NCBI GenBank assembly: GCA_028289445.1 | Contig: JANQPO010000004.1 | Span: 124,001 to 188,000 of the forward strand | Origin: Tepidamorphaceae bacterium | GTDB lineage: Bacteria; Pseudomonadota; Alphaproteobacteria; Rhizobiales; JAKSCL01 | Reading direction: 5' to 3' | DNA: 64,000 bases | Part shown: piece after piece, positions 1-64,000 of the stretch | Numbering within the stretch: position 1 is the first letter of the stretch | Layout of the letters: each line of letters opens with the position of its first letter | The notes under the pieces: model-generated | Seen by the model: the letters and a program-made list of their open reading frames with translations, nothing else | Databases searched by the model: none | What the model was told of the DNA's origin: nothing | Made by a program: the position numbers and the translations under genes

Positions 1-920
1 CCGGGTCGGATGTCGCAATGGAGGCGGTGTTCCTTGACGTGCTGAATAAGCGTGCCGCCGGCACCATGGACGATGCACTTCGGCACACCCGTCGTGCCGG
101 AGGAGAAGAGAATGTAAAGCGGATGATCGAAGGACAACCGAGTGTATCTCGGCTCGCCCGCAACATAACTCTCAAGAACGGCGCCAAATGCGGCGCCGTG
201 CGCAAGCCCGTCGGCCAGCTGAGCCGCATCGCCCAGATAGTCGACCAACCAGACCGCTTCCAGCGTCGGCAGCTCGGCGGCCACGGCCGCAAGCTTGTCG
301 CCAATCTCGATGCGCTTGCCGTTATACCAATACCCGTCGACGGCGATCAGCACTTTAGGTTCGATCTGACCGAACCGATCAAGCACGCCCTGCTTGCCGA
401 AATCCGGCGAGCAGGACGACCAAGTCGCGCCGATCGACGCGGCGGCAAGCATAGCGATGATCGTTTCCGGCATATTTGGCATCATCGCCGCGACGCGGTC
501 GCCGGGACCGACGCCAAGCGCCAGAAGCGCCTGCTGCGCCCGGGAGACGGACGCGCGCAATGCATCCCATGAGAGACGCCGCTCAACTTTGTCTTCACCG
601 CGAAACACCAGCGCATCGCCTTCGCCCCGCGACCTCAAGAGGTTCTCTGCGAAGTTCAACCGCGCATTTGGAAAGAAGCGGGCGCCCGGCATCTTCTCGC
701 CATCCGAGATCGATGGCGGCGCGCCCTTGTCACCAACAATCCCGGCAAAGTCCCATACCGCGTTCCAAAACGCTTCCGGTTCGGCAACGGATGCGGCATG
801 CAGGCCGGCGTAGTCGTGGCTTTCGGCCAGATCGGGTCGATTCCAGCCTTCTGTGAAATGCGTCAGCTCTGCGTTTTGCAGGCGATCCGGGCTTGGAGCC
901 CAAAGCGGCTTGGCGATCAT
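1..920 (-). CDS. aacS: Acetoacetyl-CoA synthetase, N-terminal part (runs off the window)
   Basis: Reading leftward from an ATG at 920, the frame stays open to the window edge (about 306 codons). The translation starts MIAKPLWAPSPDRLQ and contains ARFFPNARLNFAENLL, GATWSSCSPDFG, VDGYWYNGKR and the AMP-binding phosphate loop LFSSGTTGVPKCIVHG. This is the N-terminal adenylating domain of the ANL superfamily, and the wording matches acetoacetyl-CoA synthetase, which activates acetoacetate to acetoacetyl-CoA with ATP, often for ketone-body or polyhydroxybutyrate turnover. About half of the usual roughly 650 residues is present, including the P-loop; the catalytic C-terminal lid lies outside the window. 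It is transcribed divergently from the AsmA-like gene across a 158-bp gap. Confidence 0.9.
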   Translation of the reverse strand, partial: MIAKPLWAPSPDRLQNAELTHFTEGWNRPDLAESHDYAGLHAASVAEPEAFWNAVWDFAGIVGDKGAPPSISDGEKMPGARFFPNARLNFAENLLRSRGEGDALVFRGEDKVERRLSWDALRASVSRAQQALLALGVGPGDRVAAMMPNMPETIIAMLAAASIGATWSSCSPDFGKQGVLDRFGQIEPKVLIAVDGYWYNGKRIEIGDKLAAVAAELPTLEAVWLVDYLGDAAQLADGLAHGAAFGAVLESYVAGEPRYTRLSFDHPLYILFSSGTTGVPKCIVHGAGGTLIQHVKEHRLHCDIRP

Positions 921-1078
921 GACGAGGCGAACTCGGATTGGGTTTTGCCGACGATCTGTGGCATAGGAAAACCGGACTGTCGACGCAATCCGCCATGACG
1001 GCAAAATTGGCAGATCGCGAGGTTGCCTCATCGCAATGACACACTTACGGCATCCAATCGCCCGGCGGAGATGATGAC

Positions 1079-2974
1079 ATGAACCGCCGACTGCTCGTCA
1101 CGAGCATGATCGCATCGGCCGTTGCATTCGCCGCCTTGATCGCGACCTTGCTGGTTCTCGCGCCGCGAGAGATCCTTCCCGATATCTCCCGTCAGGTCGA
1201 GACCTTGGCCAAACGACCGATCATCGTCGACGGTCCGGCACGTCTGCATCTCTTTCCAGAACCCCGCGCCGTCCTAGAGGAAGTTCGCTTTCAAGGCCGA
1301 TTGTCCGAAACGCTCATCAGTGTCGACCGCGTCACCGCCAGGCTCAAGATCCTACCGCTTCTGGTGGGGCGGATCGAAGCAAATGCCTTTCAACTCGACT
1401 CGCCAAAGATCAAACTCACAGTCGATCAAGACGGCAGAACGGCGTGGGCCCTCTACCGACCCGAGGAATTCGACGAGATGTCCGTGGCCAATCCGAACAT
1501 TGGGCGGCTGACCGTCGTCAATGGCCATCTCGACTATCGTAACGACCAAACCGGCCAGGCTTTCGAAGTCGAAGCCATAAGCGCCGATATCGATTGGCCG
1601 CGCTTTCTCGCCCAGGTTACGATTGATGGAAGTGGCGTGTGGAACGATGAAACGGTTGCGATAGACGCCGAGTTCACACGGCCAGCCAACCTTATTTTCG
1701 GCGGTTCGAGCGTGTTCGAGAGCACGTTTTCCAACAGCATCGCCGCGGGACGCCTCGATGCACGGCTTAGGTCCGGCTCTAATCCGGGTCTGGACGGAGC
1801 GCTCGACCTAGCGATCTCCGATTTGCAGGGCCTCGCCGAATGGGCGGGATATGATGTTTCCGGCGCTTTGTTCCCCAACCAGGTCGATGTCGACAGCCGG
1901 ATCATTGTGCGCGGACCATCGGTGTCGCTGGAGAGCGCTACACTGATACTCGATGGCCAAACTGCGGATGGCGCACTATCGCTCGATTTCTCGAAACGGA
2001 TGCCGCCGATCAGCGGAACCCTAGCGTTTGAAGCGCTCAATCTTGAAACATTGCTGACGAACGCCCCCGCCGATGCCACGGCCACAAGGGACCCGAGCGA
2101 AACCCTAAACAATCAATCGAACTCTGAGAGACTTGCCGCATTGGATTCGACAAGTGGAGCCACAGACAACGACGACAACGGCAGCATTATCGCCACAACG
2201 ACAAATGTGTCGGATGCCACAGCCAGTGAACTGATTTCTCGCGAACAGTCGGTCGACCTGCGCATCTCGGCGCAAAGCATCGGCATCGCCGGCATGACGT
2301 TCTCGGACGTCGCGCTTGCACTCACGATTAAAGATGGGCGGATCGATCTCGGTCTTGGAAACGCTGGCATTGCCGGTGGAGTGTTTGCCGGAACTGCCAC
2401 GCTGGATGCGGCGACGACGAGAGCGGTTTCGTCAATCAGCCTGTCGGCCGATGGCGTCGCCTTGACCGACTTTACCAATGGCCCGTTCGGGATCGATTGG
2501 ATAGAGGGCGCGCTCGGCGCCGCAATCGATGTCACAGCGAGTGGCGCCGAATGGTCGATGATCCGTGACTCGGCGCTGGGTACGGTGGAAGTCGCTGTGC
2601 GCGACGGAGCATTTCAATTGTTGGATTCCGTTCGGCTCGTCAGCCCTGGCCTACCCGGCGTTGTCGGAACGATCGCCGAGGCCTCGTTGCGCCGCCGAGC
2701 ACGAGGGATTGCCTTCGATCAGGCCGTGTTCGACGTCGCCCTCGGCGGCGGCAATGCAGACTTCACGAGCATTAAGGTGTTGGGGCCAATCGTCAATCTG
2801 GACGGATCCGGTCGCGTTGGACTCGCCGACGGATCACTCGCGTTGTCGTTGGTTGCATCGCCTCAGACGCCGGACGTCGACGACTCGGTTAAGATCGATG
2901 TCGCCGGGGCGCTCACGAATCCCGTCGTCACAGCGGATCTAGCCGCCCTCGCCGCACTGTTCGGCGGTCGCTAA
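1079..2974 (+). CDS. AsmA-family envelope protein
   Basis: 631 residues. A single N-terminal membrane anchor (about residues 8-28) is followed by the AsmA-type opening (DISRQVETLAKRPIIVDG, then LHLFPEPRAVLEEVRF), and the C-terminal part has the family's repeated beta-rich pattern. A low-complexity Asn/Asp/Ser/Thr linker lies at about residues 335-385 between the two halves. AsmA proteins are inner-membrane-anchored periplasmic proteins linked to outer-membrane assembly and, for the larger relatives, to phospholipid transport; the exact role here is unknown. The start at 1079 follows a GGAG ribosome site. It stands alone, divergent from aacS and 158 bp before the first polyamine transporter. 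Confidence 0.8.
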   Translation: MNRRLLVTSMIASAVAFAALIATLLVLAPREILPDISRQVETLAKRPIIVDGPARLHLFPEPRAVLEEVRFQGRLSETLISVDRVTARLKILPLLVGRIEANAFQLDSPKIKLTVDQDGRTAWALYRPEEFDEMSVANPNIGRLTVVNGHLDYRNDQTGQAFEVEAISADIDWPRFLAQVTIDGSGVWNDETVAIDAEFTRPANLIFGGSSVFESTFSNSIAAGRLDARLRSGSNPGLDGALDLAISDLQGLAEWAGYDVSGALFPNQVDVDSRIIVRGPSVSLESATLILDGQTADGALSLDFSKRMPPISGTLAFEALNLETLLTNAPADATATRDPSETLNNQSNSERLAALDSTSGATDNDDNGSIIATTTNVSDATASELISREQSVDLRISAQSIGIAGMTFSDVALALTIKDGRIDLGLGNAGIAGGVFAGTATLDAATTRAVSSISLSADGVALTDFTNGPFGIDWIEGALGAAIDVTASGAEWSMIRDSALGTVEVAVRDGAFQLLDSVRLVSPGLPGVVGTIAEASLRRRARGIAFDQAVFDVALGGGNADFTSIKVLGPIVNLDGSGRVGLADGSLALSLVASPQTPDVDDSVKIDVAGALTNPVVTADLAALAALFGGR

Positions 2975-3084
2975 CGATTCCAACAGACCCGATGAAAATT
3001 GCGCCAGAGTGCTCATAAACCATAGCATCAATGTGACGTTTTCGCCTTTGCAGCAATTGGCGACTGTGTTTAACATGGCCCCAA

Positions 3085-3103
3085 ATTCGGCAAATGACCG
3101 AAT
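3085..3103. promoter_or_regulatory. Inverted repeat upstream of the first polyamine ABC operon
   Basis: ATTCGG and CCGAAT form perfect 6-bp arms separated by 7 bp, 30 bp before the ATPase start codon. The placement in the leader of a transport operon fits an operator, but no regulator is adjacent and the arms are short, so chance is possible. Confidence 0.25.
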
Positions 3104-3132
3104 GACAAAGAACCAGAGGGCTTTGGCAGGGC

Positions 3133-4245
3133 ATGGTGGACACGGCAAACGCCGGTAAACCGTTCGTACGTTTCGAAAGCGTGCAAAAGAGTTATGACGG
3201 CGAAATTCTTGTCGTCAAAAACCTCAACCTCGACATCGCTGAAGGCGAATTCTTGACGATGCTCGGGCCGTCCGGTTCGGGCAAGACCACCTGCTTGATG
3301 ATGCTTGCCGGATTCGAGACGGCGACGCATGGCCAGATTTACCTTGGCGATCAACCGATTAACAACGTGCCCCCGCACAAGCGCGGCATCGGAATGGTGT
3401 TCCAGAACTACGCACTGTTTCCGCACATGACGGTTTCGGAGAACCTCGCCTTCCCACTTGAAGTGCGCAAAATGTCGAAGGCCGAGATCGAAAGCCGCGT
3501 TCAGCGCGCCCTCGACATGGTTGAGTTGGGCGCGTTTGGAAGCCGGATGCCAGCTCAATTGTCTGGCGGCCAGCAACAGCGCGTCGCCGTGGCGCGGGCG
3601 TTGGTGTTCGACCCCAAGCTGGTGCTGATGGACGAGCCGCTCGGCGCGCTCGACAAGCAACTGCGCGAGCAGATGCAGTACGAGATCAAGCACATTCATG
3701 AGAACCTCGGCGTCACCGTCGTCTATGTTACGCACGACCAGTCCGAGGCGCTGACGATGTCGGACCGCATCGCGGTCTTCAACGATGGTGTCATTCAGCA
3801 GTTGTCGACGCCCGACGACCTTTACGAGCGCCCGGAAAACTCGTTCGTCGCCCAGTTCATCGGCGAGAACAACAAACTACAGGGAACCATCAAAGGGCGT
3901 GAGAACGGCAACTGCGTTGTCGAACTCGTCAACGGCAAGAGTGTTGAAGCACTCGCGGTGAATGTTGGCGAAAGCAGCGACCGGACAACCCTGTCGATCC
4001 GGCCGGAGCGGGTGGAGATCAACCCACCGGCCGGCAAGGTGCCCAACATTATCGGCGGTAAGATCGAGGAACTGATCTATCTCGGCGACCATATCCGCAC
4101 GCGTATGAGCGTTCCAGGCAATGACGAGTTCATCGTCAAGGTGCCGAACACGGCGGGGCATACCCTGCTGAACGAAGGTGAAACAGCCGAAGTCGGTTGG
4201 GCGACGGAGGACTGCCGGGCGCTCGACCCAATAGACGTTGCGTAA
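3133..4245 (+). CDS. Polyamine-type ABC transporter ATP-binding protein (PotA-like)
   Basis: 370 residues, the usual PotA size. Visible motifs are Walker A GPSGSGKT (about residue 45), Q-loop VFQNYALFPHMT, signature LSGGQQQRVA, Walker B LVLMDEPLGALD, H-loop VYVTHDQ, and a C-terminal TOBE/OB regulatory domain with LSIRPERVEI. It energises import through the two permeases encoded at 5493-7642, using the binding protein at 4323-5423. The family covers spermidine, putrescine, 2-aminoethylphosphonate and Fe(III) importers; the neighbouring genes favour polyamines. First gene of a rightward operon; 77 bp separate it from the binding-protein gene, with a terminator-like hairpin in the gap. Confidence 0.9.
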   Translation: MVDTANAGKPFVRFESVQKSYDGEILVVKNLNLDIAEGEFLTMLGPSGSGKTTCLMMLAGFETATHGQIYLGDQPINNVPPHKRGIGMVFQNYALFPHMTVSENLAFPLEVRKMSKAEIESRVQRALDMVELGAFGSRMPAQLSGGQQQRVAVARALVFDPKLVLMDEPLGALDKQLREQMQYEIKHIHENLGVTVVYVTHDQSEALTMSDRIAVFNDGVIQQLSTPDDLYERPENSFVAQFIGENNKLQGTIKGRENGNCVVELVNGKSVEALAVNVGESSDRTTLSIRPERVEINPPAGKVPNIIGGKIEELIYLGDHIRTRMSVPGNDEFIVKVPNTAGHTLLNEGETAEVGWATEDCRALDPIDVA

Positions 4246-4252
4246 TCCGGCT

Positions 4253-4280
4253 TGCGTCGGAACGTGCCGGACGCATTTTT
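4253..4280 (+). terminator. Hairpin with T-run between ATPase and binding-protein genes
   Basis: TGCGTC (4253-4258) pairs with GACGCA (4270-4275) around an 11-base loop and is followed by five Ts. A second palindrome, CCCGAATTCGGG, lies at 4286-4297. Together they could act as a partial terminator or RNA-processing site that sets binding-protein expression apart from the upstream ATPase gene. The short stem makes full termination doubtful. Confidence 0.4.
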
Positions 4281-4322
4281 GATTCCCCGAATTCGGGAAT
4301 GTTTGAGAGGAGAGAACCAAAA

Positions 4323-5423
4323 ATGAAACTGAGACTGACGACGGTCATGGCCGCCGCGATCGGCGGCTCCATGGCGATCACGGCCGCGAGCGCGACCGAT
4401 TTGACCATCGTATCCTGGGGCGGCGCTTACTCGGCGTCGCAGCAAAAGGCCTACCACGACCCCTTCATGGCCAAGAACCCAGGCGTGCAGATTCTCAACG
4501 ACGAATCCTCGGCTGAGGCCGTCGCCAAGCTCCGCGCCATGAACGAAGCCGGCAACGTGACCTGGGACATCGTTGACGTCGTCGCATCGGACGCGATCCG
4601 GTTGTGCGACGAAGGCCTTGCGATGGAGATCAATCCGGATGAATGGCTCGCCCCGGCGCCCGACGGCACATCGGCCGCGGATGATTTTGGTGACCTACTG
4701 GTCTCCGAGTGCTTCATTCCGCAGATCGTTTATTCGACGACCTTTGGCTATCGCACCGACATGGTCGGCGATAATCCGCCGACGGATATCTGCGCCGTGT
4801 TCGACACAGCCACCTATCCCGGCAAGCGCAGCTTGGAGAAGCGGCCGATCAACAACATGGAATGGGCGCTGATCTGCGATGGTGTCGCGGCCAAGGATGT
4901 CTATGACGTGCTGTCGACCGATGAAGGCGTCGATCGTGCCTTTGCCAAGCTCGACACGATTAAGGACGACGTGATCTGGTGGTCGGCGGGCGCCGAAACG
5001 CCGCAGCGGCTTGCCGACGGCGAGGTCGTCATGGGCTCGACCTATAACGGCCGCCTGTTCTCGGTCATCGAGGAAGAAAAACAGCCGGTCGCCATGCTGT
5101 GGGACTGGCAGGTCTTCGACCTCGACGGCTGGATCATTCCGACCGGCTTGCCGGAAGAGAAGATGCAAGTGATCAAGGACTACATCTTCTTCGCAACCGA
5201 CACGCAGCGGCTCGCCGATCAGGCCAAGTACATCTCCTACGGCCCGGCCCGGCAGTCGTCCGCGCCGCTCGTTGGCCAGCATGCTGAACTCGGCATCGAC
5301 ATGGGTCCGCACATGCCGACCGATCCGAACAACGCCAAGAACACGCTGCTCTACAATTACGAGTGGTGGGCGGACAATCGCGACGATCTGGACGCCAAGT
5401 TCCAGGCTTGGCTGGCGAAGTAA
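4323..5423 (+). CDS. Extracellular polyamine-type substrate-binding protein (PotD-like)
   Basis: 366 residues. A signal peptide (MKLRLTTVMAAAIGGSMA..., cleavage near residue 22, after AASA) precedes the PotD-type core beginning LTIVSWGGAYSASQQKAY. Aromatic stretches such as DVIWWSAGAE and LWDWQVFDLDGW match the binding cleft of periplasmic polyamine or compatible-solute receptors. The start at 4323 is chosen because it follows GAGAGGAGAG and gives an intact signal peptide; an in-frame upstream start would place 42 extra residues before it. It delivers ligand to the permease pair downstream. The ligand (putrescine, spermidine or another cationic amine) cannot be read from sequence alone. Confidence 0.88.
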   Translation: MKLRLTTVMAAAIGGSMAITAASATDLTIVSWGGAYSASQQKAYHDPFMAKNPGVQILNDESSAEAVAKLRAMNEAGNVTWDIVDVVASDAIRLCDEGLAMEINPDEWLAPAPDGTSAADDFGDLLVSECFIPQIVYSTTFGYRTDMVGDNPPTDICAVFDTATYPGKRSLEKRPINNMEWALICDGVAAKDVYDVLSTDEGVDRAFAKLDTIKDDVIWWSAGAETPQRLADGEVVMGSTYNGRLFSVIEEEKQPVAMLWDWQVFDLDGWIIPTGLPEEKMQVIKDYIFFATDTQRLADQAKYISYGPARQSSAPLVGQHAELGIDMGPHMPTDPNNAKNTLLYNYEWWADNRDDLDAKFQAWLAK

Positions 5424-5440
5424 CAGCCTGACGCATCGAT

Positions 5441-5471
5441 CCGTGGGGCGGCTGTGATCGCCGTCCCACGG
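5441..5471 (+). other. Intercistronic stem-loop after the binding-protein gene
   Basis: CCGTGGGGCGGC (5441-5452) pairs with GCCGTCCCACGG (5460-5471), twelve pairs with one G-T wobble, around a 7-base loop. It starts 17 bases after the binding-protein stop codon and ends 21 bases before the permease start. Hairpins at this place commonly block 3' exonucleases, which raises binding-protein mRNA over permease mRNA. There is no T-run, so I call it a stability or processing element. A competing GTG start at 5454 would lie inside the loop, which argues against that start. Confidence 0.6.
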
Positions 5472-5492
5472 AGCGCAACCAAGGACAACGGA

Positions 5493-6782
5493 ATGGCCGA
5501 CATCGCCGCCCAACCGTTTCAGGCCGCAGAACAAGACGGCCCGGTACTGGCGGCTGACGGTCGACCGCTCAAGGCATCGCTAGCACGTGCCTTGCGCAGA
5601 CAACGCCTGCGGGCGTTCATGCTGGTCGCGCCATTGCTTTTCTTCATTCTCATCACGTTCGCGGCACCGATCGCCGATATGCTGTTTCGATCGGTGGAAA
5701 ACCAGATCGTGCCGGATACGTTGCCGCGCACGGTGCTGGCGCTACAAACCTGGAATCCAGATTCCGGCGAACTGCCCTCTGAGGCCGTCTTCGAGGCGAT
5801 GGTCGCGGACTTGAAGGACGCGCGCGAGGCCAAGACCCACACCCGTGTGGGGCAAAGGCTGAACTATGAAAGCCCGGGCATTTCCAGCCTCTTCCGCAAA
5901 TCAGGCCGTGGGGTGCGCCGGATCGAAGAAGGCCCCTACAAGGAAGCGTTGATCGACGTCGACGATGGCTGGGCTGAGATCGACACCTGGCGCACCATCG
6001 CACAGTTCTCCGGGAACTATACGGACGGGTATTTCCTGGCCGCGCTGGACATGGAGCGGACACCGGAAGGCGAGGTCACGATCCTCCCGGACGAGGACCG
6101 CATCTATCTCTTCCTGTTCGGCCGAACCTTCGTGCTGAGCATCATGATTACGCTGTCGACGCTGCTGCTCGGCTACCCGGTGGCCTACCTCTTGGCCACG
6201 CTGCCGTTGCGCACGTCCAACCTCTTGATGATCCTGGTGCTTCTGCCGTTTTGGACATCGCTTCTGGTCCGCACCAGTTCGTGGATCGTCCTCCTTCAGC
6301 AGCAAGGCGTGATCAACGACTTCCTGGTCACGCTCGGATTGATCGCCGACGACAATCGTCTGCAGCTGATCTTCAATCAGACCGGCACGGTCGTTGCGAT
6401 GACCCACATTCTGTTGCCGTTCATGATCCTGCCGCTGTTTTCCGTCATGAAGACGATCCCGCCGAGCTATATGCGAGCGGCGAAGTCCATGGGCGCCAAC
6501 GACTGGACAGCGTTCTGGCGGGTCTACTTCCCGAACACCCTGCCCGGCATCGGCGCCGGCGCCATCCTCGTGTTCATTCTATCGATCGGCTACTACATCA
6601 CGCCGGAACTGGTCGGCGGCACATCCGGCACGTTCATCTCGAACCGGATCGCCTATCACATCTCGTCATCGCTCAATTGGGGTCTGGCAGCCGCGCTCGG
6701 CGTCATCCTGCTTGGCTCGGTACTTCTGCTTTACTGGATCTACGACCGCATCGTCGGCATCGACAACGTGAAACTGGGATAG
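5493..6782 (+). CDS. ABC transporter permease, PotB type with long insertion
   Basis: 429 residues, about 150 more than E. coli PotB. The first membrane helix (about residues 42-66, LVAPLLFFILITFAAPIADML) is followed by a hydrophilic stretch of about 140 residues (68-208) before the remaining helices. The cytoplasmic coupling loop (EAA-like: SYMRAAKSMGANDWTAFWRVYFP) is intact. The start at 5493 follows AAGGA at good spacing. The long inserted segment probably lies in the periplasm and occurs in a subset of alphaproteobacterial PotB-like permeases; its role is unknown. Six bases separate it from the partner permease gene. Confidence 0.87.
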   Translation: MADIAAQPFQAAEQDGPVLAADGRPLKASLARALRRQRLRAFMLVAPLLFFILITFAAPIADMLFRSVENQIVPDTLPRTVLALQTWNPDSGELPSEAVFEAMVADLKDAREAKTHTRVGQRLNYESPGISSLFRKSGRGVRRIEEGPYKEALIDVDDGWAEIDTWRTIAQFSGNYTDGYFLAALDMERTPEGEVTILPDEDRIYLFLFGRTFVLSIMITLSTLLLGYPVAYLLATLPLRTSNLLMILVLLPFWTSLLVRTSSWIVLLQQQGVINDFLVTLGLIADDNRLQLIFNQTGTVVAMTHILLPFMILPLFSVMKTIPPSYMRAAKSMGANDWTAFWRVYFPNTLPGIGAGAILVFILSIGYYITPELVGGTSGTFISNRIAYHISSSLNWGLAAALGVILLGSVLLLYWIYDRIVGIDNVKLG

Positions 6783-6787
6783 CGAGA

Positions 6788-7642
6788 ATGGCCGCCCTTC
6801 CGCCCTATGCCACCCCGCTCCAGCGCACCTGGTACTGGACGTTTCGCGGCATCTGCGTGGCCATCTTCTTCTTCCTGATCTTCCCGATCCTGGTGATCAT
6901 CCCACTGTCGTTCAACGCGGTTCCCTTCTTCACCTTCACGAAGGAAATGCTGAGCTTCGACCCGGCCGGCTATTCGCTGCAGTGGTACGATGACTTCTTC
7001 ACAAATGCGGACTGGAACCACGCGGTATGGAACTCCATCCGCATCTCGATCGCCGCGACGATCCTCTCTACCGGACTCGGCACGGTTGCGGCGATTGGCC
7101 TCTCCCAATCGCACATGCCGTTCAAGGGCGCGATCACGGCCATGTTGATATCGCCGATGATCGTACCGCTGATCATCTCGGCCGCCGGCATGTATTTCTT
7201 CTATTCGCGGATCGGCTTGCAAGGCACCTATATCGGCGTCGTTCTGGCTCACGCGGCACTTGGCACGCCGTTCGTCATCATCACCGTGACCGCGACGCTG
7301 GTTGGCTTTGACAAATCCTTGGTGCGCGCAGCCGCCAATCTTGGCGCCGGTCCGATCCGCACGTTCTGGAAGGTGCAAATGCCGTTGATCCTGCCGGGTG
7401 TCATTTCCGGCGCGCTTTTCGCCTTTATTACGTCGTTCGACGAAGTTGTCGTCGTCCTTTTCGTAGGGTCATCCGGGCAGAAAACTATCCCCTGGCAAAT
7501 GTTCACAGGCCTGCGCGAGCAAATTTCACCGACCATCCTGGCGGTCGCAACGATCCTCGTTCTGATTTCAATCGGGTTGCTGACTGTGCTCGAACTCTTG
7601 CGCCGCCGCTCGGAGAGCTTGAGGGGGATCAGGGCGCAATAG
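6788..7642 (+). CDS. ABC transporter permease, PotC type
   Basis: 284 residues with about six membrane helices and the coupling loop LVRAAANLGAGPIRTFWKVQMP. The start at 6788 (MAALPPYATPLQRTWYW) lies just after the previous stop, so translation is probably coupled; a far longer in-frame extension upstream only overlaps the PotB-like gene and is not real. Forms the transmembrane pore with the preceding permease. Only 11 bases separate it from the DUF1194 gene, so the operon probably continues. Confidence 0.9.
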   Translation: MAALPPYATPLQRTWYWTFRGICVAIFFFLIFPILVIIPLSFNAVPFFTFTKEMLSFDPAGYSLQWYDDFFTNADWNHAVWNSIRISIAATILSTGLGTVAAIGLSQSHMPFKGAITAMLISPMIVPLIISAAGMYFFYSRIGLQGTYIGVVLAHAALGTPFVIITVTATLVGFDKSLVRAAANLGAGPIRTFWKVQMPLILPGVISGALFAFITSFDEVVVVLFVGSSGQKTIPWQMFTGLREQISPTILAVATILVLISIGLLTVLELLRRRSESLRGIRAQ

Positions 7643-7653
7643 CGGGATCCTTC

Positions 7654-8391
7654 ATGCGCCACAGGCGCTTACCTTTTCTGATCGCGATTCTTCTTGCTCT
7701 TTGGCTGCCCGCTGACGGCACGGCTGATGTTCAGTCGGCACAATTGCGCGCTGTCGATCTGAATCTCGTGATCGCCGTCGATTGCTCTTACAGCGTCGAC
7801 ACTGTCGAGTTCGACTTGCAGCGCCACGGGATTGCCGATGCATTCCGCGACCCGGAGGTCCAAAGCGCCATCGCCGACGGACAGCATGGTGCGATTGCGG
7901 TGACCGTCCTGCAATGGTCGTCGCGGCGCAGCCAGATCGTAGCCATTCCCTGGACGGTCGTCAGCGATGCGGTCTCCGCAAACGCGCTGGCCAGCGCAGC
8001 GGTCTCAATGCCCCGCGAAACAGTCGAGGGCGCAACCTCGATCGCTGCGGCAATCGATGCCGCGTCACAATTGCTCGCCGAGAGTCCCCATCCTGCGAGT
8101 CGCCATGTCATCGACGTTCAAGCGGACGGGACGAACAATAACGGTCCCGTTGTCGACGACGCCCGCGACCGGGCGTTGGCGCAGGGCATAACGATCAACG
8201 GGCTGACCATCATCAATGAAATCTCGTGGCTGCACTTTTACTTTCGCAACCACGTCATCGGCGGACCCGGTGCCTTCGTCGAAATCGCCAATGATTACAA
8301 AGCCTACGGGCGAGCGATAAAGCGCAAATTGCTGCGGGAGATCGCCCCACCCTTCGTCGCTGACCGACAGCCCGACAACCAAAGAGGCTAG
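7654..8391 (+). CDS. Secreted DUF1194 (von Willebrand A-like) protein
   Basis: 245 residues: signal peptide at about 1-24 (FLIAILLALWLPADGTAD), then a vWA-like fold opening with VDLNLVIAVDCSYSVD. DCSYS has the DxSxS form of a metal-ion-dependent adhesion site, and VDVQADGTNNNGP fits the later family motif. The family has no assigned function. It follows the PotC-like permease by 11 bases and is probably cotranscribed with it. Its TAG stop (8389-8391) lies in an 18-bp palindrome that also supplies the stop of the convergent permease gene. Confidence 0.85.
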   Translation: MRHRRLPFLIAILLALWLPADGTADVQSAQLRAVDLNLVIAVDCSYSVDTVEFDLQRHGIADAFRDPEVQSAIADGQHGAIAVTVLQWSSRRSQIVAIPWTVVSDAVSANALASAAVSMPRETVEGATSIAAAIDAASQLLAESPHPASRHVIDVQADGTNNNGPVVDDARDRALAQGITINGLTIINEISWLHFYFRNHVIGGPGAFVEIANDYKAYGRAIKRKLLREIAPPFVADRQPDNQRG

Positions 8392-8405
8392 GGTCGGGAC
8401 CCTAG
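8388..8405. repeat. Perfect palindrome CTAGGGTCGGGACCCTAG spanning two stop codons
   Basis: CTAGGGTC-GG-GACCCTAG holds the TAG stop of the rightward DUF1194 gene (8389-8391) and the TAG stop of the leftward PotI gene (complement of 8402-8404). The inner 16 bp are repeated exactly at 26206-26221. No T-run follows on either side, so a simple intrinsic terminator is unlikely. The TA-GGGTC ends match the right end of the 34799-35068 element. Confidence 0.75.
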
Positions 8406-9223
8406 GCTTCCGCTACCGCCAAGCGCTCCGCGCGCTGACGCTCCATCTCCTGACGCTTGGTGATTAGGGACGCGGCGACGACCCCGGTGGTGACAATGCC
8501 GATCAAGATCGTGCACACGGCGTTGATCTCCGGCGTCACGCCGAGCCGAACCTGGCTGTAGATTTTCATCGGCAGGGTCGTGGCGCCTGGACCTGTGGTG
8601 AACGAGGCGATCACCAGATCGTCGAGCGAGAGCGTAAACGCCAGCATCCAGCCCGAGATCACCGCCGGCAGGATCATCGGCAGCGTAATCTGGAAAAACG
8701 TCTTCAGCGGCGGGCAACCGAGGTCGAGCGCGGCCTCCTCGACCGAGCGGTCGAAGGTGACGAGCCGCGATTGCACGACGACGGCGACGAAACACATGGA
8801 AAAGGTGATGTGTGCGATTAACACCGTCCAGAAGCCGCGGGCGAAGTTCATCGCCACGAACAGCAGCAGCAATGACAAGCCGGTGATTACTTCCGGCATC
8901 ACCAACGGCGCGTAGATCATGCCGGAAAAGAGCGTGCGGCCTGGAAAGCGGCCGGCTCGGATCAGCACGATGGCCGCCATCGTGCCGAGAACGGTGGCTA
9001 CCGTTGCCGACACAAAGGCAACGCGCACGGTGACCCAGGCCGCATCGAGCAGGCCCTGGTTCTGGAACAGCGCCACATACCATTTGGTCGAGAAACCGGC
9101 CCAGACGGTGACAAGCCGCGACTCGTTGAAGGAATAGACGACCAGGATAACGATCGGCAGATAGAGAAAGGCGAAGCCGGCGGTCACCGACGCAACATTG
9201 AACCAGGTCGGTCCGCGATTCAT
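8402..9223 (-). CDS. potI: Putrescine-type ABC transporter permease (PotI-like)
   Basis: 273 residues, six predicted helices, PotC/PotI-type coupling loop VEEAALDLGCPPLKTFFQITLP. The start at 9223 (MNRGPTWFNV) overlaps the agmatinase stop as ATGA, so translation is coupled. It is the last gene of a leftward operon in the order potF-potG-potH-agmatinase-potI, which matches E. coli potFGHI apart from the inserted agmatinase gene. By context a putrescine-type importer; the ligand is inferred. Confidence 0.87.
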   Translation of the reverse strand: MNRGPTWFNVASVTAGFAFLYLPIVILVVYSFNESRLVTVWAGFSTKWYVALFQNQGLLDAAWVTVRVAFVSATVATVLGTMAAIVLIRAGRFPGRTLFSGMIYAPLVMPEVITGLSLLLLFVAMNFARGFWTVLIAHITFSMCFVAVVVQSRLVTFDRSVEEAALDLGCPPLKTFFQITLPMILPAVISGWMLAFTLSLDDLVIASFTTGPGATTLPMKIYSQVRLGVTPEINAVCTILIGIVTTGVVAASLITKRQEMERQRAERLAVAEA

Positions 9224-10149
9224 GACGCCAACTCCTGGGATTCGACAAGCGCCAGATAGTCCCAAGCCACCGTCGCAGCCGCCAGCGCTGTGATCTCGGC
9301 ATGATCGAAGGCTGGCGCCACTTCCACGACATCGCCGCCAACGAAGTCGACGCCGCCGAGCCGACGGATAATGGCGCGCGCTTGCCAGGCGTGGAGACCG
9401 CCCATTTCCGGCGTGCCCGTGCCCGGCGCAAAGGCCGGGTCCAAGCCATCGACATCGAAGGTGAAGTAGCTGGCTCCGTCGCCCAAAACATCGCGAACCT
9501 TCGCCGCGACCGCGTCGGGCGTCGACAGGTGCACATCCTCGGCGCTCATGATCGAGATCCCCATCGCCTTCGTCTCATCCATGATCGATGTCTCGGCGGG
9601 AGAGCGAATGCCGATCTGAATCGTCCGTTTGGGATCGAGAATGTCGTCCCTGACGGCATGATAGAAGGGCGTACCGTGGGCGAGGCTTTGCCCGAAATTG
9701 GTGTGCCACGTGTCCACATGGGCGTCGAACTGCACCATGCCGAGCGGGCCGTGACGTTCGGCCAGAATACGCAGCAAGGGCAGCGTCATGGAATGCTCGC
9801 CGCCAATGGCGAAGAGATGGTTCAGGCCGCGCGCCTGTGCTTCGATCATGCGGTGGGTTTCGGCGATGTCGCCGATGCGCACATCGAAATTACCGATATC
9901 GGAGGCCGGAAAGCCGATCGGATCGACACCGTGAAACGGGTGATCGCCATCGAACATCATGCGGCTGGCGAGCCGCACCGCGTTCGGACCCTCACGCGTG
10001 CCGGCCCGATTGGTGGTGGCGAAGTCGACCGGAATGCCGGCGATACAGTATTTCGCCTCCCGATTGCCAACGGGAAAGTCGATGAAACTGAGACCGCGCG
10101 CGAAGGTCGGCAGGTCGTAATTGGCTTCGCCGGCGGTCCCCTGGCTCAT
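9220..10149 (-). CDS. speB: Agmatinase / ureohydrolase-family enzyme
   Basis: 309 residues, typical ureohydrolase length. The binuclear manganese motifs are GGEHS, DAHVDTWH and FDVDGLDP, all intact, followed by GGDVVEVAP. Agmatinase converts agmatine to putrescine and urea; relatives act on guanidinobutyrate or guanidinopropionate and cannot be told apart by eye. It overlaps potH upstream and potI downstream by ATGA junctions, so it is translationally built into the importer operon. That suggests the importer takes up a guanidino compound or polyamine which this enzyme then processes in the cytoplasm. Start at 10149 (MSQGTAGE). Confidence 0.85.
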   Translation of the reverse strand: MSQGTAGEANYDLPTFARGLSFIDFPVGNREAKYCIAGIPVDFATTNRAGTREGPNAVRLASRMMFDGDHPFHGVDPIGFPASDIGNFDVRIGDIAETHRMIEAQARGLNHLFAIGGEHSMTLPLLRILAERHGPLGMVQFDAHVDTWHTNFGQSLAHGTPFYHAVRDDILDPKRTIQIGIRSPAETSIMDETKAMGISIMSAEDVHLSTPDAVAAKVRDVLGDGASYFTFDVDGLDPAFAPGTGTPEMGGLHAWQARAIIRRLGGVDFVGGDVVEVAPAFDHAEITALAAATVAWDYLALVESQELAS

Positions 10150-11051
10150 CCGGCCTCCCTTTCCTGCTGCCGCTGCTGGTGCATCTGGAAGAGGACGATC
10201 GGTACGATCAAAACGAGAAGCAACAGCACAGCGACGGCAGAAGACACCGGCCAATCGCGGTTGGAGAAGAACTCGACCCACAGCGTCTTGCCGATCATCA
10301 GCGTCTCCGATCCGCCGAGCAGATCGGGGATGACGAACTCGCCGACGGCCGGAATGAAGACCAGGAAACACCCGGCGACGATGCCCGGCAACGACAACGG
10401 CACGGTGACGACCCAGAACGCCTTGATCGGTGTGCACCCCAGGTCTTGGGCCGCTTCAAGCAGCGAGCCGTCGAGCTTCTCAAGCGCCGAATAAAGCGGC
10501 AGCACCATGAAGGGCAGATAGGAGTATACGATGCCGATATAGACCGCTGTATTGGTGTTCAAGATCGTCAATGGCTCATCGATGACGCCGAGCGAGATCA
10601 GCGCCAGATTGAGCAGACCCTCCTTCTTCAAGATGCCGATCCAGGCATAGACGCGAATGAGGAATGACGTCCAAAACGGCAGGATCACCAGCATCAGCAG
10701 CGTCGGGCGCCAGGCCGTGGGCGCCCGCGCCATGCCGTAAGCGATCGGATAGCCGACCATCAGCGTGATGATCGTCGAGACGGACGCGATCCAAAGGCTG
10801 GAGAGATAGGAGCGGATATAGAGGTCGTCTTCGGTCAGCCAGGCGTAATTGTCGAAGGACAGCCTGGCGAACGCCGCCTTGAAGGCCTCCCAGCCTTCCG
10901 ACAGATCGAAGACTGGGAGATAGGGCGGCATGGCGATCGCCGTCTCGGAGAACGAGATCTTGAAGACGATGACGAACGGAACGAGGAAGAAGACCAGGAG
11001 CCAGAGATAGGGCACCAGGATGAGAAGGATGCGGCCGAGCCTGCCTTCCAT
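10146..11051 (-). CDS. potH: Putrescine-type ABC transporter permease (PotH-like)
   Basis: 301 residues. After MEGRLGRILLILVPYLWLLVF, six helices and the coupling loop LLEAAQDLGCTPIKAFWVVTVP are visible, as in PotB/PotH. It partners with the PotI-like permease encoded one gene downstream. The gene sits 9 bases after the ATPase gene and overlaps the agmatinase start by four bases. Confidence 0.88.
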   Translation of the reverse strand: MEGRLGRILLILVPYLWLLVFFLVPFVIVFKISFSETAIAMPPYLPVFDLSEGWEAFKAAFARLSFDNYAWLTEDDLYIRSYLSSLWIASVSTIITLMVGYPIAYGMARAPTAWRPTLLMLVILPFWTSFLIRVYAWIGILKKEGLLNLALISLGVIDEPLTILNTNTAVYIGIVYSYLPFMVLPLYSALEKLDGSLLEAAQDLGCTPIKAFWVVTVPLSLPGIVAGCFLVFIPAVGEFVIPDLLGGSETLMIGKTLWVEFFSNRDWPVSSAVAVLLLLVLIVPIVLFQMHQQRQQEREAG

Positions 11052-11060
11052 CTCGCGCCC

Positions 11061-12200
11061 CTAGTCCAACAACACGACGGCGGCGTCCGGCGCGAAGGTT
11101 AGGCTGATGTCGTCCTCCCAGGTGATCGGCCGCTCGATCAGCCGGGTGACATTGGTCTGCGACGCCTTGACGATCGCGCCCGACGGCAGCTTGACGTGAT
11201 AGATCGACAGATCGCCGAGATAGGCGATATCCCAGACCTCGCCGTCGATCTGGTTCTGCGACACGCCGGAAATCACCTGCATTTTCTCGGGCCGGATGGC
11301 GATATAGGCGGGCGTACCCGGGATCGCGTCCATCGCCTGATGAACGACCAACGTCCCGGCGTCCTCCGTCTCAAGCGTCACGGCGCCGTTTGCCGTGCTC
11401 TTGATCGTGCCCTTGATGATGTTGATGTCGCCGATGAAGTCGGCGACGTAGCGCGAGTTCGGATACTCGTACATCTCCGCCGGCGTCGCCACTTGAACGA
11501 AGACACCGTGGTCCATCACGGCGATGCGGTCCGACACCGTCATCGCCTCTTCCTGATCGTGGGTGACGATCATGAAGGTGAGGCCGAGATTCTCTTGGAT
11601 ATCCATAAGCTCGAACTGCGTTTCTTCGCGCAGCTTCTTGTCGAGCGCCCCGAGCGGTTCGTCGAGGAGGAGCACTTTCGGCCGTTTCGCCAGCGACCGG
11701 GCAAGCGCCACGCGCTGACGCTGGCCGCCTGAGAGTTGGTGCGGCTTGCGTCCGGCAAACTGCTCCAGCTTCACCAACCGCAGCATGTCGGCAACGCGTT
11801 CCTCGATCTCCGGCTTCGGCATCTTGTCCTGCTTCAGTCCGAACGCGATGTTGTCGGCGACCGACATGTGCGGGAAGAGCGCATAGGACTGGAACATCAT
11901 GTTGACCGGCCGCCGATAGGGCGGAATGGTCGAGATATCCTGACCATCGAGCAGGATACGGCCTTCCGTCGGTGTCTCGAAGCCGGCGAGCATCCGCAAG
12001 AGCGTTGTCTTGCCGCAGCCGGACGGCCCGAGCAGGGAGAAGAACTCCCGCTCGTAGACGTTCAGAGAAACGTTGTTGACGGCGACAAAGTCACCGAAGC
12101 GCTTCGTGACATTGTCGAAGACGATGAACGGCTCCGCCGAGGGATCGGACCACGGCGCGAAGGTCTTGCGGCTTGCGCTGGCGGGCTGGCGATCCGCCAT
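11061..12200 (-). CDS. potG: Putrescine-type ABC transporter ATP-binding protein (PotG-like)
   Basis: 379 residues from the ATG at 12200; a TTG six bases upstream is a possible alternative. Motifs: Walker A GPSGCGKTTLLRM, Q-loop MMFQSYALFPHMS, signature [10 protein letters not shown], Walker B LLLDEPLGALD, switch IVTHDQEEAM, and a C-terminal TOBE domain with IAIRPEKMQV. It is distinct from the PotA-like ATPase at 3133. It energises the PotH/PotI permease pair, with the PotF-like receptor encoded 37 bases upstream. Confidence 0.9.
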   Translation of the reverse strand: MADRQPASASRKTFAPWSDPSAEPFIVFDNVTKRFGDFVAVNNVSLNVYEREFFSLLGPSGCGKTTLLRMLAGFETPTEGRILLDGQDISTIPPYRRPVNMMFQSYALFPHMSVADNIAFGLKQDKMPKPEIEERVADMLRLVKLEQFAGRKPHQLSGGQRQRVALARSLAKRPKVLLLDEPLGALDKKLREETQFELMDIQENLGLTFMIVTHDQEEAMTVSDRIAVMDHGVFVQVATPAEMYEYPNSRYVADFIGDINIIKGTIKSTANGAVTLETEDAGTLVVHQAMDAIPGTPAYIAIRPEKMQVISGVSQNQIDGEVWDIAYLGDLSIYHVKLPSGAIVKASQTNVTRLIERPITWEDDISLTFAPDAAVVLLD

Positions 12201-12237
12201 GGTCAAGCCCGTCTCCCCAGCGCCTCCCGGTCCACCG

Positions 12238-13332
12238 TCAGCTACCGCTCTTCACCCGGGTCCAGGCGCGCGTCACGATCCGCTGCACCTTGGGCGGATA
12301 GGCGGTTGTGGTGTAGAGCTTCTCCGTCGTCGCCGCGTCCGGATAGATCGCCGTGTCGCCGATGACGTCGTCGTTCAAAAGCGACTGCGATGCCTGATTG
12401 CCGTTGGCATAGTAGACATAGTTCGATGCCTTGGCGGCGACTTCCGGGCGCATGATGTAGTCGATGAAGGTGTGAGCCTCTTCGACATTCTTGGCGTCCG
12501 CCGGGATCGCCATCTGGTCGAACCACATCAACGCGCCTTCCTTCGGGATGGCATATTCGACCGTCACGTTATTGTCGGCCTCAGCGGCTCGGTCGCGGGC
12601 CTGGAGCACATCGCCGGACCAGCCGACGGCCACGCAGATATCGCCATTGGCGAGTGCGTTGATGTACTCGGACGAGTGAAACTTCTGAATGTGCGGCCGC
12701 ACACCCATCAGCAGGTCGGCCGCTTTGCCGATCAGGTCCGTGTCGTGGGAATCGGGATCCTCGCCCAGGTAGTTGAGCGCGGCGGGGATGAGTTCGGCCG
12801 GCGCGTCAAGGAAGTGGACGCCACAGGCGGCGAGCTTTTCCATGTTTTCCGGCTTAAACACCAGGTCCCAGGAATCGACAGGCGCGTCGTCGCCGAGCGC
12901 TTCCTTGACCTTGTCGACATTGTAGCCGATGCCGGTCGTGCCCCACATATAATTGATCGAATGCTGGTTCTCAGGGTCGTACTTCTGCACCCGCTCGGCG
13001 ATGGCGTCCCACATGTTCGACAGATTGCCGAGCTTGCCCTTGTCCAGCGCCATGAACACACCGGCCTGGATCTGTCGCGACAGGAACGTGCCCGACGGCA
13101 CGACAACGTCATAGCCGGTCGATCCGGCGAGCAACTTCGTTTCCAGGATTTCGTTGGAATCGAAGACGTCGTAGACGACCTTGATGCCGGTTTCTTCCGT
13201 GAACTCCGAAAGAATGTCCTCGTCGATATAGTCCGACCAGTTGTAGACGTTGACGACGCGGTCCTGAGCCAAAGCCGGTCCTGCCAACAGCGCGGCGGTG
13301 ACGAATGCGCTTGCGAAATGTTTGAACGCCAT
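12238..13332 (-). CDS. potF: Putrescine-type periplasmic binding protein (PotF-like)
   Basis: 364 residues. Signal peptide MAFKHFASAFVTAALLAGPA with cleavage after ALA, followed by the PotF/PotD hallmark RVVNVYNWSDYIDEDIL and later VVPSGTFLSRQIQAG. First gene of the leftward importer operon. The start at 13332 gives a clean signal peptide; an in-frame extension upstream has no coding character. Compared with the receptor at 4323 it is much closer to E. coli PotF, so the two importers probably differ in ligand. Confidence 0.9.
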   Translation of the reverse strand: MAFKHFASAFVTAALLAGPALAQDRVVNVYNWSDYIDEDILSEFTEETGIKVVYDVFDSNEILETKLLAGSTGYDVVVPSGTFLSRQIQAGVFMALDKGKLGNLSNMWDAIAERVQKYDPENQHSINYMWGTTGIGYNVDKVKEALGDDAPVDSWDLVFKPENMEKLAACGVHFLDAPAELIPAALNYLGEDPDSHDTDLIGKAADLLMGVRPHIQKFHSSEYINALANGDICVAVGWSGDVLQARDRAAEADNNVTVEYAIPKEGALMWFDQMAIPADAKNVEEAHTFIDYIMRPEVAAKASNYVYYANGNQASQSLLNDDVIGDTAIYPDAATTEKLYTTTAYPPKVQRIVTRAWTRVKSGS

Positions 13333-13389
13333 CGATAAAAGCCCCTCTATCCTGCGGACCGAAAATCGCCCGCCCGTTCTTTGTCTTGT

Positions 13390-13420
13390 CCGCCTTGTGA
13401 GCGGAGCGCTCGCAAGGCGG
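13390..13420. promoter_or_regulatory. Long stem-loop in the leader of the PotF-type operon
   Basis: CCGCCTTGTGAGCG (13390-13403) pairs with CGCTCGCAAGGCGG (13407-13420), fourteen pairs with one wobble, around a 3-base loop. The hairpin lies 57 bases upstream of the potF start codon. On the plus strand it is followed by GTTTT but no rightward gene precedes it; on the minus strand no T-run follows. It may end GFA-gene transcripts inefficiently or shape the potF leader. Confidence 0.45.
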
Positions 13421-13487
13421 GTTTTCGTCATTAAAGACGGGGAGATAGCGGCAATGCAACAGGATTCATGAGGCCGTTCGGGCAATC

Positions 13488-13898
13488 TCAGTCAGAGGGC
13501 GGCGGCATCTCCGGGAAGTTCGGAATGCTTGACGACGGTGGGTCCCAGGCCGGTGCGCGGCTGGCGTAGACCGACATGGCTGGCGTAAAGGCGCTTGGAT
13601 CATCGAGGCTGGATGCGCGAACGAAGACCAGGCCAGGGAATCCCGAATTCTTCGAATAGACCGCTCCGCCACATGTCGGACAGAACCCGCGGCTCACCAC
13701 ATTGCCGCTGTCGGCCGGCTTATCGAAGAACCGCACATCGCCTGTGATTGAAAACTCGTCTTCCGAGACGCCCATGTGCGAGCAATGTCCCGTACCGCTC
13801 GATTTGCGGCAATCCAGACAATGGCAGTCACCCCCAAACCGCTGTTCACCGGATTCATAGCGCACCGCGCCGCAAAGACATCCGCCCGTGATCGTCAT
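13488..13898 (-). CDS. GFA-family zinc-binding protein
   Basis: 136 residues. Cysteines in GGCLCGAVRYE (C7, C9), DCHCLDCRKSSG and GFCPTCGGAVY match the zinc-binding pattern of the GFA (glutathione-dependent formaldehyde-activating) fold. Most members have no proven formaldehyde activity and are best called CENP-V/GFA-domain proteins. The start at 13898 lies at good distance from GGGTGG; an adjacent ATG at 13901 is nearly as plausible. It is divergent from an HxlR regulator, with direct repeats in the shared 80-bp promoter region, so it is probably the regulator's target. Confidence 0.85.
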   Translation of the reverse strand: MTITGGCLCGAVRYESGEQRFGGDCHCLDCRKSSGTGHCSHMGVSEDEFSITGDVRFFDKPADSGNVVSRGFCPTCGGAVYSKNSGFPGLVFVRASSLDDPSAFTPAMSVYASRAPAWDPPSSSIPNFPEMPPPSD

Positions 13899-13920
13899 CA
13901 TTCCACCCTTTTTACTTGTG

Positions 13921-13964
13921 ATTTGCAAGCAATCTACGGCAAACCATTGCAATTTGCAAGCGAT
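13921..13964. promoter_or_regulatory. Direct-repeat operator candidate for the HxlR regulator
   Basis: ATTTGCAAGCAAT at 13921-13933 and ATTTGCAAGCGAT at 13952-13964 agree at 12 of 13 positions and start 31 bp apart, close to three helical turns. A third TTGCAA lies at 13947. They sit between the divergent GFA and HxlR genes. HxlR proteins bind paired sites as dimers, so this is a plausible shared operator; it is inferred from placement only. Confidence 0.5.
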
Positions 13965-13980
13965 TTTGCCACACCAAGCC

Positions 13981-14400
13981 ATGCCTCCTGACAAACGCCC
14001 GCGCCGTTCCAACTGTCCGATCAGCTACGCCACCGATATTTTCGGCGACGCGTGGACGCTTTTGGTTCTGCGCGATCTCCTCCTCTTCAACCGCCGGCAT
14101 TTCAGCGAGCTTCAAGGCATGGAAGAAGGAATCGCCACCAATATCCTGGCCGACCGGCTCAAACGGTTGGAGGCCTATGGCGTGGTCGTTCGCGAGCCGG
14201 ACCCCAAGGACGGGCGTAAGACGGTGTACAGGCCGACGGACACAGGCATCGCGCTCATTCCCATCCTCCTGGAGATCAGCGCCTGGAGCCTAGAGTCCGG
14301 CGCCGTCCAGGCTGGCCCGCCCGATTTCTGCGAACGGTTCCGTGCCAATCGCGACGCCGTGATCGCGGAGTTCGCCGGCCGTCACGATGAGGCGGACTAA
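13981..14400 (+). CDS. HxlR-family winged-helix transcriptional regulator
   Basis: 139 residues from the ATG at 13981. The HxlR signature is clear: NCPISYATDIFGDAWTLLVL, then HFSELQGMEEGIATNILADR and LKRLEAYGVVVREPDPKDGR, the winged helix-turn-helix. An early cysteine (NCPI) is where redox- or aldehyde-sensing members of the family keep their sensor cysteine. The start has no obvious ribosome site, so the mRNA may be leaderless. It is divergent from the GFA gene, and its last four bases overlap the end of the convergent glutamine-synthetase-like gene. Confidence 0.87.
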   Translation: MPPDKRPRRSNCPISYATDIFGDAWTLLVLRDLLLFNRRHFSELQGMEEGIATNILADRLKRLEAYGVVVREPDPKDGRKTVYRPTDTGIALIPILLEISAWSLESGAVQAGPPDFCERFRANRDAVIAEFAGRHDEAD

Positions 14401-15761
14401 AGATAGGTTTCGCGTTCCAGACCGGAAATCTCGCGACCGAAGGCCGTTAGCTCCACGTGCTTGATCGCGGACAGGACTTTGTGCAGTTCGGGGCCAACGG
14501 CGTCGCGCATTGCTTCGGAGCGTTCGAACGCTTCAATCGCCTCGTCCATCCACGGCGATAGCGTCGCCATATCCCCGTTATAGGCATTGCCGACGACGGG
14601 CGGTGGCGGATCGGCCTTTCGTTCCAGACCTCGCATCATGCCGGCTAACACGCCGATCAAGACGAGATAAGGGTTAGCGTCGGCGCCGGCGATGCGGTGT
14701 TCGACGCGGCGGGCCTGCTCGCTGGCTGTCGGGATTCGAAGCGCGACCGAGCGATTGTCATAGCCCCAGCACACCGATGTTGGCGCATAGGACCCCGGCT
14801 GGAGCCGCCTGAACCCGTTAAACGTCGAGATGAACAGGACGAGTGCCTCGGGCATGGTGTCGAGCAGCCCTGAAACGGCGTGGCCGAGCCGCCCCTCGCC
14901 CTCCTTACCGGCAAAGATGTTACCGTCCTTGCCGGTCAAACTGACATGGACATGCATGCCGTTGCCCGGCCAGTCGACGAAGGGCTTGGCCATGAAACTG
15001 GCGATCAGCCCGCGCTTGCGCGCCAAACCGATGACCAGCCGGCGCAAGAGCGCTGCGTCATCGGCCGCTCTTAGCGCATCCGCACGATAATGGAGATTCA
15101 CTTCGAACTGGCCGGGTGCGGCCTCCGACACGGCGGCATCGGCCGCAATCCCTTGCGCCTCGGCGCCGCGCCTGATGTCGTCGATCAGCGGCATCAACGC
15201 TTCCAGTTCCGACAGCGCATACATGTTCTGCCGCTCCGGCCCGCGCGGACTGGCGAACACCGGCTTGGGCGGCGCGCCGGCCTTGCCGGCCTTCTCAAGC
15301 AGGTAGAACTCAAGCTCGAAGGCAGCGTTAGCCGTCAGCCCCTTGTCGGCCAGCCGGTCGATCATTCGGGCGAGGCTAACCCGTGGATCGACGGGAAACG
15401 ATGCGCCGTCCGGCGTCGTCATCGACAACAGCAGCTGCGCCGTCTTCCGCTCGGCGAACGGGACGAGCGTCAGCGTGTCGTCGACCGGCCAACACACGCC
15501 GTCCTTGTCGCCGGACTCGATGTGCAGCCCGGTCTCTTCGACCTCGCGGCCCCAGACGTCGAGCCCGAAAAGGGAATAGGGAAAGGCGACGCCGTTGGCA
15601 TAGACTTTCTCCAGCGCCGCACCGGGCAGCCACTTCCCCCGCAGGATGCCGTTGGTGTCCGGCACGATAACTTCCAGCGTGTCGAGATCGCGGTGTTCGG
15701 CGGCAAAGGCACGCACGGCTTCGGGCACGGGCAGGGACAGGGGTTCTGGCGGGATCGTCAT
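14397..15761 (-). CDS. Glutamine-synthetase-like gamma-glutamylpolyamine synthetase
   Basis: 454 residues. Class-III GS-like landmarks: early substrate-loop segment DTNGILRGKWLPGAALEKV, FELEFYLLEK with metal ligands, NGMHVHVSLTGKDGN, and RVEHRIAGADANPYLVL. This branch contains PuuA-type enzymes that join glutamate to putrescine or other amines using ATP; canonical ammonia-assimilating GS is different in its N-terminus and lacks this context. The ATG at 15761 is used because the longer frame runs into the 271-bp repeat element. It is divergent from a second paralogue at 16159. Which amine each uses cannot be decided by sequence. Confidence 0.82.
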   Translation of the reverse strand: MTIPPEPLSLPVPEAVRAFAAEHRDLDTLEVIVPDTNGILRGKWLPGAALEKVYANGVAFPYSLFGLDVWGREVEETGLHIESGDKDGVCWPVDDTLTLVPFAERKTAQLLLSMTTPDGASFPVDPRVSLARMIDRLADKGLTANAAFELEFYLLEKAGKAGAPPKPVFASPRGPERQNMYALSELEALMPLIDDIRRGAEAQGIAADAAVSEAAPGQFEVNLHYRADALRAADDAALLRRLVIGLARKRGLIASFMAKPFVDWPGNGMHVHVSLTGKDGNIFAGKEGEGRLGHAVSGLLDTMPEALVLFISTFNGFRRLQPGSYAPTSVCWGYDNRSVALRIPTASEQARRVEHRIAGADANPYLVLIGVLAGMMRGLERKADPPPPVVGNAYNGDMATLSPWMDEAIEAFERSEAMRDAVGPELHKVLSAIKHVELTAFGREISGLERETYL

Positions 15762-15840
15762 TGTTCTTGCTTCACTCTTAAGTCGTTCGAACCCATAGCC
15801 GAATTTCAACCGCTTGGGCAGGGGCCGATTGACAAGCCCC

Positions 15841-16111
15841 AAGGCTGTATCGACATACATGATTTGGAGCGTGGTATGAGCGAAAATCGGTCAGTTCAAG
15901 GCGCGAAGCCGCCGACAGGGCGGCTCCCTTTCAAGGCTTCGCAACGCCGAAATGGCCGATTGTCGCCATACCGCCGTGCGGCGCGGCGGATTTTGCCCCT
16001 GACCGCGTTGCAAGGACTTGAAAGCCAGCCAGGCTTCCGGCGGCCTTGCGCCTTGTCAGGGGTAAAATCCGACACGCGCCACGCCCGAAACCTGAATGTT
16101 GATACAGCCTA
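15841..16111. repeat. Terminal-inverted-repeat element, copy 1 (MITE-like)
   Basis: Left end GGCTGTATCGACATACATG (from 15843) matches the reversed right end GGCTGTATCAACATTCAGG (ending 16109) at 16 of 19 positions. The right end is flanked by TA inside CTAG. The centre is a long palindrome: 15981-16003 pairs with 16055-16079. The length (271 bp) and core match copy 2 at 34799-35068. It fills most of the 397-bp gap (15762-16158) between the two divergent synthetase genes; a 7-bp hairpin AGCCGCC/GGCGGCT also lies at 15907-15925. No coding sequence is supported in the gap, and the remaining flanks (15762-15840 and 16112-16158) must hold both promoters. Confidence 0.7.
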
Positions 16112-16158
16112 GGCCGGCGCGGTAGATTGTCGCGGCAAACCATGCACCGAAGGCTCCC

Positions 16159-17556
16159 ATGACTGACACCCAGGATCGCGCGGCAGCGCTCGCCAATTTG
16201 CGCGGCGTGGCGACGATCGATGACGCCCGCGACTGGCTGTCGGCGCGTGGCATCGAAGACATCGAGTGCATCACGCCGGACATTGCCGGCGTGGCGCGCG
16301 GCAAGATGATGCCGGCTCGCAAGTTTACCGGGTCGAGCCGGCTGGCCCTGCCCTCATCCATCTTCTTGCAGACGATCTCGGGCGAGTATCCGCCAGAGTC
16401 GGACACATTTCATTATCAGCCCCATGACGGGGACCTACGGTTGGTCCCGGATCTGTCCACGCTCTCGCGCGTGCCATGGGAATCCGATCCGACCGCCCAG
16501 GTGATCTGCGATGTCGTCGACAATGACGGCGATCCGGTCACCTACACGCCGCGCAATGTGTTGCGTGCTGTTTTGGCGCTCTATGCGGCCAAGGGCTGGC
16601 GACCGGTCGTCGCGCCCGAGATCGAGTTCTACCTGGTCGCCACCAACACCGATCCCGACTATCCGCTCGAACCGCCGATCGGCCGGTCGGGGCGCACCAT
16701 CGCCGGCGGCCAGTCCTATTCGATTGCCGGCGTCAACGAGTTCGACGAACTGATTGACGATATCTACGATTTCTCCGAGGCGCAGGGTCTGGAGATCGAC
16801 ACGCTCATCCATGAGGAAGGCACCGCCCAGCTTGAAATCAATCTGCGTCATGGCGACCCGGTCGAACTGGCCGATCAGGTTTTCATGTTCAAACGGACCA
16901 TCCGCGAGGCGGCGCTCAAACACGCGATGTATGCCACGTTCATGGCCAAGCCGATCCAGGATCAACCCGGATCGGCCATGCACTTGCACCAGTCGGTGAT
17001 CGACATCGGCAGCGACGACAACATTTTTTCCGAGCAGGATGGCGGGGAATCTGCCGCCTTTCACCATTTCATCGGCGGCATGCAGCGCTACCTGCCGAAG
17101 GCGTTCTGTATGATGGCGCCCTATGTGAATTCCTATCGCCGCCTGATGCGTGGCGCGACCGCGCCGATCAACGTTCACTGGGGATACGACAATCGCACGA
17201 CCGGCCTTCGCGTGCCGGAAGGCACCCCGGCCGAGCGCCGCGTCGAGAACCGCGTTCCGTCGTCCGACGCCAACCCTTATCTGGCGATGGCGGCGTCTCT
17301 TGCCTGCGGCTATCTCGGGCTGACGGAAAAAATCGCGCCGCAGAAGGCCATCGACACGACCGCCAATTTCGGCACGATTGATCTGCCGCGCGGCCTGCTT
17401 GAGGCCATCGCGCTGTTCGAAGGCGAGCCGGCGCTTCGCACCGTGCTGGACGAAACCTTCATCGGCAATTATGCCGGGATCAAGAAAGCCGAATTCGAAA
17501 CCTTCATGCAGGTCATCTCGCCCTGGGAGCGGGAATTCCTGCTTCTGAATGTCTAA
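16159..17556 (+). CDS. puuA: Glutamine-synthetase-like gamma-glutamylputrescine synthetase
   Basis: 465 residues. Motifs: CITPDIAGVARGKMMPARKF, APEIEFYLV, QLEINLRHGDPVELAD, GSAMHLHQSVIDI, NVHWGYDNRTTGLRVP, RVENRVPSSDANPYLAMA. The expected metal and ATP residues of the class are present. The first enzyme of the gamma-glutamylated putrescine pathway makes gamma-glutamylputrescine from glutamate, putrescine and ATP. It leads a rightward operon (two LysE exporters, aminotransferase, PuuB-like oxidase), which supports the assignment. It is only distantly similar to the divergent paralogue at 14397-15761. Confidence 0.87.
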   Translation: MTDTQDRAAALANLRGVATIDDARDWLSARGIEDIECITPDIAGVARGKMMPARKFTGSSRLALPSSIFLQTISGEYPPESDTFHYQPHDGDLRLVPDLSTLSRVPWESDPTAQVICDVVDNDGDPVTYTPRNVLRAVLALYAAKGWRPVVAPEIEFYLVATNTDPDYPLEPPIGRSGRTIAGGQSYSIAGVNEFDELIDDIYDFSEAQGLEIDTLIHEEGTAQLEINLRHGDPVELADQVFMFKRTIREAALKHAMYATFMAKPIQDQPGSAMHLHQSVIDIGSDDNIFSEQDGGESAAFHHFIGGMQRYLPKAFCMMAPYVNSYRRLMRGATAPINVHWGYDNRTTGLRVPEGTPAERRVENRVPSSDANPYLAMAASLACGYLGLTEKIAPQKAIDTTANFGTIDLPRGLLEAIALFEGEPALRTVLDETFIGNYAGIKKAEFETFMQVISPWEREFLLLNV

Positions 17557-17567
17557 GGACCCACGTC

Positions 17568-18203
17568 ATGGCGCTTGAAACCTGGATCGCCTTCGTCATT
17601 GCCTCCGCAGCGCTGATCGTCATCCCCGGCCCGACTGTGTTGATGCTGATCGGCTATGGGCTCGCCAAGGGGCGCGCAATCGCGCTCATCACGATGCCGG
17701 GTGTGGCGTTAGGCGCGGGTCTCTCGATGATGTTGGCCGTCACCGGCATGGGCGCGATCCTGGCAACCTCGGCGACGCTCTTCACTGTGATGAAGCTGGT
17801 CGGCGCGGCCTATCTGATCTGGCTCGGCATCGGCCTGTGGCGGGCGCCGGTATCGACCGACGGCGCCGCCGCTTCCGGCATGGTGCGCGACACTGAAAGT
17901 CGCGCAAAAATCTTCCTTCATGCCTTTGCCGTCACCGCGCTCAACCCGAAACTGGTCGCGTTCTACATGGCGTTCTTGCCGCAGTTCATAGACGCCGCAC
18001 AGCCTCTGATGCCGCAGGCCTTCATCTTGACGCTGACATTCTTGGGCGTTTCGGCGGTGCTCGACACGTCTTATGCGCTTGCCGCCGGCAGTGCGCGATC
18101 CATGCTGAAGACACCCGCCTTCATCCGAGCGGCCAACCGCATCGGCGGTTCTGTCATGATCGGTGCCGGTGCGATCATGGCGACCATGCGCCGCGCGACG
18201 TAA
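17568..18203 (+). CDS. LysE/RhtB-family amino acid or amine exporter
   Basis: 211 residues with about six hydrophobic helices. The family opening IVIPGPTVLMLIGYGLAKG and FLHAFAVTALNPKLVAFYMAFLPQF fit RhtB-type exporters. The start at 17568 lies 11 bases after the synthetase stop. These secondary transporters export amino acids or related small amines; its place among polyamine-catabolic genes suggests overflow export of an intermediate. Substrate unknown. Confidence 0.87.
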   Translation: MALETWIAFVIASAALIVIPGPTVLMLIGYGLAKGRAIALITMPGVALGAGLSMMLAVTGMGAILATSATLFTVMKLVGAAYLIWLGIGLWRAPVSTDGAAASGMVRDTESRAKIFLHAFAVTALNPKLVAFYMAFLPQFIDAAQPLMPQAFILTLTFLGVSAVLDTSYALAAGSARSMLKTPAFIRAANRIGGSVMIGAGAIMATMRRAT

Positions 18204-18247
18204 GCGCTGTTTGTCGCTAAGCCAACCGCTGGAGCGAGGAAAACCGA

Positions 18248-18895
18248 ATGCCCTGGGAGACCTGGACACTCTACGTCGCCACGGTGCTGGTCCTCATGAG
18301 CACGCCGGGCCCGAGCCAGCTTCTCATGCTCTCAAACAGCGTAGCCAATGGCTTTCCACGCGCGCTGTTCACCGCATGGGGTGATCTGACAGCAAACCTG
18401 TTGCAGATGCTCGCCGCTGGCCTGGGGTTGGCCGCAATCCTGCTGGCTGTCGAGAACGCATTGACCATCGTGAAATGGCTAGGCGTTGCGTATCTCGCCT
18501 GGCTCGGCATCAAGATGATCCGCCACGCGGACGTTTCAACACAGTCGTCCGGTGCAGCGACAGGCTCAACGCTTCCAGCCCTTTGGCTGCAAGGTTTCCT
18601 GACCTCGGCGGCTAATCCGAAAGCCGTCGTCTTCTTCGCCGCGCTGTTTCCGCAGTTCATCCAAGCAAGCCATGCGTTCTGGCCGCAATTCGCGATCCTT
18701 TCCGCCACCTATCTGGTCCTCGATGCCCTGTTCCTTTCGCTTTATGGCGCCACCGCCGCGCGGCTTGCCGCACGACTGAAGGGACAGGCCCGGACGTGGT
18801 TGAACCGCATTGGTGGATCGTTGATGCTGGTCGCGGCCATTCTTTTGGGTCTGAAGACAATCGGCGATGCGCCATCGGCAGAAGGACTCCGCTAG
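18248..18895 (+). CDS. LysE/RhtB-family exporter, second copy
   Basis: 215 residues. Same fold as the preceding gene: MSTPGPSQLLMLSNSVANG at the N-terminus and LQGFLTSAANPKAVVFFAALFPQF in the middle. A strong GAGCGAGGAA ribosome site precedes 18248. The two tandem copies differ at most positions, so this is an old duplication or separate recruitment. Its TAG stop overlaps the GTG start of the aminotransferase gene. Confidence 0.87.
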   Translation: MPWETWTLYVATVLVLMSTPGPSQLLMLSNSVANGFPRALFTAWGDLTANLLQMLAAGLGLAAILLAVENALTIVKWLGVAYLAWLGIKMIRHADVSTQSSGAATGSTLPALWLQGFLTSAANPKAVVFFAALFPQFIQASHAFWPQFAILSATYLVLDALFLSLYGATAARLAARLKGQARTWLNRIGGSLMLVAAILLGLKTIGDAPSAEGLR

Positions 18896-20277
18896 TGCTG
18901 CGCTTCAACCAGAAGCCGACCGCCGAACTTCAGCGGATCGACGCCGACCACCATCTCCATCCCTTTACGGACACCAAGGCGCTGAACGCCGAAGGCACAC
19001 GCGTCATCGTGCGTGCCAAGGGTATCTGGCTGGAGGATTCCGACGGCAACCGTATTCTGGACGGCATGGCCGGTCTGTGGTGCGTCAATGTCGGCTATGG
19101 GCGAGACGAGATTGGCGCCGCCGTCGAGCGGCAGATGCGCGAACTGCCCTATTACAATACCTTTTTCAAATCGACCCATGTGCCGGCGGTCGAGCTGGCC
19201 GACAAACTCGCCGACCTCGCTCCGCCACACATCAACCGTGTCTTCTTTTGTGGCTCGGGGTCGGAAGCCAACGACACCGTCATCCGTATGGTGCGCCATT
19301 TCTGGGCAGCGCAAGGCCAGCCGGACCGACAGGTGATCATCGGACGCAAAAACGCATATCACGGCTCGACGATTGGCGGCACAAGCCTCGGCGGCATGGC
19401 GGCGATGCACGGACAGGGCGGGCTACCCATCCCCGGCATCCACCACATCGACCAGCCCTATTGGTTCGGCGAAGGTGGCGATATGGATCCGGAGGAATTC
19501 GGTATTGCTCGCGCCCGCGAACTCGAAAAAGCCATCGCTGACATCGGCGCCGACAAGGTCGCCGCCTTTATCGCCGAGCCAATCCAAGGCGCCGGTGGCG
19601 TTGTGATCCCGCCGGACAGCTATTGGCCGGAAATTGGCCGCATCTGCAAGGCCCACGACATCCTGCTCGTCGCCGACGAAGTGATTTGCGGGTTCGGGCG
19701 GCTCGGCACTTGGTTCGGGTCCGACTATTTCAGCATCGAACCGGATCTAATGCCGGTCGCCAAGGGCCTGTCGTCGGGCTACCAGCCGATCGGCGGCGTT
19801 CTGGTGTCCGACCGTGTCGCAGAAGGTCTCGGCGAAGGCGGCGAGTTCTTCCACGGCTACACCTACTCCGCCCACCCGGCCTGTTGCGCGGCGGCCCTTG
19901 AGAATATTCGTATCCTGGAGGACGAGGCGATCCTCCAACACGTTTCGACCGTGGCGGCGCCCTATCTCAAGGACAAATGGATGGCTCTCGCGGATCATCC
20001 ACTGATCGGCGAGTCGCGCATGACGGGGCTGATGGGCGCGCTCGAACTCGTTCCAAACAAGCCGGATCGGACTCGTTTCCCGGAGGTTGGAAAAGTAGGC
20101 ACGCTCTGTCGCGACCACGCGTTCAGGAACGGGCTCGTGATGCGCGCGGTTGGCGACACGATGGTCGTCGCACCGCCTCTGGTGATCGACCGTAACGAAA
20201 TCGACCAGTTGGCGGCGCTTGCTGAAAAGACGCTGGACGACACCCTTGCCGCGCTGAAGGCCGACGGCTTGCTCTAG
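18895..20277 (+). CDS. spuC: Putrescine:pyruvate-type class III aminotransferase
   Basis: 460 residues from a GTG at 18895 that overlaps the upstream stop (TAGTG); this start puts the conserved HHLHPFTDTKALNAEGTRVI near the N-terminus, as in SpuC. Also visible: ILDGMAGLWCVNVGYGR, CGSGSEANDTVIRMVRHFW, LLVADEVICGFGRLGTWFG and the PLP lysine in PVAKGLSSGYQPIGGV. It should transfer the amino group of putrescine or a related diamine to pyruvate. Omega-aminotransferases acting on other amines look very similar, so the substrate rests on context. Confidence 0.82.
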   Translation: MLRFNQKPTAELQRIDADHHLHPFTDTKALNAEGTRVIVRAKGIWLEDSDGNRILDGMAGLWCVNVGYGRDEIGAAVERQMRELPYYNTFFKSTHVPAVELADKLADLAPPHINRVFFCGSGSEANDTVIRMVRHFWAAQGQPDRQVIIGRKNAYHGSTIGGTSLGGMAAMHGQGGLPIPGIHHIDQPYWFGEGGDMDPEEFGIARARELEKAIADIGADKVAAFIAEPIQGAGGVVIPPDSYWPEIGRICKAHDILLVADEVICGFGRLGTWFGSDYFSIEPDLMPVAKGLSSGYQPIGGVLVSDRVAEGLGEGGEFFHGYTYSAHPACCAAALENIRILEDEAILQHVSTVAAPYLKDKWMALADHPLIGESRMTGLMGALELVPNKPDRTRFPEVGKVGTLCRDHAFRNGLVMRAVGDTMVVAPPLVIDRNEIDQLAALAEKTLDDTLAALKADGLL

Positions 20278-20288
20278 GTCGCGCTAAC

Positions 20289-21563
20289 ATGGCCGACCAT
20301 ATCGACAGCTACTACGCGGCAACCGCCCAGCCGCTCGATCCGTGCTCACCGCTCGATGGCGATCGCCGTGCCGATGTCTGTGTTGTCGGCGGCGGCTTTA
20401 CCGGATTGTCGACCGCACTGCACCTGGCTGAAGCCGGCATAGACGTCTGCCTGATCGAAGCCAATAAAGTCGGCTGGGGCGCATCGGGCCGCAATGGTGG
20501 TCAGGTCGGCTCCGGGCAACGGCTCGACCAGATCGCGCTGGAAGAGATGGTCGGGCTGGATGATGCGAAAAAACTCTGGCAGATCGCCGAGGATGCCAAG
20601 GCGCTCGTCGTCGAACTCATCGACCGGCACGACATCTCATGCGATCTGGAACGCGGCATCCTTCATCCGGTGCACAAGAAACGCTACGAGGCCGAGTATC
20701 GCGACTATGCCCTGCACCTGAACGCCGTCTATGCCTATGACGACGCCGTTCCGCTCACCGCGGATGGGATGCGCGAGCAGTTGAATGCCAGCGGATACCA
20801 CGGCGGGTTCCTGGACAAGGGCGGTGCGCACATCCACCCGCTCAACTTCGCGCGCGGCATCGCCAATGCGGCGCGCACCGCCGGCGCTTCGATCCATGAG
20901 GATACCCGCGCGACCCGGATCGCGACGGGCGCGACACCGGCCGTTGAAACCGAAAAAGGAACCGTGACAGCCGATCATGTCGTGGTCGCCTGCAACGGCT
21001 ATCTCGACGGGCTGCTGCCGCAGGTCGAGACTCGCCTCTTCCCGATCAACAACTTCGTCGTCGCGACACGCCCCATGGCGCCGGAGGAGGAAAAGGCGTT
21101 GATCGCCGACCGGCTCGCCGTCTCTGACAGCCGTTTCGTCGTCTATTACTTTCGTTTCTCCGGCGACGGCCGTCTCGTCTTCGGCGGCGGCGAAACCTAT
21201 TCAAGGCGCTTTCCGAACGACATCGCTGGCTTCGTCCGACCGCACCTAACCCGCATCTTCCCGCAACTCGCAGACGTCGCCATCGATTACGCCTGGGGCG
21301 GAACCCTTGCGATCACCATGAAGCGCTTGCCCGTCTTCGACCGTCCGGCGCCCGGCATTCTGATCGCCGCTGGCTATTCGGGTCACGGCGTTGCGTTGGC
21401 AACACTTGGGGGGCAGCTTTTGGCCGAAGCTATCCAGAGGCCGTCAGCGCGGTTCGACCTCATGGCACGACTGCCGACGCCGGGCTTTCCAGGCGGCAGA
21501 GTCCTGCAGCGACCGGGGCTTGTCGCCGCCATGTTGTGGTACAAGTTGCGCGACTTTCTCTGA
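20289..21563 (+). CDS. puuB: Gamma-glutamylputrescine oxidase-type FAD oxidoreductase
   Basis: 424 residues of the DAO family. FAD-binding motif VCVVGGGFTGLSTALHLAEA near residue 33, then GWGASGRNGGQVGSGQ, and a C-terminal FAD contact ILIAAGYSGHGVALATLGG. PuuB oxidises gamma-glutamylputrescine to the aldehyde, releasing ammonia and hydrogen peroxide. It is the last gene of the puuA-lysE-lysE-spuC-puuB unit. The aldehyde dehydrogenase (PuuC) and the hydrolase (PuuD) that complete the route are not in the window. Confidence 0.85.
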   Translation: MADHIDSYYAATAQPLDPCSPLDGDRRADVCVVGGGFTGLSTALHLAEAGIDVCLIEANKVGWGASGRNGGQVGSGQRLDQIALEEMVGLDDAKKLWQIAEDAKALVVELIDRHDISCDLERGILHPVHKKRYEAEYRDYALHLNAVYAYDDAVPLTADGMREQLNASGYHGGFLDKGGAHIHPLNFARGIANAARTAGASIHEDTRATRIATGATPAVETEKGTVTADHVVVACNGYLDGLLPQVETRLFPINNFVVATRPMAPEEEKALIADRLAVSDSRFVVYYFRFSGDGRLVFGGGETYSRRFPNDIAGFVRPHLTRIFPQLADVAIDYAWGGTLAITMKRLPVFDRPAPGILIAAGYSGHGVALATLGGQLLAEAIQRPSARFDLMARLPTPGFPGGRVLQRPGLVAAMLWYKLRDFL

Positions 21564-21585
21564 GCATAAAATCATTCACGTGTTT

Positions 21586-21640
21586 CTTCGTCATCCCGGG
21601 CGCGGTGCGGCGCGTCCGTGAACACGCGCGAGGTAAGCGG
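21586..21640. repeat. Palindrome-rich intergenic remnant
   Basis: Between the convergent oxidase and hydrolase genes lies TCGTCATCCCGGGCGCGGT followed by GCGCGT-N8-ACGCGC (21610-21629). The opening resembles short palindromic repeats scattered in many alphaproteobacterial genomes, but no second copy is in this window. It may also serve as a bidirectional transcription stop. Confidence 0.3.
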
Positions 21641-21664
21641 GCAGACCTAACCTTATTCCGAGAT

Positions 21665-22543
21665 CTAGGATCGCTCCTGGGGATCCAGACCGAGGATCTC
21701 ATCGAGCTGTCGCTGGATCCAGCCGACCGGAATGAAGTGCCCTCGGCTGTGGACGTCGAGCGTCACGGGCTTGCCGGATGTGCAGTTCGTCCAGGTGTAT
21801 CGCGTGAAGGCATCGCGCTCGGTCACCGCCCATTGGTCGACCGAATCCGGTGCGTCGCCGCATCCGTTCTTCTCCCACCATAGGGTCACCGGATAGGTGT
21901 GCTCGCCCTTGGGCCCGAACGGAAAGTCCATCACCCGGTCGCTCGTGCCGTGCACATGGCGGACGGCGACGGGACCGGTCGGACAGTCCTCGTATTGGCT
22001 CGGCAGCGTACCCGAAACGGCCAAGACCTGGGCAACGCGGTCGCCCTCCTGGCACGCGAAACGCCACGCCATGGCGCTGCCATAGGAGTAGCCTGACACA
22101 AAGATTCGATCTTCGTCGATCGGCCAGCGCTTGGCGGCGTCGGCCAACACGGCCCGCGCGAAGTCGACGTCGGCAGAGTCGGCATCCCAGAAGTCCCAGG
22201 ATCCGCGCAGTCCGTTCGGCGCGAGGAGCAACACGCCCGACTGGCGCGTCGCGCCAGCGATCCGCCGGTGCCGGACAATCAGCGTTCCTTGACGCTTCCA
22301 ACCGTGAAAATGCAGAAGGACGGGCAGCTTCGAGACGCCGTCCCAATCGTCGGGAAATTTGACGTGATAGCCCCGCTCCCCGATCAGGCACGGCGCTTGT
22401 TCCTTGCACCCCGCTGGAAAAGCCTCGCCACTCGTTGCGGATCGTAGGGTTGCGTCGATGCCAACAGCGAACAGCAGAAGCGACAGCAGACCACCAACAC
22501 AGCGCAAGGCGCGCGGGCATCGGGACAAAGGTGAACTGTTCAA
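21665..22543 (-). CDS. Secreted alpha/beta hydrolase, LpqC / PHB-depolymerase-like
   Basis: 292 residues from a TTG at 22543, supported by GGGAG six bases upstream; no ATG gives an intact signal sequence. An N-terminal hydrophobic segment (CVGGLLSLLLFAVGIDA) indicates export. LPVLLHFHGWKRQG supplies the oxyanion region, GYSYGSAMAW the nucleophile elbow (GxSxG), and HSRGHFIPVGW a likely catalytic His. Members of this esterase group include PHB depolymerase-like and feruloyl-esterase-like enzymes; the substrate is open. Conserved cysteines suggest disulfides. It follows the two GH13 genes in the same direction, 76 bases downstream. Confidence 0.75.
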   Translation of the reverse strand: MNSSPLSRCPRALRCVGGLLSLLLFAVGIDATLRSATSGEAFPAGCKEQAPCLIGERGYHVKFPDDWDGVSKLPVLLHFHGWKRQGTLIVRHRRIAGATRQSGVLLLAPNGLRGSWDFWDADSADVDFARAVLADAAKRWPIDEDRIFVSGYSYGSAMAWRFACQEGDRVAQVLAVSGTLPSQYEDCPTGPVAVRHVHGTSDRVMDFPFGPKGEHTYPVTLWWEKNGCGDAPDSVDQWAVTERDAFTRYTWTNCTSGKPVTLDVHSRGHFIPVGWIQRQLDEILGLDPQERS

Positions 22544-22619
22544 CTATTGCTCCCGTCGAATTCTCGGCACGCTAACATGCCGGCGACGCCGGAAGCGTAG
22601 AAGTCAAAGCCGATAACAA

Positions 22620-24332
22620 TCATGTGTCGGAAGAGGCATACACATCGAGCCACGCCATGCCCCACGGCTCCAGGCTTACGGTCTCGCCATCGACGAGTGT
22701 CCCGCTCAGGAGATCGCGCATTGGCCCGTCGCGGCCGAGGGATATCGTCAACGGGTCCCCGCAAAGATTGTGCAGGCATAGTACCGCGCCGCCGCGCTCG
22801 ATCCCGAGGACGCGATCATCAAGGTTGAGAATCCGTTGCTGCGCTGTCGGTGCAAAGGCTGGATGCTTTCGCCAGACGCCAAGCCGCTGGCGATATCCTT
22901 CAAAGACTCGCGCCGCGCGACTGAGCGGATCACCCAGCAAGCCTTCGATCTCATCCTCGCGCATACGCTTGCGGTTTAAGACGCGCTTGAATTCCGTCAG
23001 CGAGGCATCTTTGCCCTCAAGCGCGGCATGGTCGCTAGGGGTGCCCAGAAGGTTGTGAAAGTAAATGCCCGGCACGCCCTTCAACGCCATCGCGACGGAC
23101 TGCACGGTGAGATAGCGGCGGATGGCCAGATCGCCGTCGGGATCGTCGCCTGGCGCCAGAAGCGCATCGAAGAAGGTGATGTTGAGCTCATAGGGACTCT
23201 CGGCGCCATCGGCCAGGCGGCGATTGGAAACCAGGCCGCCGCGCTCCAATGTCGCTGTCGCGAGCTGGCTAATCTCCTGCGGTGTCATGAAATCCTGCGC
23301 GCCGCGCAGACCGATACCGTCATGGGTCGCGGTGATATTAAAGAACGCGCAACCATCGCGCGGCACCGTCAAGTTCTTCGCCCAAGCGCTGATCCGGCGG
23401 GCGTCGCTTCGATAGACCGCGTCAAGCAGAAGCGGTGGCAGGGCAAAGTTGTATACCAACTGCGCCTCAGCCCGTTGGCCTCCGAAGTAAGAGACATTCT
23501 CCGCGTGCGGGACATTGGTCTCGGTGATCAAAAGAACCGATGGCGCGACCGCGTCGAGGACGGTGCGGAAGATTCGAACGATACGGTGCGTGCCGTCCAG
23601 ATGAATGCAGGTCGTGCCGGATTCTTTCCAGAGATAGCACACCGCATCGAGACGGATCAGTCTGGCGCCACGGCCGACATAGCCCAAAAGCACATCGACA
23701 ATGTCGATCAGGACATCGGGATTGCCGTAGTCGAGATCGATCTGATCGGATGAGAACGTCGTCCAGACCTTGCGTGGACCGTCGGCCGTCTCAACAGCGT
23801 GCGACAGAGGCGTCGTGCGTGGGCGAACGACCCGGCTCATGTCGTCTGCATCCGAGACAGTCCGGAAGTAACGATCATAGGGCGGCATGCCGGATTTGAA
23901 GGCCGCGAACCAAGCCCCTTCGCTTGAAGCGTGGTTGATCACGGCATCGAACATCAGGTCGAAGCGCTCCGACAACGCCTCCACATCCGCCCACTCGCCG
24001 AATTCGCGTGCGACTGCCCGATAGTCCTTGACGGCAAAGCCCTCGTCCGAACTCCAAGGAAAGAAGGGCAGGAGGTGGATGACGCCGATCAAATCGGCCA
24101 GGCGTCGGTCCGCCCAACGCTTCATGACCGCGAGGGGCGGTTCCCGATCGTCGCGAACCTGATCGGCATAGGCGATAAGAATCGGCTCTTGAGGGATGAC
24201 GGGAGCAGCGGACTGAAGGTCGCCATGCGCGCGCACAAAATCGGCGGCAACATGGGACAGACGAGCAAGCACCGCTTCGGCCTTGTCGCCGTAGAGGTGC
24301 TCCAGATCGACGCGCAGATCGTCCTTAAACAT
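22620..24332 (-). CDS. GH13_18 sucrose phosphorylase / glucosylglycerate phosphorylase-like
   Basis: 570 residues. The TIM-barrel residues are recognisable: nucleophile Asp in RLIRLDAVCYLWKE, acid/base Glu in LLITETNVPHAENVSYFGG, transition-state Asp in ITATHDGIGLRG. The motif ...LVYNFALPPLLLDAVYR and the length are those of subfamily GH13_18, whose members phosphorolyse sucrose, glucosylglycerol or glucosyl-glycerate to glucose-1-phosphate. The overall pattern looks more like the glucosylglycerate branch than classical sucrose phosphorylase, but this is a judgement by eye. It lies 68 bases after the alpha-glucosidase gene in one leftward unit headed by the IclR regulator. Confidence 0.75.
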   Translation of the reverse strand: MFKDDLRVDLEHLYGDKAEAVLARLSHVAADFVRAHGDLQSAAPVIPQEPILIAYADQVRDDREPPLAVMKRWADRRLADLIGVIHLLPFFPWSSDEGFAVKDYRAVAREFGEWADVEALSERFDLMFDAVINHASSEGAWFAAFKSGMPPYDRYFRTVSDADDMSRVVRPRTTPLSHAVETADGPRKVWTTFSSDQIDLDYGNPDVLIDIVDVLLGYVGRGARLIRLDAVCYLWKESGTTCIHLDGTHRIVRIFRTVLDAVAPSVLLITETNVPHAENVSYFGGQRAEAQLVYNFALPPLLLDAVYRSDARRISAWAKNLTVPRDGCAFFNITATHDGIGLRGAQDFMTPQEISQLATATLERGGLVSNRRLADGAESPYELNITFFDALLAPGDDPDGDLAIRRYLTVQSVAMALKGVPGIYFHNLLGTPSDHAALEGKDASLTEFKRVLNRKRMREDEIEGLLGDPLSRAARVFEGYRQRLGVWRKHPAFAPTAQQRILNLDDRVLGIERGGAVLCLHNLCGDPLTISLGRDGPMRDLLSGTLVDGETVSLEPWGMAWLDVYASSDT

Positions 24333-24400
24333 CGGCCCCAGAATGGGTGCGCACCATGATCCGTCGACCCATTGTCGCGACGCGCATGCGCCCGACCGCC

Positions 24401-26095
24401 CTATCGTTTCTCGACCGTGCCAAAATAGGCATCGTGCCCGGACAGAATGAGGTCGTCATTTTCAACGGTGCCGGAAAAGCCGTGGCCATCGAGCGCAGAA
24501 ACGGTCAAATCGACCGGAATTTGCCAGCGTGCCGGCTGCGCGCTCATATTGAAGACGCATAAAATGTCTTCGTCGGCGCCGGAGCGACGGAAGGCGAAGA
24601 CTGGATCGTCATTCGATTGCACGGGAAGAACGTCGATCACTCCGGTGCTAAGCACCGGATGGAACTTGCGGAAGGCCAAAAGGCGCTTGTACGCCGAGAG
24701 CACCGATTGGGGATCGGACAACTGAATGTCCACTGCCCGCTCCTGGTGCACCCGCGTTACCGGCAACCAGGGGCGGTGCCGGGAAAACCCGCCGTGTTCA
24801 GCAACGGAATCCCAGACCATGGGTGTGCGGCACCCATCACGGCCTTTGAACTCCGGCCAGAACTCAATGCCGTAGGGATCGACCAAATCTTCGTAGGCCA
24901 ACTCGGCCTCCGGCAGTGCCAGTTCCTCGCCCTGATAGATGCACACCGAACCGCGCAAGGACAGAAGGACTGCGGCCATCAGCTTCGACAAGCGATCGGG
25001 ATCGCCGTCGGCATGGCCCGCCCATCGGCTGGCATGGCGCTCAACGTCGTGGTTCGAGAACGCCCAGCAAGCCCAACCATCGTCAACCTTGCGCTCGAAC
25101 ATGGTCACGACATCGCGGAAGTGCGTGGCCCCGAACTCCGGCGACAGAAAGTCGAACGTGTAGCACATGTGGACCTTGTCGCCGCCCGACGTATAGGCCG
25201 CCATGATGTCGAGCGCACGCTGCGCATCGCCTACTTCGCCGACGGCGGCGGCGCCTGGATACTCGTTCAACAGCGCCCGAAACCGGCGCAGAAACGCGAG
25301 GTTCTCCGGCTGGCTCTTGTCGTAGCGATGGTCCTGATAGTTGTAGGGATTGACCGCCGGAGCGATCGACGCGTTGCGGGCATCATCGGGAAGCGCCGGA
25401 TTATCTTCCAGGCCAGCCGAGTGCACGAAAAAGTTGATCGTATCGAGCCGGAACCCGTCGACACCGCGGTCGAGCCAAAACCGCACCGTGTCCAGTAGCG
25501 CGTCCTGGACGGCCAGGTTATGGAAATTGAGATCCGGCTGTGAGGTCAAGAAGTTGTGCAGATAGTACTGGCGCCGGCGTGTGTCCCAATGCCAGGCCGA
25601 GCCGCCGAAAATCGACAGCCAATTGTTCGGCGGCGATCCATCGGGCTTCGGATCGGCCCAGACATACCAGTCGGATTTCGCGTTATCTCTGGAAAGCCGG
25701 CTTTCCGCGAACCAGGGATGCTGATCGGACGTGTGGGACAACACTTGATCGATCATCACGCGCAGGCCGAGACCGTGGGCTTTATCGATCAAAAGGTCGA
25801 AATCCTGGAGCGATCCGAACATGGGATCGACGGAACAATAGTCCGACACATCGTAGCCGAAATCCTTCATCGGCGACGCGAAGAAAGGCGAGATCCAGAT
25901 CGCGTCGACGCCTAAATCAGCGACATGGTCGAGCCTGTCGGCAATACCCCTGAGATCGCCGATTCCATCGTCATTGGAGTCTTGGTAAGAGCGCGGGTAG
26001 ATCTGATAAATGACGGCACCGCGCCACCAATCGGGACCGCTCGTAATCGCAGGATGGGCGCGGGCTGCTTCTTCTTCCGCGATCATCGAATCCAT
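24401..26095 (-). CDS. GH13 alpha-glucosidase (oligo-1,6-glucosidase type)
   Basis: 564 residues, cytoplasmic (no signal peptide). GH13 regions: WWRGAVIYQIYPRSYQDSN, then GDLRGIADRLDHVADLGVDA, nucleophile in DGFRLDTINFF, acid/base Glu in AAVGEVGDAQ, and FSNHDVERHASRW. It cleaves terminal alpha-glucosides, possibly sucrose, trehalulose or isomalto-oligosaccharides. GGAGGG precedes the ATG at 26095. Located downstream of the ABC ATPase gene, it would handle sugar brought in by the transporter encoded divergently at 28379-31857. Confidence 0.87.
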   Translation of the reverse strand: MDSMIAEEEAARAHPAITSGPDWWRGAVIYQIYPRSYQDSNDDGIGDLRGIADRLDHVADLGVDAIWISPFFASPMKDFGYDVSDYCSVDPMFGSLQDFDLLIDKAHGLGLRVMIDQVLSHTSDQHPWFAESRLSRDNAKSDWYVWADPKPDGSPPNNWLSIFGGSAWHWDTRRRQYYLHNFLTSQPDLNFHNLAVQDALLDTVRFWLDRGVDGFRLDTINFFVHSAGLEDNPALPDDARNASIAPAVNPYNYQDHRYDKSQPENLAFLRRFRALLNEYPGAAAVGEVGDAQRALDIMAAYTSGGDKVHMCYTFDFLSPEFGATHFRDVVTMFERKVDDGWACWAFSNHDVERHASRWAGHADGDPDRLSKLMAAVLLSLRGSVCIYQGEELALPEAELAYEDLVDPYGIEFWPEFKGRDGCRTPMVWDSVAEHGGFSRHRPWLPVTRVHQERAVDIQLSDPQSVLSAYKRLLAFRKFHPVLSTGVIDVLPVQSNDDPVFAFRRSGADEDILCVFNMSAQPARWQIPVDLTVSALDGHGFSGTVENDDLILSGHDAYFGTVEKR

Positions 26096-26205
26096 GGCAC
26101 GCCCTCCGGTCTGCCGGCCAACCGGCCGATCATGGTTGGCGATTAGACCGCGCCGGGCGGGAAAATCAAGCGGTTGAGTGTCCTCGCAACGGTATCGTGG
26201 GCGTT

Positions 26206-26221
26206 TAGGGTCGGGACCCTA
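26206..26221. repeat. 16-bp palindrome TAGGGTCGGGACCCTA at a stop codon
   Basis: Identical to the core of the palindrome at 8388-8405. Its right edge includes the TAG stop of the leftward ABC ATPase gene (complement of 26219-26221). It lies in the 123-bp gap before the alpha-glucosidase gene. Confidence 0.75.
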
Positions 26222-27304
26222 GCGCAGTCTTTGACCTTCTGCGTCGAAAAGATAGCTACGTGCCGGATCAATGCGCACCGTCGTTTGGTCGCCATGTTTC
26301 ACGTCACGGCCGTCGCGCGCTTCGACAACAACCGTCTCGCCGCCATCGCCGGACGCGTAGAAGAAGTTCGTGCCGCCGAGATGCTCAGAGACCTCAATCG
26401 TCAAATTGATGTCCGCGCCATCGCCGTCACCATCCAGATGCTCCGGTCGCACTCCGAAGATGATCGGCTGCCCTGGCTCCGGCCGTGCGTCGGCCAACGG
26501 CATCTCGATCTCCGCGCCGCCCTGTTTCGGCAGTTGGATGCGCACGCCGCGATCGCCGCCGCCCAACACCTTGGCGTCGAGGAAATTCATTTTCGGAGAA
26601 CCGATGAAGCCGGCAACGAACTGATTGTTCGGATTGTCGTAAAGCGCCAGCGGCGAGCCGACCTGCTCGATCCGCCCGGCGCGCAACACCACGATCTTGT
26701 CGGCAAGCGTCATCGCCTCCGTCTGATCGTGAGTGACGTAGATCATCGTCGCGCCCAGATCCTGATGCAGCGTGGCGATCTCTAGCCGCATTTGCACCCG
26801 CAGTTCCGCATCCAGATTGGACAGCGGCTCGTCGAACAGAAAGACACGCGGCTCGCGCACGATCGACCGACCGATCGCGACGCGCTGGCGCTGGCCGCCG
26901 GAGAGCTGGCTCGGCTTGCGGTCGAGCAACTGATCGAGGTGCAAGATCTCGGCCGCCTTCTTGACGCGCCGTTCGATCTCGTCGGGCGGCGTTTTCGCCA
27001 TCTTCAAGCCGAAGCCCATATTGTCGCGAACCGTCATGTGCGGATAAAGCGCGTAGGATTGGAAGACCATGGCAACGCCGCGCTCGGCGGGTTCGACATG
27101 CGTGACGTCGTCGCCGCCGATCGTCATCGTGCCGGAGGTAACCTCTTCCAGCCCTGAAACCATGCGCAACAAGGTTGACTTGCCGCACCCAGAGGGGCCG
27201 ACGAAGACGACGAACTCGCCCTCGTCGATATCCAGATCGACGCCGTGAATGACGGTAACGTCACCGAATGACTTGGTGACCGACCGCAGCTTAACTTCTG
27301 CCAT
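26219..27304 (-). CDS. Sugar ABC transporter ATP-binding protein (UgpC/MsmK type)
   Basis: 361 residues from the ATG at 27304. Walker [17 protein letters not shown]-loop [12 protein letters not shown], signature [13 protein letters not shown], Walker [15 protein letters not shown], switch [12 protein letters not shown] and a TOBE domain containing [12 protein letters not shown]. This carbohydrate subfamily (CUT1) serves di- and oligosaccharide importers. The divergent binding protein and permeases at 28379-31857 lack their own ATPase, so this is probably their motor. A long frame extending upstream of 27304 only overlaps the regulator gene and is discarded. Confidence 0.9.
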
Positions 27305-27324
27305 GATGTCCTCCGTGTTGCGAC

Positions 27325-28143
27325 CTAGCTCCGGCGAGGGCCGAGCCTGGTCACGATGTCGTCCTTGATTGCATTTGCCGTTGCCGTGACAGCGTCGCCA
27401 TAGGCCTCCAATTGAGCCATCGGCACGCGGAACGACGGTGCTGTGATCGACAGACCGGCGATGAATTGCGATTCCTCCGCGGCAATCGGAGCCGCGACGC
27501 AATGAATCCCAGGCTCGTGTTCTTCGCGATCGAAAGCCAGCCCGGTACGGCGGATTTCGGCGATCTCCGCCGCAAGCTCGGTCGTGTTCTTCAGTGTCGT
27601 CGGCGTGTGGCGGACAAAATCCGTCCGCGCTGCGATATCGGCGATAGCGGCATCGTCGAGCACCGAGAGCATCGCCTTGCCGACACCCGTGCAATAGGCC
27701 GGCGAGGTGTTGCCGATCTGCGAATGCATGCGCACCGCCTGCCTGCTCTCGACCTTGTCGAGATAGACCACTTCATGACCGCTCAGAACACCCAGATGAA
27801 CCGTTTCGCCGGAGATTTCGTGCAGCGCCCGCAGATGCGGTTCGGCGATCCGTCTAAAGCTGTTGGTCGACCATGCGCGCGATGCCAGCTGAAGAAGCCG
27901 AGGGCCGAGTTCATAGGCATGGTCGCGATTGGCAACGACGAGTCCTTCCTGGACCAGATGGCTGACCTGACGATGAAGCGTGCCGCGCGGCACGCCGAGC
28001 TGGTTCAAGAGATCGGTGAAGCGCGGTGGCTCGGGCGATAGAGCAATGGCATCGAGCACGTCCATGGCCTTGCCGAGCGTGCCCGTCGTCGGGCGCGCCT
28101 TGGCACGGTCAAAGGTCTTTTCGTTTACGGCGACTCCCACCAT
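27325..28143 (-). CDS. IclR-family transcriptional regulator
   Basis: 272 residues. N-terminal winged helix ([35 protein letters not shown]), then the IclR effector domain with [32 protein letters not shown] and [15 protein letters not shown]. IclR regulators bind small acids or sugar derivatives and act on divergent catabolic operons. It stands between the leftward ATPase/glucosidase unit and the rightward transporter/galactosidase unit, and a good operator candidate lies 111 bases upstream of its start. The likely effector is a sugar or an acid of the galactonate type; this is inference. Confidence 0.87.
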
Positions 28144-28219
28144 GGCCCGTTCCGCTGTTGTCTTCTATCCAGCCTGCGGCGTGCTGATACGCCGTCGCAG
28201 CGCGCTTGACATTGATAAC

Positions 28220-28248
28220 AACATATCGCATTAATTCCAAATAGTCAA
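28220..28248 (-). promoter_or_regulatory. Sigma-70-like promoter for the IclR unit
   Basis: On the minus strand TTGACT (28248-28243) and TATGTT (28225-28220) are 17 bases apart. On the plus strand TTGACA at 28206-28211 followed after 17 bases by CATTAA is a weaker candidate for the divergent transporter operon. The two promoters would overlap. Confidence 0.5.
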
Positions 28249-28253
28249 ATTCA

Positions 28254-28270
28254 GTTCCGTTATATGGAAC
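28254..28270. promoter_or_regulatory. Operator-like palindrome GTTCCGTTATATGGAAC
   Basis: Perfect 5-bp arms GTTCC/GGAAC around a 7-bp A+T-rich centre, a size and composition common for IclR-family sites. It lies next to the -35 element of the iclR promoter and upstream of the binding-protein gene, so it could control both directions. Half-site TTCCAA occurs at 28235. Confidence 0.55.
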
Positions 28271-28378
28271 AAATATCGTCCCCCCTGAGTCTGCGACGGT
28301 CGATGTTCCAAGGGACGAGAAATGCGGGTGCCCGGACTTTCCGGCATCGGGAAACGGCAGAAATGGGAGGACCTTTGA

Positions 28379-29611
28379 ATGCTGAAATCCCTCATGAGAA
28401 CGGCTGCGATTTTGGCCACGGCCGCCTTGGCGGCACCGGCCTTCGCCAACGAACTCATCATCAATTTCGACGATCCGAATCCGGCGCCGAAAGCCGGATT
28501 TGAGGCCGCCGTCGAAGCCTTTAAGGCAGAATATCCGGACATCTCGGTCACGGTGAACATCAACGACCGCGAAGCGCACAAGACCGCGATCCGCAACTTC
28601 CTGTCGGCGGATGCACCCGACATCACCGCCTGGTATCCGGGCAACCGGATGGCGCCGTTCGTGAACGCCGGTCAGTTCGAAGACATATCCGACCTTTGGG
28701 AGCAGGAAGGCCTCAACGAGTCCTTTGCTGCCATCAAGCCGACCATGACCATGGACGGCAAGCAGTGGGGCGTCCCCTATTCCTACTATCAGTGGGGCAT
28801 CTACTACCGCAAAGACATCTTCGACAATCTCGGCATCGAAGAGCCCAAGACCTGGGATGAACTTCTCGCCGCCTGTGCCAAGCTGAAAGAGAACGGCATC
28901 ACGCCGTTCACGATCGGCACGAAGTTCCTTTGGACCGCCGCCGGCGTGTTCGACTACTTGAACCTGCGCACCAATGGCTACGAGGTCCACAACGACCTGA
29001 CGGCCGGCAAAATCAAGTACACCGACGATCGCATTCGCGCGGTCTTCGACAAGTGGAAGGAACTTATCGAGCCGGGCTATTTCATCGAGAACCACGCCAC
29101 CATGTCGTGGCAGGATGCCGTCGCTCCCTTCGCCAATGGCGAAGCGGCGATGTACGTGATGGGCAATTTCTCGGTCGACGCGTACAAGAACGCCGGTCTG
29201 ACCTACGATCAGATCGACTACTTCCCGTTCCCGGAAATCACGCCGGGCGTGCCGCGTGCCGAGGAAGCACCGGCCGACGCATTCTTCATCCCGTCGAATG
29301 CGACGAACAAGGAGAATGCGCGCAAGTTCCTGGCGTTCATCGCCCGTCCGGACATCCAAAGCGCATGGAATGAGACCATCGGTCAGCTGCCGCCGAACAG
29401 CAACGCCACCGTGGGTGACGACAAGTTCATCCAGCAGGGCTTTGAAACCGTGTCGACGGCCGCGGGCCTTGCGCAGTTCTACGACCGCGATGCACCGGCC
29501 GAGATGGCCAAGGCCGGCATGGAAGGCTTCCAGGAGTTCATGATCAAGCCCGATCGCCTGGACGCCATCCTCAAGCGCCTCGATAAGATCCAAGAGCGCG
29601 TCTACAAGTAA
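28379..29611 (+). CDS. Carbohydrate ABC transporter substrate-binding protein (CUT1)
   Basis: 410 residues. Signal peptide (LMRTAAILATAALAAPAFA, cleavage about residue 24), then ELIINFDDPNPAPKAGFEAA and the sugar-binding pattern TAWYPGNRMAPFVNAGQFED and WGVPYSYYQWGIYYRKDIF. GGGAGG gives a strong ribosome site for 28379. It belongs to family-1 binding proteins for oligosaccharides. With alpha- and beta-galactosidase genes in the same operon, ligands such as raffinose, melibiose or galactosyl-glycerol are likely. Confidence 0.88.
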   Translation: MLKSLMRTAAILATAALAAPAFANELIINFDDPNPAPKAGFEAAVEAFKAEYPDISVTVNINDREAHKTAIRNFLSADAPDITAWYPGNRMAPFVNAGQFEDISDLWEQEGLNESFAAIKPTMTMDGKQWGVPYSYYQWGIYYRKDIFDNLGIEEPKTWDELLAACAKLKENGITPFTIGTKFLWTAAGVFDYLNLRTNGYEVHNDLTAGKIKYTDDRIRAVFDKWKELIEPGYFIENHATMSWQDAVAPFANGEAAMYVMGNFSVDAYKNAGLTYDQIDYFPFPEITPGVPRAEEAPADAFFIPSNATNKENARKFLAFIARPDIQSAWNETIGQLPPNSNATVGDDKFIQQGFETVSTAAGLAQFYDRDAPAEMAKAGMEGFQEFMIKPDRLDAILKRLDKIQERVYK

Positions 29612-29618
29612 TGCAGAT

Positions 29619-29647
29619 CGCCGGGCGCCGAAAAACGGCGTCCGGCG
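29619..29647 (+). other. Intercistronic stem-loop after the sugar-binding protein gene
   Basis: CGCCGGGCGCCG (29619-29630) pairs with CGGCGTCCGGCG (29636-29647), twelve pairs with one G-T wobble, around AAAAA. It begins 8 bases after the stop codon and 55 bases before the first permease gene. No T-run follows. It matches in placement and size the hairpin at 5441-5471 and probably protects the upstream mRNA. Confidence 0.6.
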
Positions 29648-29701
29648 ACGTCCCATAACGAGCGGGCGAACGCGTCCGCCGCGACTGGACGGGGAGGAAC
29701 C

Positions 29702-30634
29702 ATGACGGACGCTGCGCTACCGGTCTCGACACCCGGGCCGGACGACAGAAGCTGGTATAAGCGCAATCGCCTCGCGATCGCGCCGTGGCTGTTCCTCGCG
29801 CCGGCGATGCTGTTCTTCGTCGTCTATGTCATCGCGCCGATCTTTCAGTCGATCTGGATTTCCTTCTTCGAATGGGATGGTCTGGGCGATGCGGTGTGGG
29901 TCGGCATGCGCAACTATGCAGAGCTCATAGACGACGATCGGTTCTACACTTCGCTGTGGAACAACGTACTGTGGCTGGTGCTCTATATGCTTGCCGTGCC
30001 GGCCGGTCTGTTTGTCGCCTTGTTCTTGAACCAGACCGTCACCGGTATGCGCATCTACAAGTCGCTGTTCTTCTTTCCCTTCGTGATTTCCCAGGTCGTC
30101 GTCGGCCTGATTTTCACCTGGTTCTACAATCCGAATTTCGGTGTGGTTGGCGAGATCTGGACCTTCTTCGGCGCCACGCCGCCGTCGATTCTGGGCGACG
30201 AGCGTTTCGTCACCTACGGCATCATCTTCGCCGGGCTGTGGCCGCAGATCGCCTATTGCATGATCCTCTATCTCACCGGTCTCAACAACGTGAACCCGGA
30301 ACAGATCGAGGCCGGCCGGCTGGACGGCGCGAAGGGCTGGAACATGCTGTGGCATGTGGTCTTGCCGCAACTGCGCCCGGCGACGTTCATCGCCATCGTC
30401 GTTACGGTCATCGGCGCGCTACGCTCCTTCGACATGATCGCGATCATGACACAGGGCGGACCTTACGGATCGTCCAACGTGCTCGCCTATTACATGTTCG
30501 AGACGGCGCTCTCCGAATACGGATTCCGTATGGGCTATGGCTCGGCGATCGCCACCGTCCTGTTCCTCATCATGCTCGTCTACATCTCATACTTCCTCTA
30601 CCGGATGTATCTCGACGAGAAGGACGCACGGTAA
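29702..30634 (+). CDS. Sugar ABC transporter permease (MalF type)
   Basis: 310 residues, six helices, beginning WLFLAPAMLFFVVYVIAPIF after a polar N-terminus. The coupling loop EQIEAGRLDGAKGWNMLWHVVLP has the EAA pattern. GGGGAGG precedes the ATG at 29702. It forms the channel with the permease encoded at 31006, although a YjbR gene lies between them. Confidence 0.9.
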   Translation: MTDAALPVSTPGPDDRSWYKRNRLAIAPWLFLAPAMLFFVVYVIAPIFQSIWISFFEWDGLGDAVWVGMRNYAELIDDDRFYTSLWNNVLWLVLYMLAVPAGLFVALFLNQTVTGMRIYKSLFFFPFVISQVVVGLIFTWFYNPNFGVVGEIWTFFGATPPSILGDERFVTYGIIFAGLWPQIAYCMILYLTGLNNVNPEQIEAGRLDGAKGWNMLWHVVLPQLRPATFIAIVVTVIGALRSFDMIAIMTQGGPYGSSNVLAYYMFETALSEYGFRMGYGSAIATVLFLIMLVYISYFLYRMYLDEKDAR

Positions 30635-30635
30635 G

Positions 30636-31004
30636 ATGGGCGCGGTCTTCAGAGATCGGGTCGCGGAAATCTGCGGAGCGCTCCCGGGCGCCGAGGTCTC
30701 CGACCCCTGGGGTGGCGGCCACGACGCCTGGAAAGTCGGCGGCAAGATGTTCGCCTGCATCGGCGCCGTTGCCGAGGGCGTCTCCATCAAATGCCCCGAC
30801 ATCGAGACGGCCGACATGCTCAAGGAGGTCGGCGCCGCGATGCATGCGCCTTACTTCCACAAGAGCTGGGTCCGGCTCCCCGAAGACATCGACAATCAGG
30901 AACTGAAAGAACGGCTCGAACTGTCCTACGACATCGTGCGGTCCAAGCTGCCAGCGAAAGTGCGCAAGGAGCTACCGGGACGCCAGACAAAAGGGAGCGG
31001 CTAA
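30636..31004 (+). CDS. MmcQ/YjbR-family protein
   Basis: 122 residues. ICGALPGAEVSDPWGGGHDAW, KMFACIGAVAEGVSIKCPD and a conserved HKSWVRLPEDID match the YjbR (DUF419) fold, a small CyaY-like domain sometimes suggested to bind DNA. Function unknown. It starts 1 base after one permease stop and ends 1 base before the next permease start, so it is firmly built into the sugar-transporter operon. No ribosome site other than the upstream gene's end is evident, which suggests coupled translation. Confidence 0.83.
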   Translation: MGAVFRDRVAEICGALPGAEVSDPWGGGHDAWKVGGKMFACIGAVAEGVSIKCPDIETADMLKEVGAAMHAPYFHKSWVRLPEDIDNQELKERLELSYDIVRSKLPAKVRKELPGRQTKGSG

Positions 31005-31005
31005 C

Positions 31006-31857
31006 ATGTTTCCCGCACCGATCGAGAAAACCAGCCCTGCATTCCAGTGGGCCTACAAGGTGTTCCTGCCGATTTCGCTGTTCATCTGGCTGCTGCCGCT
31101 CCTGGCGATCCTGGCGACATCGATCCGACCTGCCGAGGACATCAACTCCGGCAATGTCTTCGGCATTCCCTCTGAGTTCAATTTGATCGAGAACTACACG
31201 GCCGTCTTCACACAGTCGGAAGCGCTGCAGTACTTCCAAAACTCCATCTTCATCACGGTGCCGACGGTGATCATTGCCGTTTCGCTGGCCTGCTTGGCAG
31301 GCTATGCGCTGGCCGTTTACCGGTTCAAGGCTGCTTTGCCGCTGTTCTTTATTTTCGTTGCCGGCAACTTCGTGCCGTTCCAGATTCTCATGGTTCCGGT
31401 CCGCGATCTCTCGGTGCGCACGGGCCTCTATGACACCGTGACAGGGCTCGTGCTCTTCCACGCCGCGTTCCAAGCCGGATTCTGCACGCTTTTCATGCGC
31501 AACTTCATCAAGGCGCTGCCCTATGAACTGATTGAATCGGCACGGATCGAGGGCGTCGGCGAGTTTCGAATTTTCTGGCACTTGGTTCTGCCGCTCGTCC
31601 GACCGGCGATTGCCGCGCTTGCAGTATTGATCTTCACCTTCGTGTGGAACGACTTCTTCTGGGCAACCGTCCTGACCCAGGGCGAATCCTCTAAGCCGAT
31701 CACCGCCGGCGTCCGCGCCCTCAATGGACAGTTCGTAAACCGCTGGCATCTTGTCTCGGCGGCATCGCTCATGGCGGCGATACCACCCGTCTTGATGTTC
31801 TTCCTGGCGCAAAAACACTTCATTGCCGGGCTCACGCTCGGCGCGACAAAGGGCTGA
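31006..31857 (+). CDS. Sugar ABC transporter permease (MalG type)
   Basis: 283 residues. LFIWLLPLLAILATSIRPAED, then the coupling loop PYELIESARIEGVGEFRIFWHLVLPL with the typical EAA sequence. It pairs with the MalF-type permease. The galactosidase gene follows by 12 bases. Confidence 0.9.
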   Translation: MFPAPIEKTSPAFQWAYKVFLPISLFIWLLPLLAILATSIRPAEDINSGNVFGIPSEFNLIENYTAVFTQSEALQYFQNSIFITVPTVIIAVSLACLAGYALAVYRFKAALPLFFIFVAGNFVPFQILMVPVRDLSVRTGLYDTVTGLVLFHAAFQAGFCTLFMRNFIKALPYELIESARIEGVGEFRIFWHLVLPLVRPAIAALAVLIFTFVWNDFFWATVLTQGESSKPITAGVRALNGQFVNRWHLVSAASLMAAIPPVLMFFLAQKHFIAGLTLGATKG

Positions 31858-31869
31858 TAGGGTCTAGCG

Positions 31870-34026
31870 ATGCGGGATCGCGCGGCCGGGACTCTTGCGA
31901 CCTGGCGTCTCGACAGTCCGGGACAGACGCTAGCCTTCGCCAGTCTCGATGGTCGTCTACCGGTTTGTATCCACTGGGGCGCATCGCTTGCCGAAGACGA
32001 AGACCTGGCGGCGCTGACCGCCGCACTCGCTCCGCCACGCACCCCGGCGATGCTGGATGCACCGATGGAGGCGAGCCTGTGCCCGGAGGCTGGCTGGGCG
32101 TTTCCCGGCACACCTGGTCTCGTCGGCCACCGCGAGAACGGAACGGGGAGCACGAAGCAGTTCCAATTGGTCTCGGTCGAAACCGAGCACGGGCTCGTGT
32201 TCCATGCCGAAGAAGTCGCGCGCGGCCTGACGCTTTCAATTCACGTCGCGCTCGACCCATCGGCGAACAGCATCACGGCCTACTCGGAACTCACCAATAC
32301 GGGCGACGCACCCTATTGGCTGGACTGGCTTGCCGCGCCCGTTCTGCCGCTCAATCCTGCGGCGCTGTCGCTCATCGACTTCGCCGGACGCTGGACGCGA
32401 GAGTTTCGCCCGGAGACCGTCGCGATAACGCAGGGCCAGCACGTCCGCGAAAATCGCCGCGGTCGCACCGCCCACGATCACTTCCCGGCCTTTATCGTCC
32501 CGCTTCCGAATTGCACCCATGTCGCGGGCGAGGCCTACGCGGTTCACCTTGCCTGGTCCGGCAATCACCGCATGGCGGTCGAGCGCCTGCCTGATGGACG
32601 CGGCCAGATTCAGGCGGGCGCCTTCTTGGAGCCGGGCGAGATGCGCTTGCTGCCCGGCGAGTCGTTCAAGACGCCCAAAATCGTCGCGACCTATTCCGGT
32701 TCGGGACTCAACGGCGTCATGCGGACGTTTCACCGCCACATGCGCCAGGTCGTCCGTTTTCCCGACCCGAAGCGCCCGCGCCCGGTGCACTTCAACTGCT
32801 GGGAGGCGGTTTATTTCGATCACGAGCTGTCAGTGCTCAAAGACCTTGCCGACGAGGCAGCGGCTCTCGGTGTCGAGCGCTTCGTGCTCGATGACGGCTG
32901 GTTCAAAGGCCGCGATGACGATACCAAGGCCCTTGGCGACTGGACGGTCGACCGCCGCAAGTATCCAGATGGCTTGACCCCGTTGATCGACCATGTGCAG
33001 GGCCTGGGCATGACGTTCGGCCTTTGGGTCGAACCGGAAATGGTCAGTCCGGAGTCGGATCTCGCGCGCGCCCATCCTGAGTGGCTGATCAAGCCGGAAG
33101 ACTACATCGAGATACGCGGCCGCAATCAGCATCTCTTGGACCTCACAAACCCCGACGTTGTCGAATACCTTACCGGATGCCTTGGCGCGCTTTTGTCGGA
33201 GTATTCCATCGACTATCTCAAATGGGACATGAACCGCGATCTGGCTCTGGCCCTCGATGCGTCCGGGCGGCCGCTGACACACCGCCAAACCCTGGCGCTT
33301 TATGCCCTGATCGACCGTATCCGAGTGGCGCACCCGGCCGTCGAGATCGAAACATGCGCCTCCGGCGGTGCCCGGCTCGATGCGGAAATCCTGGCGCGTA
33401 CCCACCGGGTCTGGCTGTCCGATTCCAACGATGCACGATTGCGCGCCGAGATGCAGCACGAGGCCATGCTTTTCCTGCCGCCCGAGATCGTCGGTAGCCA
33501 TGTCGGTCCACGCCGCTGCCACACGTCGGGCCGTGTCCTGCCCATGGGATTTCGTTGCGGGGTCGCGCTTGGCGGACACTTTGGTATCGAGGCCGATCTC
33601 CGTGAGCTTGATGCTGGTGAATCAGACCGCCTGCGCTCCGCCATCGCCTATTATAAGGCCCATCGCGGCTGGGTGCATGGTGGCAACAGCCATCGGCTCG
33701 ACACAAGCGACAAGAGCCGTATCGCTCATATGGTCGTCTCTGAGGAGACGAATCGCTTCATCCTGTTCGACGCCCATCTGGACGTTGCGCCACGCACGGC
33801 GAGCCCGGCGCTGCGGCTCGCCGGATTGGACCCCGACCGGGCGTATCGTTTGGCGCTTGAAAATCAGCAGGACATCGATCCAATCATTTGCCGGGATTAT
33901 GCATCGCCGCTTGTCAATGATGACGGTCTCGTGTTGTCGGGTCGGGCGCTCATGACAGCCGGCATCGTCTTACCGAACGCCCTGCCGGACACCGCCTGGA
34001 TCGTGACCGGCGAGGCCACAGACTGA
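31870..34026 (+). CDS. GH36 alpha-galactosidase
   Basis: 718 residues, full length for GH36. A beta-sandwich N-terminal domain precedes the barrel. The barrel nucleophile is in YLKWDMNRDLA (about residue 453) and the acid/base in WLSDSNDARLR (about residue 518); ERFVLDDGWFKGRDDD and VEPEMVSPESDLARAHPEW are other family blocks, and ETCASGGARLD matches the conserved loop. There is no signal peptide, so it acts on imported sugar such as melibiose or raffinose. It is encoded directly after the transporter genes. Confidence 0.92.
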   Translation: MRDRAAGTLATWRLDSPGQTLAFASLDGRLPVCIHWGASLAEDEDLAALTAALAPPRTPAMLDAPMEASLCPEAGWAFPGTPGLVGHRENGTGSTKQFQLVSVETEHGLVFHAEEVARGLTLSIHVALDPSANSITAYSELTNTGDAPYWLDWLAAPVLPLNPAALSLIDFAGRWTREFRPETVAITQGQHVRENRRGRTAHDHFPAFIVPLPNCTHVAGEAYAVHLAWSGNHRMAVERLPDGRGQIQAGAFLEPGEMRLLPGESFKTPKIVATYSGSGLNGVMRTFHRHMRQVVRFPDPKRPRPVHFNCWEAVYFDHELSVLKDLADEAAALGVERFVLDDGWFKGRDDDTKALGDWTVDRRKYPDGLTPLIDHVQGLGMTFGLWVEPEMVSPESDLARAHPEWLIKPEDYIEIRGRNQHLLDLTNPDVVEYLTGCLGALLSEYSIDYLKWDMNRDLALALDASGRPLTHRQTLALYALIDRIRVAHPAVEIETCASGGARLDAEILARTHRVWLSDSNDARLRAEMQHEAMLFLPPEIVGSHVGPRRCHTSGRVLPMGFRCGVALGGHFGIEADLRELDAGESDRLRSAIAYYKAHRGWVHGGNSHRLDTSDKSRIAHMVVSEETNRFILFDAHLDVAPRTASPALRLAGLDPDRAYRLALENQQDIDPIICRDYASPLVNDDGLVLSGRALMTAGIVLPNALPDTAWIVTGEATD

Positions 34027-34033
34027 GGACGCC

Positions 34034-34801
34034 ATGGAACCGAGTACCATCTTCCCGGACCTGAAAGACAAATCCGTGTTCATCACCGGCGGCGGATCGG
34101 GGATCGGCGCCTATCTGACCGACGGGTTCCTCAAACAAGGCGCCAGGGTCGCATTCGTTGGCCAAAATCCGGAAACCAATGCCGCCCACTGCGACGCGAT
34201 GGAGAAAAAGCATGGGCAGCGCCCGTTGTTCATCCAGTGCGATATTCGCGACATCCCTGCGCTTCAGGCGGCGATTGGCGAAGCGGCAGCACAACAGGGT
34301 GACATCCAGGTTCTGGTCAACAACGCCGCCAACGACACCCGCCACACGCTCATGGACTACGCCCCCGACGACTGGGACGACACCATGAACATCAACCTGC
34401 GACCGCACTTCTTCACGGCACAGGCCGTGGCGCCGGGCATGAAGGCAATGGGCGGCGGAGCAATCGTCAACTACTCCTCGATTTCCTATCTTCTCGCCAA
34501 TCCCGAATATCCAGCCTATGGCACTGCCAAGGCCGCGATCGTGGGTCTAACCCGCCTGCTCGCCAACGAACTTGGCCCCGACAACATCCGCGTGAACTGC
34601 ATCCTGCCGGGCTGGGTGATGACAGAGCGCCAGAAGCGGCTGTGGGTCACGGATGAGGGCATAGAGGCGACGTTGAAGGGCCAAGCACTCAAAGAGCTTA
34701 TTCAGCCCGAAGATATGATCGGCCCCTGCCTGTTTCTCGCCTCCGACGCCGCGCGGATGATGACCGCGCAAACGATGATCGTCGACGCGGGTTGGGTCTA
34801 G
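34034..34801 (+). CDS. Galactose/aldose 1-dehydrogenase-like SDR
   Basis: 255 residues. Rossmann motif ITGGGSGIGAYLTDGFL, LVNNAAND, catalytic Ser in NYSSISYLL and YxxxK in YPAYGTAKAAIVG. The sequence DAGWV at the end is typical. Similar SDRs oxidise D-galactose, L-arabinose or D-fucose to the lactone; by context it makes galactonolactone for the De Ley-Doudoroff route. Its TAG stop (34799-34801) lies in the CTAG that borders the repeat element copy 2. Confidence 0.78.
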   Translation: MEPSTIFPDLKDKSVFITGGGSGIGAYLTDGFLKQGARVAFVGQNPETNAAHCDAMEKKHGQRPLFIQCDIRDIPALQAAIGEAAAQQGDIQVLVNNAANDTRHTLMDYAPDDWDDTMNINLRPHFFTAQAVAPGMKAMGGGAIVNYSSISYLLANPEYPAYGTAKAAIVGLTRLLANELGPDNIRVNCILPGWVMTERQKRLWVTDEGIEATLKGQALKELIQPEDMIGPCLFLASDAARMMTAQTMIVDAGWV

Positions 34802-35068
34802 GATCCGTATTCAATTGAGTCGTGTGTTCTGTTTGGAGAGAGCCGTTCAGATGCAAGCAAACCGAACGAAGGACAGGCCTAAGTCTATACGAGAGAGGTT
34901 GGCACGGCAGATGGACGGCTCTGGTCAAACCCATCGGGCGCGGCGGATTTCGCCCCTTACGGCGTTGCAAGCCCTTGAAAGTCGGCCAGACGTCCTGCGG
35001 TCTTGCGCCTTGTCAGAAGCGAAATCCGACACGCGCAGAACGCATGACCTAATTGAGTACGGACCCTA
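34799..35068. repeat. Terminal-inverted-repeat element, copy 2 (MITE-like)
   Basis: The ends, read inward from the flanking C, are CTAGGATCCGTATTCAATT (34798-34816) and the reversed CTAGGGTCCGTACTCAATT (35069-35051), agreeing at 17 of 19 positions. Both are bordered by TA inside CTAG, the target pattern of IS630-type elements. The inner palindrome pairs 34938-34960 with 35012-35036. The element is 270 bp, without a transposase gene, and occupies the 274-bp gap between the SDR and dgoK genes. It shares the core with copy 1 at 15841-16111. Confidence 0.75.
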
Positions 35069-35075
35069 GAACGAC

Positions 35076-36020
35076 ATGAGCGCGCCGGAAGACCATAGGG
35101 TTGACTGGATCGGTGTCGATTGGGGCACGACCCATATGCGGCTCTACGCCTTCGATGCCAACGATCGAATCGTCGCCTCCTGCGACGACGGACCGGGCAT
35201 GAACGCGATCGCGCCTCATGAGTTCGCGACCGCGCTCGCAGGTTTAGTGGGACGTGTTTGCGCCGAAGATACGATCCCGCCCGTGCTCATGTGCGGCATG
35301 GTCGGAAGCCGTCAGGGTTGGGCCGAGGCCACCTATCTGAACCTGCCCGTGCGCCTTGACGACATCGCCGCCAAGGCCGTCACCATCCCAATCGATGCAC
35401 CTTTTTCCGAGGTCCGTATTCTACCCGGCATTGCCAAGCGCGATCCCAATGCCCCCGACGTGGTACGCGGCGAGGAAACGCAAGCGCTCGGCTATGCAGC
35501 GACGCACGGCTCGGGAGATGCCACGCTTTGCATGCCTGGAACCCATTCCAAATGGCTGCGCTTGTCCGGCGACACAGTTACCGGCGTCCGGACGTTCATG
35601 ACCGGCGAGCTTTTCGCCCTTCTCGCTGAGCGGTCCATCCTGCGCCATTCTGTGACCGCGGAGGCTTTCGACATGGATGCGTTTATTGGTGGAGTTCACG
35701 ACGGTGCCGAAGCAAGGAGCGCCGTCTTGTCCCACCTCTTCGCCCTTCGCGCCGGGCATCTGCTCTTCGATCAACACGCCGAGCGACAAAGGGCCAGGCT
35801 TTCGGGTCTGCTGATCGGCGCCGAATTGGCGGCGGCGCTGCCACAGGCGCATAGCGAAACGATCGCCGTCATCGGCGGTGCGCCCTTGACGGCACTCTAC
35901 GGCGATGCGCTCGGCGCTCTCGGCCGAAGAGCGTACGTCCACGACGGCAATGCCATGGTCGCGACCGGACTTGCCCACGCCTATCGGCGCTCAAAGGTCC
36001 TTGCGCGGCGCGCGTCATGA
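35076..36020 (+). CDS. dgoK: 2-dehydro-3-deoxygalactonokinase
   Basis: 314 residues. N-terminal WIGVDWGTTHMRLYAFD is the phosphate-binding start of the kinase fold, followed by MCGMVGSRQGWAEATYLNLP and CMPGTHSKWLRL, all typical of DgoK. It phosphorylates 2-keto-3-deoxygalactonate at C6 with ATP. It is the first gene after the repeat element and overlaps the aldolase gene by ATGA. If the element interrupts the operon, dgoK may depend on read-through from the SDR gene. Confidence 0.92.
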   Translation: MSAPEDHRVDWIGVDWGTTHMRLYAFDANDRIVASCDDGPGMNAIAPHEFATALAGLVGRVCAEDTIPPVLMCGMVGSRQGWAEATYLNLPVRLDDIAAKAVTIPIDAPFSEVRILPGIAKRDPNAPDVVRGEETQALGYAATHGSGDATLCMPGTHSKWLRLSGDTVTGVRTFMTGELFALLAERSILRHSVTAEAFDMDAFIGGVHDGAEARSAVLSHLFALRAGHLLFDQHAERQRARLSGLLIGAELAAALPQAHSETIAVIGGAPLTALYGDALGALGRRAYVHDGNAMVATGLAHAYRRSKVLARRAS

Positions 36021-36622
36021 GCGCATTGCCCTTAATCGCCATCCTGCGCGGTATTGCACCCGGTGAAGCCGTTGACGTTGGCCAAGCCCTGATCGACGCC
36101 GGTATCACGCGGGTCGAGGTACCGCTCAACTCGCCTGAGCCATTGGAGAGCATTGGCCGCATGGCGAAGGCCTTTGCCGGGCGCGCCGAGATCGGTGCCG
36201 GCACGGTCTTGACCGTCGATGATGTCGACGCCGTGCATGCGGCCGGCGGTCGGTTCATCGTTTCGCCAAACACCGACAGCGCTGTCATACGCCGAACCCG
36301 CTCCCGTGATATGGGATCGTGGCCTGGCGCATTCACTGCAAGCGAATGCTTCGCGGCGCTCGCGGCGGGCGCGACGGGTTTGAAGATCTTTCCGGCGCAA
36401 GCCCTTGGCGCGAACGGGATCAAAGCCCTAAAGGCCGTTTTGCCTCAATCGTGTCCGGTTTATGCCGTCGGCGGCGTCGATGCGGCGGATTTCGCTGCCT
36501 ATCGGGCCGCCGGTGCGACCGGTTTCGGCCTTGGATCGAGCCTCTACCGTCCGGGCGACACGGCCGATAAGGTCGGCGAGAGAGCGCGCGCAACCGTAAG
36601 CGCTTGGAGGGCGTGTGAGTGA
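36017..36622 (+). CDS. dgoA: 2-dehydro-3-deoxy-6-phosphogalactonate aldolase
   Basis: 201 residues, class I KDPG/KDPGal aldolase. LIAILRGIAPGEAVDVGQAL, TRVEVPLNSPEPLESI with the conserved Glu, and the Schiff-base lysine in GATGLKIFPAQALG. It splits the phosphorylated keto-deoxy sugar into pyruvate and glyceraldehyde-3-phosphate. Overlaps dgoK before it and the lactonase gene after it. Confidence 0.92.
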   Translation: MSALPLIAILRGIAPGEAVDVGQALIDAGITRVEVPLNSPEPLESIGRMAKAFAGRAEIGAGTVLTVDDVDAVHAAGGRFIVSPNTDSAVIRRTRSRDMGSWPGAFTASECFAALAAGATGLKIFPAQALGANGIKALKAVLPQSCPVYAVGGVDAADFAAYRAAGATGFGLGSSLYRPGDTADKVGERARATVSAWRACE

Positions 36623-37494
36623 CAGACGAGGCAAGTGTATTGATCGACGCCGGAAACACCCTCGGCGAGGGGCCGTTGTGGCACCCAAAGGCTGAGCGCC
36701 TGTTCTGGTTCGACATCATCGAGCGCACCATGTTCGCTTCAGATGCCAGGGGTGGCTCTGTCTCCTCCTGGACCTTTGATGACCGAGTTTCGGCAGCCGG
36801 ATGGATCGACGAGACAACACTCTTGATCGCTTCCGAGCGGGCGCTGTTCACGTTCGACGTCCAATCAGGCCGGTCAGACACCGTCATCGACCTAGAGGCC
36901 GACAACCCCAACACGCGGTCAAATGACGGCCGCGCCGACCCCCGTGGCGGCTTCTGGATCGGCACTATGGGCCTTAACGCCGAGCGCGACGCCGGCGCGA
37001 TTTATCGCTATTGTCGGGGCAATCTCGTCAAGCTCATGGACCGCGTCACCGTGCCCAACTCCATCTGCTTCTCACCTGACGGCGAAACCGCGTATTTCAC
37101 TGACTCCCGAAAGGGTCAGGTCATGCGCTGGGGCCTTGACCCGGCCACCGGAGACCCAGTCGGCACGCCATCGATCTTCGTCGATCTCTCAGGCGAGCCG
37201 TTCGTGCCCGATGGCAGCGTGACCGATGCTGACGGTTTTCTGTGGAATGCCGAATGGCGGGGCGGTCGCGTGACTCGATATCGCCCCGACGGCACGGTCG
37301 ATCGGCGCATCGCCCTGTCCGCCCCAAACGCCACGTGCCCGGCTTTTGGCGGGCCCGGTCTTCAACGGCTCTTCGTGACGTCCGCCCGTCAGGCCATGAG
37401 CGAGGATGATTTGAAAAACGCGCCACAATCCGGCGCACTCTTTTCGGTCGATCCAGGCGTGACCGGATGGCCGGAGCCACGCGTGCTGCTTTGA
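36619..37494 (+). CDS. SMP-30/gluconolactonase-family sugar lactonase
   Basis: 291 residues from a GTG overlapping the aldolase stop. Six-bladed beta-propeller of the SMP-30/LRE type: NTLGEGPLWHPKAERLFWFD, NDGRADPRGGFWIGTMG, then NSICFSPDGETAYFTDSRKG and GSVTDADGFLWNAEWRGG, which carry the metal ligands (Glu, Asn, Asp). In this operon it most probably opens galactonolactone to galactonate. The family also includes arabinolactonases. Confidence 0.87.
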   Translation: MTDEASVLIDAGNTLGEGPLWHPKAERLFWFDIIERTMFASDARGGSVSSWTFDDRVSAAGWIDETTLLIASERALFTFDVQSGRSDTVIDLEADNPNTRSNDGRADPRGGFWIGTMGLNAERDAGAIYRYCRGNLVKLMDRVTVPNSICFSPDGETAYFTDSRKGQVMRWGLDPATGDPVGTPSIFVDLSGEPFVPDGSVTDADGFLWNAEWRGGRVTRYRPDGTVDRRIALSAPNATCPAFGGPGLQRLFVTSARQAMSEDDLKNAPQSGALFSVDPGVTGWPEPRVLL

Positions 37495-37501
37495 GGCCCT
37501 C

Positions 37502-39460
37502 ATGACCCGTCCAACGCTTGGCGTGTGCTATTACCCCGAGCACTGGCCCGAGAGCCAATGGGCCGAAGATGCCCGCCGCATGTCAGCGCTCGGCCTGACC
37601 TATGTCCGGGTTGGCGAGTTTGCCTGGTCGCACCTGGAGCCGGAGCCCGGCGCGGTCGATGCCACCTGGTTACGGCACGCGATAGAAACGCTGGCCAGCG
37701 CCGGTCTGAAAGTCGTGCTTGGAACCCCGACCGCGACGCCGCCCAAATGGCTGGTCGATTCCATGCCGGACATGGTGGCGATCGACGAGATGGGCCGGCC
37801 GCGACGGTTTGGATCGCGACGGCACTACTGCTTCTCCCATGCCGGCTATCGCCGGGAGTGCATCCGCATCGTCGAGGCGCTCGCACGCCGGCTCGGCGAT
37901 CATCCCGGCATCGCGGCCTGGCAGACCGACAATGAATATGGTTGTCACAATACGGTCCTGTCCTATTCCGCGTCCGCGCTCGAAGGATTCAGGGACTGGC
38001 TCAAGGAGCGTTACGGCGACATCGGCGCGTTGAACGACGCTTGGGGCACGGCGTTCTGGTCGATGACGTATCGCAGTTTTGCCGAGATCGACCTGCCGAA
38101 CCTGACCGTCACAGAGGCGCATCCGGCGCACCGGCTCGATTTTTGGCGGTATAGCTCCGACCAGGTTGCGACTTTTGACGCCGCGCAAGTCGACATCCTG
38201 CGCCGCTTCAGCCCCGGCCGACTGATCCTGCATAACTATATGGGCCGGTTCGCGGACTTCGATCACTTCAAGGTCGCCGCCGAGCACGACGGCGCGACCT
38301 GGGATTCTTATCCGATCGGCTTCCTGTCCGAACGTCGCGAGCGGGAACCGGAACACGCCGCGCACTTCGTGCGCCAGGGCGATCCGGATTTCCAGGCTTT
38401 TCATCACGACCTCTACCGCGCCGCCGGTCGCGGCAGGCTCTGGGTGATGGAGCAGCAGCCGGGGCCGGTCAACTGGGCGCCATGGAACCCGGCACCGCTT
38501 CCTGGCATGGTCCGCCTGTGGTCGATGGAAGCTTTTGCCCACGGCGCCGAGACCGTGTCCTATTTCCGCTGGCGACAGGCGCCGTTCGGCCAGGAGCAAA
38601 TGCACACGGGCCTTTTGCGGCCGGATTCAAGCCATGACGCCGCCGTGGCCGAAGTCTCAAGCCTCGTCGCGGATATCGCTTCACTCGGCACGTTCGAAGA
38701 GGCCAGTCAGGCGCCGGTCGCCATCGTCTTCGATTATCCCTCCGACTGGGCATGGCGGATTCAGCCACAAGGCGCCGACTTCAACTATTCCGACCTCATC
38801 TTCGAAACCTATCGCGCGTTGCGGCGGGCCGGGTTGACCATCGACATCCTATCGTCGCGTGCCGAGGATTGGAGCGGATATCACGCCGTCTTCGTGCCGG
38901 GTCTCTTTGCCTGGACGCGCGAGACGCTGAAGGCGTTGAGCCGGTTCGAAGGGGTGACCATTATCGGCCCGCGCACTGGATCGCGCGATCGGAATTTCCG
39001 GATTCCCGACGACCTGCCGCCGATCTTGCCCGAACATATCTTGAATGCGCGCGTCATTACGACCCAGTCGCTGCCGCCGGAGGTCGCGATCGATGCCGGT
39101 GGACGCAATGGGCATTTCATCCGGTGGTTCGAGACGCTCGCCCACGGTGATGGCGTCGAGCCTGTCTTCAATACGCCGGAAGGACCGGGCCTGCTTCGAC
39201 AGGACCGGATCCGTTATCTCGCTGGCTGGCCGGACACGAAGCTGTTCGACCGCATTGTCGCCGATGTCGCCGCCGACACCGGGATCGCCATTACGGCGCT
39301 GCCGGATGGCCTCAGACGGCGGGAGTTGGGATCTTGGCGGTTCTGGTTCAACTATGCGCCAACGCCGGTCGATATCCGCCGCCATGGGGCCAAGAAGCCC
39401 ATTCTTCTCGACGGCCCGGTCCTCAAACCGGCTGGTATCGCCCTGGAGCAACGCGGCTAA
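37502..39460 (+). CDS. GH42 beta-galactosidase
   Basis: 652 residues. GVCYYPEHWPESQWAEDARR opens the barrel; acid/base Glu in QTDNEYGCHN (about residue 145), nucleophile in WVMEQQPGPVNW (about residue 317), then domain B with trimerisation features and FWFNYAPTPVDI at the end. It releases galactose from beta-galactosides in the cytoplasm. It starts 7 bases after the lactonase stop and ends the galactose operon; the dhaK gene converges from the right. Confidence 0.92.
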   Translation: MTRPTLGVCYYPEHWPESQWAEDARRMSALGLTYVRVGEFAWSHLEPEPGAVDATWLRHAIETLASAGLKVVLGTPTATPPKWLVDSMPDMVAIDEMGRPRRFGSRRHYCFSHAGYRRECIRIVEALARRLGDHPGIAAWQTDNEYGCHNTVLSYSASALEGFRDWLKERYGDIGALNDAWGTAFWSMTYRSFAEIDLPNLTVTEAHPAHRLDFWRYSSDQVATFDAAQVDILRRFSPGRLILHNYMGRFADFDHFKVAAEHDGATWDSYPIGFLSERREREPEHAAHFVRQGDPDFQAFHHDLYRAAGRGRLWVMEQQPGPVNWAPWNPAPLPGMVRLWSMEAFAHGAETVSYFRWRQAPFGQEQMHTGLLRPDSSHDAAVAEVSSLVADIASLGTFEEASQAPVAIVFDYPSDWAWRIQPQGADFNYSDLIFETYRALRRAGLTIDILSSRAEDWSGYHAVFVPGLFAWTRETLKALSRFEGVTIIGPRTGSRDRNFRIPDDLPPILPEHILNARVITTQSLPPEVAIDAGGRNGHFIRWFETLAHGDGVEPVFNTPEGPGLLRQDRIRYLAGWPDTKLFDRIVADVAADTGIAITALPDGLRRRELGSWRFWFNYAPTPVDIRRHGAKKPILLDGPVLKPAGIALEQRG

Positions 39461-39474
39461 GAGATCGGTGCCGC

Positions 39475-40461
39475 CTACATCCCGGCTCTGAGCGCCGCCG
39501 TGTGAACCGGCGCATCCCAGTAGCCGGCCATCTCGTCGTCGAGCCGCGTGACGGTGATCGAACAGCCCTGCATCTCCAGCGACGTCACGTAGTCGCCGAC
39601 CAGCGATCGCGCGACCGAATAACCGTCTTTCTCGAGTCTGGCACGGGCGGCATTGTAGACCAGATAAAGCTCCATTGCCGGCGTGCCGCCGAAGCCGTTG
39701 ACAAAAAGAAGCGCCGGCCCACCGCTCGCGTCGAAATCGCCAAGAATGGCATCCATCATGTCGGCGACAATGGCATCGGCCGGTTTGTGCGGTACACGTT
39801 TACGCCCCGGTTCGCCATGAATGCCGACGCCCATTTCGATTTCGTCGTCGCCGATATCGAATGTCGGCTTGCCGGCGGCGGGCACCGTGCAGCTCGTCAG
39901 CGCCACACCCATCGAGCGTGTCGCGGCATTGACCCGGTCGCCGAGCGCCTTCAGCGACGCAAGATCGGCACCGGCTTCGGCCGCCGCGCCGACAATCTTC
40001 TCGACAACCACGGTACCGGCCACGCCGCGCCGGCCGGTGGTAAAGAGCGAGTCCTCGACGGCGACATCGTCATTGGTCAGGACCGTCATGACATCGCCCG
40101 ACGCCATCTCCGCCGCCATCTCAAAGTTCATGACGTCGCCTTCGTAGTTCTTCACGATGTAGAGGACGCCACCGCCGGTCTCGACAGCTTCGGCTGCGGC
40201 CAGCATCTGATCGGGCGTCGGCGACGTGAAGACCTCGCCGGGGCAGGCGGCATCCAACATGCCGTGGCCGACAAACCCGGCGTGCAATGGCTCATGTCCC
40301 GATCCGCCACCCGAGATCAGCGCAGGCTTGCCTTGCTTCAGTGCTGCCCGGCGAACGAATTTACCGTCCTCGCCCATCGTCACGAGATCCGCATGGGCCG
40401 CGCAGAACCCGGTCAGGCTTTCGCGTAGGATCGTGTCGACGCCGTTCATCAATTTCTTCAT
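39475..40461 (-). CDS. dhaK: PTS-type dihydroxyacetone kinase, subunit DhaK
   Basis: 328 residues from the ATG at 40461. GGGSGHEPLHAGFVG forms the substrate cap, and the covalent substrate-binding His is at about 215 in GVGIHGEPGRKRV. DhaK binds dihydroxyacetone (or a similar ketose) and receives phosphate from the ADP bound to DhaL. It is the last gene of the ten-gene leftward operon, 1 base after the enzyme I gene; a long in-frame extension upstream overlaps that gene and is not used. Confidence 0.9.
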   Translation of the reverse strand: MKKLMNGVDTILRESLTGFCAAHADLVTMGEDGKFVRRAALKQGKPALISGGGSGHEPLHAGFVGHGMLDAACPGEVFTSPTPDQMLAAAEAVETGGGVLYIVKNYEGDVMNFEMAAEMASGDVMTVLTNDDVAVEDSLFTTGRRGVAGTVVVEKIVGAAAEAGADLASLKALGDRVNAATRSMGVALTSCTVPAAGKPTFDIGDDEIEMGVGIHGEPGRKRVPHKPADAIVADMMDAILGDFDASGGPALLFVNGFGGTPAMELYLVYNAARARLEKDGYSVARSLVGDYVTSLEMQGCSITVTRLDDEMAGYWDAPVHTAALRAGM

Positions 40462-40462
40462 C

Positions 40463-42073
40463 TCAAGCCTCCGTTCGGAATTGCGCGGCCGACCACGACC
40501 GGATGATCCGTTTAACCCGCCCGACCGCCGAGGGAACGACCGAAATCGATCGAAGACCCGTCGCCAAAAGCGCCGGCAACACGCGCGGGTCGGCTGCCGC
40601 ATCGCCGCACAAACTGACCGGAATGCCCATCCGCTTGGCGGCATCAACGGTCATCGCGATCAATTTGAGGACGGCCGGATCGGCGGCATCTTGAAGTGCC
40701 GCGACGTCCGACGAGTCCCGTGACGCTGCCATGACATATTGGGTCAAGTCGTTCGAGCCGATTGAAACGAAATCGGTGGTGAATCGCTCAAGCGTCAGCG
40801 CCGCGGACGGCACTTCGACCATCATGCCGACCGCCGGCCGCGAACCCTCGTCAGACACCAATCCATCAACAAGCCGGTTTACCGTCGTCATCTCATCGGG
40901 GATCGAAACCATCGGCACCATGATGCGAAGCGATCCGACAGGTGCCGCCCTGACGAGCGCACGCAACTGTGTCTCGAACACAGCATGCCGCGCGAGACTG
41001 AGCCGAATGCCGCGCAAGCCCAAGAATGGGTTACCTTCGCCGTCAAGCGTATAGCCAGCTATCGGCTTGTCACCGCCGGCATCGAGCGTGCGGATCGTCA
41101 CCGGCTTGCCCTTTGCCCAGATCAGAATCCGTTCATAGGCCGCCGCCTGTTCATCCTCGTCCGGCAAACCATCCCGATTGCTGAACAAGAACTCCGTGCG
41201 AACCAGACCGACGCCGTCGCAGATCGTTGGATCGATCTCATCGAGCTCGGCCGGCCCGGCAATGTTGATATGAACCTCGACCGGTTCGCCATCGGCAGTG
41301 ATCGCCGGTTCCGCGAGCTGGTTGGCGTCTGCGGCACTTTGACGGGATTGTTCGGCCAAACGGTCCCGGCTTCGCCTCGCTGTTTGCGCGTCCGGGTCGA
41401 GCGTCAACGTTCCGGCTTCACCGTCGAGAATGGCGGTCTCACCGTCGGCGGCCTTTATGGGACCGAGTCCAACCGCCATTGGAATGTCTCGGGCCCTGGC
41501 AAGGATGGCGACATGCGCCGTTGGGCTGCCGGTCGATAGCGCGATCGCCTGCCCGTTCCGCCACTGGATCGAAAGGAACGCGGAGGGCGTCAAATCGTCG
41601 GCGATCAAAACGCCGTTGTCTGGCAATTCGAGCACGTCCTCGTCATCGCCCGAAAGAGCGCGGACGACACGTTCCTTCAAATCGCGCAGATCGGAGGCGC
41701 GCGCCGCGAAATAGTCGTCACCCGAAGCTTCATAGTCCGCTGCCATCTCGTCCATGACTTCGGCGAACGCCACATCGGCCGCCGAGCCGTTCGCGATGCG
41801 CGCGATTGCCGGCTCAATCAGCGCGTCATCTTCCAGCATGGCGAACTGAAACTCTAAGATCGCCGCGCCTTCCGGGTTGGTGTCCTCGACCCGGGTGATC
41901 AAATCGCCAATCGCCGCGGCGGCACTTGCGACCGCCGCCTTGAGCGCCGCGATTTCCTCATCGGGCGAGCCGACATCGCGAGCCATCGCGGCGATCCGAT
42001 CCGACACGACGACCACGCCGATCGCCAAGCCCGGCGAAGCGGGTTGGCCGGAGTACCGCACCTCGCTCGCCAT
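40463..42073 (-). CDS. PEP-protein phosphotransferase (enzyme I)
   Basis: 536 residues, close to canonical enzyme I (about 575). The phospho-His is H187 in GSPTAHVAILARARDIP. The PEP domain shows GLVRTEFLFSNRDGLP, GGDKPIAGY, GLRGIRLSLA, FVSIGSNDLTQYVMAASRDS and the active-site Cys in VSLCGDAAADP. It has no GAF domain, so it is not PtsP of the nitrogen PTS. In E. coli the corresponding domain is fused within DhaM; here it is separate. It passes phosphate from PEP to the HPr encoded 5 bases upstream. Confidence 0.9.
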   Translation of the reverse strand: MASEVRYSGQPASPGLAIGVVVVSDRIAAMARDVGSPDEEIAALKAAVASAAAAIGDLITRVEDTNPEGAAILEFQFAMLEDDALIEPAIARIANGSAADVAFAEVMDEMAADYEASGDDYFAARASDLRDLKERVVRALSGDDEDVLELPDNGVLIADDLTPSAFLSIQWRNGQAIALSTGSPTAHVAILARARDIPMAVGLGPIKAADGETAILDGEAGTLTLDPDAQTARRSRDRLAEQSRQSAADANQLAEPAITADGEPVEVHINIAGPAELDEIDPTICDGVGLVRTEFLFSNRDGLPDEDEQAAAYERILIWAKGKPVTIRTLDAGGDKPIAGYTLDGEGNPFLGLRGIRLSLARHAVFETQLRALVRAAPVGSLRIMVPMVSIPDEMTTVNRLVDGLVSDEGSRPAVGMMVEVPSAALTLERFTTDFVSIGSNDLTQYVMAASRDSSDVAALQDAADPAVLKLIAMTVDAAKRMGIPVSLCGDAAADPRVLPALLATGLRSISVVPSAVGRVKRIIRSWSAAQFRTEA

Positions 42074-42078
42074 GGCGT

Positions 42079-42369
42079 TCAGTCGTCCAGGCCGAAGTCG
42101 TTTTCGACCAAAGCAACCAAGTCGGCGACGGCAGCATCTGCACCTTCGCCCTCGGCGCGGAAGTAGAGTGTCGTGTCCTTCGGCGCCTTCATGGCCATGA
42201 CCTTGACGATGCTCTTGGCATCGATCCAGGGACCATCGGCCGCCTGCGCCAGTTCAATCGCGGCACCGTGGCTTTTGGCCAATTTTGTCAGTGCCACGGA
42301 CGGGCGGGCGTGCAGCCCGACGTCATGGGTCATGAACACCGAAGCTTCGGCAGACGATACATCGCTCAC
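42079..42369 (-). CDS. HPr-family phosphocarrier protein
   Basis: 96 residues. VGLHARPSVALTKLAKS carries the phospho-His (H20); IDAKSIVKVMAM corresponds to the region around the regulatory Ser. It transfers phosphate from enzyme I to DhaM. Four-base ATGA overlap with dhaM upstream. Confidence 0.9.
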   Translation of the reverse strand: MSDVSSAEASVFMTHDVGLHARPSVALTKLAKSHGAAIELAQAADGPWIDAKSIVKVMAMKAPKDTTLYFRAEGEGADAAVADLVALVENDFGLDD

Positions 42370-42755
42370 GGCGACAGCTCCTCCGCCGTCTGTTTGACCT
42401 CCTCCAAACTGCTGCCGCCCCAGGCTTCGGTTGCCGCGATGACTGCACCCTCGACTAGAGGCGCATTCAGGATCGCGATCTTGTTGGCTCTGTCGTCGTC
42501 GAGCATTTCAATCGCCATCTCGCTGTTGGTTTCAGCACCGCCCAGATCGGTCAGGATAGCAACGCCGGCAGCCGACCACGCGTCGTCAATAGCCGCCATG
42601 ATCTTGCCGACATCGGTGCCAAGCCCGCCGTCCGGATCGCCACCGCACCAGGCAAGCGGAACATCGCTGCCAACCATCTGGCGCACCATGTCCGCTGCGC
42701 CTTCGGCGACCTTGGCGGAATGCGAGACGATCACGATTCCCACCTTGTCGCTCAC
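42366..42755 (-). CDS. dhaM: DhaM, EIIA(mannose)-like domain only
   Basis: 129 residues. GIVIVSHSAKVAEGAADMV holds the phospho-His (H12) and GVAILTDLGGAETNSEMAI matches the EIIA-Man fold. This is only the first domain of E. coli DhaM, whose HPr and enzyme-I-like domains are separate genes here. It rephosphorylates the ADP bound to DhaL. Overlaps dhaL by ATGA. Confidence 0.9.
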   Translation of the reverse strand: MSDKVGIVIVSHSAKVAEGAADMVRQMVGSDVPLAWCGGDPDGGLGTDVGKIMAAIDDAWSAAGVAILTDLGGAETNSEMAIEMLDDDRANKIAILNAPLVEGAVIAATEAWGGSSLEEVKQTAEELSP

Positions 42756-43345
42756 GACAGAGCCTCGCAGACCGCGTTGATGATGAGTTGGCTCGACCGG
42801 GCGCCTGGATCCATGTGGCCAACCGAGCGCTCACCCAGAAACGAGGCCCGGCCCTTCGTCGCCTGCATGGGGATCGTGGCGGCGGCCGCCGTCTCAGCCG
42901 TGTCGCAGATCGTGTCGAGATCGCCGCCGGCGGCCAGCGCCACCTGAACCGGGATCAGCACGTCAAGCATAGTTTTTTGCCCTGCCTCAGACTTGCCCCG
43001 CGCCTTCACCGCATCAATGGCCTCGCCGAACGCCGTTGCCAACGATGTTTGATCGAGCGTCTCGGGCCAAGCCTTGCCAAGCCCCATGAACAGGGTGCCA
43101 TAAAGCGGCCCCGACGCCCCACCGACCTTCATGACAAGCTGCATCCCGGCCGCCTTCAGCGCCTCGCCGACCGGTTTCGCCGTGATTTGATCGAGGTCGG
43201 ACACGACAGCCTCAAACCCGCGCTTCATATTGACGCCGTGGTCTCCATCGCCGATGGCCTGATCGAGATCGGTCAACTCATCGGCATGGGCGATGACGAC
43301 GTTCGACACCGCCTCAATCAGCGCTTTGAGATCCGGTCCGGTCAT
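42752..43345 (-). CDS. dhaL: PTS-type dihydroxyacetone kinase, subunit DhaL
   Basis: 197 residues, eight-helix barrel family. The nucleotide/magnesium site LDQAIGDGDHGVNMKRGF is intact, as is MKVGGASGPLYGTLFMGLG. DhaL holds ADP permanently as a phosphate relay between DhaM and DhaK. Separated by 28 bases from the dehydrogenase gene upstream. Confidence 0.9.
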   Translation of the reverse strand: MTGPDLKALIEAVSNVVIAHADELTDLDQAIGDGDHGVNMKRGFEAVVSDLDQITAKPVGEALKAAGMQLVMKVGGASGPLYGTLFMGLGKAWPETLDQTSLATAFGEAIDAVKARGKSEAGQKTMLDVLIPVQVALAAGGDLDTICDTAETAAAATIPMQATKGRASFLGERSVGHMDPGARSSQLIINAVCEALS

Positions 43346-43373
43346 GCGGCGGCTCCGCTCGGCTCACGCTCCG

Positions 43374-44546
43374 TCACACGGAAACCCATCGGGCGTTGCC
43401 CCTCGACGACTTCACCGCGGCTTCGATGAAAGCGATTCCCTCGACACCGTCGTCGACCGTCGGGAAATGAACCGCCGGGTCGAGGGTCCGCCCCTCTCGC
43501 TTGGCACGGATGGCGGCGGCGACCTCCGAGTAGATATTGGCGAAGCCCTCCAGATAGCCCTCGGGATGGCCGGGCGGCACGCGTGTCATGCGCCCCGCCG
43601 CGTCGCCAGACCCAGCGCCGCCTCTAGTGATCAGCCGTTTTGGTTCCCCAAGCGGCGTGAACCAGAGATAGTTCGGGTCTTCCTGGCTCCATTCAAGCCC
43701 GCCCTTAGTGCCATAGATCCTCAAGCGCAGCGCGTTCTCGTTGCCGACGGCAACCTGGCTTGCCCACAACATGCCCCGCGCACCGCCCTTGAAGCGCAGC
43801 ATCACGTGCGTGTTGTCGTCAAGCGGCCGGCCTTCAACGAAGGTCGTCAGATCGGCGGCCACGCTGTCGAGTTCAAGCCCGCTGACATAAGTCGCCAATT
43901 GCAACGCATGCGTACCGATATCGCCGATCGCACCGCCGGCGCCGGCTTGGGCCGGATCGGTGCGCCAGGCCGCCTGTTTCTGACCGGTGTCTTCCAGCTT
44001 CGAAGCCAGCCAGTCCTGCGGATACTCGGCCTGAACCACCCGGATGGTCCCAAGTTCGCCGTTCGCCACCATCTCCCGCGCATGACGCGTCATCGGGTAG
44101 CCTGAGTAGTTGTGGGTCAGCGCGAAGATGCAGCCGCTGTCGGCGACAATCTGCTTCAGCTTGGACGCTTCTTTGGAATTCAGCACCAATGGCTTGTCGC
44201 AGATAACATGGATGCCGGCGCGCAGAAACGCCTTGGCGACTGGAAAGTGCATATGGTTCGGCGTGACGATCGACACCGCCTCAATGCCATCGCGCAAGCG
44301 TCGCTCGCGCTTCGCCATGTCCTGATAGCTGCCATAGGCCCGTTTCGGGTCAAGCCCGAGTTCAAGACCCGACGCAATCGCCCGCTCCGGGTCGGACGAC
44401 AGCGCGCCGGCCACCAGCGTGTAATTGTCGTCGATCCTGGACGCGATGCGATGCACGCCGCCGATAAAGGCGCCCTGCCCGCCACCGACCATGCCGAGAC
44501 GGATGCGGTCGCCATAGGGGCTGCCGGATTTCCCTTCGATCGCCAT
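43374..44546 (-). CDS. Gfo/Idh/MocA-family sugar dehydrogenase
   Basis: 390 residues from the ATG at 44546. Rossmann motif RIRLGMVGGGQGAFIGGVHR, the catalytic EKP-like triad appears as DKPLVLNSKEA, and GAIGDIGTHALQLATYVSGL supplies the second catalytic motif. Members oxidise or reduce sugars and inositols with NAD(P). It is paired with a TIM-barrel isomerase gene (10 bases apart), a partnership common in inositol- and keto-sugar-converting pathways. Substrate unknown. Confidence 0.87.
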   Translation of the reverse strand: MAIEGKSGSPYGDRIRLGMVGGGQGAFIGGVHRIASRIDDNYTLVAGALSSDPERAIASGLELGLDPKRAYGSYQDMAKRERRLRDGIEAVSIVTPNHMHFPVAKAFLRAGIHVICDKPLVLNSKEASKLKQIVADSGCIFALTHNYSGYPMTRHAREMVANGELGTIRVVQAEYPQDWLASKLEDTGQKQAAWRTDPAQAGAGGAIGDIGTHALQLATYVSGLELDSVAADLTTFVEGRPLDDNTHVMLRFKGGARGMLWASQVAVGNENALRLRIYGTKGGLEWSQEDPNYLWFTPLGEPKRLITRGGAGSGDAAGRMTRVPPGHPEGYLEGFANIYSEVAAAIRAKREGRTLDPAVHFPTVDDGVEGIAFIEAAVKSSRGNARWVSV

Positions 44547-44556
44547 CGCCGCCTCC

Positions 44557-45615
44557 CTATCGAATGCCAAGCATGCGCTTGAGCATGCGCTTGTCGGTGT
44601 CCCCGCCGGCAAAGTCGTCGAAGGCCGTTTCCGTCACGCGGATGATGTGATCCGCAATGAACGGTGCGCCCTCCGCAGCGCCGTCTTCGGGATGTTTCAA
44701 ACAGCACTCCCACTCCAAGACCGCCCATGAATCGTAGTCATAGCCCGCAAGCTTGGAAAAGATCGCCGCGAAGTCGACCTGGCCGTCGCCGAGGGACCGA
44801 AACCGCCCGGCGCGATTGAGCCATGGCTGGAACCCGGAATAGACTCCTTGCCGGCCGTCCGGATTCAGCTCCGCATCCTTTACATGATAGGCACAGATGC
44901 GCTCGTGGTAGATATCGATGAAGGCCAGATAGTCGAGTGCCTGGAGCACGAAGTGCGACGGATCGTAGTTGATCTGGCAGCGCCTGTGGCCCTTCAGCTT
45001 GTCGAGGAACATCTCAAACGTCGCGCCGTCAAAGACGTCCTCGCCTGGATGAATTTCGAACCCGACGTCGACGCCCGCATCGTCAAAAGCGTTCAACAGC
45101 GGCTTCCAGCGCTTGGCCAACTCCGTGAACGCCATGTCGATGAGCCCGTCCGGGCGCTGTGGCCAGGGATAGGCGAACGGCCAGGCGAGCGCGCCCGGAA
45201 AGCTGACATGGGTGGAAAGCCCGAGATTCTCAGACGCCTTGGCCGCCATAAGCACCTGTTCCACCGCCCATTTCTGGCGTTCTTTCGGCTTGCCGTGAAC
45301 CTCCGGCGGCGCGAAAGCGTCGAACGCCTCGTTGAACGCCGGATTGACCGCCACTAACTGGCCCTGGATATGGGTCGAAAGGTCGGTGATCTCGACACCG
45401 GAGTCGGCGCAAACCCCCTTCACCTCGTCGCAATAGGTCTTGGACTCCGCCGCCCTCTTCAGATCGAACAGGCGACCATCCCAGGACGGGATTTGCACGC
45501 CCTTATAGCCCAGCCCGGCCGCCCATTTCGTGATCGCCGGAAGCGAATTGAACGGCGCCTCGTCGCCAGCGAACTGGGCGAGAAAGATCGCCGGCCCCTT
45601 CATCGTCTTTGCCAT
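44557..45615 (-). CDS. TIM-barrel sugar (phosphate) isomerase/epimerase, AP_endonuc_2 fold
   Basis: 352 residues. FLAQFAGDEAPFNSLPAITK, GVDVGFEIHPGEDVFDG and QINYDPSHFVLQALDY, then CAYHVKDAELN show the xylose-isomerase-like barrel with metal ligands Glu, Asp and His. Family members isomerise or epimerise keto-sugars or inosose. It is encoded between xylA and the Gfo/Idh gene with short gaps, so the two probably act in succession. Confidence 0.85.
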   Translation of the reverse strand: MAKTMKGPAIFLAQFAGDEAPFNSLPAITKWAAGLGYKGVQIPSWDGRLFDLKRAAESKTYCDEVKGVCADSGVEITDLSTHIQGQLVAVNPAFNEAFDAFAPPEVHGKPKERQKWAVEQVLMAAKASENLGLSTHVSFPGALAWPFAYPWPQRPDGLIDMAFTELAKRWKPLLNAFDDAGVDVGFEIHPGEDVFDGATFEMFLDKLKGHRRCQINYDPSHFVLQALDYLAFIDIYHERICAYHVKDAELNPDGRQGVYSGFQPWLNRAGRFRSLGDGQVDFAAIFSKLAGYDYDSWAVLEWECCLKHPEDGAAEGAPFIADHIIRVTETAFDDFAGGDTDKRMLKRMLGIR

Positions 45616-45643
45616 CGGTCCTGTCCTCCCTGATTGCCGCCGC

Positions 45644-46969
45644 TCAGGAGAAGCGGTTCAGCATGTTCTCAAGATATTCCTGTCTGCCGGAACGCGGCTG
45701 CGGATTGATCTCCTCCGCATCGACCCGTGCCGCAATGGCGTCAAGCGTCGTCTCACCGTTCAGCATCGCCCGTGCCGCGCCGTTCGTCCAGCCGGCATAG
45801 CGTTCTTCAACATGCGCGTCGAGCCCGCCGTCCTCGACAATCGCCGCCGCATTCAATAGCGCCCGCGCGATCGCATCCATCGAGCCGACATGGGCGTGAA
45901 CCAGGTCTTCCGGATCGAGCGATTGCCGGCGGATCTTGGCATCGAAGTTGAGCCCGCCCGTGGTGAAGCCGCCGGCACGGATAACCTCAAGCAGCGTCAG
46001 CGTCAGTTCTGGTACATTCATGGCGAACTGGTCGGTGTCCCAGCCCGACTGGTAGTCGCCGCGATTGATGTCGAGCGAGCCGAACACACCAAGCGCCGAG
46101 GCCAGAGCGATCTCGTGCTCGACGGTATGGCCGGCGAGGATCGCATGGTTCTGCTCGATGTTGACCCTCACCTCGTTCTCCAAGCCGTGGGCGCAAAGAA
46201 AGCCGTAAACATTGCCGACATCGTAGTCGTATTGATGTTTCGTCGGCTCTTGCGGTTTCGGCTCGATCAGGATCGTACCCTTGAACCCGATCTTGTGTTT
46301 GTAGTCGACCACCATCGACAGAAATCGACCGGCCTGGTCGAGTTCCTGCTTGAGACGTGTATTGACCAGGGTCTCGTACCCCTCGCGGCCGCCCCACAGC
46401 ACATAGTTCTGCCCGCCCAGATCCTTCGTCACGTCCATGCAGTTCTTCACCTGCGCGGCGGCATAGGCGAAGACATCCGGGTCGGGATTGGTCGCGGCGC
46501 CTGCCATGTAGCGGCGGTTTGAAAACAGATTGGCCGTGCCCCAGAGAAGCTTTGTTCTGTGGGTCTCCATCTTCGCGGCCAAGACCTCCGCGATCGCACG
46601 CACATTGCGGTTGGATTCGGCAAGCGTCGCGCCCTCCGGCGCGATATCGCGGTCGTGGAAACAGAAAAAGGGAATGCCCAGAATATCGAAGAGTTCAAAG
46701 GCCACATCGGCCTTGAGCCTCGCCGCATCCATTGGGTCGCCCTTGAACTGGCTCTCGAACCAAGGCCGGATGAAGGTATCCCCGCCGAAGGGATCGATAC
46801 CGGTGCCGCAGAACGAGTGCCAATAAGCGACGGCGAAGCGCAGGTGTTCCTCCATGCGCTTGCCAAGCACTGTCCGGTCGGGATCGTACCAGCGAAAGGC
46901 GAACGGGTTGGTGCTCTCCGGCCCTTCGTATCGGATCGGCGCGATGTCGCCAAAAAACCGGGTGCTCAT
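45644..46969 (-). CDS. xylA: Xylose isomerase
   Basis: 441 residues. [17 protein letters not shown] (catalytic His/Asp), [38 protein letters not shown] and [20 protein letters not shown] with the metal ligands are all intact. Converts D-xylose to D-xylulose (and glucose to fructose). Its start overlaps the xylB stop by ATGA. Confidence 0.95.
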
Positions 46970-48435
46970 GATGTCATCACCTCATTCAATGCGGGATAAA
47001 GGGCGCGGTATCGGGATCGCCGGTCGGCGTATTGCTCGACCAGACCGGGATCGGGTTCAACCGATGCGACGACGGGCTGCGGCGTGCAGACCGAAGCAGG
47101 GTCGGCATTCTCGGCCGCGCAGATGGCCAACCGAGCCGCGCCGTAGGCCGCGCCGAAATCGCCGTCTTTCAAAACATCCAGCGGCGCGTTCAGCACAGAA
47201 GCCAAAACGGTCAGCCAAAGCGTGGATTTCGATCCACCGCCGATCGCCGCGGCGCGGTCAAGCGTAGTGCCGGCTGCCACAAGCGCATCCTTACAATCAG
47301 CAAACGCAAAAGCGACACCCTCAAGCACGGCCTGCGTCAGGTCCGAGCGCGCGGAGGCCTGGGCCAGCCCGACAAAGGCGCCCCGCGCATCGGGATCGTT
47401 GTGCGGTGTGCGCTCGCCGGAGAGATAGGGCAGGAAGGTGACCGGTGACGGTCCGCCGACCGTCTCGCCCAGCTCCGCTGTCAGCGCCGGCGCATCGACG
47501 CCGGTCATGCGCGCCAGCCATTCGAGGCTGTCGGCCGCCGACAGGATCACACCCATCTGATGCCAAGTGTCGGGAACGGCATGGCAGAAGGCGTGAACGG
47601 CATTGTCCGTGTTCGGCGAGAACCGTGCGTTGGACACAAAGAGCACGCCCGACGTTCCCAACGACGCGAAGGCCGCGCCCGGTTTGACGGCACCGATGCC
47701 GCAGGCCGATGCCGCATTGTCGCCGCCACCCCCGGCAACAACCGGGGCTTCGGCAATGCCCCATTCCTCACAAAGATCGGACCGCAGCCGACCTGCCGCT
47801 GCGCTTCCCTCGACCAGCGCCGGCATATGACCGCGCGTCAAACCCGTGGCCTCGAGCAGCTCATCGGACCAGACCCGTGCGGCTACGTCGAGCCACAGCG
47901 TGCCGGCGGAATCCGACATGTCGGAAAGATACTCGCCGGTCAGCTTCAGCCGAACATAGTCCTTCGGCAACAGCACTTTTGCGACCTTCTCGAAGGTCTC
48001 CGGCTCGTGCTTCTTCACCCAGGCCAGCTTCGGCGCGGTGAAGCCCGGCATCGCGATATTGCCGGCAATCTCCCGCAGCCGGGAACAGGCCGCTTCCAAC
48101 TCCGCACATTCGGCCCCGGAGCGACCGTCGTTCCACAGAATCGCCGGACGAAGTGGAGTATCGGCAGCGTCAAGAAGCGTCGCGCCGTGCATCTGTCCCG
48201 AAAGACCGATGCCACGCACCCGCGATAGTGCGGCGCGATTCTCCTGGCTGATCGCGCCAACGGCCCTTTGCGTCGCCGCCCACCAATCTTCCGGATCCTG
48301 CTCCGACCAGCTGGGTTTCGGCCGCGACACGGAGAGCGGCGCCGAGGCGTCGGCCACCATCTCCTGATCCTCGTCAAGAAGCACCGCCTTTACCGATGAC
48401 GTACCGATATCCAGCCCCAGATAGGCGGTGCTCAC
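46966..48435 (-). CDS. xylB: Xylulokinase
   Basis: 489 residues from a GTG at 48435 that overlaps the regulator's stop (GTGA). FGGY kinase: [51 protein letters not shown] and [17 protein letters not shown]. Phosphorylates D-xylulose with ATP. Overlaps xylA. Confidence 0.93.
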
Positions 48436-49454
48436 GGCAGGTTCTCCTTCACGAACACATCGTTTCGGATGCGCTCCTGGCCGACGATGATCGGCGTGTC
48501 GTCGCACAGCGCTCTCAGCACACGCAGAACGCTGCGCGCCTCGTGCCCGGGATCCTGATTGATGACCGCGTCCATCGTGCCCGACAAAAGCGCGCGGCGA
48601 TTGGCCTCGGTCAGTTCGTGGCCGATGAACACGACGTCCGCAGCCTTTCCGGCACTCTCAAGCGCCTCGATGATGCCGCGATTGCCCGCGCCGACATTGT
48701 AAACACCAATCAGATCAGGCGTTTCGGCGATCAGTGCGCGGGTGACATCGGCGACACGCTCATAGTCGTCACGCGCCTCGCGAACCGGCAGAACTTCCAA
48801 ATGCGGAAAGTCGGCGCCGATGACCTGTTCGAAACCGGCCTGGCGCTCGACATGATCGCGCAAGTGCACGGACCCGGCGATCAAACCGATCTTGCCGGAC
48901 CTGGAGCCGATGAACCGGCCGAGAAGCGTTGCTGCGGTTCGCCCGGCGGCAACATTCGCCGGCCCCACATAGTGCGATCGCCGCGACTGCGGGACGTCGG
49001 ATACGAGCGTGACCACCTTTGTGCCGTCCGCCACCAAATCGTCGACGGCTTCGCGGATGACCGGATTGTCCAGGGCAACGACCGCGACACCGTCGGCCGT
49101 ACCCCTCAAGCTCGCAAGCGAGGCGGCCAATACCGGCGCTGAAAAGACATCGGTCTCGACGATGCGGACATGGCCTCGCGCATGCTGCGGCTGTTCCGCC
49201 GCTTCCAGGACCTCGCATTTCAACTGGTGCATGAAGGCGTTGCTGCCTTTCGGCAGAACGATCGCGAACTGGTACTGCTTCTGGCTACCGAGATGGGCCG
49301 ACAGACTGTCCGGCGCGTAGGCCAAGGCGGCAATGGCCTGTTCCACCTTCTCGACGGTTTCCCCGCGCACACCCGGCCGCTTGTTGAGAACGCGGTCGAC
49401 CGTGGCGACGCTGACGCCCGCCTTTTTAGCGACATCCTGCAATGTCGCGCGCAT
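48432..49454 (-). CDS. LacI-family transcriptional regulator of the xyl-dha operon
   Basis: 340 residues. The HTH is ATLQDVAKKAGVSVATVDRV with hinge-region NKRPGVRGETVEKVEQAIAA, and a sugar-binding periplasmic-protein-like effector domain follows (IGHELTEANRRALLSG near the C-terminus). First gene of the ten-gene operon, overlapping xylB. A palindrome at 49542-49561 upstream is its probable autoregulatory operator. The ligand is probably a pentose or related sugar. Confidence 0.9.
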   Translation of the reverse strand: MRATLQDVAKKAGVSVATVDRVLNKRPGVRGETVEKVEQAIAALAYAPDSLSAHLGSQKQYQFAIVLPKGSNAFMHQLKCEVLEAAEQPQHARGHVRIVETDVFSAPVLAASLASLRGTADGVAVVALDNPVIREAVDDLVADGTKVVTLVSDVPQSRRSHYVGPANVAAGRTAATLLGRFIGSRSGKIGLIAGSVHLRDHVERQAGFEQVIGADFPHLEVLPVREARDDYERVADVTRALIAETPDLIGVYNVGAGNRGIIEALESAGKAADVVFIGHELTEANRRALLSGTMDAVINQDPGHEARSVLRVLRALCDDTPIIVGQERIRNDVFVKENLP

Positions 49455-49532
49455 GGCCTTCCCCGCCCTGGTTGGCCCGGCCGGTTACACCCGTCCGGAT
49501 TGTTGTTCTGAGCGTATGTTCGCCGCCGCCGC

Positions 49533-49561
49533 TGATCAAGATCAATCAACGGATTGATTGA
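49533..49561. promoter_or_regulatory. Operator-like palindromes upstream of the LacI gene
   Basis: TCAATCAA-CGGA-TTGATTGA (49542-49561) has perfect 8-bp arms; an overlapping TGATC-AA-GATCA lies at 49533-49544. They are 79-121 bp upstream of the lacI-type start codon and just after the end of the SDR gene. The 8-bp perfect arms are unlikely by chance and fit a LacI-family dimer site. Confidence 0.6.
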
Positions 49562-49574
49562 ATTCCATCATAGA

Positions 49575-50324
49575 TTAAACGCAGCGGCCGCCATCGACTT
49601 CCATGCACACGCCGGTGAGAAACTGCGCCTCGTCCGACGACAGGAAAAGCGCCGCCTGGGCGACATCTTCAGGCGTTGAGAACCGTCCAAGGGGGATGGT
49701 TGCGCGAAAGGCTTCGCGCATCTCCGGCGTATCCTCGCCAAGGAACATCGCGGTCAGTCCGGTCTCGCCGACCACGGGATTCAGCGCGTTCACCCGAATG
49801 CCGTTGGGCGCAAGCTCCACCGCCATCGACTTCGTCAGCGTGATGACCGCGCCCTTAGACCCATTGTACCAGGTCAGACCCGGACGCGGACGCACCCCGG
49901 CAGTCGACGCGATGTTGAGGATGGATGCGCCCCTTGTCATGTGCGGCACGGCGTGAACGGCCATCAAGTAAAGGCTCTTCACGTTCACCGCGAACACGCG
50001 GTCGAACGTGTCTTCGTCCACCTCCAGCATATCGCCGCGCCGATGCGTGGTGCCGGCATTGTTGACGACGATGTCGGGAGCGCCAAGCCGCGCTCGAACG
50101 GCATCGACCATAGCCTTAACGCTCTCGCCGCTCGCGACATCCGCTTCGACCGCGATCGCCTCATGGCCAGCGTCTGTCAACGCCTGCGCAACGGCAGCGG
50201 CGGCATCGGACTTCAGATCGACGACGGCGACACCGGCGCCTTCGGCGGCGAACCGCTGCGCGATCGCGGCGCCGAATCCTGACCCCGCCCCGGTGACGAT
50301 CGCGGTTTTGCCTTCCAAGCGCAT
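49575..50324 (-). CDS. Short-chain dehydrogenase/reductase
   Basis: 249 residues. TAIVTGAGSGFGAAIAQRFA, VVNNAGTTHRR, catalytic ILNIASTAG and WYNGSKGAVITLTK, ending EVDGGRCV. FabG/glucose-dehydrogenase-like SDR; substrate open. It lies 120 bp upstream of the lacI-xyl operon in the same direction and 9 bases after the GNAT gene, so it may be cotranscribed with the GNAT gene. Confidence 0.85.
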   Translation of the reverse strand: MRLEGKTAIVTGAGSGFGAAIAQRFAAEGAGVAVVDLKSDAAAAVAQALTDAGHEAIAVEADVASGESVKAMVDAVRARLGAPDIVVNNAGTTHRRGDMLEVDEDTFDRVFAVNVKSLYLMAVHAVPHMTRGASILNIASTAGVRPRPGLTWYNGSKGAVITLTKSMAVELAPNGIRVNALNPVVGETGLTAMFLGEDTPEMREAFRATIPLGRFSTPEDVAQAALFLSSDEAQFLTGVCMEVDGGRCV

Positions 50325-50333
50325 CCTAATCCC

Positions 50334-51011
50334 TCACGCTTTGCCGAGCGGTTCGATCTGCCGGCCGTCGGCATCGAAATTACCCGGATCGAGCCAGGCT
50401 TCGAACTTTCGCCGCCGGTCCGGCCACTCATGATCGAGCATGGAAAACCATGCCGAATCCCGATTGCGCCCCTTCACCACCATATGCTGGCGAAACACGC
50501 CCTCGAAGGTGAATCCGAGCCGCTCCGCCGCCCGCCTGGACGCATCGTTGGCGGCATTGCATTTCCACTCGTAGCGGCGATACCCGAGATCGTCGAAGAC
50601 ATGTCTTGCCATCAGCGCCATCGCTTCGGTGGCGCCCGGTGTGCGCTGCAGGCGCGGCGTGTAGCAGATATGGCCGACCTCGATGACGCCCTGCGGCGGT
50701 TCGATGCGCAGGAAACTGGCGACCCCGACCGCATCGCCGCTCGCCTTGTCGATGATCGCGAAAAACAACGGATCGCTGCTTGCCGCCTGTGCGGCGATGT
50801 GGTCGCGATAGGCATCAAGCGAGTCGTAGGGGCCGTAGGGCAGATAATCCCATATCCGGCCGTCCGGATCGCCCGACCGATGGGCTTCGAACATGGCTTC
50901 GGCATGGCGCTCAGCATCGAGTGGCTCAAGGCGCACCAGCCGACCGTCATGGGCGATACGCTGCGGCGCGGCACAGCCCTGCCAATTCTCGACCACGTCG
51001 CCTACGCCCAT
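50334..51011 (-). CDS. GNAT N-acetyltransferase (RimJ/RimL-like)
   Basis: 225 residues from the ATG at 51011, with GAGAGG just upstream; a GTG further inside is possible. GRLVRLEPLDAERHAEAMFE starts the RimJ-like fold, and the acetyl-CoA region is VGHICYTPRLQRTPGATEAM, followed by RRYEWKCNAANDASRRAAER. Acts on a small amine or protein N-terminus; the substrate is unknown. Divergent from the aminotransferase gene. Confidence 0.83.
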   Translation of the reverse strand: MGVGDVVENWQGCAAPQRIAHDGRLVRLEPLDAERHAEAMFEAHRSGDPDGRIWDYLPYGPYDSLDAYRDHIAAQAASSDPLFFAIIDKASGDAVGVASFLRIEPPQGVIEVGHICYTPRLQRTPGATEAMALMARHVFDDLGYRRYEWKCNAANDASRRAAERLGFTFEGVFRQHMVVKGRNRDSAWFSMLDHEWPDRRRKFEAWLDPGNFDADGRQIEPLGKA

Positions 51012-51088
51012 GCCTCTCGATCCGGATTTCGGTTGCAAGGCGCCTGTGATACGGCCAAACCAGGGGCCGGACAAGCAGGGTGGATGTC

Positions 51089-52282
51089 ATGACAACAACG
51101 ATTGCCGCGTTCGATCGGATCGGCGAGGAGAACGCGTTTGCGGTTCTTGCCCGCGCGACAGCGCTTGCGAACGAAGGCCGCAACATCATCAATCTCGGTA
51201 TCGGTCAGCCCGATTTCCAGACCCCGCCGCACATCGTAGAGGCGGCCATCAAGGCTCTGCGCGACGGCCATCACGGCTATACGCCGGCGACTGGCATCCT
51301 GCCCTTGCGCGAAGCGGTCGCGGTCGACCTGCATAGACGTCTGAATGTCGAGGTGTCGCCGGATGACGTCCTGATCGTGCCGGGCGGCAAAGTCACCATG
51401 TTCATGGCGATCCTTATGTTCGGCGAGCCGGGAATGGAGATCATGTATCCGGATCCCGGTTTTCCGATCTATCGCTCCATGATCGAGTTCACCGGCGCCA
51501 CGCCGGTGCCGATCCCGATCCGTGAAGAAAACGGCTTCGCCTTCTCCGCCGCGGAGACCCTATCGCTGATCGCGCCGAAGACACGGCTCATCATCATCAA
51601 CTCGCCGGCCAACCCGACCGGCGGCGTCACACCCGCCAGCGAGATCGACGCATTGGTGGATGGACTTGCCGCCCATCCCGACGTCGCGATCATGTCCGAC
51701 GAGATCTACGGCCAGATGACCTTTGACGGCCTAGAGCATCGCTCGCTTTTGACCTATCCGTCGATCCGCGACCGGTTGATCCTGCTCGATGGCTGGTCGA
51801 AGACCTACGCGATGACCGGCTGGCGGATGGGCTATTCGGTGTGGCCGGCCGACCTTTACGACAAGGCGCGCAAGCTCGCGGTCAACTCCTATTCCTGCGT
51901 CAACGCGGCGGCGCAGTTCGCAGGGCTAGCGGCGCTGACCGGCCCGCAGGAGTGCATTGACGAGATGATGCAAGCCTTCGCGGCGCGGCGGACGATCGTC
52001 GTCGACGGCCTGAACGCGCTGCCGGGCATGTCCTGCGTCAACCCGGAGGGCGCATTTTATGCCTTCCCGAACATCAAGGCGACCGGCTGGCAAGCCAAGC
52101 CCCTCGCCTCGGCGCTGCTGGAAGAGGCCGGCGTCGCGGTCATCGGCGGGCCGGATTTTGGCATTCTCGGCGAAGGGTATCTGCGCCTCTCCTATGCCAA
52201 CTCGGCGGAGAACATCGAACGGGCCCTTGAGCGCATGGCGGATTTCCTCACCGCGCATCCAGAAGTGGCTGCGGGCGACTGA
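51089..52282 (+). CDS. Class I/II PLP-dependent aminotransferase
   Basis: 397 residues from the ATG at 51089 behind AGGGTGG (a GTG nine bases earlier is less likely). INLGIGQPDFQTPPHIVEAA, INSPANPTGGVTP, the PLP-Lys in LLDGWSKTYAMTGWRMGY, and LRLSYANSAENIERALE. Aspartate-aminotransferase fold; the substrate among aspartate, aromatic or other amino acids cannot be set. Stands alone. Confidence 0.88.
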   Translation: MTTTIAAFDRIGEENAFAVLARATALANEGRNIINLGIGQPDFQTPPHIVEAAIKALRDGHHGYTPATGILPLREAVAVDLHRRLNVEVSPDDVLIVPGGKVTMFMAILMFGEPGMEIMYPDPGFPIYRSMIEFTGATPVPIPIREENGFAFSAAETLSLIAPKTRLIIINSPANPTGGVTPASEIDALVDGLAAHPDVAIMSDEIYGQMTFDGLEHRSLLTYPSIRDRLILLDGWSKTYAMTGWRMGYSVWPADLYDKARKLAVNSYSCVNAAAQFAGLAALTGPQECIDEMMQAFAARRTIVVDGLNALPGMSCVNPEGAFYAFPNIKATGWQAKPLASALLEEAGVAVIGGPDFGILGEGYLRLSYANSAENIERALERMADFLTAHPEVAAGD

Positions 52283-52343
52283 CGACGAAACACAGACTTA
52301 GACGCGAATTTCCCTTGAGTTGGCCCGACAAGGCACGCCCGGC

Positions 52344-52664
52344 CTACTCCTCTTTCAGCGACTGGATATAGGCATAAAGGTCGGCGATCTGCTGGCGGCT
52401 GGGTTCGATCCCCACCATGCCGGGATGCGGCGAAGCGAAGACGGCCTGGAACCGTTCCGGCGTCAGGTCATCACGCGCCGCCAACGCCTGAAACGTCGGC
52501 ACTTGCGCGGCGCTCGCCGTCTCCGGCGCGGCCTCGACCACATGGCAGTTGACGCACCAGGTTTGCGCTAAATCGCCGCCGCGGTCCGCCTCACCAAACT
52601 CCGCCGCACCGGCCGTTGTCAGCCCCATCAAAACGGCCAATGCCGCCCACCCAAATCGCTTCAT
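52344..52664 (-). CDS. Small periplasmic c-type cytochrome
   Basis: 106 residues from the ATG at 52664 (GAGGA ribosome site). Signal peptide AALAVLMGLTTAGAA, haem-binding CVNCH, and a candidate axial Met in HPGMVGIEP. A single-haem class I cytochrome c; its electron partner is unknown. Isolated, convergent with the aminotransferase gene. Confidence 0.85.
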   Translation of the reverse strand: MKRFGWAALAVLMGLTTAGAAEFGEADRGGDLAQTWCVNCHVVEAAPETASAAQVPTFQALAARDDLTPERFQAVFASPHPGMVGIEPSRQQIADLYAYIQSLKEE

Positions 52665-52766
52665 TCTGATCCTCAATCGCCATACGAAAAGTCTAATTAA
52701 AACTGGAGATAAATGTGCGCCTTGCCCTCAATCAAATATCAGGTCGCGTCGGCTAGGGTGCCCCAC

Positions 52767-53885
52767 ATGGTTCCTCTTCACGCCATCGTCCCAACCGTCG
52801 TTGTCGCTTGCCTCACCCTGCCCCCTCTAGCCGAGGCAAGCGACACGACGGCGAAGCGCATCGGCAACTGGATCGCCAACGAAGCGGACTGCACGATCTC
52901 GGCCAGCTTTCGCAACGGCCGGTCGTTGATCATCGGATCAGACGGCCAAGGCAACCTGTCGTTGGCGCTTCGCTCGATCCATTGGAACCTGCCGGACAAC
53001 TACTCCAACACATTGCTCTACTGGGCCGACAGCGACGACCCCCAGCGCGCGTCCGCCCGCGAGATCAACACGCAGACGCTTTCCATTCGGGTCAACGATC
53101 CCTCATGGATCACCATGGCGTTGAAATACACGCGCGGCATCAGCTTTGCCTTCGGCGAAAAGTCCTACCGCTTCCCGATCACCCATGGCGACCGGGCGGC
53201 CGCCTGGATCACCGACTGCACGGGAATCGCGCTCAGGCCGCCAATCCGCGGCAACGGCAATCGCCTGGCCGTTCTGGCTGACGATCCCCAGACCGCAGAA
53301 TCACCGTCGTTTTGGCTCCAGCCTTTCGTGGTACCCAGCGACACCACGCGATATGAGTTCCGTCCCATTTCCAGCCGCGCTGCCGATCGCGGTCAAGACG
53401 TGGCCGAGGGACACGGCGCGGCAGCGACAACGATGGTCATATCGATGCTCACGCGCGCGGGCATCGAGGACTTCGACGTCGACGTCCCGCAAGACAAAAA
53501 CGCATGGGCCGTTCCAGTCGACGCCGTCTGGCGCAGTGTGGATCGGCATGGCGCCGTTCGGCTCTATGACACGATGACGCCAGACCGCGTCTATTCCGAG
53601 CGGCGCAAGATCGTCGCCCACGACAAGCTGGAATGCCTGGGCGCCTTTCAGGCGACTCGCCTGCCGTTTGCCAATGACCAGGTCACCGGGTTCATGACGG
53701 TCTGCCAGGAGAAAACCGGACAGGATGCGGCAACCCGAACCTATATCGTCGCGGCGGCTCGCACGGGCGAGCATTTTGCATTCATGACAGCCTATGAGGG
53801 CGATCCGACCGACAACATCTGGCCCGAGACGGCCAGTCTCGCGATGGCGGCCGGTGCCGTTGCCCGTGAGTGGAAGGGAACCTAA
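52767..53885 (+). CDS. Secreted protein of unknown function
   Basis: 372 residues from the ATG at 52767, chosen because it gives a signal peptide (LHAIVPTVVVACLTLPPLAEA). The mature part has cysteines (ADCTISASF, ITDCTG, KLECLGAF, MTVCQEK) that could form two disulfides. No catalytic motif is recognised. Its last four bases overlap the end of the convergent CoxL-like gene. Confidence 0.7.
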   Translation: MVPLHAIVPTVVVACLTLPPLAEASDTTAKRIGNWIANEADCTISASFRNGRSLIIGSDGQGNLSLALRSIHWNLPDNYSNTLLYWADSDDPQRASAREINTQTLSIRVNDPSWITMALKYTRGISFAFGEKSYRFPITHGDRAAAWITDCTGIALRPPIRGNGNRLAVLADDPQTAESPSFWLQPFVVPSDTTRYEFRPISSRAADRGQDVAEGHGAAATTMVISMLTRAGIEDFDVDVPQDKNAWAVPVDAVWRSVDRHGAVRLYDTMTPDRVYSERRKIVAHDKLECLGAFQATRLPFANDQVTGFMTVCQEKTGQDAATRTYIVAAARTGEHFAFMTAYEGDPTDNIWPETASLAMAAGAVAREWKGT

Positions 53886-56185
53886 CCTCGCGCTGCCTCG
53901 CCCTCCTGGATCGCGGTCCATATCGCAAGCGGCGTCATCGGCATGTCGACATGGGTGATGCCGTAAGCGCGATGCAGCGCATCCACGACGGCATTGACCA
54001 GCGCCGGACAGGCGCCGATCGAACCGGCCTCCCCGGCGCCCTTCATGCCAAGCGCATTGGTCTTGCAGGGAATATTGCGGGTCATGAACTCCGGCACGGG
54101 AGAATCGTCGGCGCGCGGCATGCAGTAGTCCATGAAGCTGGCCGTCAAAAGCTGGCCCGCATCGTCATACGCGGTTTGCTCCAGCATCGCCTGACCGATC
54201 CCTTGGACAACGCCGCCATGGATTTGGCCCTCAAGCATGATCGGATTGAGCACCACGCCGAAGTCGTCGACAATCACATAGTTGACGATGTCGATAGCAC
54301 CCGTCGCCTTGTCGATCTCCACTTCAATGGCGTGTGTGCCGTTCGGAAAGGTCGGCTCCGGGGGCTGCCAGTCTTCGGTTTCTTCCCGCGCTTGCGGATC
54401 GAGATCGGCGACAATGGACGCCAGGGAAATTGCTCGGTCGGTGCCGGCGACGACGACCTGACCGCCGACCAAATCGAGGTCGCCGGGATCGGCCTCAAGC
54501 TCATCAGCGGCCTTCGATCGAATTCGGTCCGCGAGCGTCTCGCTGGCAATCGCCACCGACGACCCGCCGACCGGGATCGAGCGTGATCCGCCGGTGCCAT
54601 AGCCCCGGTCGATAAGATCGGTGTCGCCTTGAACCGTGCGCACCTTGTCGAGCGGAATGCCGAGCTTTTCGTTGACGAGCTGCGAATAGGCAGTGTCATG
54701 GCCCTGACCCATCGACTGGGTACCGATATAGATCGTCGCCCCGCCGGTGTCGTCGAGTACGACCCGCGCGAACTCGGGCGATCCGGCGGCACAGGCCTCG
54801 ATATAGGAGGCAAACCCGAAGCCGCGCAGTTTGCCGTCGGTCCTGGCCTGCGCCGCCCTTTCATCGAAGCCGGCGCGGTCGGCCCCCTCAAGCGCCAGGT
54901 GCATCAGCGCTGAGAAATCGCCGGTATCGTAGGTGCGGCCTGTCGCCGTTTGATAAGGCATCTGGTCCGGCGTGATAAAATTGCGGTCGCGCAGAACATC
55001 TGGCGCGATGCCAAGCTCGAGCGCCGCCTTGTCGACCAGCCGCTCGATCAGATAGGCCGCCTCCGGCCGCCCGGCACCACGATAGGCGTCGACCGGAACC
55101 GTGTTGGTATAGACGCCACGCAGGCGGACATGTGCCGTTGGAATTCGATAGCAGCCAGCAAGCATGACCGCGCCGATCCATGGGATGAACGGTCCGAGCT
55201 GCGAGAGGTAGGCCCCCATATTGGCGAGCGTATCGACCTTGAGCGCCAGGAAGGTGCCGTCGCCGTCGACAGCCAGCTCGGCCTTCGAGATATTGTCGCG
55301 GCCGTGATGATCGGCGACGAAATGGTCGCTCCTTGACGCGATCCAGCGCACCGGGCGACCAAGTTTTTCCGCCGCGAACAGCGTCAGCCCATATTCCCGA
55401 TAGGTGAAATACTTGGTGCCGAAGCCACCGCCGACATGCGGGGTTACGACGCGAATGAGCGCCGGATCGATCTTCAAGATATGCTCGGCCAGAATCGGTT
55501 GGATTAGGTGCACGCCCTGCGACGAAGCCGTCAGCGTATATCGTCCCGATTCAGTGTCGTACTCCGCCACGCAACCGCGCGTTTCCATGTAGTTGGTCAC
55601 GACCCGGTTGTTGACGAGTTCGAGCGAGATCACACGCTCCGCCTTCGCGAACGCCGCGTCTGTTGATGCCTTGTCGCCGAGATCGGCATCGAAAGCGACA
55701 TTGCCGCCAAGATCGGGCCAAATCGCCGGCCCACCGGAGAGCGCCGCCTTGATATCGACAACGACAGGTTTGTCATCGAATTCGATCGCGATCGCATCGG
55801 CCGCATCGGCGGCCTCCGCGGCACTTTCGGCCACGACCATGGCCACCGCATCGCCGACGAAGCGCACCGTATCGCGCGCCAGTGGCGGAAAGTCGGGCAC
55901 TGTCGGCCAACTATCGTCGCTGTTCTTGATCTTGCCGATGCAGGGCTGCGACCCGAGCGCGATGACGTCTTCAGCCGTATAGATCGCAATGACGCCCGGC
56001 AGGGCGCGCGCGGCCTCCAAGTTGTCGAGCGTGAATGTCGCGTGCGCGACCGGGGAGCGGACGAACACGGCGTGGGCCAGGCCCTCAGGCGCGATATCGG
56101 CGAGATAGCGCCCTTGCCCGGTGATCAAAGCATGGTCTTCTTTACGGCGCGGTGCGGCGCCGATGCCGAAGCGTTCCGGTTTCAT
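53882..56185 (-). CDS. Orphan xanthine-dehydrogenase/CoxL-family molybdopterin-binding large subunit
   Basis: 767 residues, full length. RPVRWIASRSDHFVADHHGR, the active-site loop AYRGAGRPEAAYLIERL (about residue 365), MGQGHDTAYSQLVNEKLGIP and the catalytic Glu in KGAGEAGSIGACPAL (about residue 715) are present. AYRGAGR is the form II (BMS) type, not the AYxCSFR of genuine CO dehydrogenase, so the substrate is unlikely to be CO. Neither the FAD (CoxM) nor the [2Fe-2S] (CoxS) subunit gene is adjacent. Start at 56185 (a TTG at 56197 is possible). Confidence 0.85.
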   Translation of the reverse strand: MKPERFGIGAAPRRKEDHALITGQGRYLADIAPEGLAHAVFVRSPVAHATFTLDNLEAARALPGVIAIYTAEDVIALGSQPCIGKIKNSDDSWPTVPDFPPLARDTVRFVGDAVAMVVAESAAEAADAADAIAIEFDDKPVVVDIKAALSGGPAIWPDLGGNVAFDADLGDKASTDAAFAKAERVISLELVNNRVVTNYMETRGCVAEYDTESGRYTLTASSQGVHLIQPILAEHILKIDPALIRVVTPHVGGGFGTKYFTYREYGLTLFAAEKLGRPVRWIASRSDHFVADHHGRDNISKAELAVDGDGTFLALKVDTLANMGAYLSQLGPFIPWIGAVMLAGCYRIPTAHVRLRGVYTNTVPVDAYRGAGRPEAAYLIERLVDKAALELGIAPDVLRDRNFITPDQMPYQTATGRTYDTGDFSALMHLALEGADRAGFDERAAQARTDGKLRGFGFASYIEACAAGSPEFARVVLDDTGGATIYIGTQSMGQGHDTAYSQLVNEKLGIPLDKVRTVQGDTDLIDRGYGTGGSRSIPVGGSSVAIASETLADRIRSKAADELEADPGDLDLVGGQVVVAGTDRAISLASIVADLDPQAREETEDWQPPEPTFPNGTHAIEVEIDKATGAIDIVNYVIVDDFGVVLNPIMLEGQIHGGVVQGIGQAMLEQTAYDDAGQLLTASFMDYCMPRADDSPVPEFMTRNIPCKTNALGMKGAGEAGSIGACPALVNAVVDALHRAYGITHVDMPMTPLAIWTAIQEGEAARG

Positions 56186-56270
56186 CGCAGCATCCAAGTC
56201 ATGAGTGGCAAGGATCGCGCATCGCAGCGCGCGTGTTCGTGGAGGTCTTCAGTATATAGTCACCATTGCC

Positions 56271-56711
56271 TCATCGGGAAGTCGCCGCGTCATCGCGAAT
56301 GGCTGCCTCGATCGCTTCCATATCATCATCCGATAGGCCGAAATGGTGGCCAATCTCATGGATCAGCACATGCGCCACGACATGGCCGAGCGTCTCGTCG
56401 TGCTCGGACCAGTAGTCGAGGATGGGGCGACGATAGAGCCAAATATGATTGGGAAGCGCCCCCGTCGCCGGCACGGCCTCCGCCTGCGCCAGACCAACCC
56501 CCTCGAAGAGCCCGAGAAGATCGAAAGCGGTTTGGCAGTTCATCGCTTTCAGAACGTCTTCGGTCGGGAAGTCGGCGACCTCGATGATGATCTCGCCGGT
56601 CAGCGCGCGAAACGTCTCCGGCAACGCCCGATAGGCGGCATTGGCAAGAGTGACGAAGCCATCGAGATCGGGCGCCTTCGCGCCAGCCCAGTCACGACCG
56701 GTCTCAGCCAT
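56271..56711 (-). CDS. Zincin-like metallopeptidase-family protein
   Basis: 146 residues. FVTLANAAYRALPETFRAL and the zinc motif in VAHVLIHEIGHHFGLSDDD (HExxH plus a third His) match the small minimal metalloprotease family of the DUF1025/PF06262 type. No export signal; probably cytoplasmic. Peptidase activity has not been shown for most members. Confidence 0.8.
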   Translation of the reverse strand: MAETGRDWAGAKAPDLDGFVTLANAAYRALPETFRALTGEIIIEVADFPTEDVLKAMNCQTAFDLLGLFEGVGLAQAEAVPATGALPNHIWLYRRPILDYWSEHDETLGHVVAHVLIHEIGHHFGLSDDDMEAIEAAIRDDAATSR

Positions 56712-56712
56712 C

Positions 56713-56967
56713 CTAGAGGTAAGTGACCGCGAGGTAGTACATCAGTGCAAACAGGAAGAGCATCGACAGCGCCCGGCCGATCCGCCGGCCCCATAGCTCG
56801 CTTCGGTCGTCTTCAGGCGCGTCCTTGGCCATGAAATGATCGCGCGCCCGGTTTGCGACGCGCGCTGTCGACGATCCGCCGATCGATTCTGAGTCCCGCG
56901 CCACCCGCTCCAGGATTTTCTCCGCCTCTTCCTGACGTGAATCCTTCGGTGGCTCTTTCTCGGTCAT
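56713..56967 (-). CDS. Small single-pass membrane protein
   Basis: 84 residues. A charged N-terminal half (EKEPPKDSRQEEAEKILERV) is followed by one C-terminal transmembrane helix, LSMLFLFALMYYLAVTYL. Start at 56967. No function assigned. It sits 10 bases after the glutathione-transferase-like gene and 1 base before the metallopeptidase gene, so the three are likely one unit. Confidence 0.7.
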   Translation of the reverse strand: MTEKEPPKDSRQEEAEKILERVARDSESIGGSSTARVANRARDHFMAKDAPEDDRSELWGRRIGRALSMLFLFALMYYLAVTYL

Positions 56968-56977
56968 GGTCCAATCC

Positions 56978-57931
56978 TCATGCGGCGAAGTCGACCGCCG
57001 GTCCCCCGGGCACGATACCATGGGGATTGCGCTTCGGGCTCGGTGAAAAATAGCCGCGCTTATAAAGATCGAGTTTGACGGTGTCCGCGACGCCCGGCAG
57101 CGCATAGATCGCCCGCGCGAAGCGCCATAGATTGGGATAGTCGATCAGCCGCCGAATGTTGCATTTAAAGGCGCCGAAATAGGCGACATCAAAGCGCGCA
57201 AGTGTCGGGAAGAGCCGAAGATCGGCCTCGGTCACGCGGTCGCCGGTCAGATACGCGGTTCTCGCCAGTTGAGCCTCGATGGTGTCGAGCGTTTCGAAGA
57301 CATCGGTTACGGCCTCGTCATAGGCGGCCTGGGACGTCGCGAAGCCAGCGCGATAAACGCCATTGTTGAGCTTGGGATGGATCAGGGCGTTCCACCGGTC
57401 GATGTCGCCCGCCAGATCGGCTGGATAGAGCCGCGGAGCCTGCGGTGCACAGTCCACAAACGCAGTGTCCAGCATCCGCACAATGTCCGCGGACTCATTG
57501 GAGACTATCCGCTCGGTGTCCAGATCCCACAGCACCGGCACGGTCACCCGGCCGGAGGCGCTGGGATCGCCGCGCGTATAGACCTCGTGCAAGCTATGGC
57601 TGCCGTAGAGTTTGTCTGCAAACGCAGGATCGTCCGCGAAAACCCATCCCTGGTCGGTGCGCCGGGGCGCGCAGATGGAGATCGGCAAAAGCGCCTCCAG
57701 CCGCTTGAACGCACGCGCCAACAATGTCCGATGCGCCCAAGGGCAATTCCACGCGACATAGAGGTGATAGCGATCCGGCTCGGCCCGAAATCCGGGCTGG
57801 CCATCCGGTCCGGGCGATCCGTCCGCCGTCAGCCAGTTGCGATAGAGGGTCTCAGCGCGAGTCCATCGACCGTCCGGTGCAGCGGCCGCAATCTCGTCGG
57901 TAATCCATTGGCCATCGACCAGCTTGCCCAT
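56978..57931 (-). CDS. Glutathionyl-hydroquinone reductase-like (xi-class GST)
   Basis: 317 residues from the ATG at 57931. Active-site WNCPWAHRTLLARAF, then LWDLDTERIVSNESADIVRM and PKLNNGVYRAGFATSQAAYD match S-glutathionyl-hydroquinone reductases, which remove glutathione from conjugated hydroquinones. The Cys of NCPW is the catalytic residue. Starts 5 bases downstream of leuC's stop, so it may be cotranscribed with leuC. Confidence 0.87.
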   Translation of the reverse strand: MGKLVDGQWITDEIAAAAPDGRWTRAETLYRNWLTADGSPGPDGQPGFRAEPDRYHLYVAWNCPWAHRTLLARAFKRLEALLPISICAPRRTDQGWVFADDPAFADKLYGSHSLHEVYTRGDPSASGRVTVPVLWDLDTERIVSNESADIVRMLDTAFVDCAPQAPRLYPADLAGDIDRWNALIHPKLNNGVYRAGFATSQAAYDEAVTDVFETLDTIEAQLARTAYLTGDRVTEADLRLFPTLARFDVAYFGAFKCNIRRLIDYPNLWRFARAIYALPGVADTVKLDLYKRGYFSPSPKRNPHGIVPGGPAVDFAA

Positions 57932-57936
57932 GGCAA

Positions 57937-59346
57937 CTAACCCGCCGGCCACTCCCGGATATCGACGAAATGACCGGCGATTGCGGCGGCGGCGGCCATC
58001 GCGGGCGACACCAAGTGCGTGCGACCCTTAAAGCCCTGACGGCCCTCGAAATTGCGGTTCGATGTCGACGCGCAACGCTCCTCGGGCCTCAACTTGTCGG
58101 CATTCATTGCCAGACACATCGAACAGCCCGGCTCGCGCCACTCGAAGCCGGCCTCAACGAAGATCTTATCGAGACCTTCCTGCTCGGCCTGCGCCTTCAC
58201 CAGGCCGGAGCCGGGCACGACCATCGCATCGACGCTCTCCGCAACCTTGTTATCGCCGATCACCGCCGCGGCAGCGCGCAGGTCCTCGATCCGCCCATTC
58301 GTGCATGATCCGATAAACACCCGATCAAGCCCGATGTCGGTCATCTTGGTGCCGGGCGCGAGACCCATATAGGTCAGCGCCCGCCATTTCGACGCCCGCT
58401 TGGTCTCGTCTTCGATTTCATCCGGATCGGGCACCGAGCCGGTCACGGCAACGACGTCCTCAGGCGACGAACCCCATGTGACGATCGGCGGCAAACTGGC
58501 GGCATCGAGCCGCACTTCGCTGTCGAACACGGCGCCATCGTCGGAGTGCAACGTCTCCCAATAGCGCATCGCCATGTCCCAGGCACCACCCTTAGGCGCG
58601 CGCGGCCGTCCCTTGATGTAAGCGAAGGTGGCTTCGTCCGGCGCGATCAAACCGGCACGAGCGCCACCCTCGATCGACATGTTGCAGACCGTCATGCGGC
58701 CTTCCATGGTCAGCGCCCTGATGGCCTTGCCGGCATACTCGATGACATGTCCCGTGCCGCCGGCCGTGCCGATCTCTCCAATGATGGCGAGGATGATATC
58801 CTTCGCGGTCACCCCGTCCGGCAGCGCGCCGTCGACGGTGACCCGCATGTTTTTGGCCTTCTTCTGGATCAGTGTCTGGGTCGCCAGAACATGCTCGACT
58901 TCAGATGTCCCGATGCCGTGCGCCAGTGCGCCGAATGCGCCATGGGTCGATGTGTGGCTGTCGCCGCACACAATCGTCATGCCTGGAAGAGTGAAGCCCT
59001 GTTCAGGCCCGACAATGTGGACGATGCCCTGACGGATATCGACTTCGTTGTAGTATTCGATGCCGAACTCAGCCGCGTTGTCGGCGAGCGCCTGGACCTG
59101 GATCGCCGACTCGGGATCGTCGATGCCGCCGCTGCGGTCGGTCGTCGGCACGTTGTGGTCGACAACGGCCAGCGTCTTTTGCGGCGCGCGCACGGGCCGG
59201 CCGGTCATGCGAAGCCCCTCGAACGCCTGCGGGCTCGTGACCTCGTGGACAAGATGCCGGTCGATGTAGAGGAGGCAGGTGCCGTCGTCCTGTGCGTCGA
59301 CCAAATGGTCGTCCCAAATCTTGTCGTAAAGCGTACGTGCGGCCAT
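57937..59346 (-). CDS. leuC: 3-isopropylmalate dehydratase large subunit
   Basis: 469 residues from the ATG at 59346. [34 protein letters not shown], and iron-sulfur cysteines in [12 protein letters not shown] and [12 protein letters not shown]. Isomerises isopropylmalate in leucine synthesis with LeuD (not in the window). Encoded downstream of the rplS end of the ribosomal operon but separated from it by the opposing phosphodiesterase-like gene. Confidence 0.96.
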
Positions 59347-59474
59347 CGGCCGAACCTCCAACTCAGCTGTGTCGTCCCAAACGGACAGTTGCGGGTGATA
59401 TGGGGCAGACCGGCCGCACCGGTCAAGATGTTGGCGTGGCTGGCAGGCATGCCCGGTGCCTGATAAGCAAAGAC

Positions 59475-60206
59475 ATGACCGTGCGCACGCTTCTTTCCTG
59501 CTTTCTCGTTGCCGTCTTGGCTGACGTAGCTGCGGCCGATTGCCGCGATGAGACGGCGCTTGGGCGGGCGTTCGTCGTCTGCACGTTCGATCCGGCCCGC
59601 GACCGCATCGTCACGGCCCTAAACAACGAGGCTGGCGTACCCTATGGGCGCTTTCGCCCCTTCGTTGACGCCGAACAGGCGCGCGGCCGGACCGTGCGCT
59701 TCGCCATGAATGGCGGGATGTACGACGATGCCAAAGCGCCGATCGGTCTTTACGTTCAGGACGGCAAGGAACTCAAATCGGCGAACACACGGCCCGGCCC
59801 CGGCAATTTTCATATGCTGCCGAACGGTGTCTTTTATGTGCGCGGCGATACCGCCGGCGTGATGGAAACACGCGCTTTCGTCGATGCCGGGATCGAGCCG
59901 GACTTCGCCACTCAATCTGGCCCTATGCTTCTGATCGACGGACAGTTCCATCCACGCTTCTTGAAGAATTCCGGCTCCCGGAAATACCGCAATGGCGTCG
60001 GCATTGTCGCCGACAACGGCGCGGCCGCCTTCGCGATCTCCAAAGAACCCGTAACCTTTTGGGAATTCGCCGCCCTTTACCGCGACCGCCTCGGCTGCCG
60101 GGACGCGCTCTTTCTGGACGGCACCATCTCCAGCCTTTACGCGCCCGACATCGGCCGGCGAGACTTCCTCTACCCCATCGGGCCGATCATCGCGGTGGTA
60201 GACTAA
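59475..60206 (+). CDS. Phosphodiester glycosidase-family (NAGPA-like) secreted protein
   Basis: 243 residues from the ATG at 59475. Signal peptide [18 protein letters not shown]; then [47 protein letters not shown] and [18 protein letters not shown], the conserved blocks of the phosphodiester glycosidase domain. Enzymes with it uncover N-acetylglucosamine-1-phosphodiesters; the bacterial role is not known. A hairpin just after the stop is shared with rplS. Confidence 0.82.
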
Positions 60207-60207
60207 A

Positions 60208-60230
60208 AAGGGCGGCTCGGGGCCGCCCTT
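60208..60230 (-). terminator. Intrinsic terminator of the rplS operon (bidirectional)
   Basis: AAGGGCGGC (60208-60216) and GCCGCCCTT (60222-60230) are perfect 9-bp arms with a 5-base loop. On the minus strand the stem is followed by TTTTTAG, so it is a classical terminator 23 bases after rplS. It also begins 2 bases after the convergent gene's stop. Confidence 0.85.
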
Positions 60231-60252
60231 CATCCTGCGCTTATGGCGCGGC

Positions 60253-61041
60253 TCAGTCTTTCTTGTCTTCGCCCTCGGCGGCGGCCTCCTCGGCCGGCGC
60301 TTCGGCTTCCGCAGGCGCTTCCCCGGCGGGCGTCTCAGGCGCTGCAGCGGCAGCCTCGGCAGCTTCTTCCTCGGCGGCAGCAACAACCGCTTCTTCCGCT
60401 GTCGATTCCGCCATCAAGGCGACAGCCTGCGCGACCCAGTCCTCGCGCTCGATCCGGCCCTTGAAATCCAGCCGATCATCGACCTTGGCGATATCGTCAT
60501 CGGTGAACGCGGCAATCTGCTCATACTTTGTGATGCCGAGCTTGTTCAGCTTCTCGACCAGCACCGGACCGACGCCGGAAATCTTGGTGAGATCGTCCGG
60601 CTCGCCCCCCGGTGCCTTGAACAAGGGTCCTGCTGCCTTCTCGGCGGCCGCCTTCGCGGCGGCTTCCTTGCCGGCCCGGCTGCGATCGACTCGCTCGGGG
60701 ATACGCGCCGACTTACCGCGCCGACCGCGCAGATAATAGAGCTTCGCCCGCCGGACCTTGCCGCGCCGCACGACCTGGATGGACTCAATCAGCGGCGAAT
60801 AGACCGGAAACACCCGCTCCACGCCCTCGCCATAGGAAATCTTGCGGACCGTGAAATTCTCGTTCACGCCGCCGCCGGCTCGCGCGATGCACACGCCTTC
60901 ATAAGCCTGAACGCGCGAGCGCGAGCCTTCCACGACCTTGACGCTGACCCGCACCGTGTCGCCCGGCTGGAACTCGGGGATTTCGCGCTTGGCGGCAAGC
61001 TCGGCCGCATGCTCCTGTTCGAGCTGTTCAACGATATTCAT
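60253..61041 (-). CDS. rplS: 50S ribosomal protein L19 with C-terminal HhH-like extension
   Basis: 262 residues, about twice the usual length. Residues 1-125 are L19 ([35 protein letters not shown], then [16 protein letters not shown]). Residues about 150-210 hold [20 protein letters not shown] and [20 protein letters not shown], a helix-hairpin-helix-like module also known at the C-terminus of some alphaproteobacterial L21 proteins. The tail (211-262) is Ala/Glu-rich. The last gene of the ffh-rplS unit, 99 bases after trmD. Confidence 0.93.
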
Positions 61042-61140
61042 GACATATCACCTGACAGAAGGGGCCGCGTCGCGCGGCGCCTCGAAACGCCTAACCGTTT
61101 TCGGATTCAAAAGTCGGCAGGCTCCATACGCCATTCCCGC

Positions 61141-61863
61141 TTATTTGTCACCCTTTGAATCGCGCAATTCCTCTTGCGCCGCCCACAAATCGGGCCGCCG
61201 CTCGCGGGTCAGTTTCTCAGCTTCATCGCGCCGCCAACGCGCGACCGCCGCATGGTCACCGGAGGTCAGTACGTCGGGAATGGTTTGACCCTCGAAATCC
61301 TGCGGCCGGGTATAGTGTGGGTACTCCAGAAGACCAGCCTCGAAACTCTCTTCGTCGCCGGACGCGTCCGCACCCATGACACCCGGCAAGAGACGAACGC
61401 AGGCCTCCATCAGCGCCATCGCCGCGACTTCGCCGCCGGCGAGCACGAAATCACCTATAGAGACCTCGTCCAAGCCGCGCGTGTCGATGACCCGTTGATC
61501 GATCCCCTCGAACCGGCCGCAGACGAGCAAGACCCCCGGCCCTTCGGCAAGTTTGTGCACGCGTGCTTGCGTCAAAGGTCGTCCGCGCGCCGAAAGGCAA
61601 AGCCGAGGACGCGGATCGTCCGGCAGCGTCGCGGCGTCAACCGCATCGGCAAGGACATCGGCGCGCAAAACCATGCCCGGTCCGCCACCCGCCGGCGTAT
61701 CGTCGACCGAATTGTGGCGACCACGTCCGAACGCGCGAAGATCGTAGGTCTCCAGCCGCCAAAGCCCGGACTCCAGCGCCTTGCCGACCAGGCTTGCGGC
61801 CAGAATCCCCGGAAACCGATCCGGATGCAGTGTGATCACACTCACGTGCCACGGCGCGGTCAT
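61141..61863 (-). CDS. trmD: tRNA (guanine37-N1)-methyltransferase
   Basis: 240 residues. [59 protein letters not shown] and the SAM-binding knot [20 protein letters not shown]. Makes m1G37 in tRNA, preventing frameshifts. Start overlaps rimM by four bases. Confidence 0.97.
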
Positions 61864-62399
61864 GGGCTTTCGTCCTCATCCGCGCTTGTGTCTGCGAACG
61901 CTTCGAATCCGCGAATTGCAACAAATCCGGCGTCGATATCGACCTGCGGAACGGCGTCGCGTGTGAACGGCACCATGACGCTTTTCCCACCGGCCTTCGG
62001 CGCAACATCCAAGATATCGCCAGCGCCGAAATCATACACGCCGTCGACGTGACCGATGGCTGCGCCCGTCTCATCGCGCGCCTCCAACCCAACCAGATCG
62101 GTATGGTAGAACGTGTCGGGATCGTCGTCCGGCGGCAGCTGCGATCGCTCGGCGTAAAGCTCCGTGCCGTTCAATGCCTCCGCCGCCGCACGGTCGCCGA
62201 CCCCCTCGATACGCGCAACGACGACCTCCTTACCCGGCCGAACATCGGTAAGCCTGTAGGTCCGGCCGGACGGGTCGGTCAAAGGACCGTAGTCGGCAAT
62301 TGACAGAGGATCGGCGGTGAACGCCTTGATGCGAACCTGACCGGCAACGCCGTGGGCGCGGCCGATCCGTCCCATCAAGACTTTCTTGTCCGCCGTCAT
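61860..62399 (-). CDS. rimM: Ribosome maturation factor RimM
   Basis: 179 residues. [20 protein letters not shown] opens the RimM domain, and [20 protein letters not shown] begins the PRC-barrel. Binds S19 and helps 30S assembly. The S16 gene ends 15 bases upstream. C-terminus ends in acidic [10 protein letters not shown]. Confidence 0.96.
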
Positions 62400-62414
62400 G
62401 TCATACGGACCGGG

Positions 62415-62981
62415 TTATGCGTCGGCCTTGGTCTCCTCAGCCGGCGCGTCTTCGGCGGCAGGCGCCTCTTCAGCCGGCGCATCCTCTGCTGGCGCATCGG
62501 CCTCGGCAGCGGTCTCCTCAGCCGGTGCGTCCTCGACCGGTGCATCGGCTTCGGCAGCAGCCTCTTCGGTCGGAGCCTCTTCAGCGGGAGCCTCTTGGGC
62601 GGCAGCGGCCTCTTCCTCGGCTGCCGCGGCGGCTTCCTTCGCGTCTTCCTCCGCCTGGCGAGCCGCTTCGAGACGCTCCTGCGCCTTCTTACCCGGCAGC
62701 GCCTTTTGCGGGTTGTTGCGCGGCGCGCGCTTCAAGATGTCGGCATCGTCGAGGAAGCGGTGCACCCGGTCCGTCGGCTTGGCGCCCTTCGACATCCAAT
62801 ACTGAATGCGCTCGCCATCAAGCGTGACGCGCGCGTCGGAGCCTTTCGGCTGAAGCGGATCGTAGCTCCCGACCTTTTCGATAAAGCGGCCATCGCGTGG
62901 GCTGCGGGCTTCGGCGACGACGATGCGGTAGTAGGGGCGTTTTTTCGCCCCGCCGCGGGACAGTCTGATTTTCAGGGCCAT
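62415..62981 (-). CDS. rpsP: 30S ribosomal protein S16 with long acidic tail
   Basis: 188 residues; S16 usually has 80-130. Residues 1-95 are normal ([37 protein letters not shown]). From about 105 a repetitive Ala/Glu/Pro/Asp tail follows with units like [13 protein letters not shown] repeated, partly as 40-50-bp tandem repeats in DNA (about 62430-62610). Similar but shorter tails are known in rhizobial S16. Likely unstructured and highly acidic. Confidence 0.95.
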
Positions 62982-63035
62982 GGGGTTGTTTCTCCTAATG
63001 AATATCCATGTCTCTAGAAGGGTGGGTGCGCGCCG

Positions 63036-63320
63036 TCAGCGGCGCAGGCTTTCGTGGTGCCGGATCACTTCCTTGACAATGAAAGCCAGGAACTTCTCGG
63101 CGAAATCGGGATCGAGATTGGCGTCGGCCGCAAGCTTGCGCAGCCGGGCGACCTGCCGGGCCTCGCGTTCCGGGTCGGCCGGCGGCAGATCGTGTTCGGC
63201 CTTGTAAAGACCGACCCGCTTAGTGCAGCGAAAGCGCTCGGCCAGGATATGAACGAGCGCCGCGTCGATATTGTCGATGGACGCGCGCAGTTCCGCCAAT
63301 TCGCCGTTTTCCTCGCTCAT
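63036..63320 (-). CDS. AroQ-type chorismate mutase
   Basis: 94 residues, all-helical, from the ATG at 63320. ELAELRASIDNIDAALVHIL, FRCTKRVGLYKAEHDLPPAD and FIVKEVIRHHE carry the arginine/lysine positions of AroQ mutases. Converts chorismate to prephenate. Start overlaps the GNAT stop by ATGA; rpsP follows 54 bases downstream. A common position in Hyphomicrobiales. Confidence 0.9.
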   Translation of the reverse strand: MSEENGELAELRASIDNIDAALVHILAERFRCTKRVGLYKAEHDLPPADPEREARQVARLRKLAADANLDPDFAEKFLAFIVKEVIRHHESLRR

Positions 63321-63862
63321 GCGGCGTCCTTTCCAGGTGCAATGCCAATCGCCTCGGGGCTTGGATGGCGGTAGACCTCCGACACTTCGTTGCGCAGGAC
63401 GATCGTGCCCTCCAGCGTCGCACCAAGTCTGAGAGCGACGCGCTTCGATGGCTCGTTTTCGGGATCGATATAGCTGACGGCCGTCGTCCAGCCGCACTCC
63501 TCGTAATAGTAATGCCGCGCCCGGGCGACGGCTTCGGTGATGATGCCGCGCCCGCGCGCGTCTGGCACCAGCCACCAGCCAAGCTCGTTTTCCGGCCAGT
63601 CGAAGGGCAGATACGCGCCTGCGGCACCGCAGAACCGGCCGGTCGCCTTGTCCTCGATCGCCCACTGCCCGAAGCCTCTGAGCACCCAGTGGCCCATGTA
63701 GATCGCCATGGCCCGCCAAGCATGAATCGCATCGCCGGGCCCGCCGGTGAAGCGGGACTCCGGATCGGCATAGTATGCGGTGAACGCACCATGATCCTCC
63801 GGGCGCACCGCCCGCAGCACCAGTCGCTCGGTCTCAAGCGTGGGGATAGCGACGGTCGTCAT
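63317..63862 (-). CDS. GNAT N-acetyltransferase (RimJ/RimL-like)
   Basis: 181 residues. LETERLVLRAVRPEDHGAFT, then AGAYLPFDWPENELGWWLVP and ARGRGIITEAVARARHYYYE, the acetyl-CoA site. Overlaps ffh upstream by ATGA and the chorismate mutase gene downstream by the same. Substrate unknown, possibly a ribosomal protein N-terminus. Confidence 0.88.
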   Translation of the reverse strand: MTTVAIPTLETERLVLRAVRPEDHGAFTAYYADPESRFTGGPGDAIHAWRAMAIYMGHWVLRGFGQWAIEDKATGRFCGAAGAYLPFDWPENELGWWLVPDARGRGIITEAVARARHYYYEECGWTTAVSYIDPENEPSKRVALRLGATLEGTIVLRNEVSEVYRHPSPEAIGIAPGKDAA

Positions 63863-64000
63863 TTCTTCTTCCCCGGAAGACCGGGCAGATCGCCCGGTAA
63901 GCCTGGCAGCGGCGCCTTGCCGCCGAGACCGGGAAGCGCCCCAGGCACACCACCGAGACCGGGCGGCAGCGCATCGGGAAGCCCACCAGGCAGACCACCG
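63859..64000 (-). CDS. ffh: Signal recognition particle protein Ffh, C-terminal end (partial)
   Basis: The last 46 residues only, running in from the right edge. Repeated Gly/Leu/Pro units (GGLPGGLPDALPPGLGG, GDLPGLPGKKK) are the Gly-rich tail of alphaproteobacterial Ffh, and the position before GNAT-chorismate mutase-rpsP-rimM-trmD-rplS supports it. No catalytic part is in the window, so the name relies on tail and synteny. Confidence 0.8.
   Translation of the reverse strand, partial: GGLPGGLPDALPPGLGGVPGALPGLGGKAPLPGLPGDLPGLPGKKK

Follow-up and report, generated by a model that had tools for sequence, protein, structure and literature searches.

Two sequences in the window, the 64,000-nucleotide stretch of DNA from a Tepidamorphaceae bacterium that we analyzed, are full-length members of one element family. 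We consider it highly probable that this family is a widespread, non-autonomous element of about 270 bp that carries IS5/IS427-type ends, inserts at TA within YTAR, and keeps a T-shaped fold through compensatory change.

Two full-length copies in the window

Both copies are full-length, T-shaped MITEs that read on the forward strand. Copy 1, a member of subfamily B, spans positions 15843–16109 and matches our covariance model (R1, model positions 1–273) with 220.8 bits (E = 3.2e-67). Copy 2, from subfamily A, spans 34801–35066 and scores 268 bits (E = 8.9e-82). Compared to dinucleotide shuffles, their folds have z scores of −11.5 and −7.1, respectively, and the two copies have in common a core that is 85% identical over 100 bp. 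An earlier note had described two non-coding stretches here with 19-bp terminal inverted repeats, CTAG/TA borders, no transposase, and a common core of about 100 bp. Direct reading, the shared core, and the covariance-model E values (3e-67 and 9e-82) bear out this architecture and its location, and these E values, together with the fold z scores, and the further copies in the genome described below, place the matches well above chance. The repeats are longer than was claimed, however: at either end, the outer stem extends over about 30 bp, and the region between the ends holds not only the common core but also two long palindromic arms.

Copy 1 is bordered on the right by TA (16110–16111), which by direct reading lies in CTAG, and on the left by AA (15841–15842). 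Across 89 copies of the family, the first base of the left dinucleotide is T in 85% and the second is A in 99%, so AA is a mutated TA, as had been supposed. The terminal inverted repeat of this copy is 29 nt long and 79% complementary. Our alignment (A1) and consensus structure place the outer stem at 15842–15873 on the 5′ side, which includes the left terminal inverted repeat and a subterminal part, and at 16080–16110 on the 3′ side. The consensus structure and the single-sequence fold assign arm 1 to 15878–15968 (structure columns 39–135). The consensus structure also positions a mini-hairpin at the three-way junction (15973–15980; columns 140–147) and arm 2 (15981–16079), which contains the conserved motif GCGTTGCAAG..CTTGAAA / TTCC..CTTGCGCCTTG. 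Copy 1 is intergenic and separates two divergent glutamine-synthetase-like genes (14397–17556; both PF00120). Neither gene reaches an NCBIfam equivalog cut-off, and they are perhaps glutamylamide-type synthetase paralogs.

In copy 2, the left TA (34799–34800) forms, with position 34801, the TAG stop codon of an SDR gene (34034–34801), and the right TA (35067–35068) is read directly within CTAG. The outer stem, placed by the same alignment and consensus structure, occupies 34800–34830 and 35037–35067. Fold and consensus structure together define arm 1 (34834–34927), in which CAGATG lies opposite CAGATG to give a tandem G.A mismatch, and arm 2 (34938–35036); the junction mini-hairpin (34930–34937) comes from the consensus structure. 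This copy lies between the SDR gene and a 2-keto-3-deoxygalactonokinase gene, both on the same strand. Because TA is duplicated, its insertion would spare the SDR stop codon.

We searched the genome from which the window derives (3.95 Mb, 26 contigs) by blastn and found about ten full-length copies along with remnants. The further copies on which the earlier note had made its reading depend are thus clearly present. The subfamily of copy 2 has six full-length members in the whole genome, including copy 2 itself. Four are intact and two are split at contig ends (C5, C8, C9, and C16), as the assembly broke inside the repeat. This subfamily further comprises a 104-bp derivative with an internal deletion (C3:164886-164989) and an isolated end (C18:103366). 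Copy 1 has a relative (74%) on contig C15, and two elements on C10 and C3 make up a third subfamily.

The element is a three-armed fold maintained by compensatory changes

Every copy folds into a T, in which the terminal repeats form an outer stem of about 30 bp that is joined by two long arms and the mini-hairpin. Relative to shuffled sequences, the stability of the fold ranges from z = −7.1 to z = −12.4. When 16 copies were analyzed with RNAalifold, 63 of the 87 predicted pairs had compensatory (two-sided) changes. In the consensus structure, 93.9% of cells are paired, compared to 74% in shuffles and 31–41% when the structure is slid along the alignment, and none of 500 shuffles equaled the structure in any measure, covariation included. 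The two ends of the same copy are 0.90 identical over about 21 positions versus 0.55 between copies (permutation p < 5e-5). The three-armed shape is far better conserved than the sequence. The earlier note had overlooked both this co-variation of the two ends within each copy and the folding of the entire element into a single palindromic, three-armed shape that is conserved phylum-wide.

Some positions depart from pairing. Only 20–30% of copies have Watson-Crick pairs at the tandem G.A loop of arm 1, and the sequence at the tip of arm 2 ranks with the most conserved parts of the element (92 copies). A C.C mismatch in arm 2 also appears conserved, but depends on the pairing register and carries no weight in our argument.

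The family extends across Proteobacteria

Using the covariance model, we detected full-length copies of the element in 70 of the 297 Hyphomicrobiales genomes sampled, which represent 44 of 118 genera. It was also present in 24 of 387 genomes sampled at class level and 36 of 397 sampled at phylum level, 18 of the latter outside the class. The matches nearly always span model positions 1–273. The family therefore reaches Alpha-, Beta-, and Gammaproteobacteria. Named carriers include Rhizobium sp. SSA_523, Terrarubrum flagellatum, Shimia sp. R9_2, Comamonas odontotermitis, and Azotobacter chroococcum; among named genomes, the closest carrier is a Tepidamorphaceae MAG, and one copy also occurs in a Shimia isolate. 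In T. flagellatum, an unannotated copy (L199 1482-1754; NZ_CP091854.1) lies inside the sarcosine oxidase operon, where it separates the beta gene from the delta gene.

Length varies little. Of 92 copies with a median pairwise identity of 49%, 91 are 266–272 bp long, and nearly all copies sampled outside Alphaproteobacteria also fall within this range, with end sequences that are quite different (for example, TATACCCATCCCACTTCAAGATGC). One genome outside the class (G735; L224-L253) contained 38 matches to a single end type, mostly 265-bp pairs plus shorter derivatives. As none of 60 family members had such matches, these copies look like a recent burst. Among the 38 ends, no IS-sized pair that could mark an autonomous element was found within the loci. 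E. coli genomes had no match to another copy from outside the class (L202). A search for plasmid relatives of copy 2 found none at E 1e-5; with copy 1, the same search returned Terrarubrum and Rhizobium.

Our search, which covered the open-access literature, found no description of this family of parasitic DNA elements. It is apparently large and undescribed, although MITEs as such are known. Among known repeats, the bacterial MITEs with foldable transcripts (ERIC, Correia/NEMIS, RUP, YPAL/RU-2, and QMITE) are likewise short and mobile, form a stable stem-loop from the whole element, and in several cases have TA termini (PMC2229807, PMC10969869). These repeats are reported from a few genera and are defined by sequence, whereas our family is a three-way T of fixed length that is found phylum-wide. 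In contrast to ERIC-type MITEs, its sequence and even its terminal repeats change while the T is kept. MITEPye1 of Paracoccus yeei, at 159 bp and with IS1182-type ends (PMC11578231), is another MITE of Alphaproteobacteria. It too has ends like those of a resident IS and can fold into a long stem, but it differs in IS family, length, and fold and comes from one species.

A further comparison is with the CcrM-associated intergenic repeats (CIR) of Caulobacter and Brucella, of which our family could be a form. CIRs likewise have two long inverted repeats that form two arms, as well as TA termini and an alphaproteobacterial range (PMC2229807). They measure about 110 bp, however, are devoid of terminal inverted repeats, and have GANTC at an arm loop, whereas our elements are 266–272 bp long and have strong terminal repeats. 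GANTC is below expectation in our family (63 observed, 92 expected) and is mostly in the terminal repeats rather than the arm loops. We rejected identity with CIRs, as the GANTC test failed; this origin is very improbable.

The element inserts at YTAR and shares ends with IS5-type insertion sequences

The element targets YTAR, and TA is duplicated on insertion. Aligned at their borders, 89 copies give the profile YTA[GGG...CCC]TAR, and when we searched with joined flanks, congeners had empty sites with a single target. One such site reads ATC-TA-GGA in genome G040, compared to ATT-TA[element]TA-GGA in G079; another reads ATT-TA-ACC in both G079 and G114 and is occupied in G144. The empty sites that the earlier note had hoped to see in relatives thus exist, with a single-copy TA. 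Together with the narrow length range, the lack of a transposase, the multiple copies, and the terminal inverted repeats, these sites fit the definition of a MITE. The further copies, empty sites, and TA duplication also agree with the earlier description of a non-autonomous MITE-like family without transposase that resides at TA in CTAG-type sites.

Several carrier genomes contain IS5-type DUF4096 elements of about 823–873 bp; we found DUF4096 transposases in carriers G015, G061, G078, and G145. Most of the IS ends match MITE ends at 14–20 of 20 bases, compared to a maximum of about 10.3 for shuffled ends (p ≤ 0.014 for most tested ends). An IS427-like IS lies exactly at the MITE border in three of the five copies in G145 (L074, L081, and L084) and once in G079 (L129), and these IS427-like partners share the YTAR target with the MITE. 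Such IS-MITE tandem arrangements could mobilize together. These matches of ends and targets suggest that the MITEs use a transposase supplied by IS5-type insertion sequences.

We assigned the partners to IS427 on the basis of DUF4096, length, ends, and target. The IS427 elements captured in Paracoccus are 832–865 bp long and mostly make 2-bp duplications (PMC3281130), and the partner ISs fit this group in length and duplication. The IS427 group of the IS5 family resembles our MITE in its terminal repeats, which are up to 20/20 identical, in TA duplication within YTAR, and in its insertion sites (PMC3281130), and differs in that the MITE lacks a transposase and has only the ends in common. The IS interiors showed no homology to the MITE beyond the ends, and we found no autonomous element that shares more than the ends. 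With nothing but the ends in common, the MITE did not arise by simple internal deletion from the ISs we observed. At L079 (1-1658; G015:C422), an IS5-type transposase gene and an upstream open frame of 203 aa lie between matching ends 1.66 kb apart. This may be an IS that carries a passenger gene; its left end falls at the very start of the contig and was excluded as an IS end because it may be foreign to this IS.

The earlier note had favored an IS630-type partner, and an IS630/Tc1-type MITE would indeed be compatible with the TA duplication and the terminal inverted repeats. The match of the ends to IS5-family, IS427-like DUF4096 elements argues against this, as do the YTAR preference and the insertion of these ISs at MITE borders, and an IS630/Tc1 origin now seems barely credible. 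The note had also suggested looking for a full-length IS with the same ends. IS427-like elements with matching ends are present in other Alphaproteobacteria, but in the window's genome, searches with PF13340 and PF01609 detected neither a DUF4096 nor a DDE_Tnp_1 transposase, so the copies there look stranded. We found no IS partner for copies outside Alphaproteobacteria. As the ends of the gamma- and betaproteobacterial copies differ strongly and lack such a partner, the IS5 link is shown for Alphaproteobacteria only.

Pairing seems to be kept at the level of DNA

One explanation for the compensatory changes is that the element is primarily a structured RNA. The transcribed T would then act in mRNAs as a stabilizer, a processing element, or a terminator, mobility would merely spread it, and the compensatory changes would reflect selection on RNA. 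Strong covariation is consistent with this explanation, as are the conserved internal loops (the tandem G.A, with a Watson-Crick fraction of 0.2–0.3, and the arm-2 tip), which simple homogenization should erase. Copies in operons, such as the one in Terrarubrum and probably copy 2 between its same-strand genes, would be transcribed, and ERIC, NEMIS, and QMITE RNAs provide a precedent (PMC2229807, PMC10969869).

If the element were selected as RNA from one strand, G-U intermediates should exceed A-C intermediates on that strand. Arm 1 taken alone has such an excess (85 G-U and 39 A-C cells), but the outer stem has 58 and 55 and arm 2 has 46 and 73. Because G-U and A-C mismatches are equally frequent overall, pairing seems to be kept at the DNA level. 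Folding energy did not consistently favor either strand: the more stable strand can be either one, and the covariance model matches both. There was also no match to an Rfam family above the gathering score in the window or in 12 loci. We rejected RNA selected on one strand, since there is no consistent energy difference between strands and G-U is close to A-C overall. The broader explanation, a primarily structured RNA, is unlikely.

Equal G-U and A-C counts are compatible both with selection for a DNA hairpin and with pure template switching. Between copies of 80–99.9% identity, two-sided changes occur at about 4–9 times the frequency expected if the sides changed independently. This excess fits copying from arm to arm by template switching, a process documented to create and maintain hairpins (PMC8794818). 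In one orthologous pair, L120 (G302) versus L124 (G194), L124 contains a cluster of changes covering 6 nt on one side of arm 1. The cluster resembles a template-switch or conversion event, which is suggestive only, as the two occupied orthologous pairs (L120/L124 and L128/L178) are too few to judge whether compensatory changes arise in a single step.

Taken to its limit, template switching could perfect any long palindrome, and the pairing would then be a mutational by-product of a fold without function. The strand symmetry favors this possibility, as does the fact that double changes are in excess already between copies that are at least 95% identical. However, the length of 266–272 bp, the fold, the junction mini-hairpin, and the arm-2 motif are all kept across the phylum, and specific mismatches are conserved within otherwise paired arms. 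We regard this explanation as doubtful, if somewhat less so than a primarily structured RNA. Since certain mismatches, such as the arm-1 G.A loop, persist and the arm-2 tip is conserved, pure homogenization is insufficient. We infer DNA-level pairing, with selection acting in addition on some unpaired motifs.

Ends and core are loosely coupled modules

In sequence comparisons, the ends and the core act as separate modules. Their coupling is loose (r = 0.56): some copies have ends that are 0.95 identical and cores that are 0.42 identical, while others have cores that are 0.77 and ends that are 0.52 identical. Differing end types occur among the MITEs and the IS5-type elements alike.

We propose a mechanism that joins these observations. 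An IS5/IS427-type transposase would bind the ends of the element in trans and move it. The fold would be maintained as a DNA hairpin or cruciform, in part by template switching or conversion between arms and in part because unpaired arm motifs are under selection. Insertion of an IS at the border may supply a new end on one side, and the palindromic outer stem may then copy this end onto the other side. Because the arms copy each other, the element can acquire a new end on both sides. It could in this way pass from one transposase to the next and still retain its core.

MITEs are usually viewed as short-lived by-products of one IS that are confined to a few species. The architecture described here is phylum-wide, with one fixed length and fold spanning Alpha-, Beta-, and Gammaproteobacteria while the terminal repeats match different IS types. 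Tentatively, and with less than even confidence, we suggest that what is conserved and selected in these elements may be a DNA strand folded into three arms, not a sequence, and that they may form a class of mobile DNA spanning the phylum. Their ends would be interchangeable and re-matched to the transposases of the host, with copying between arms restoring the match at the opposite end, and the lineage would outlive each partner. If this is true, changing from one transposase to another allows a non-autonomous element to persist. Moreover, compensatory changes, which are normally read as proof of a functional RNA, could arise at the DNA level in a mobile element, which would call for caution in covariation-based RNA discovery.
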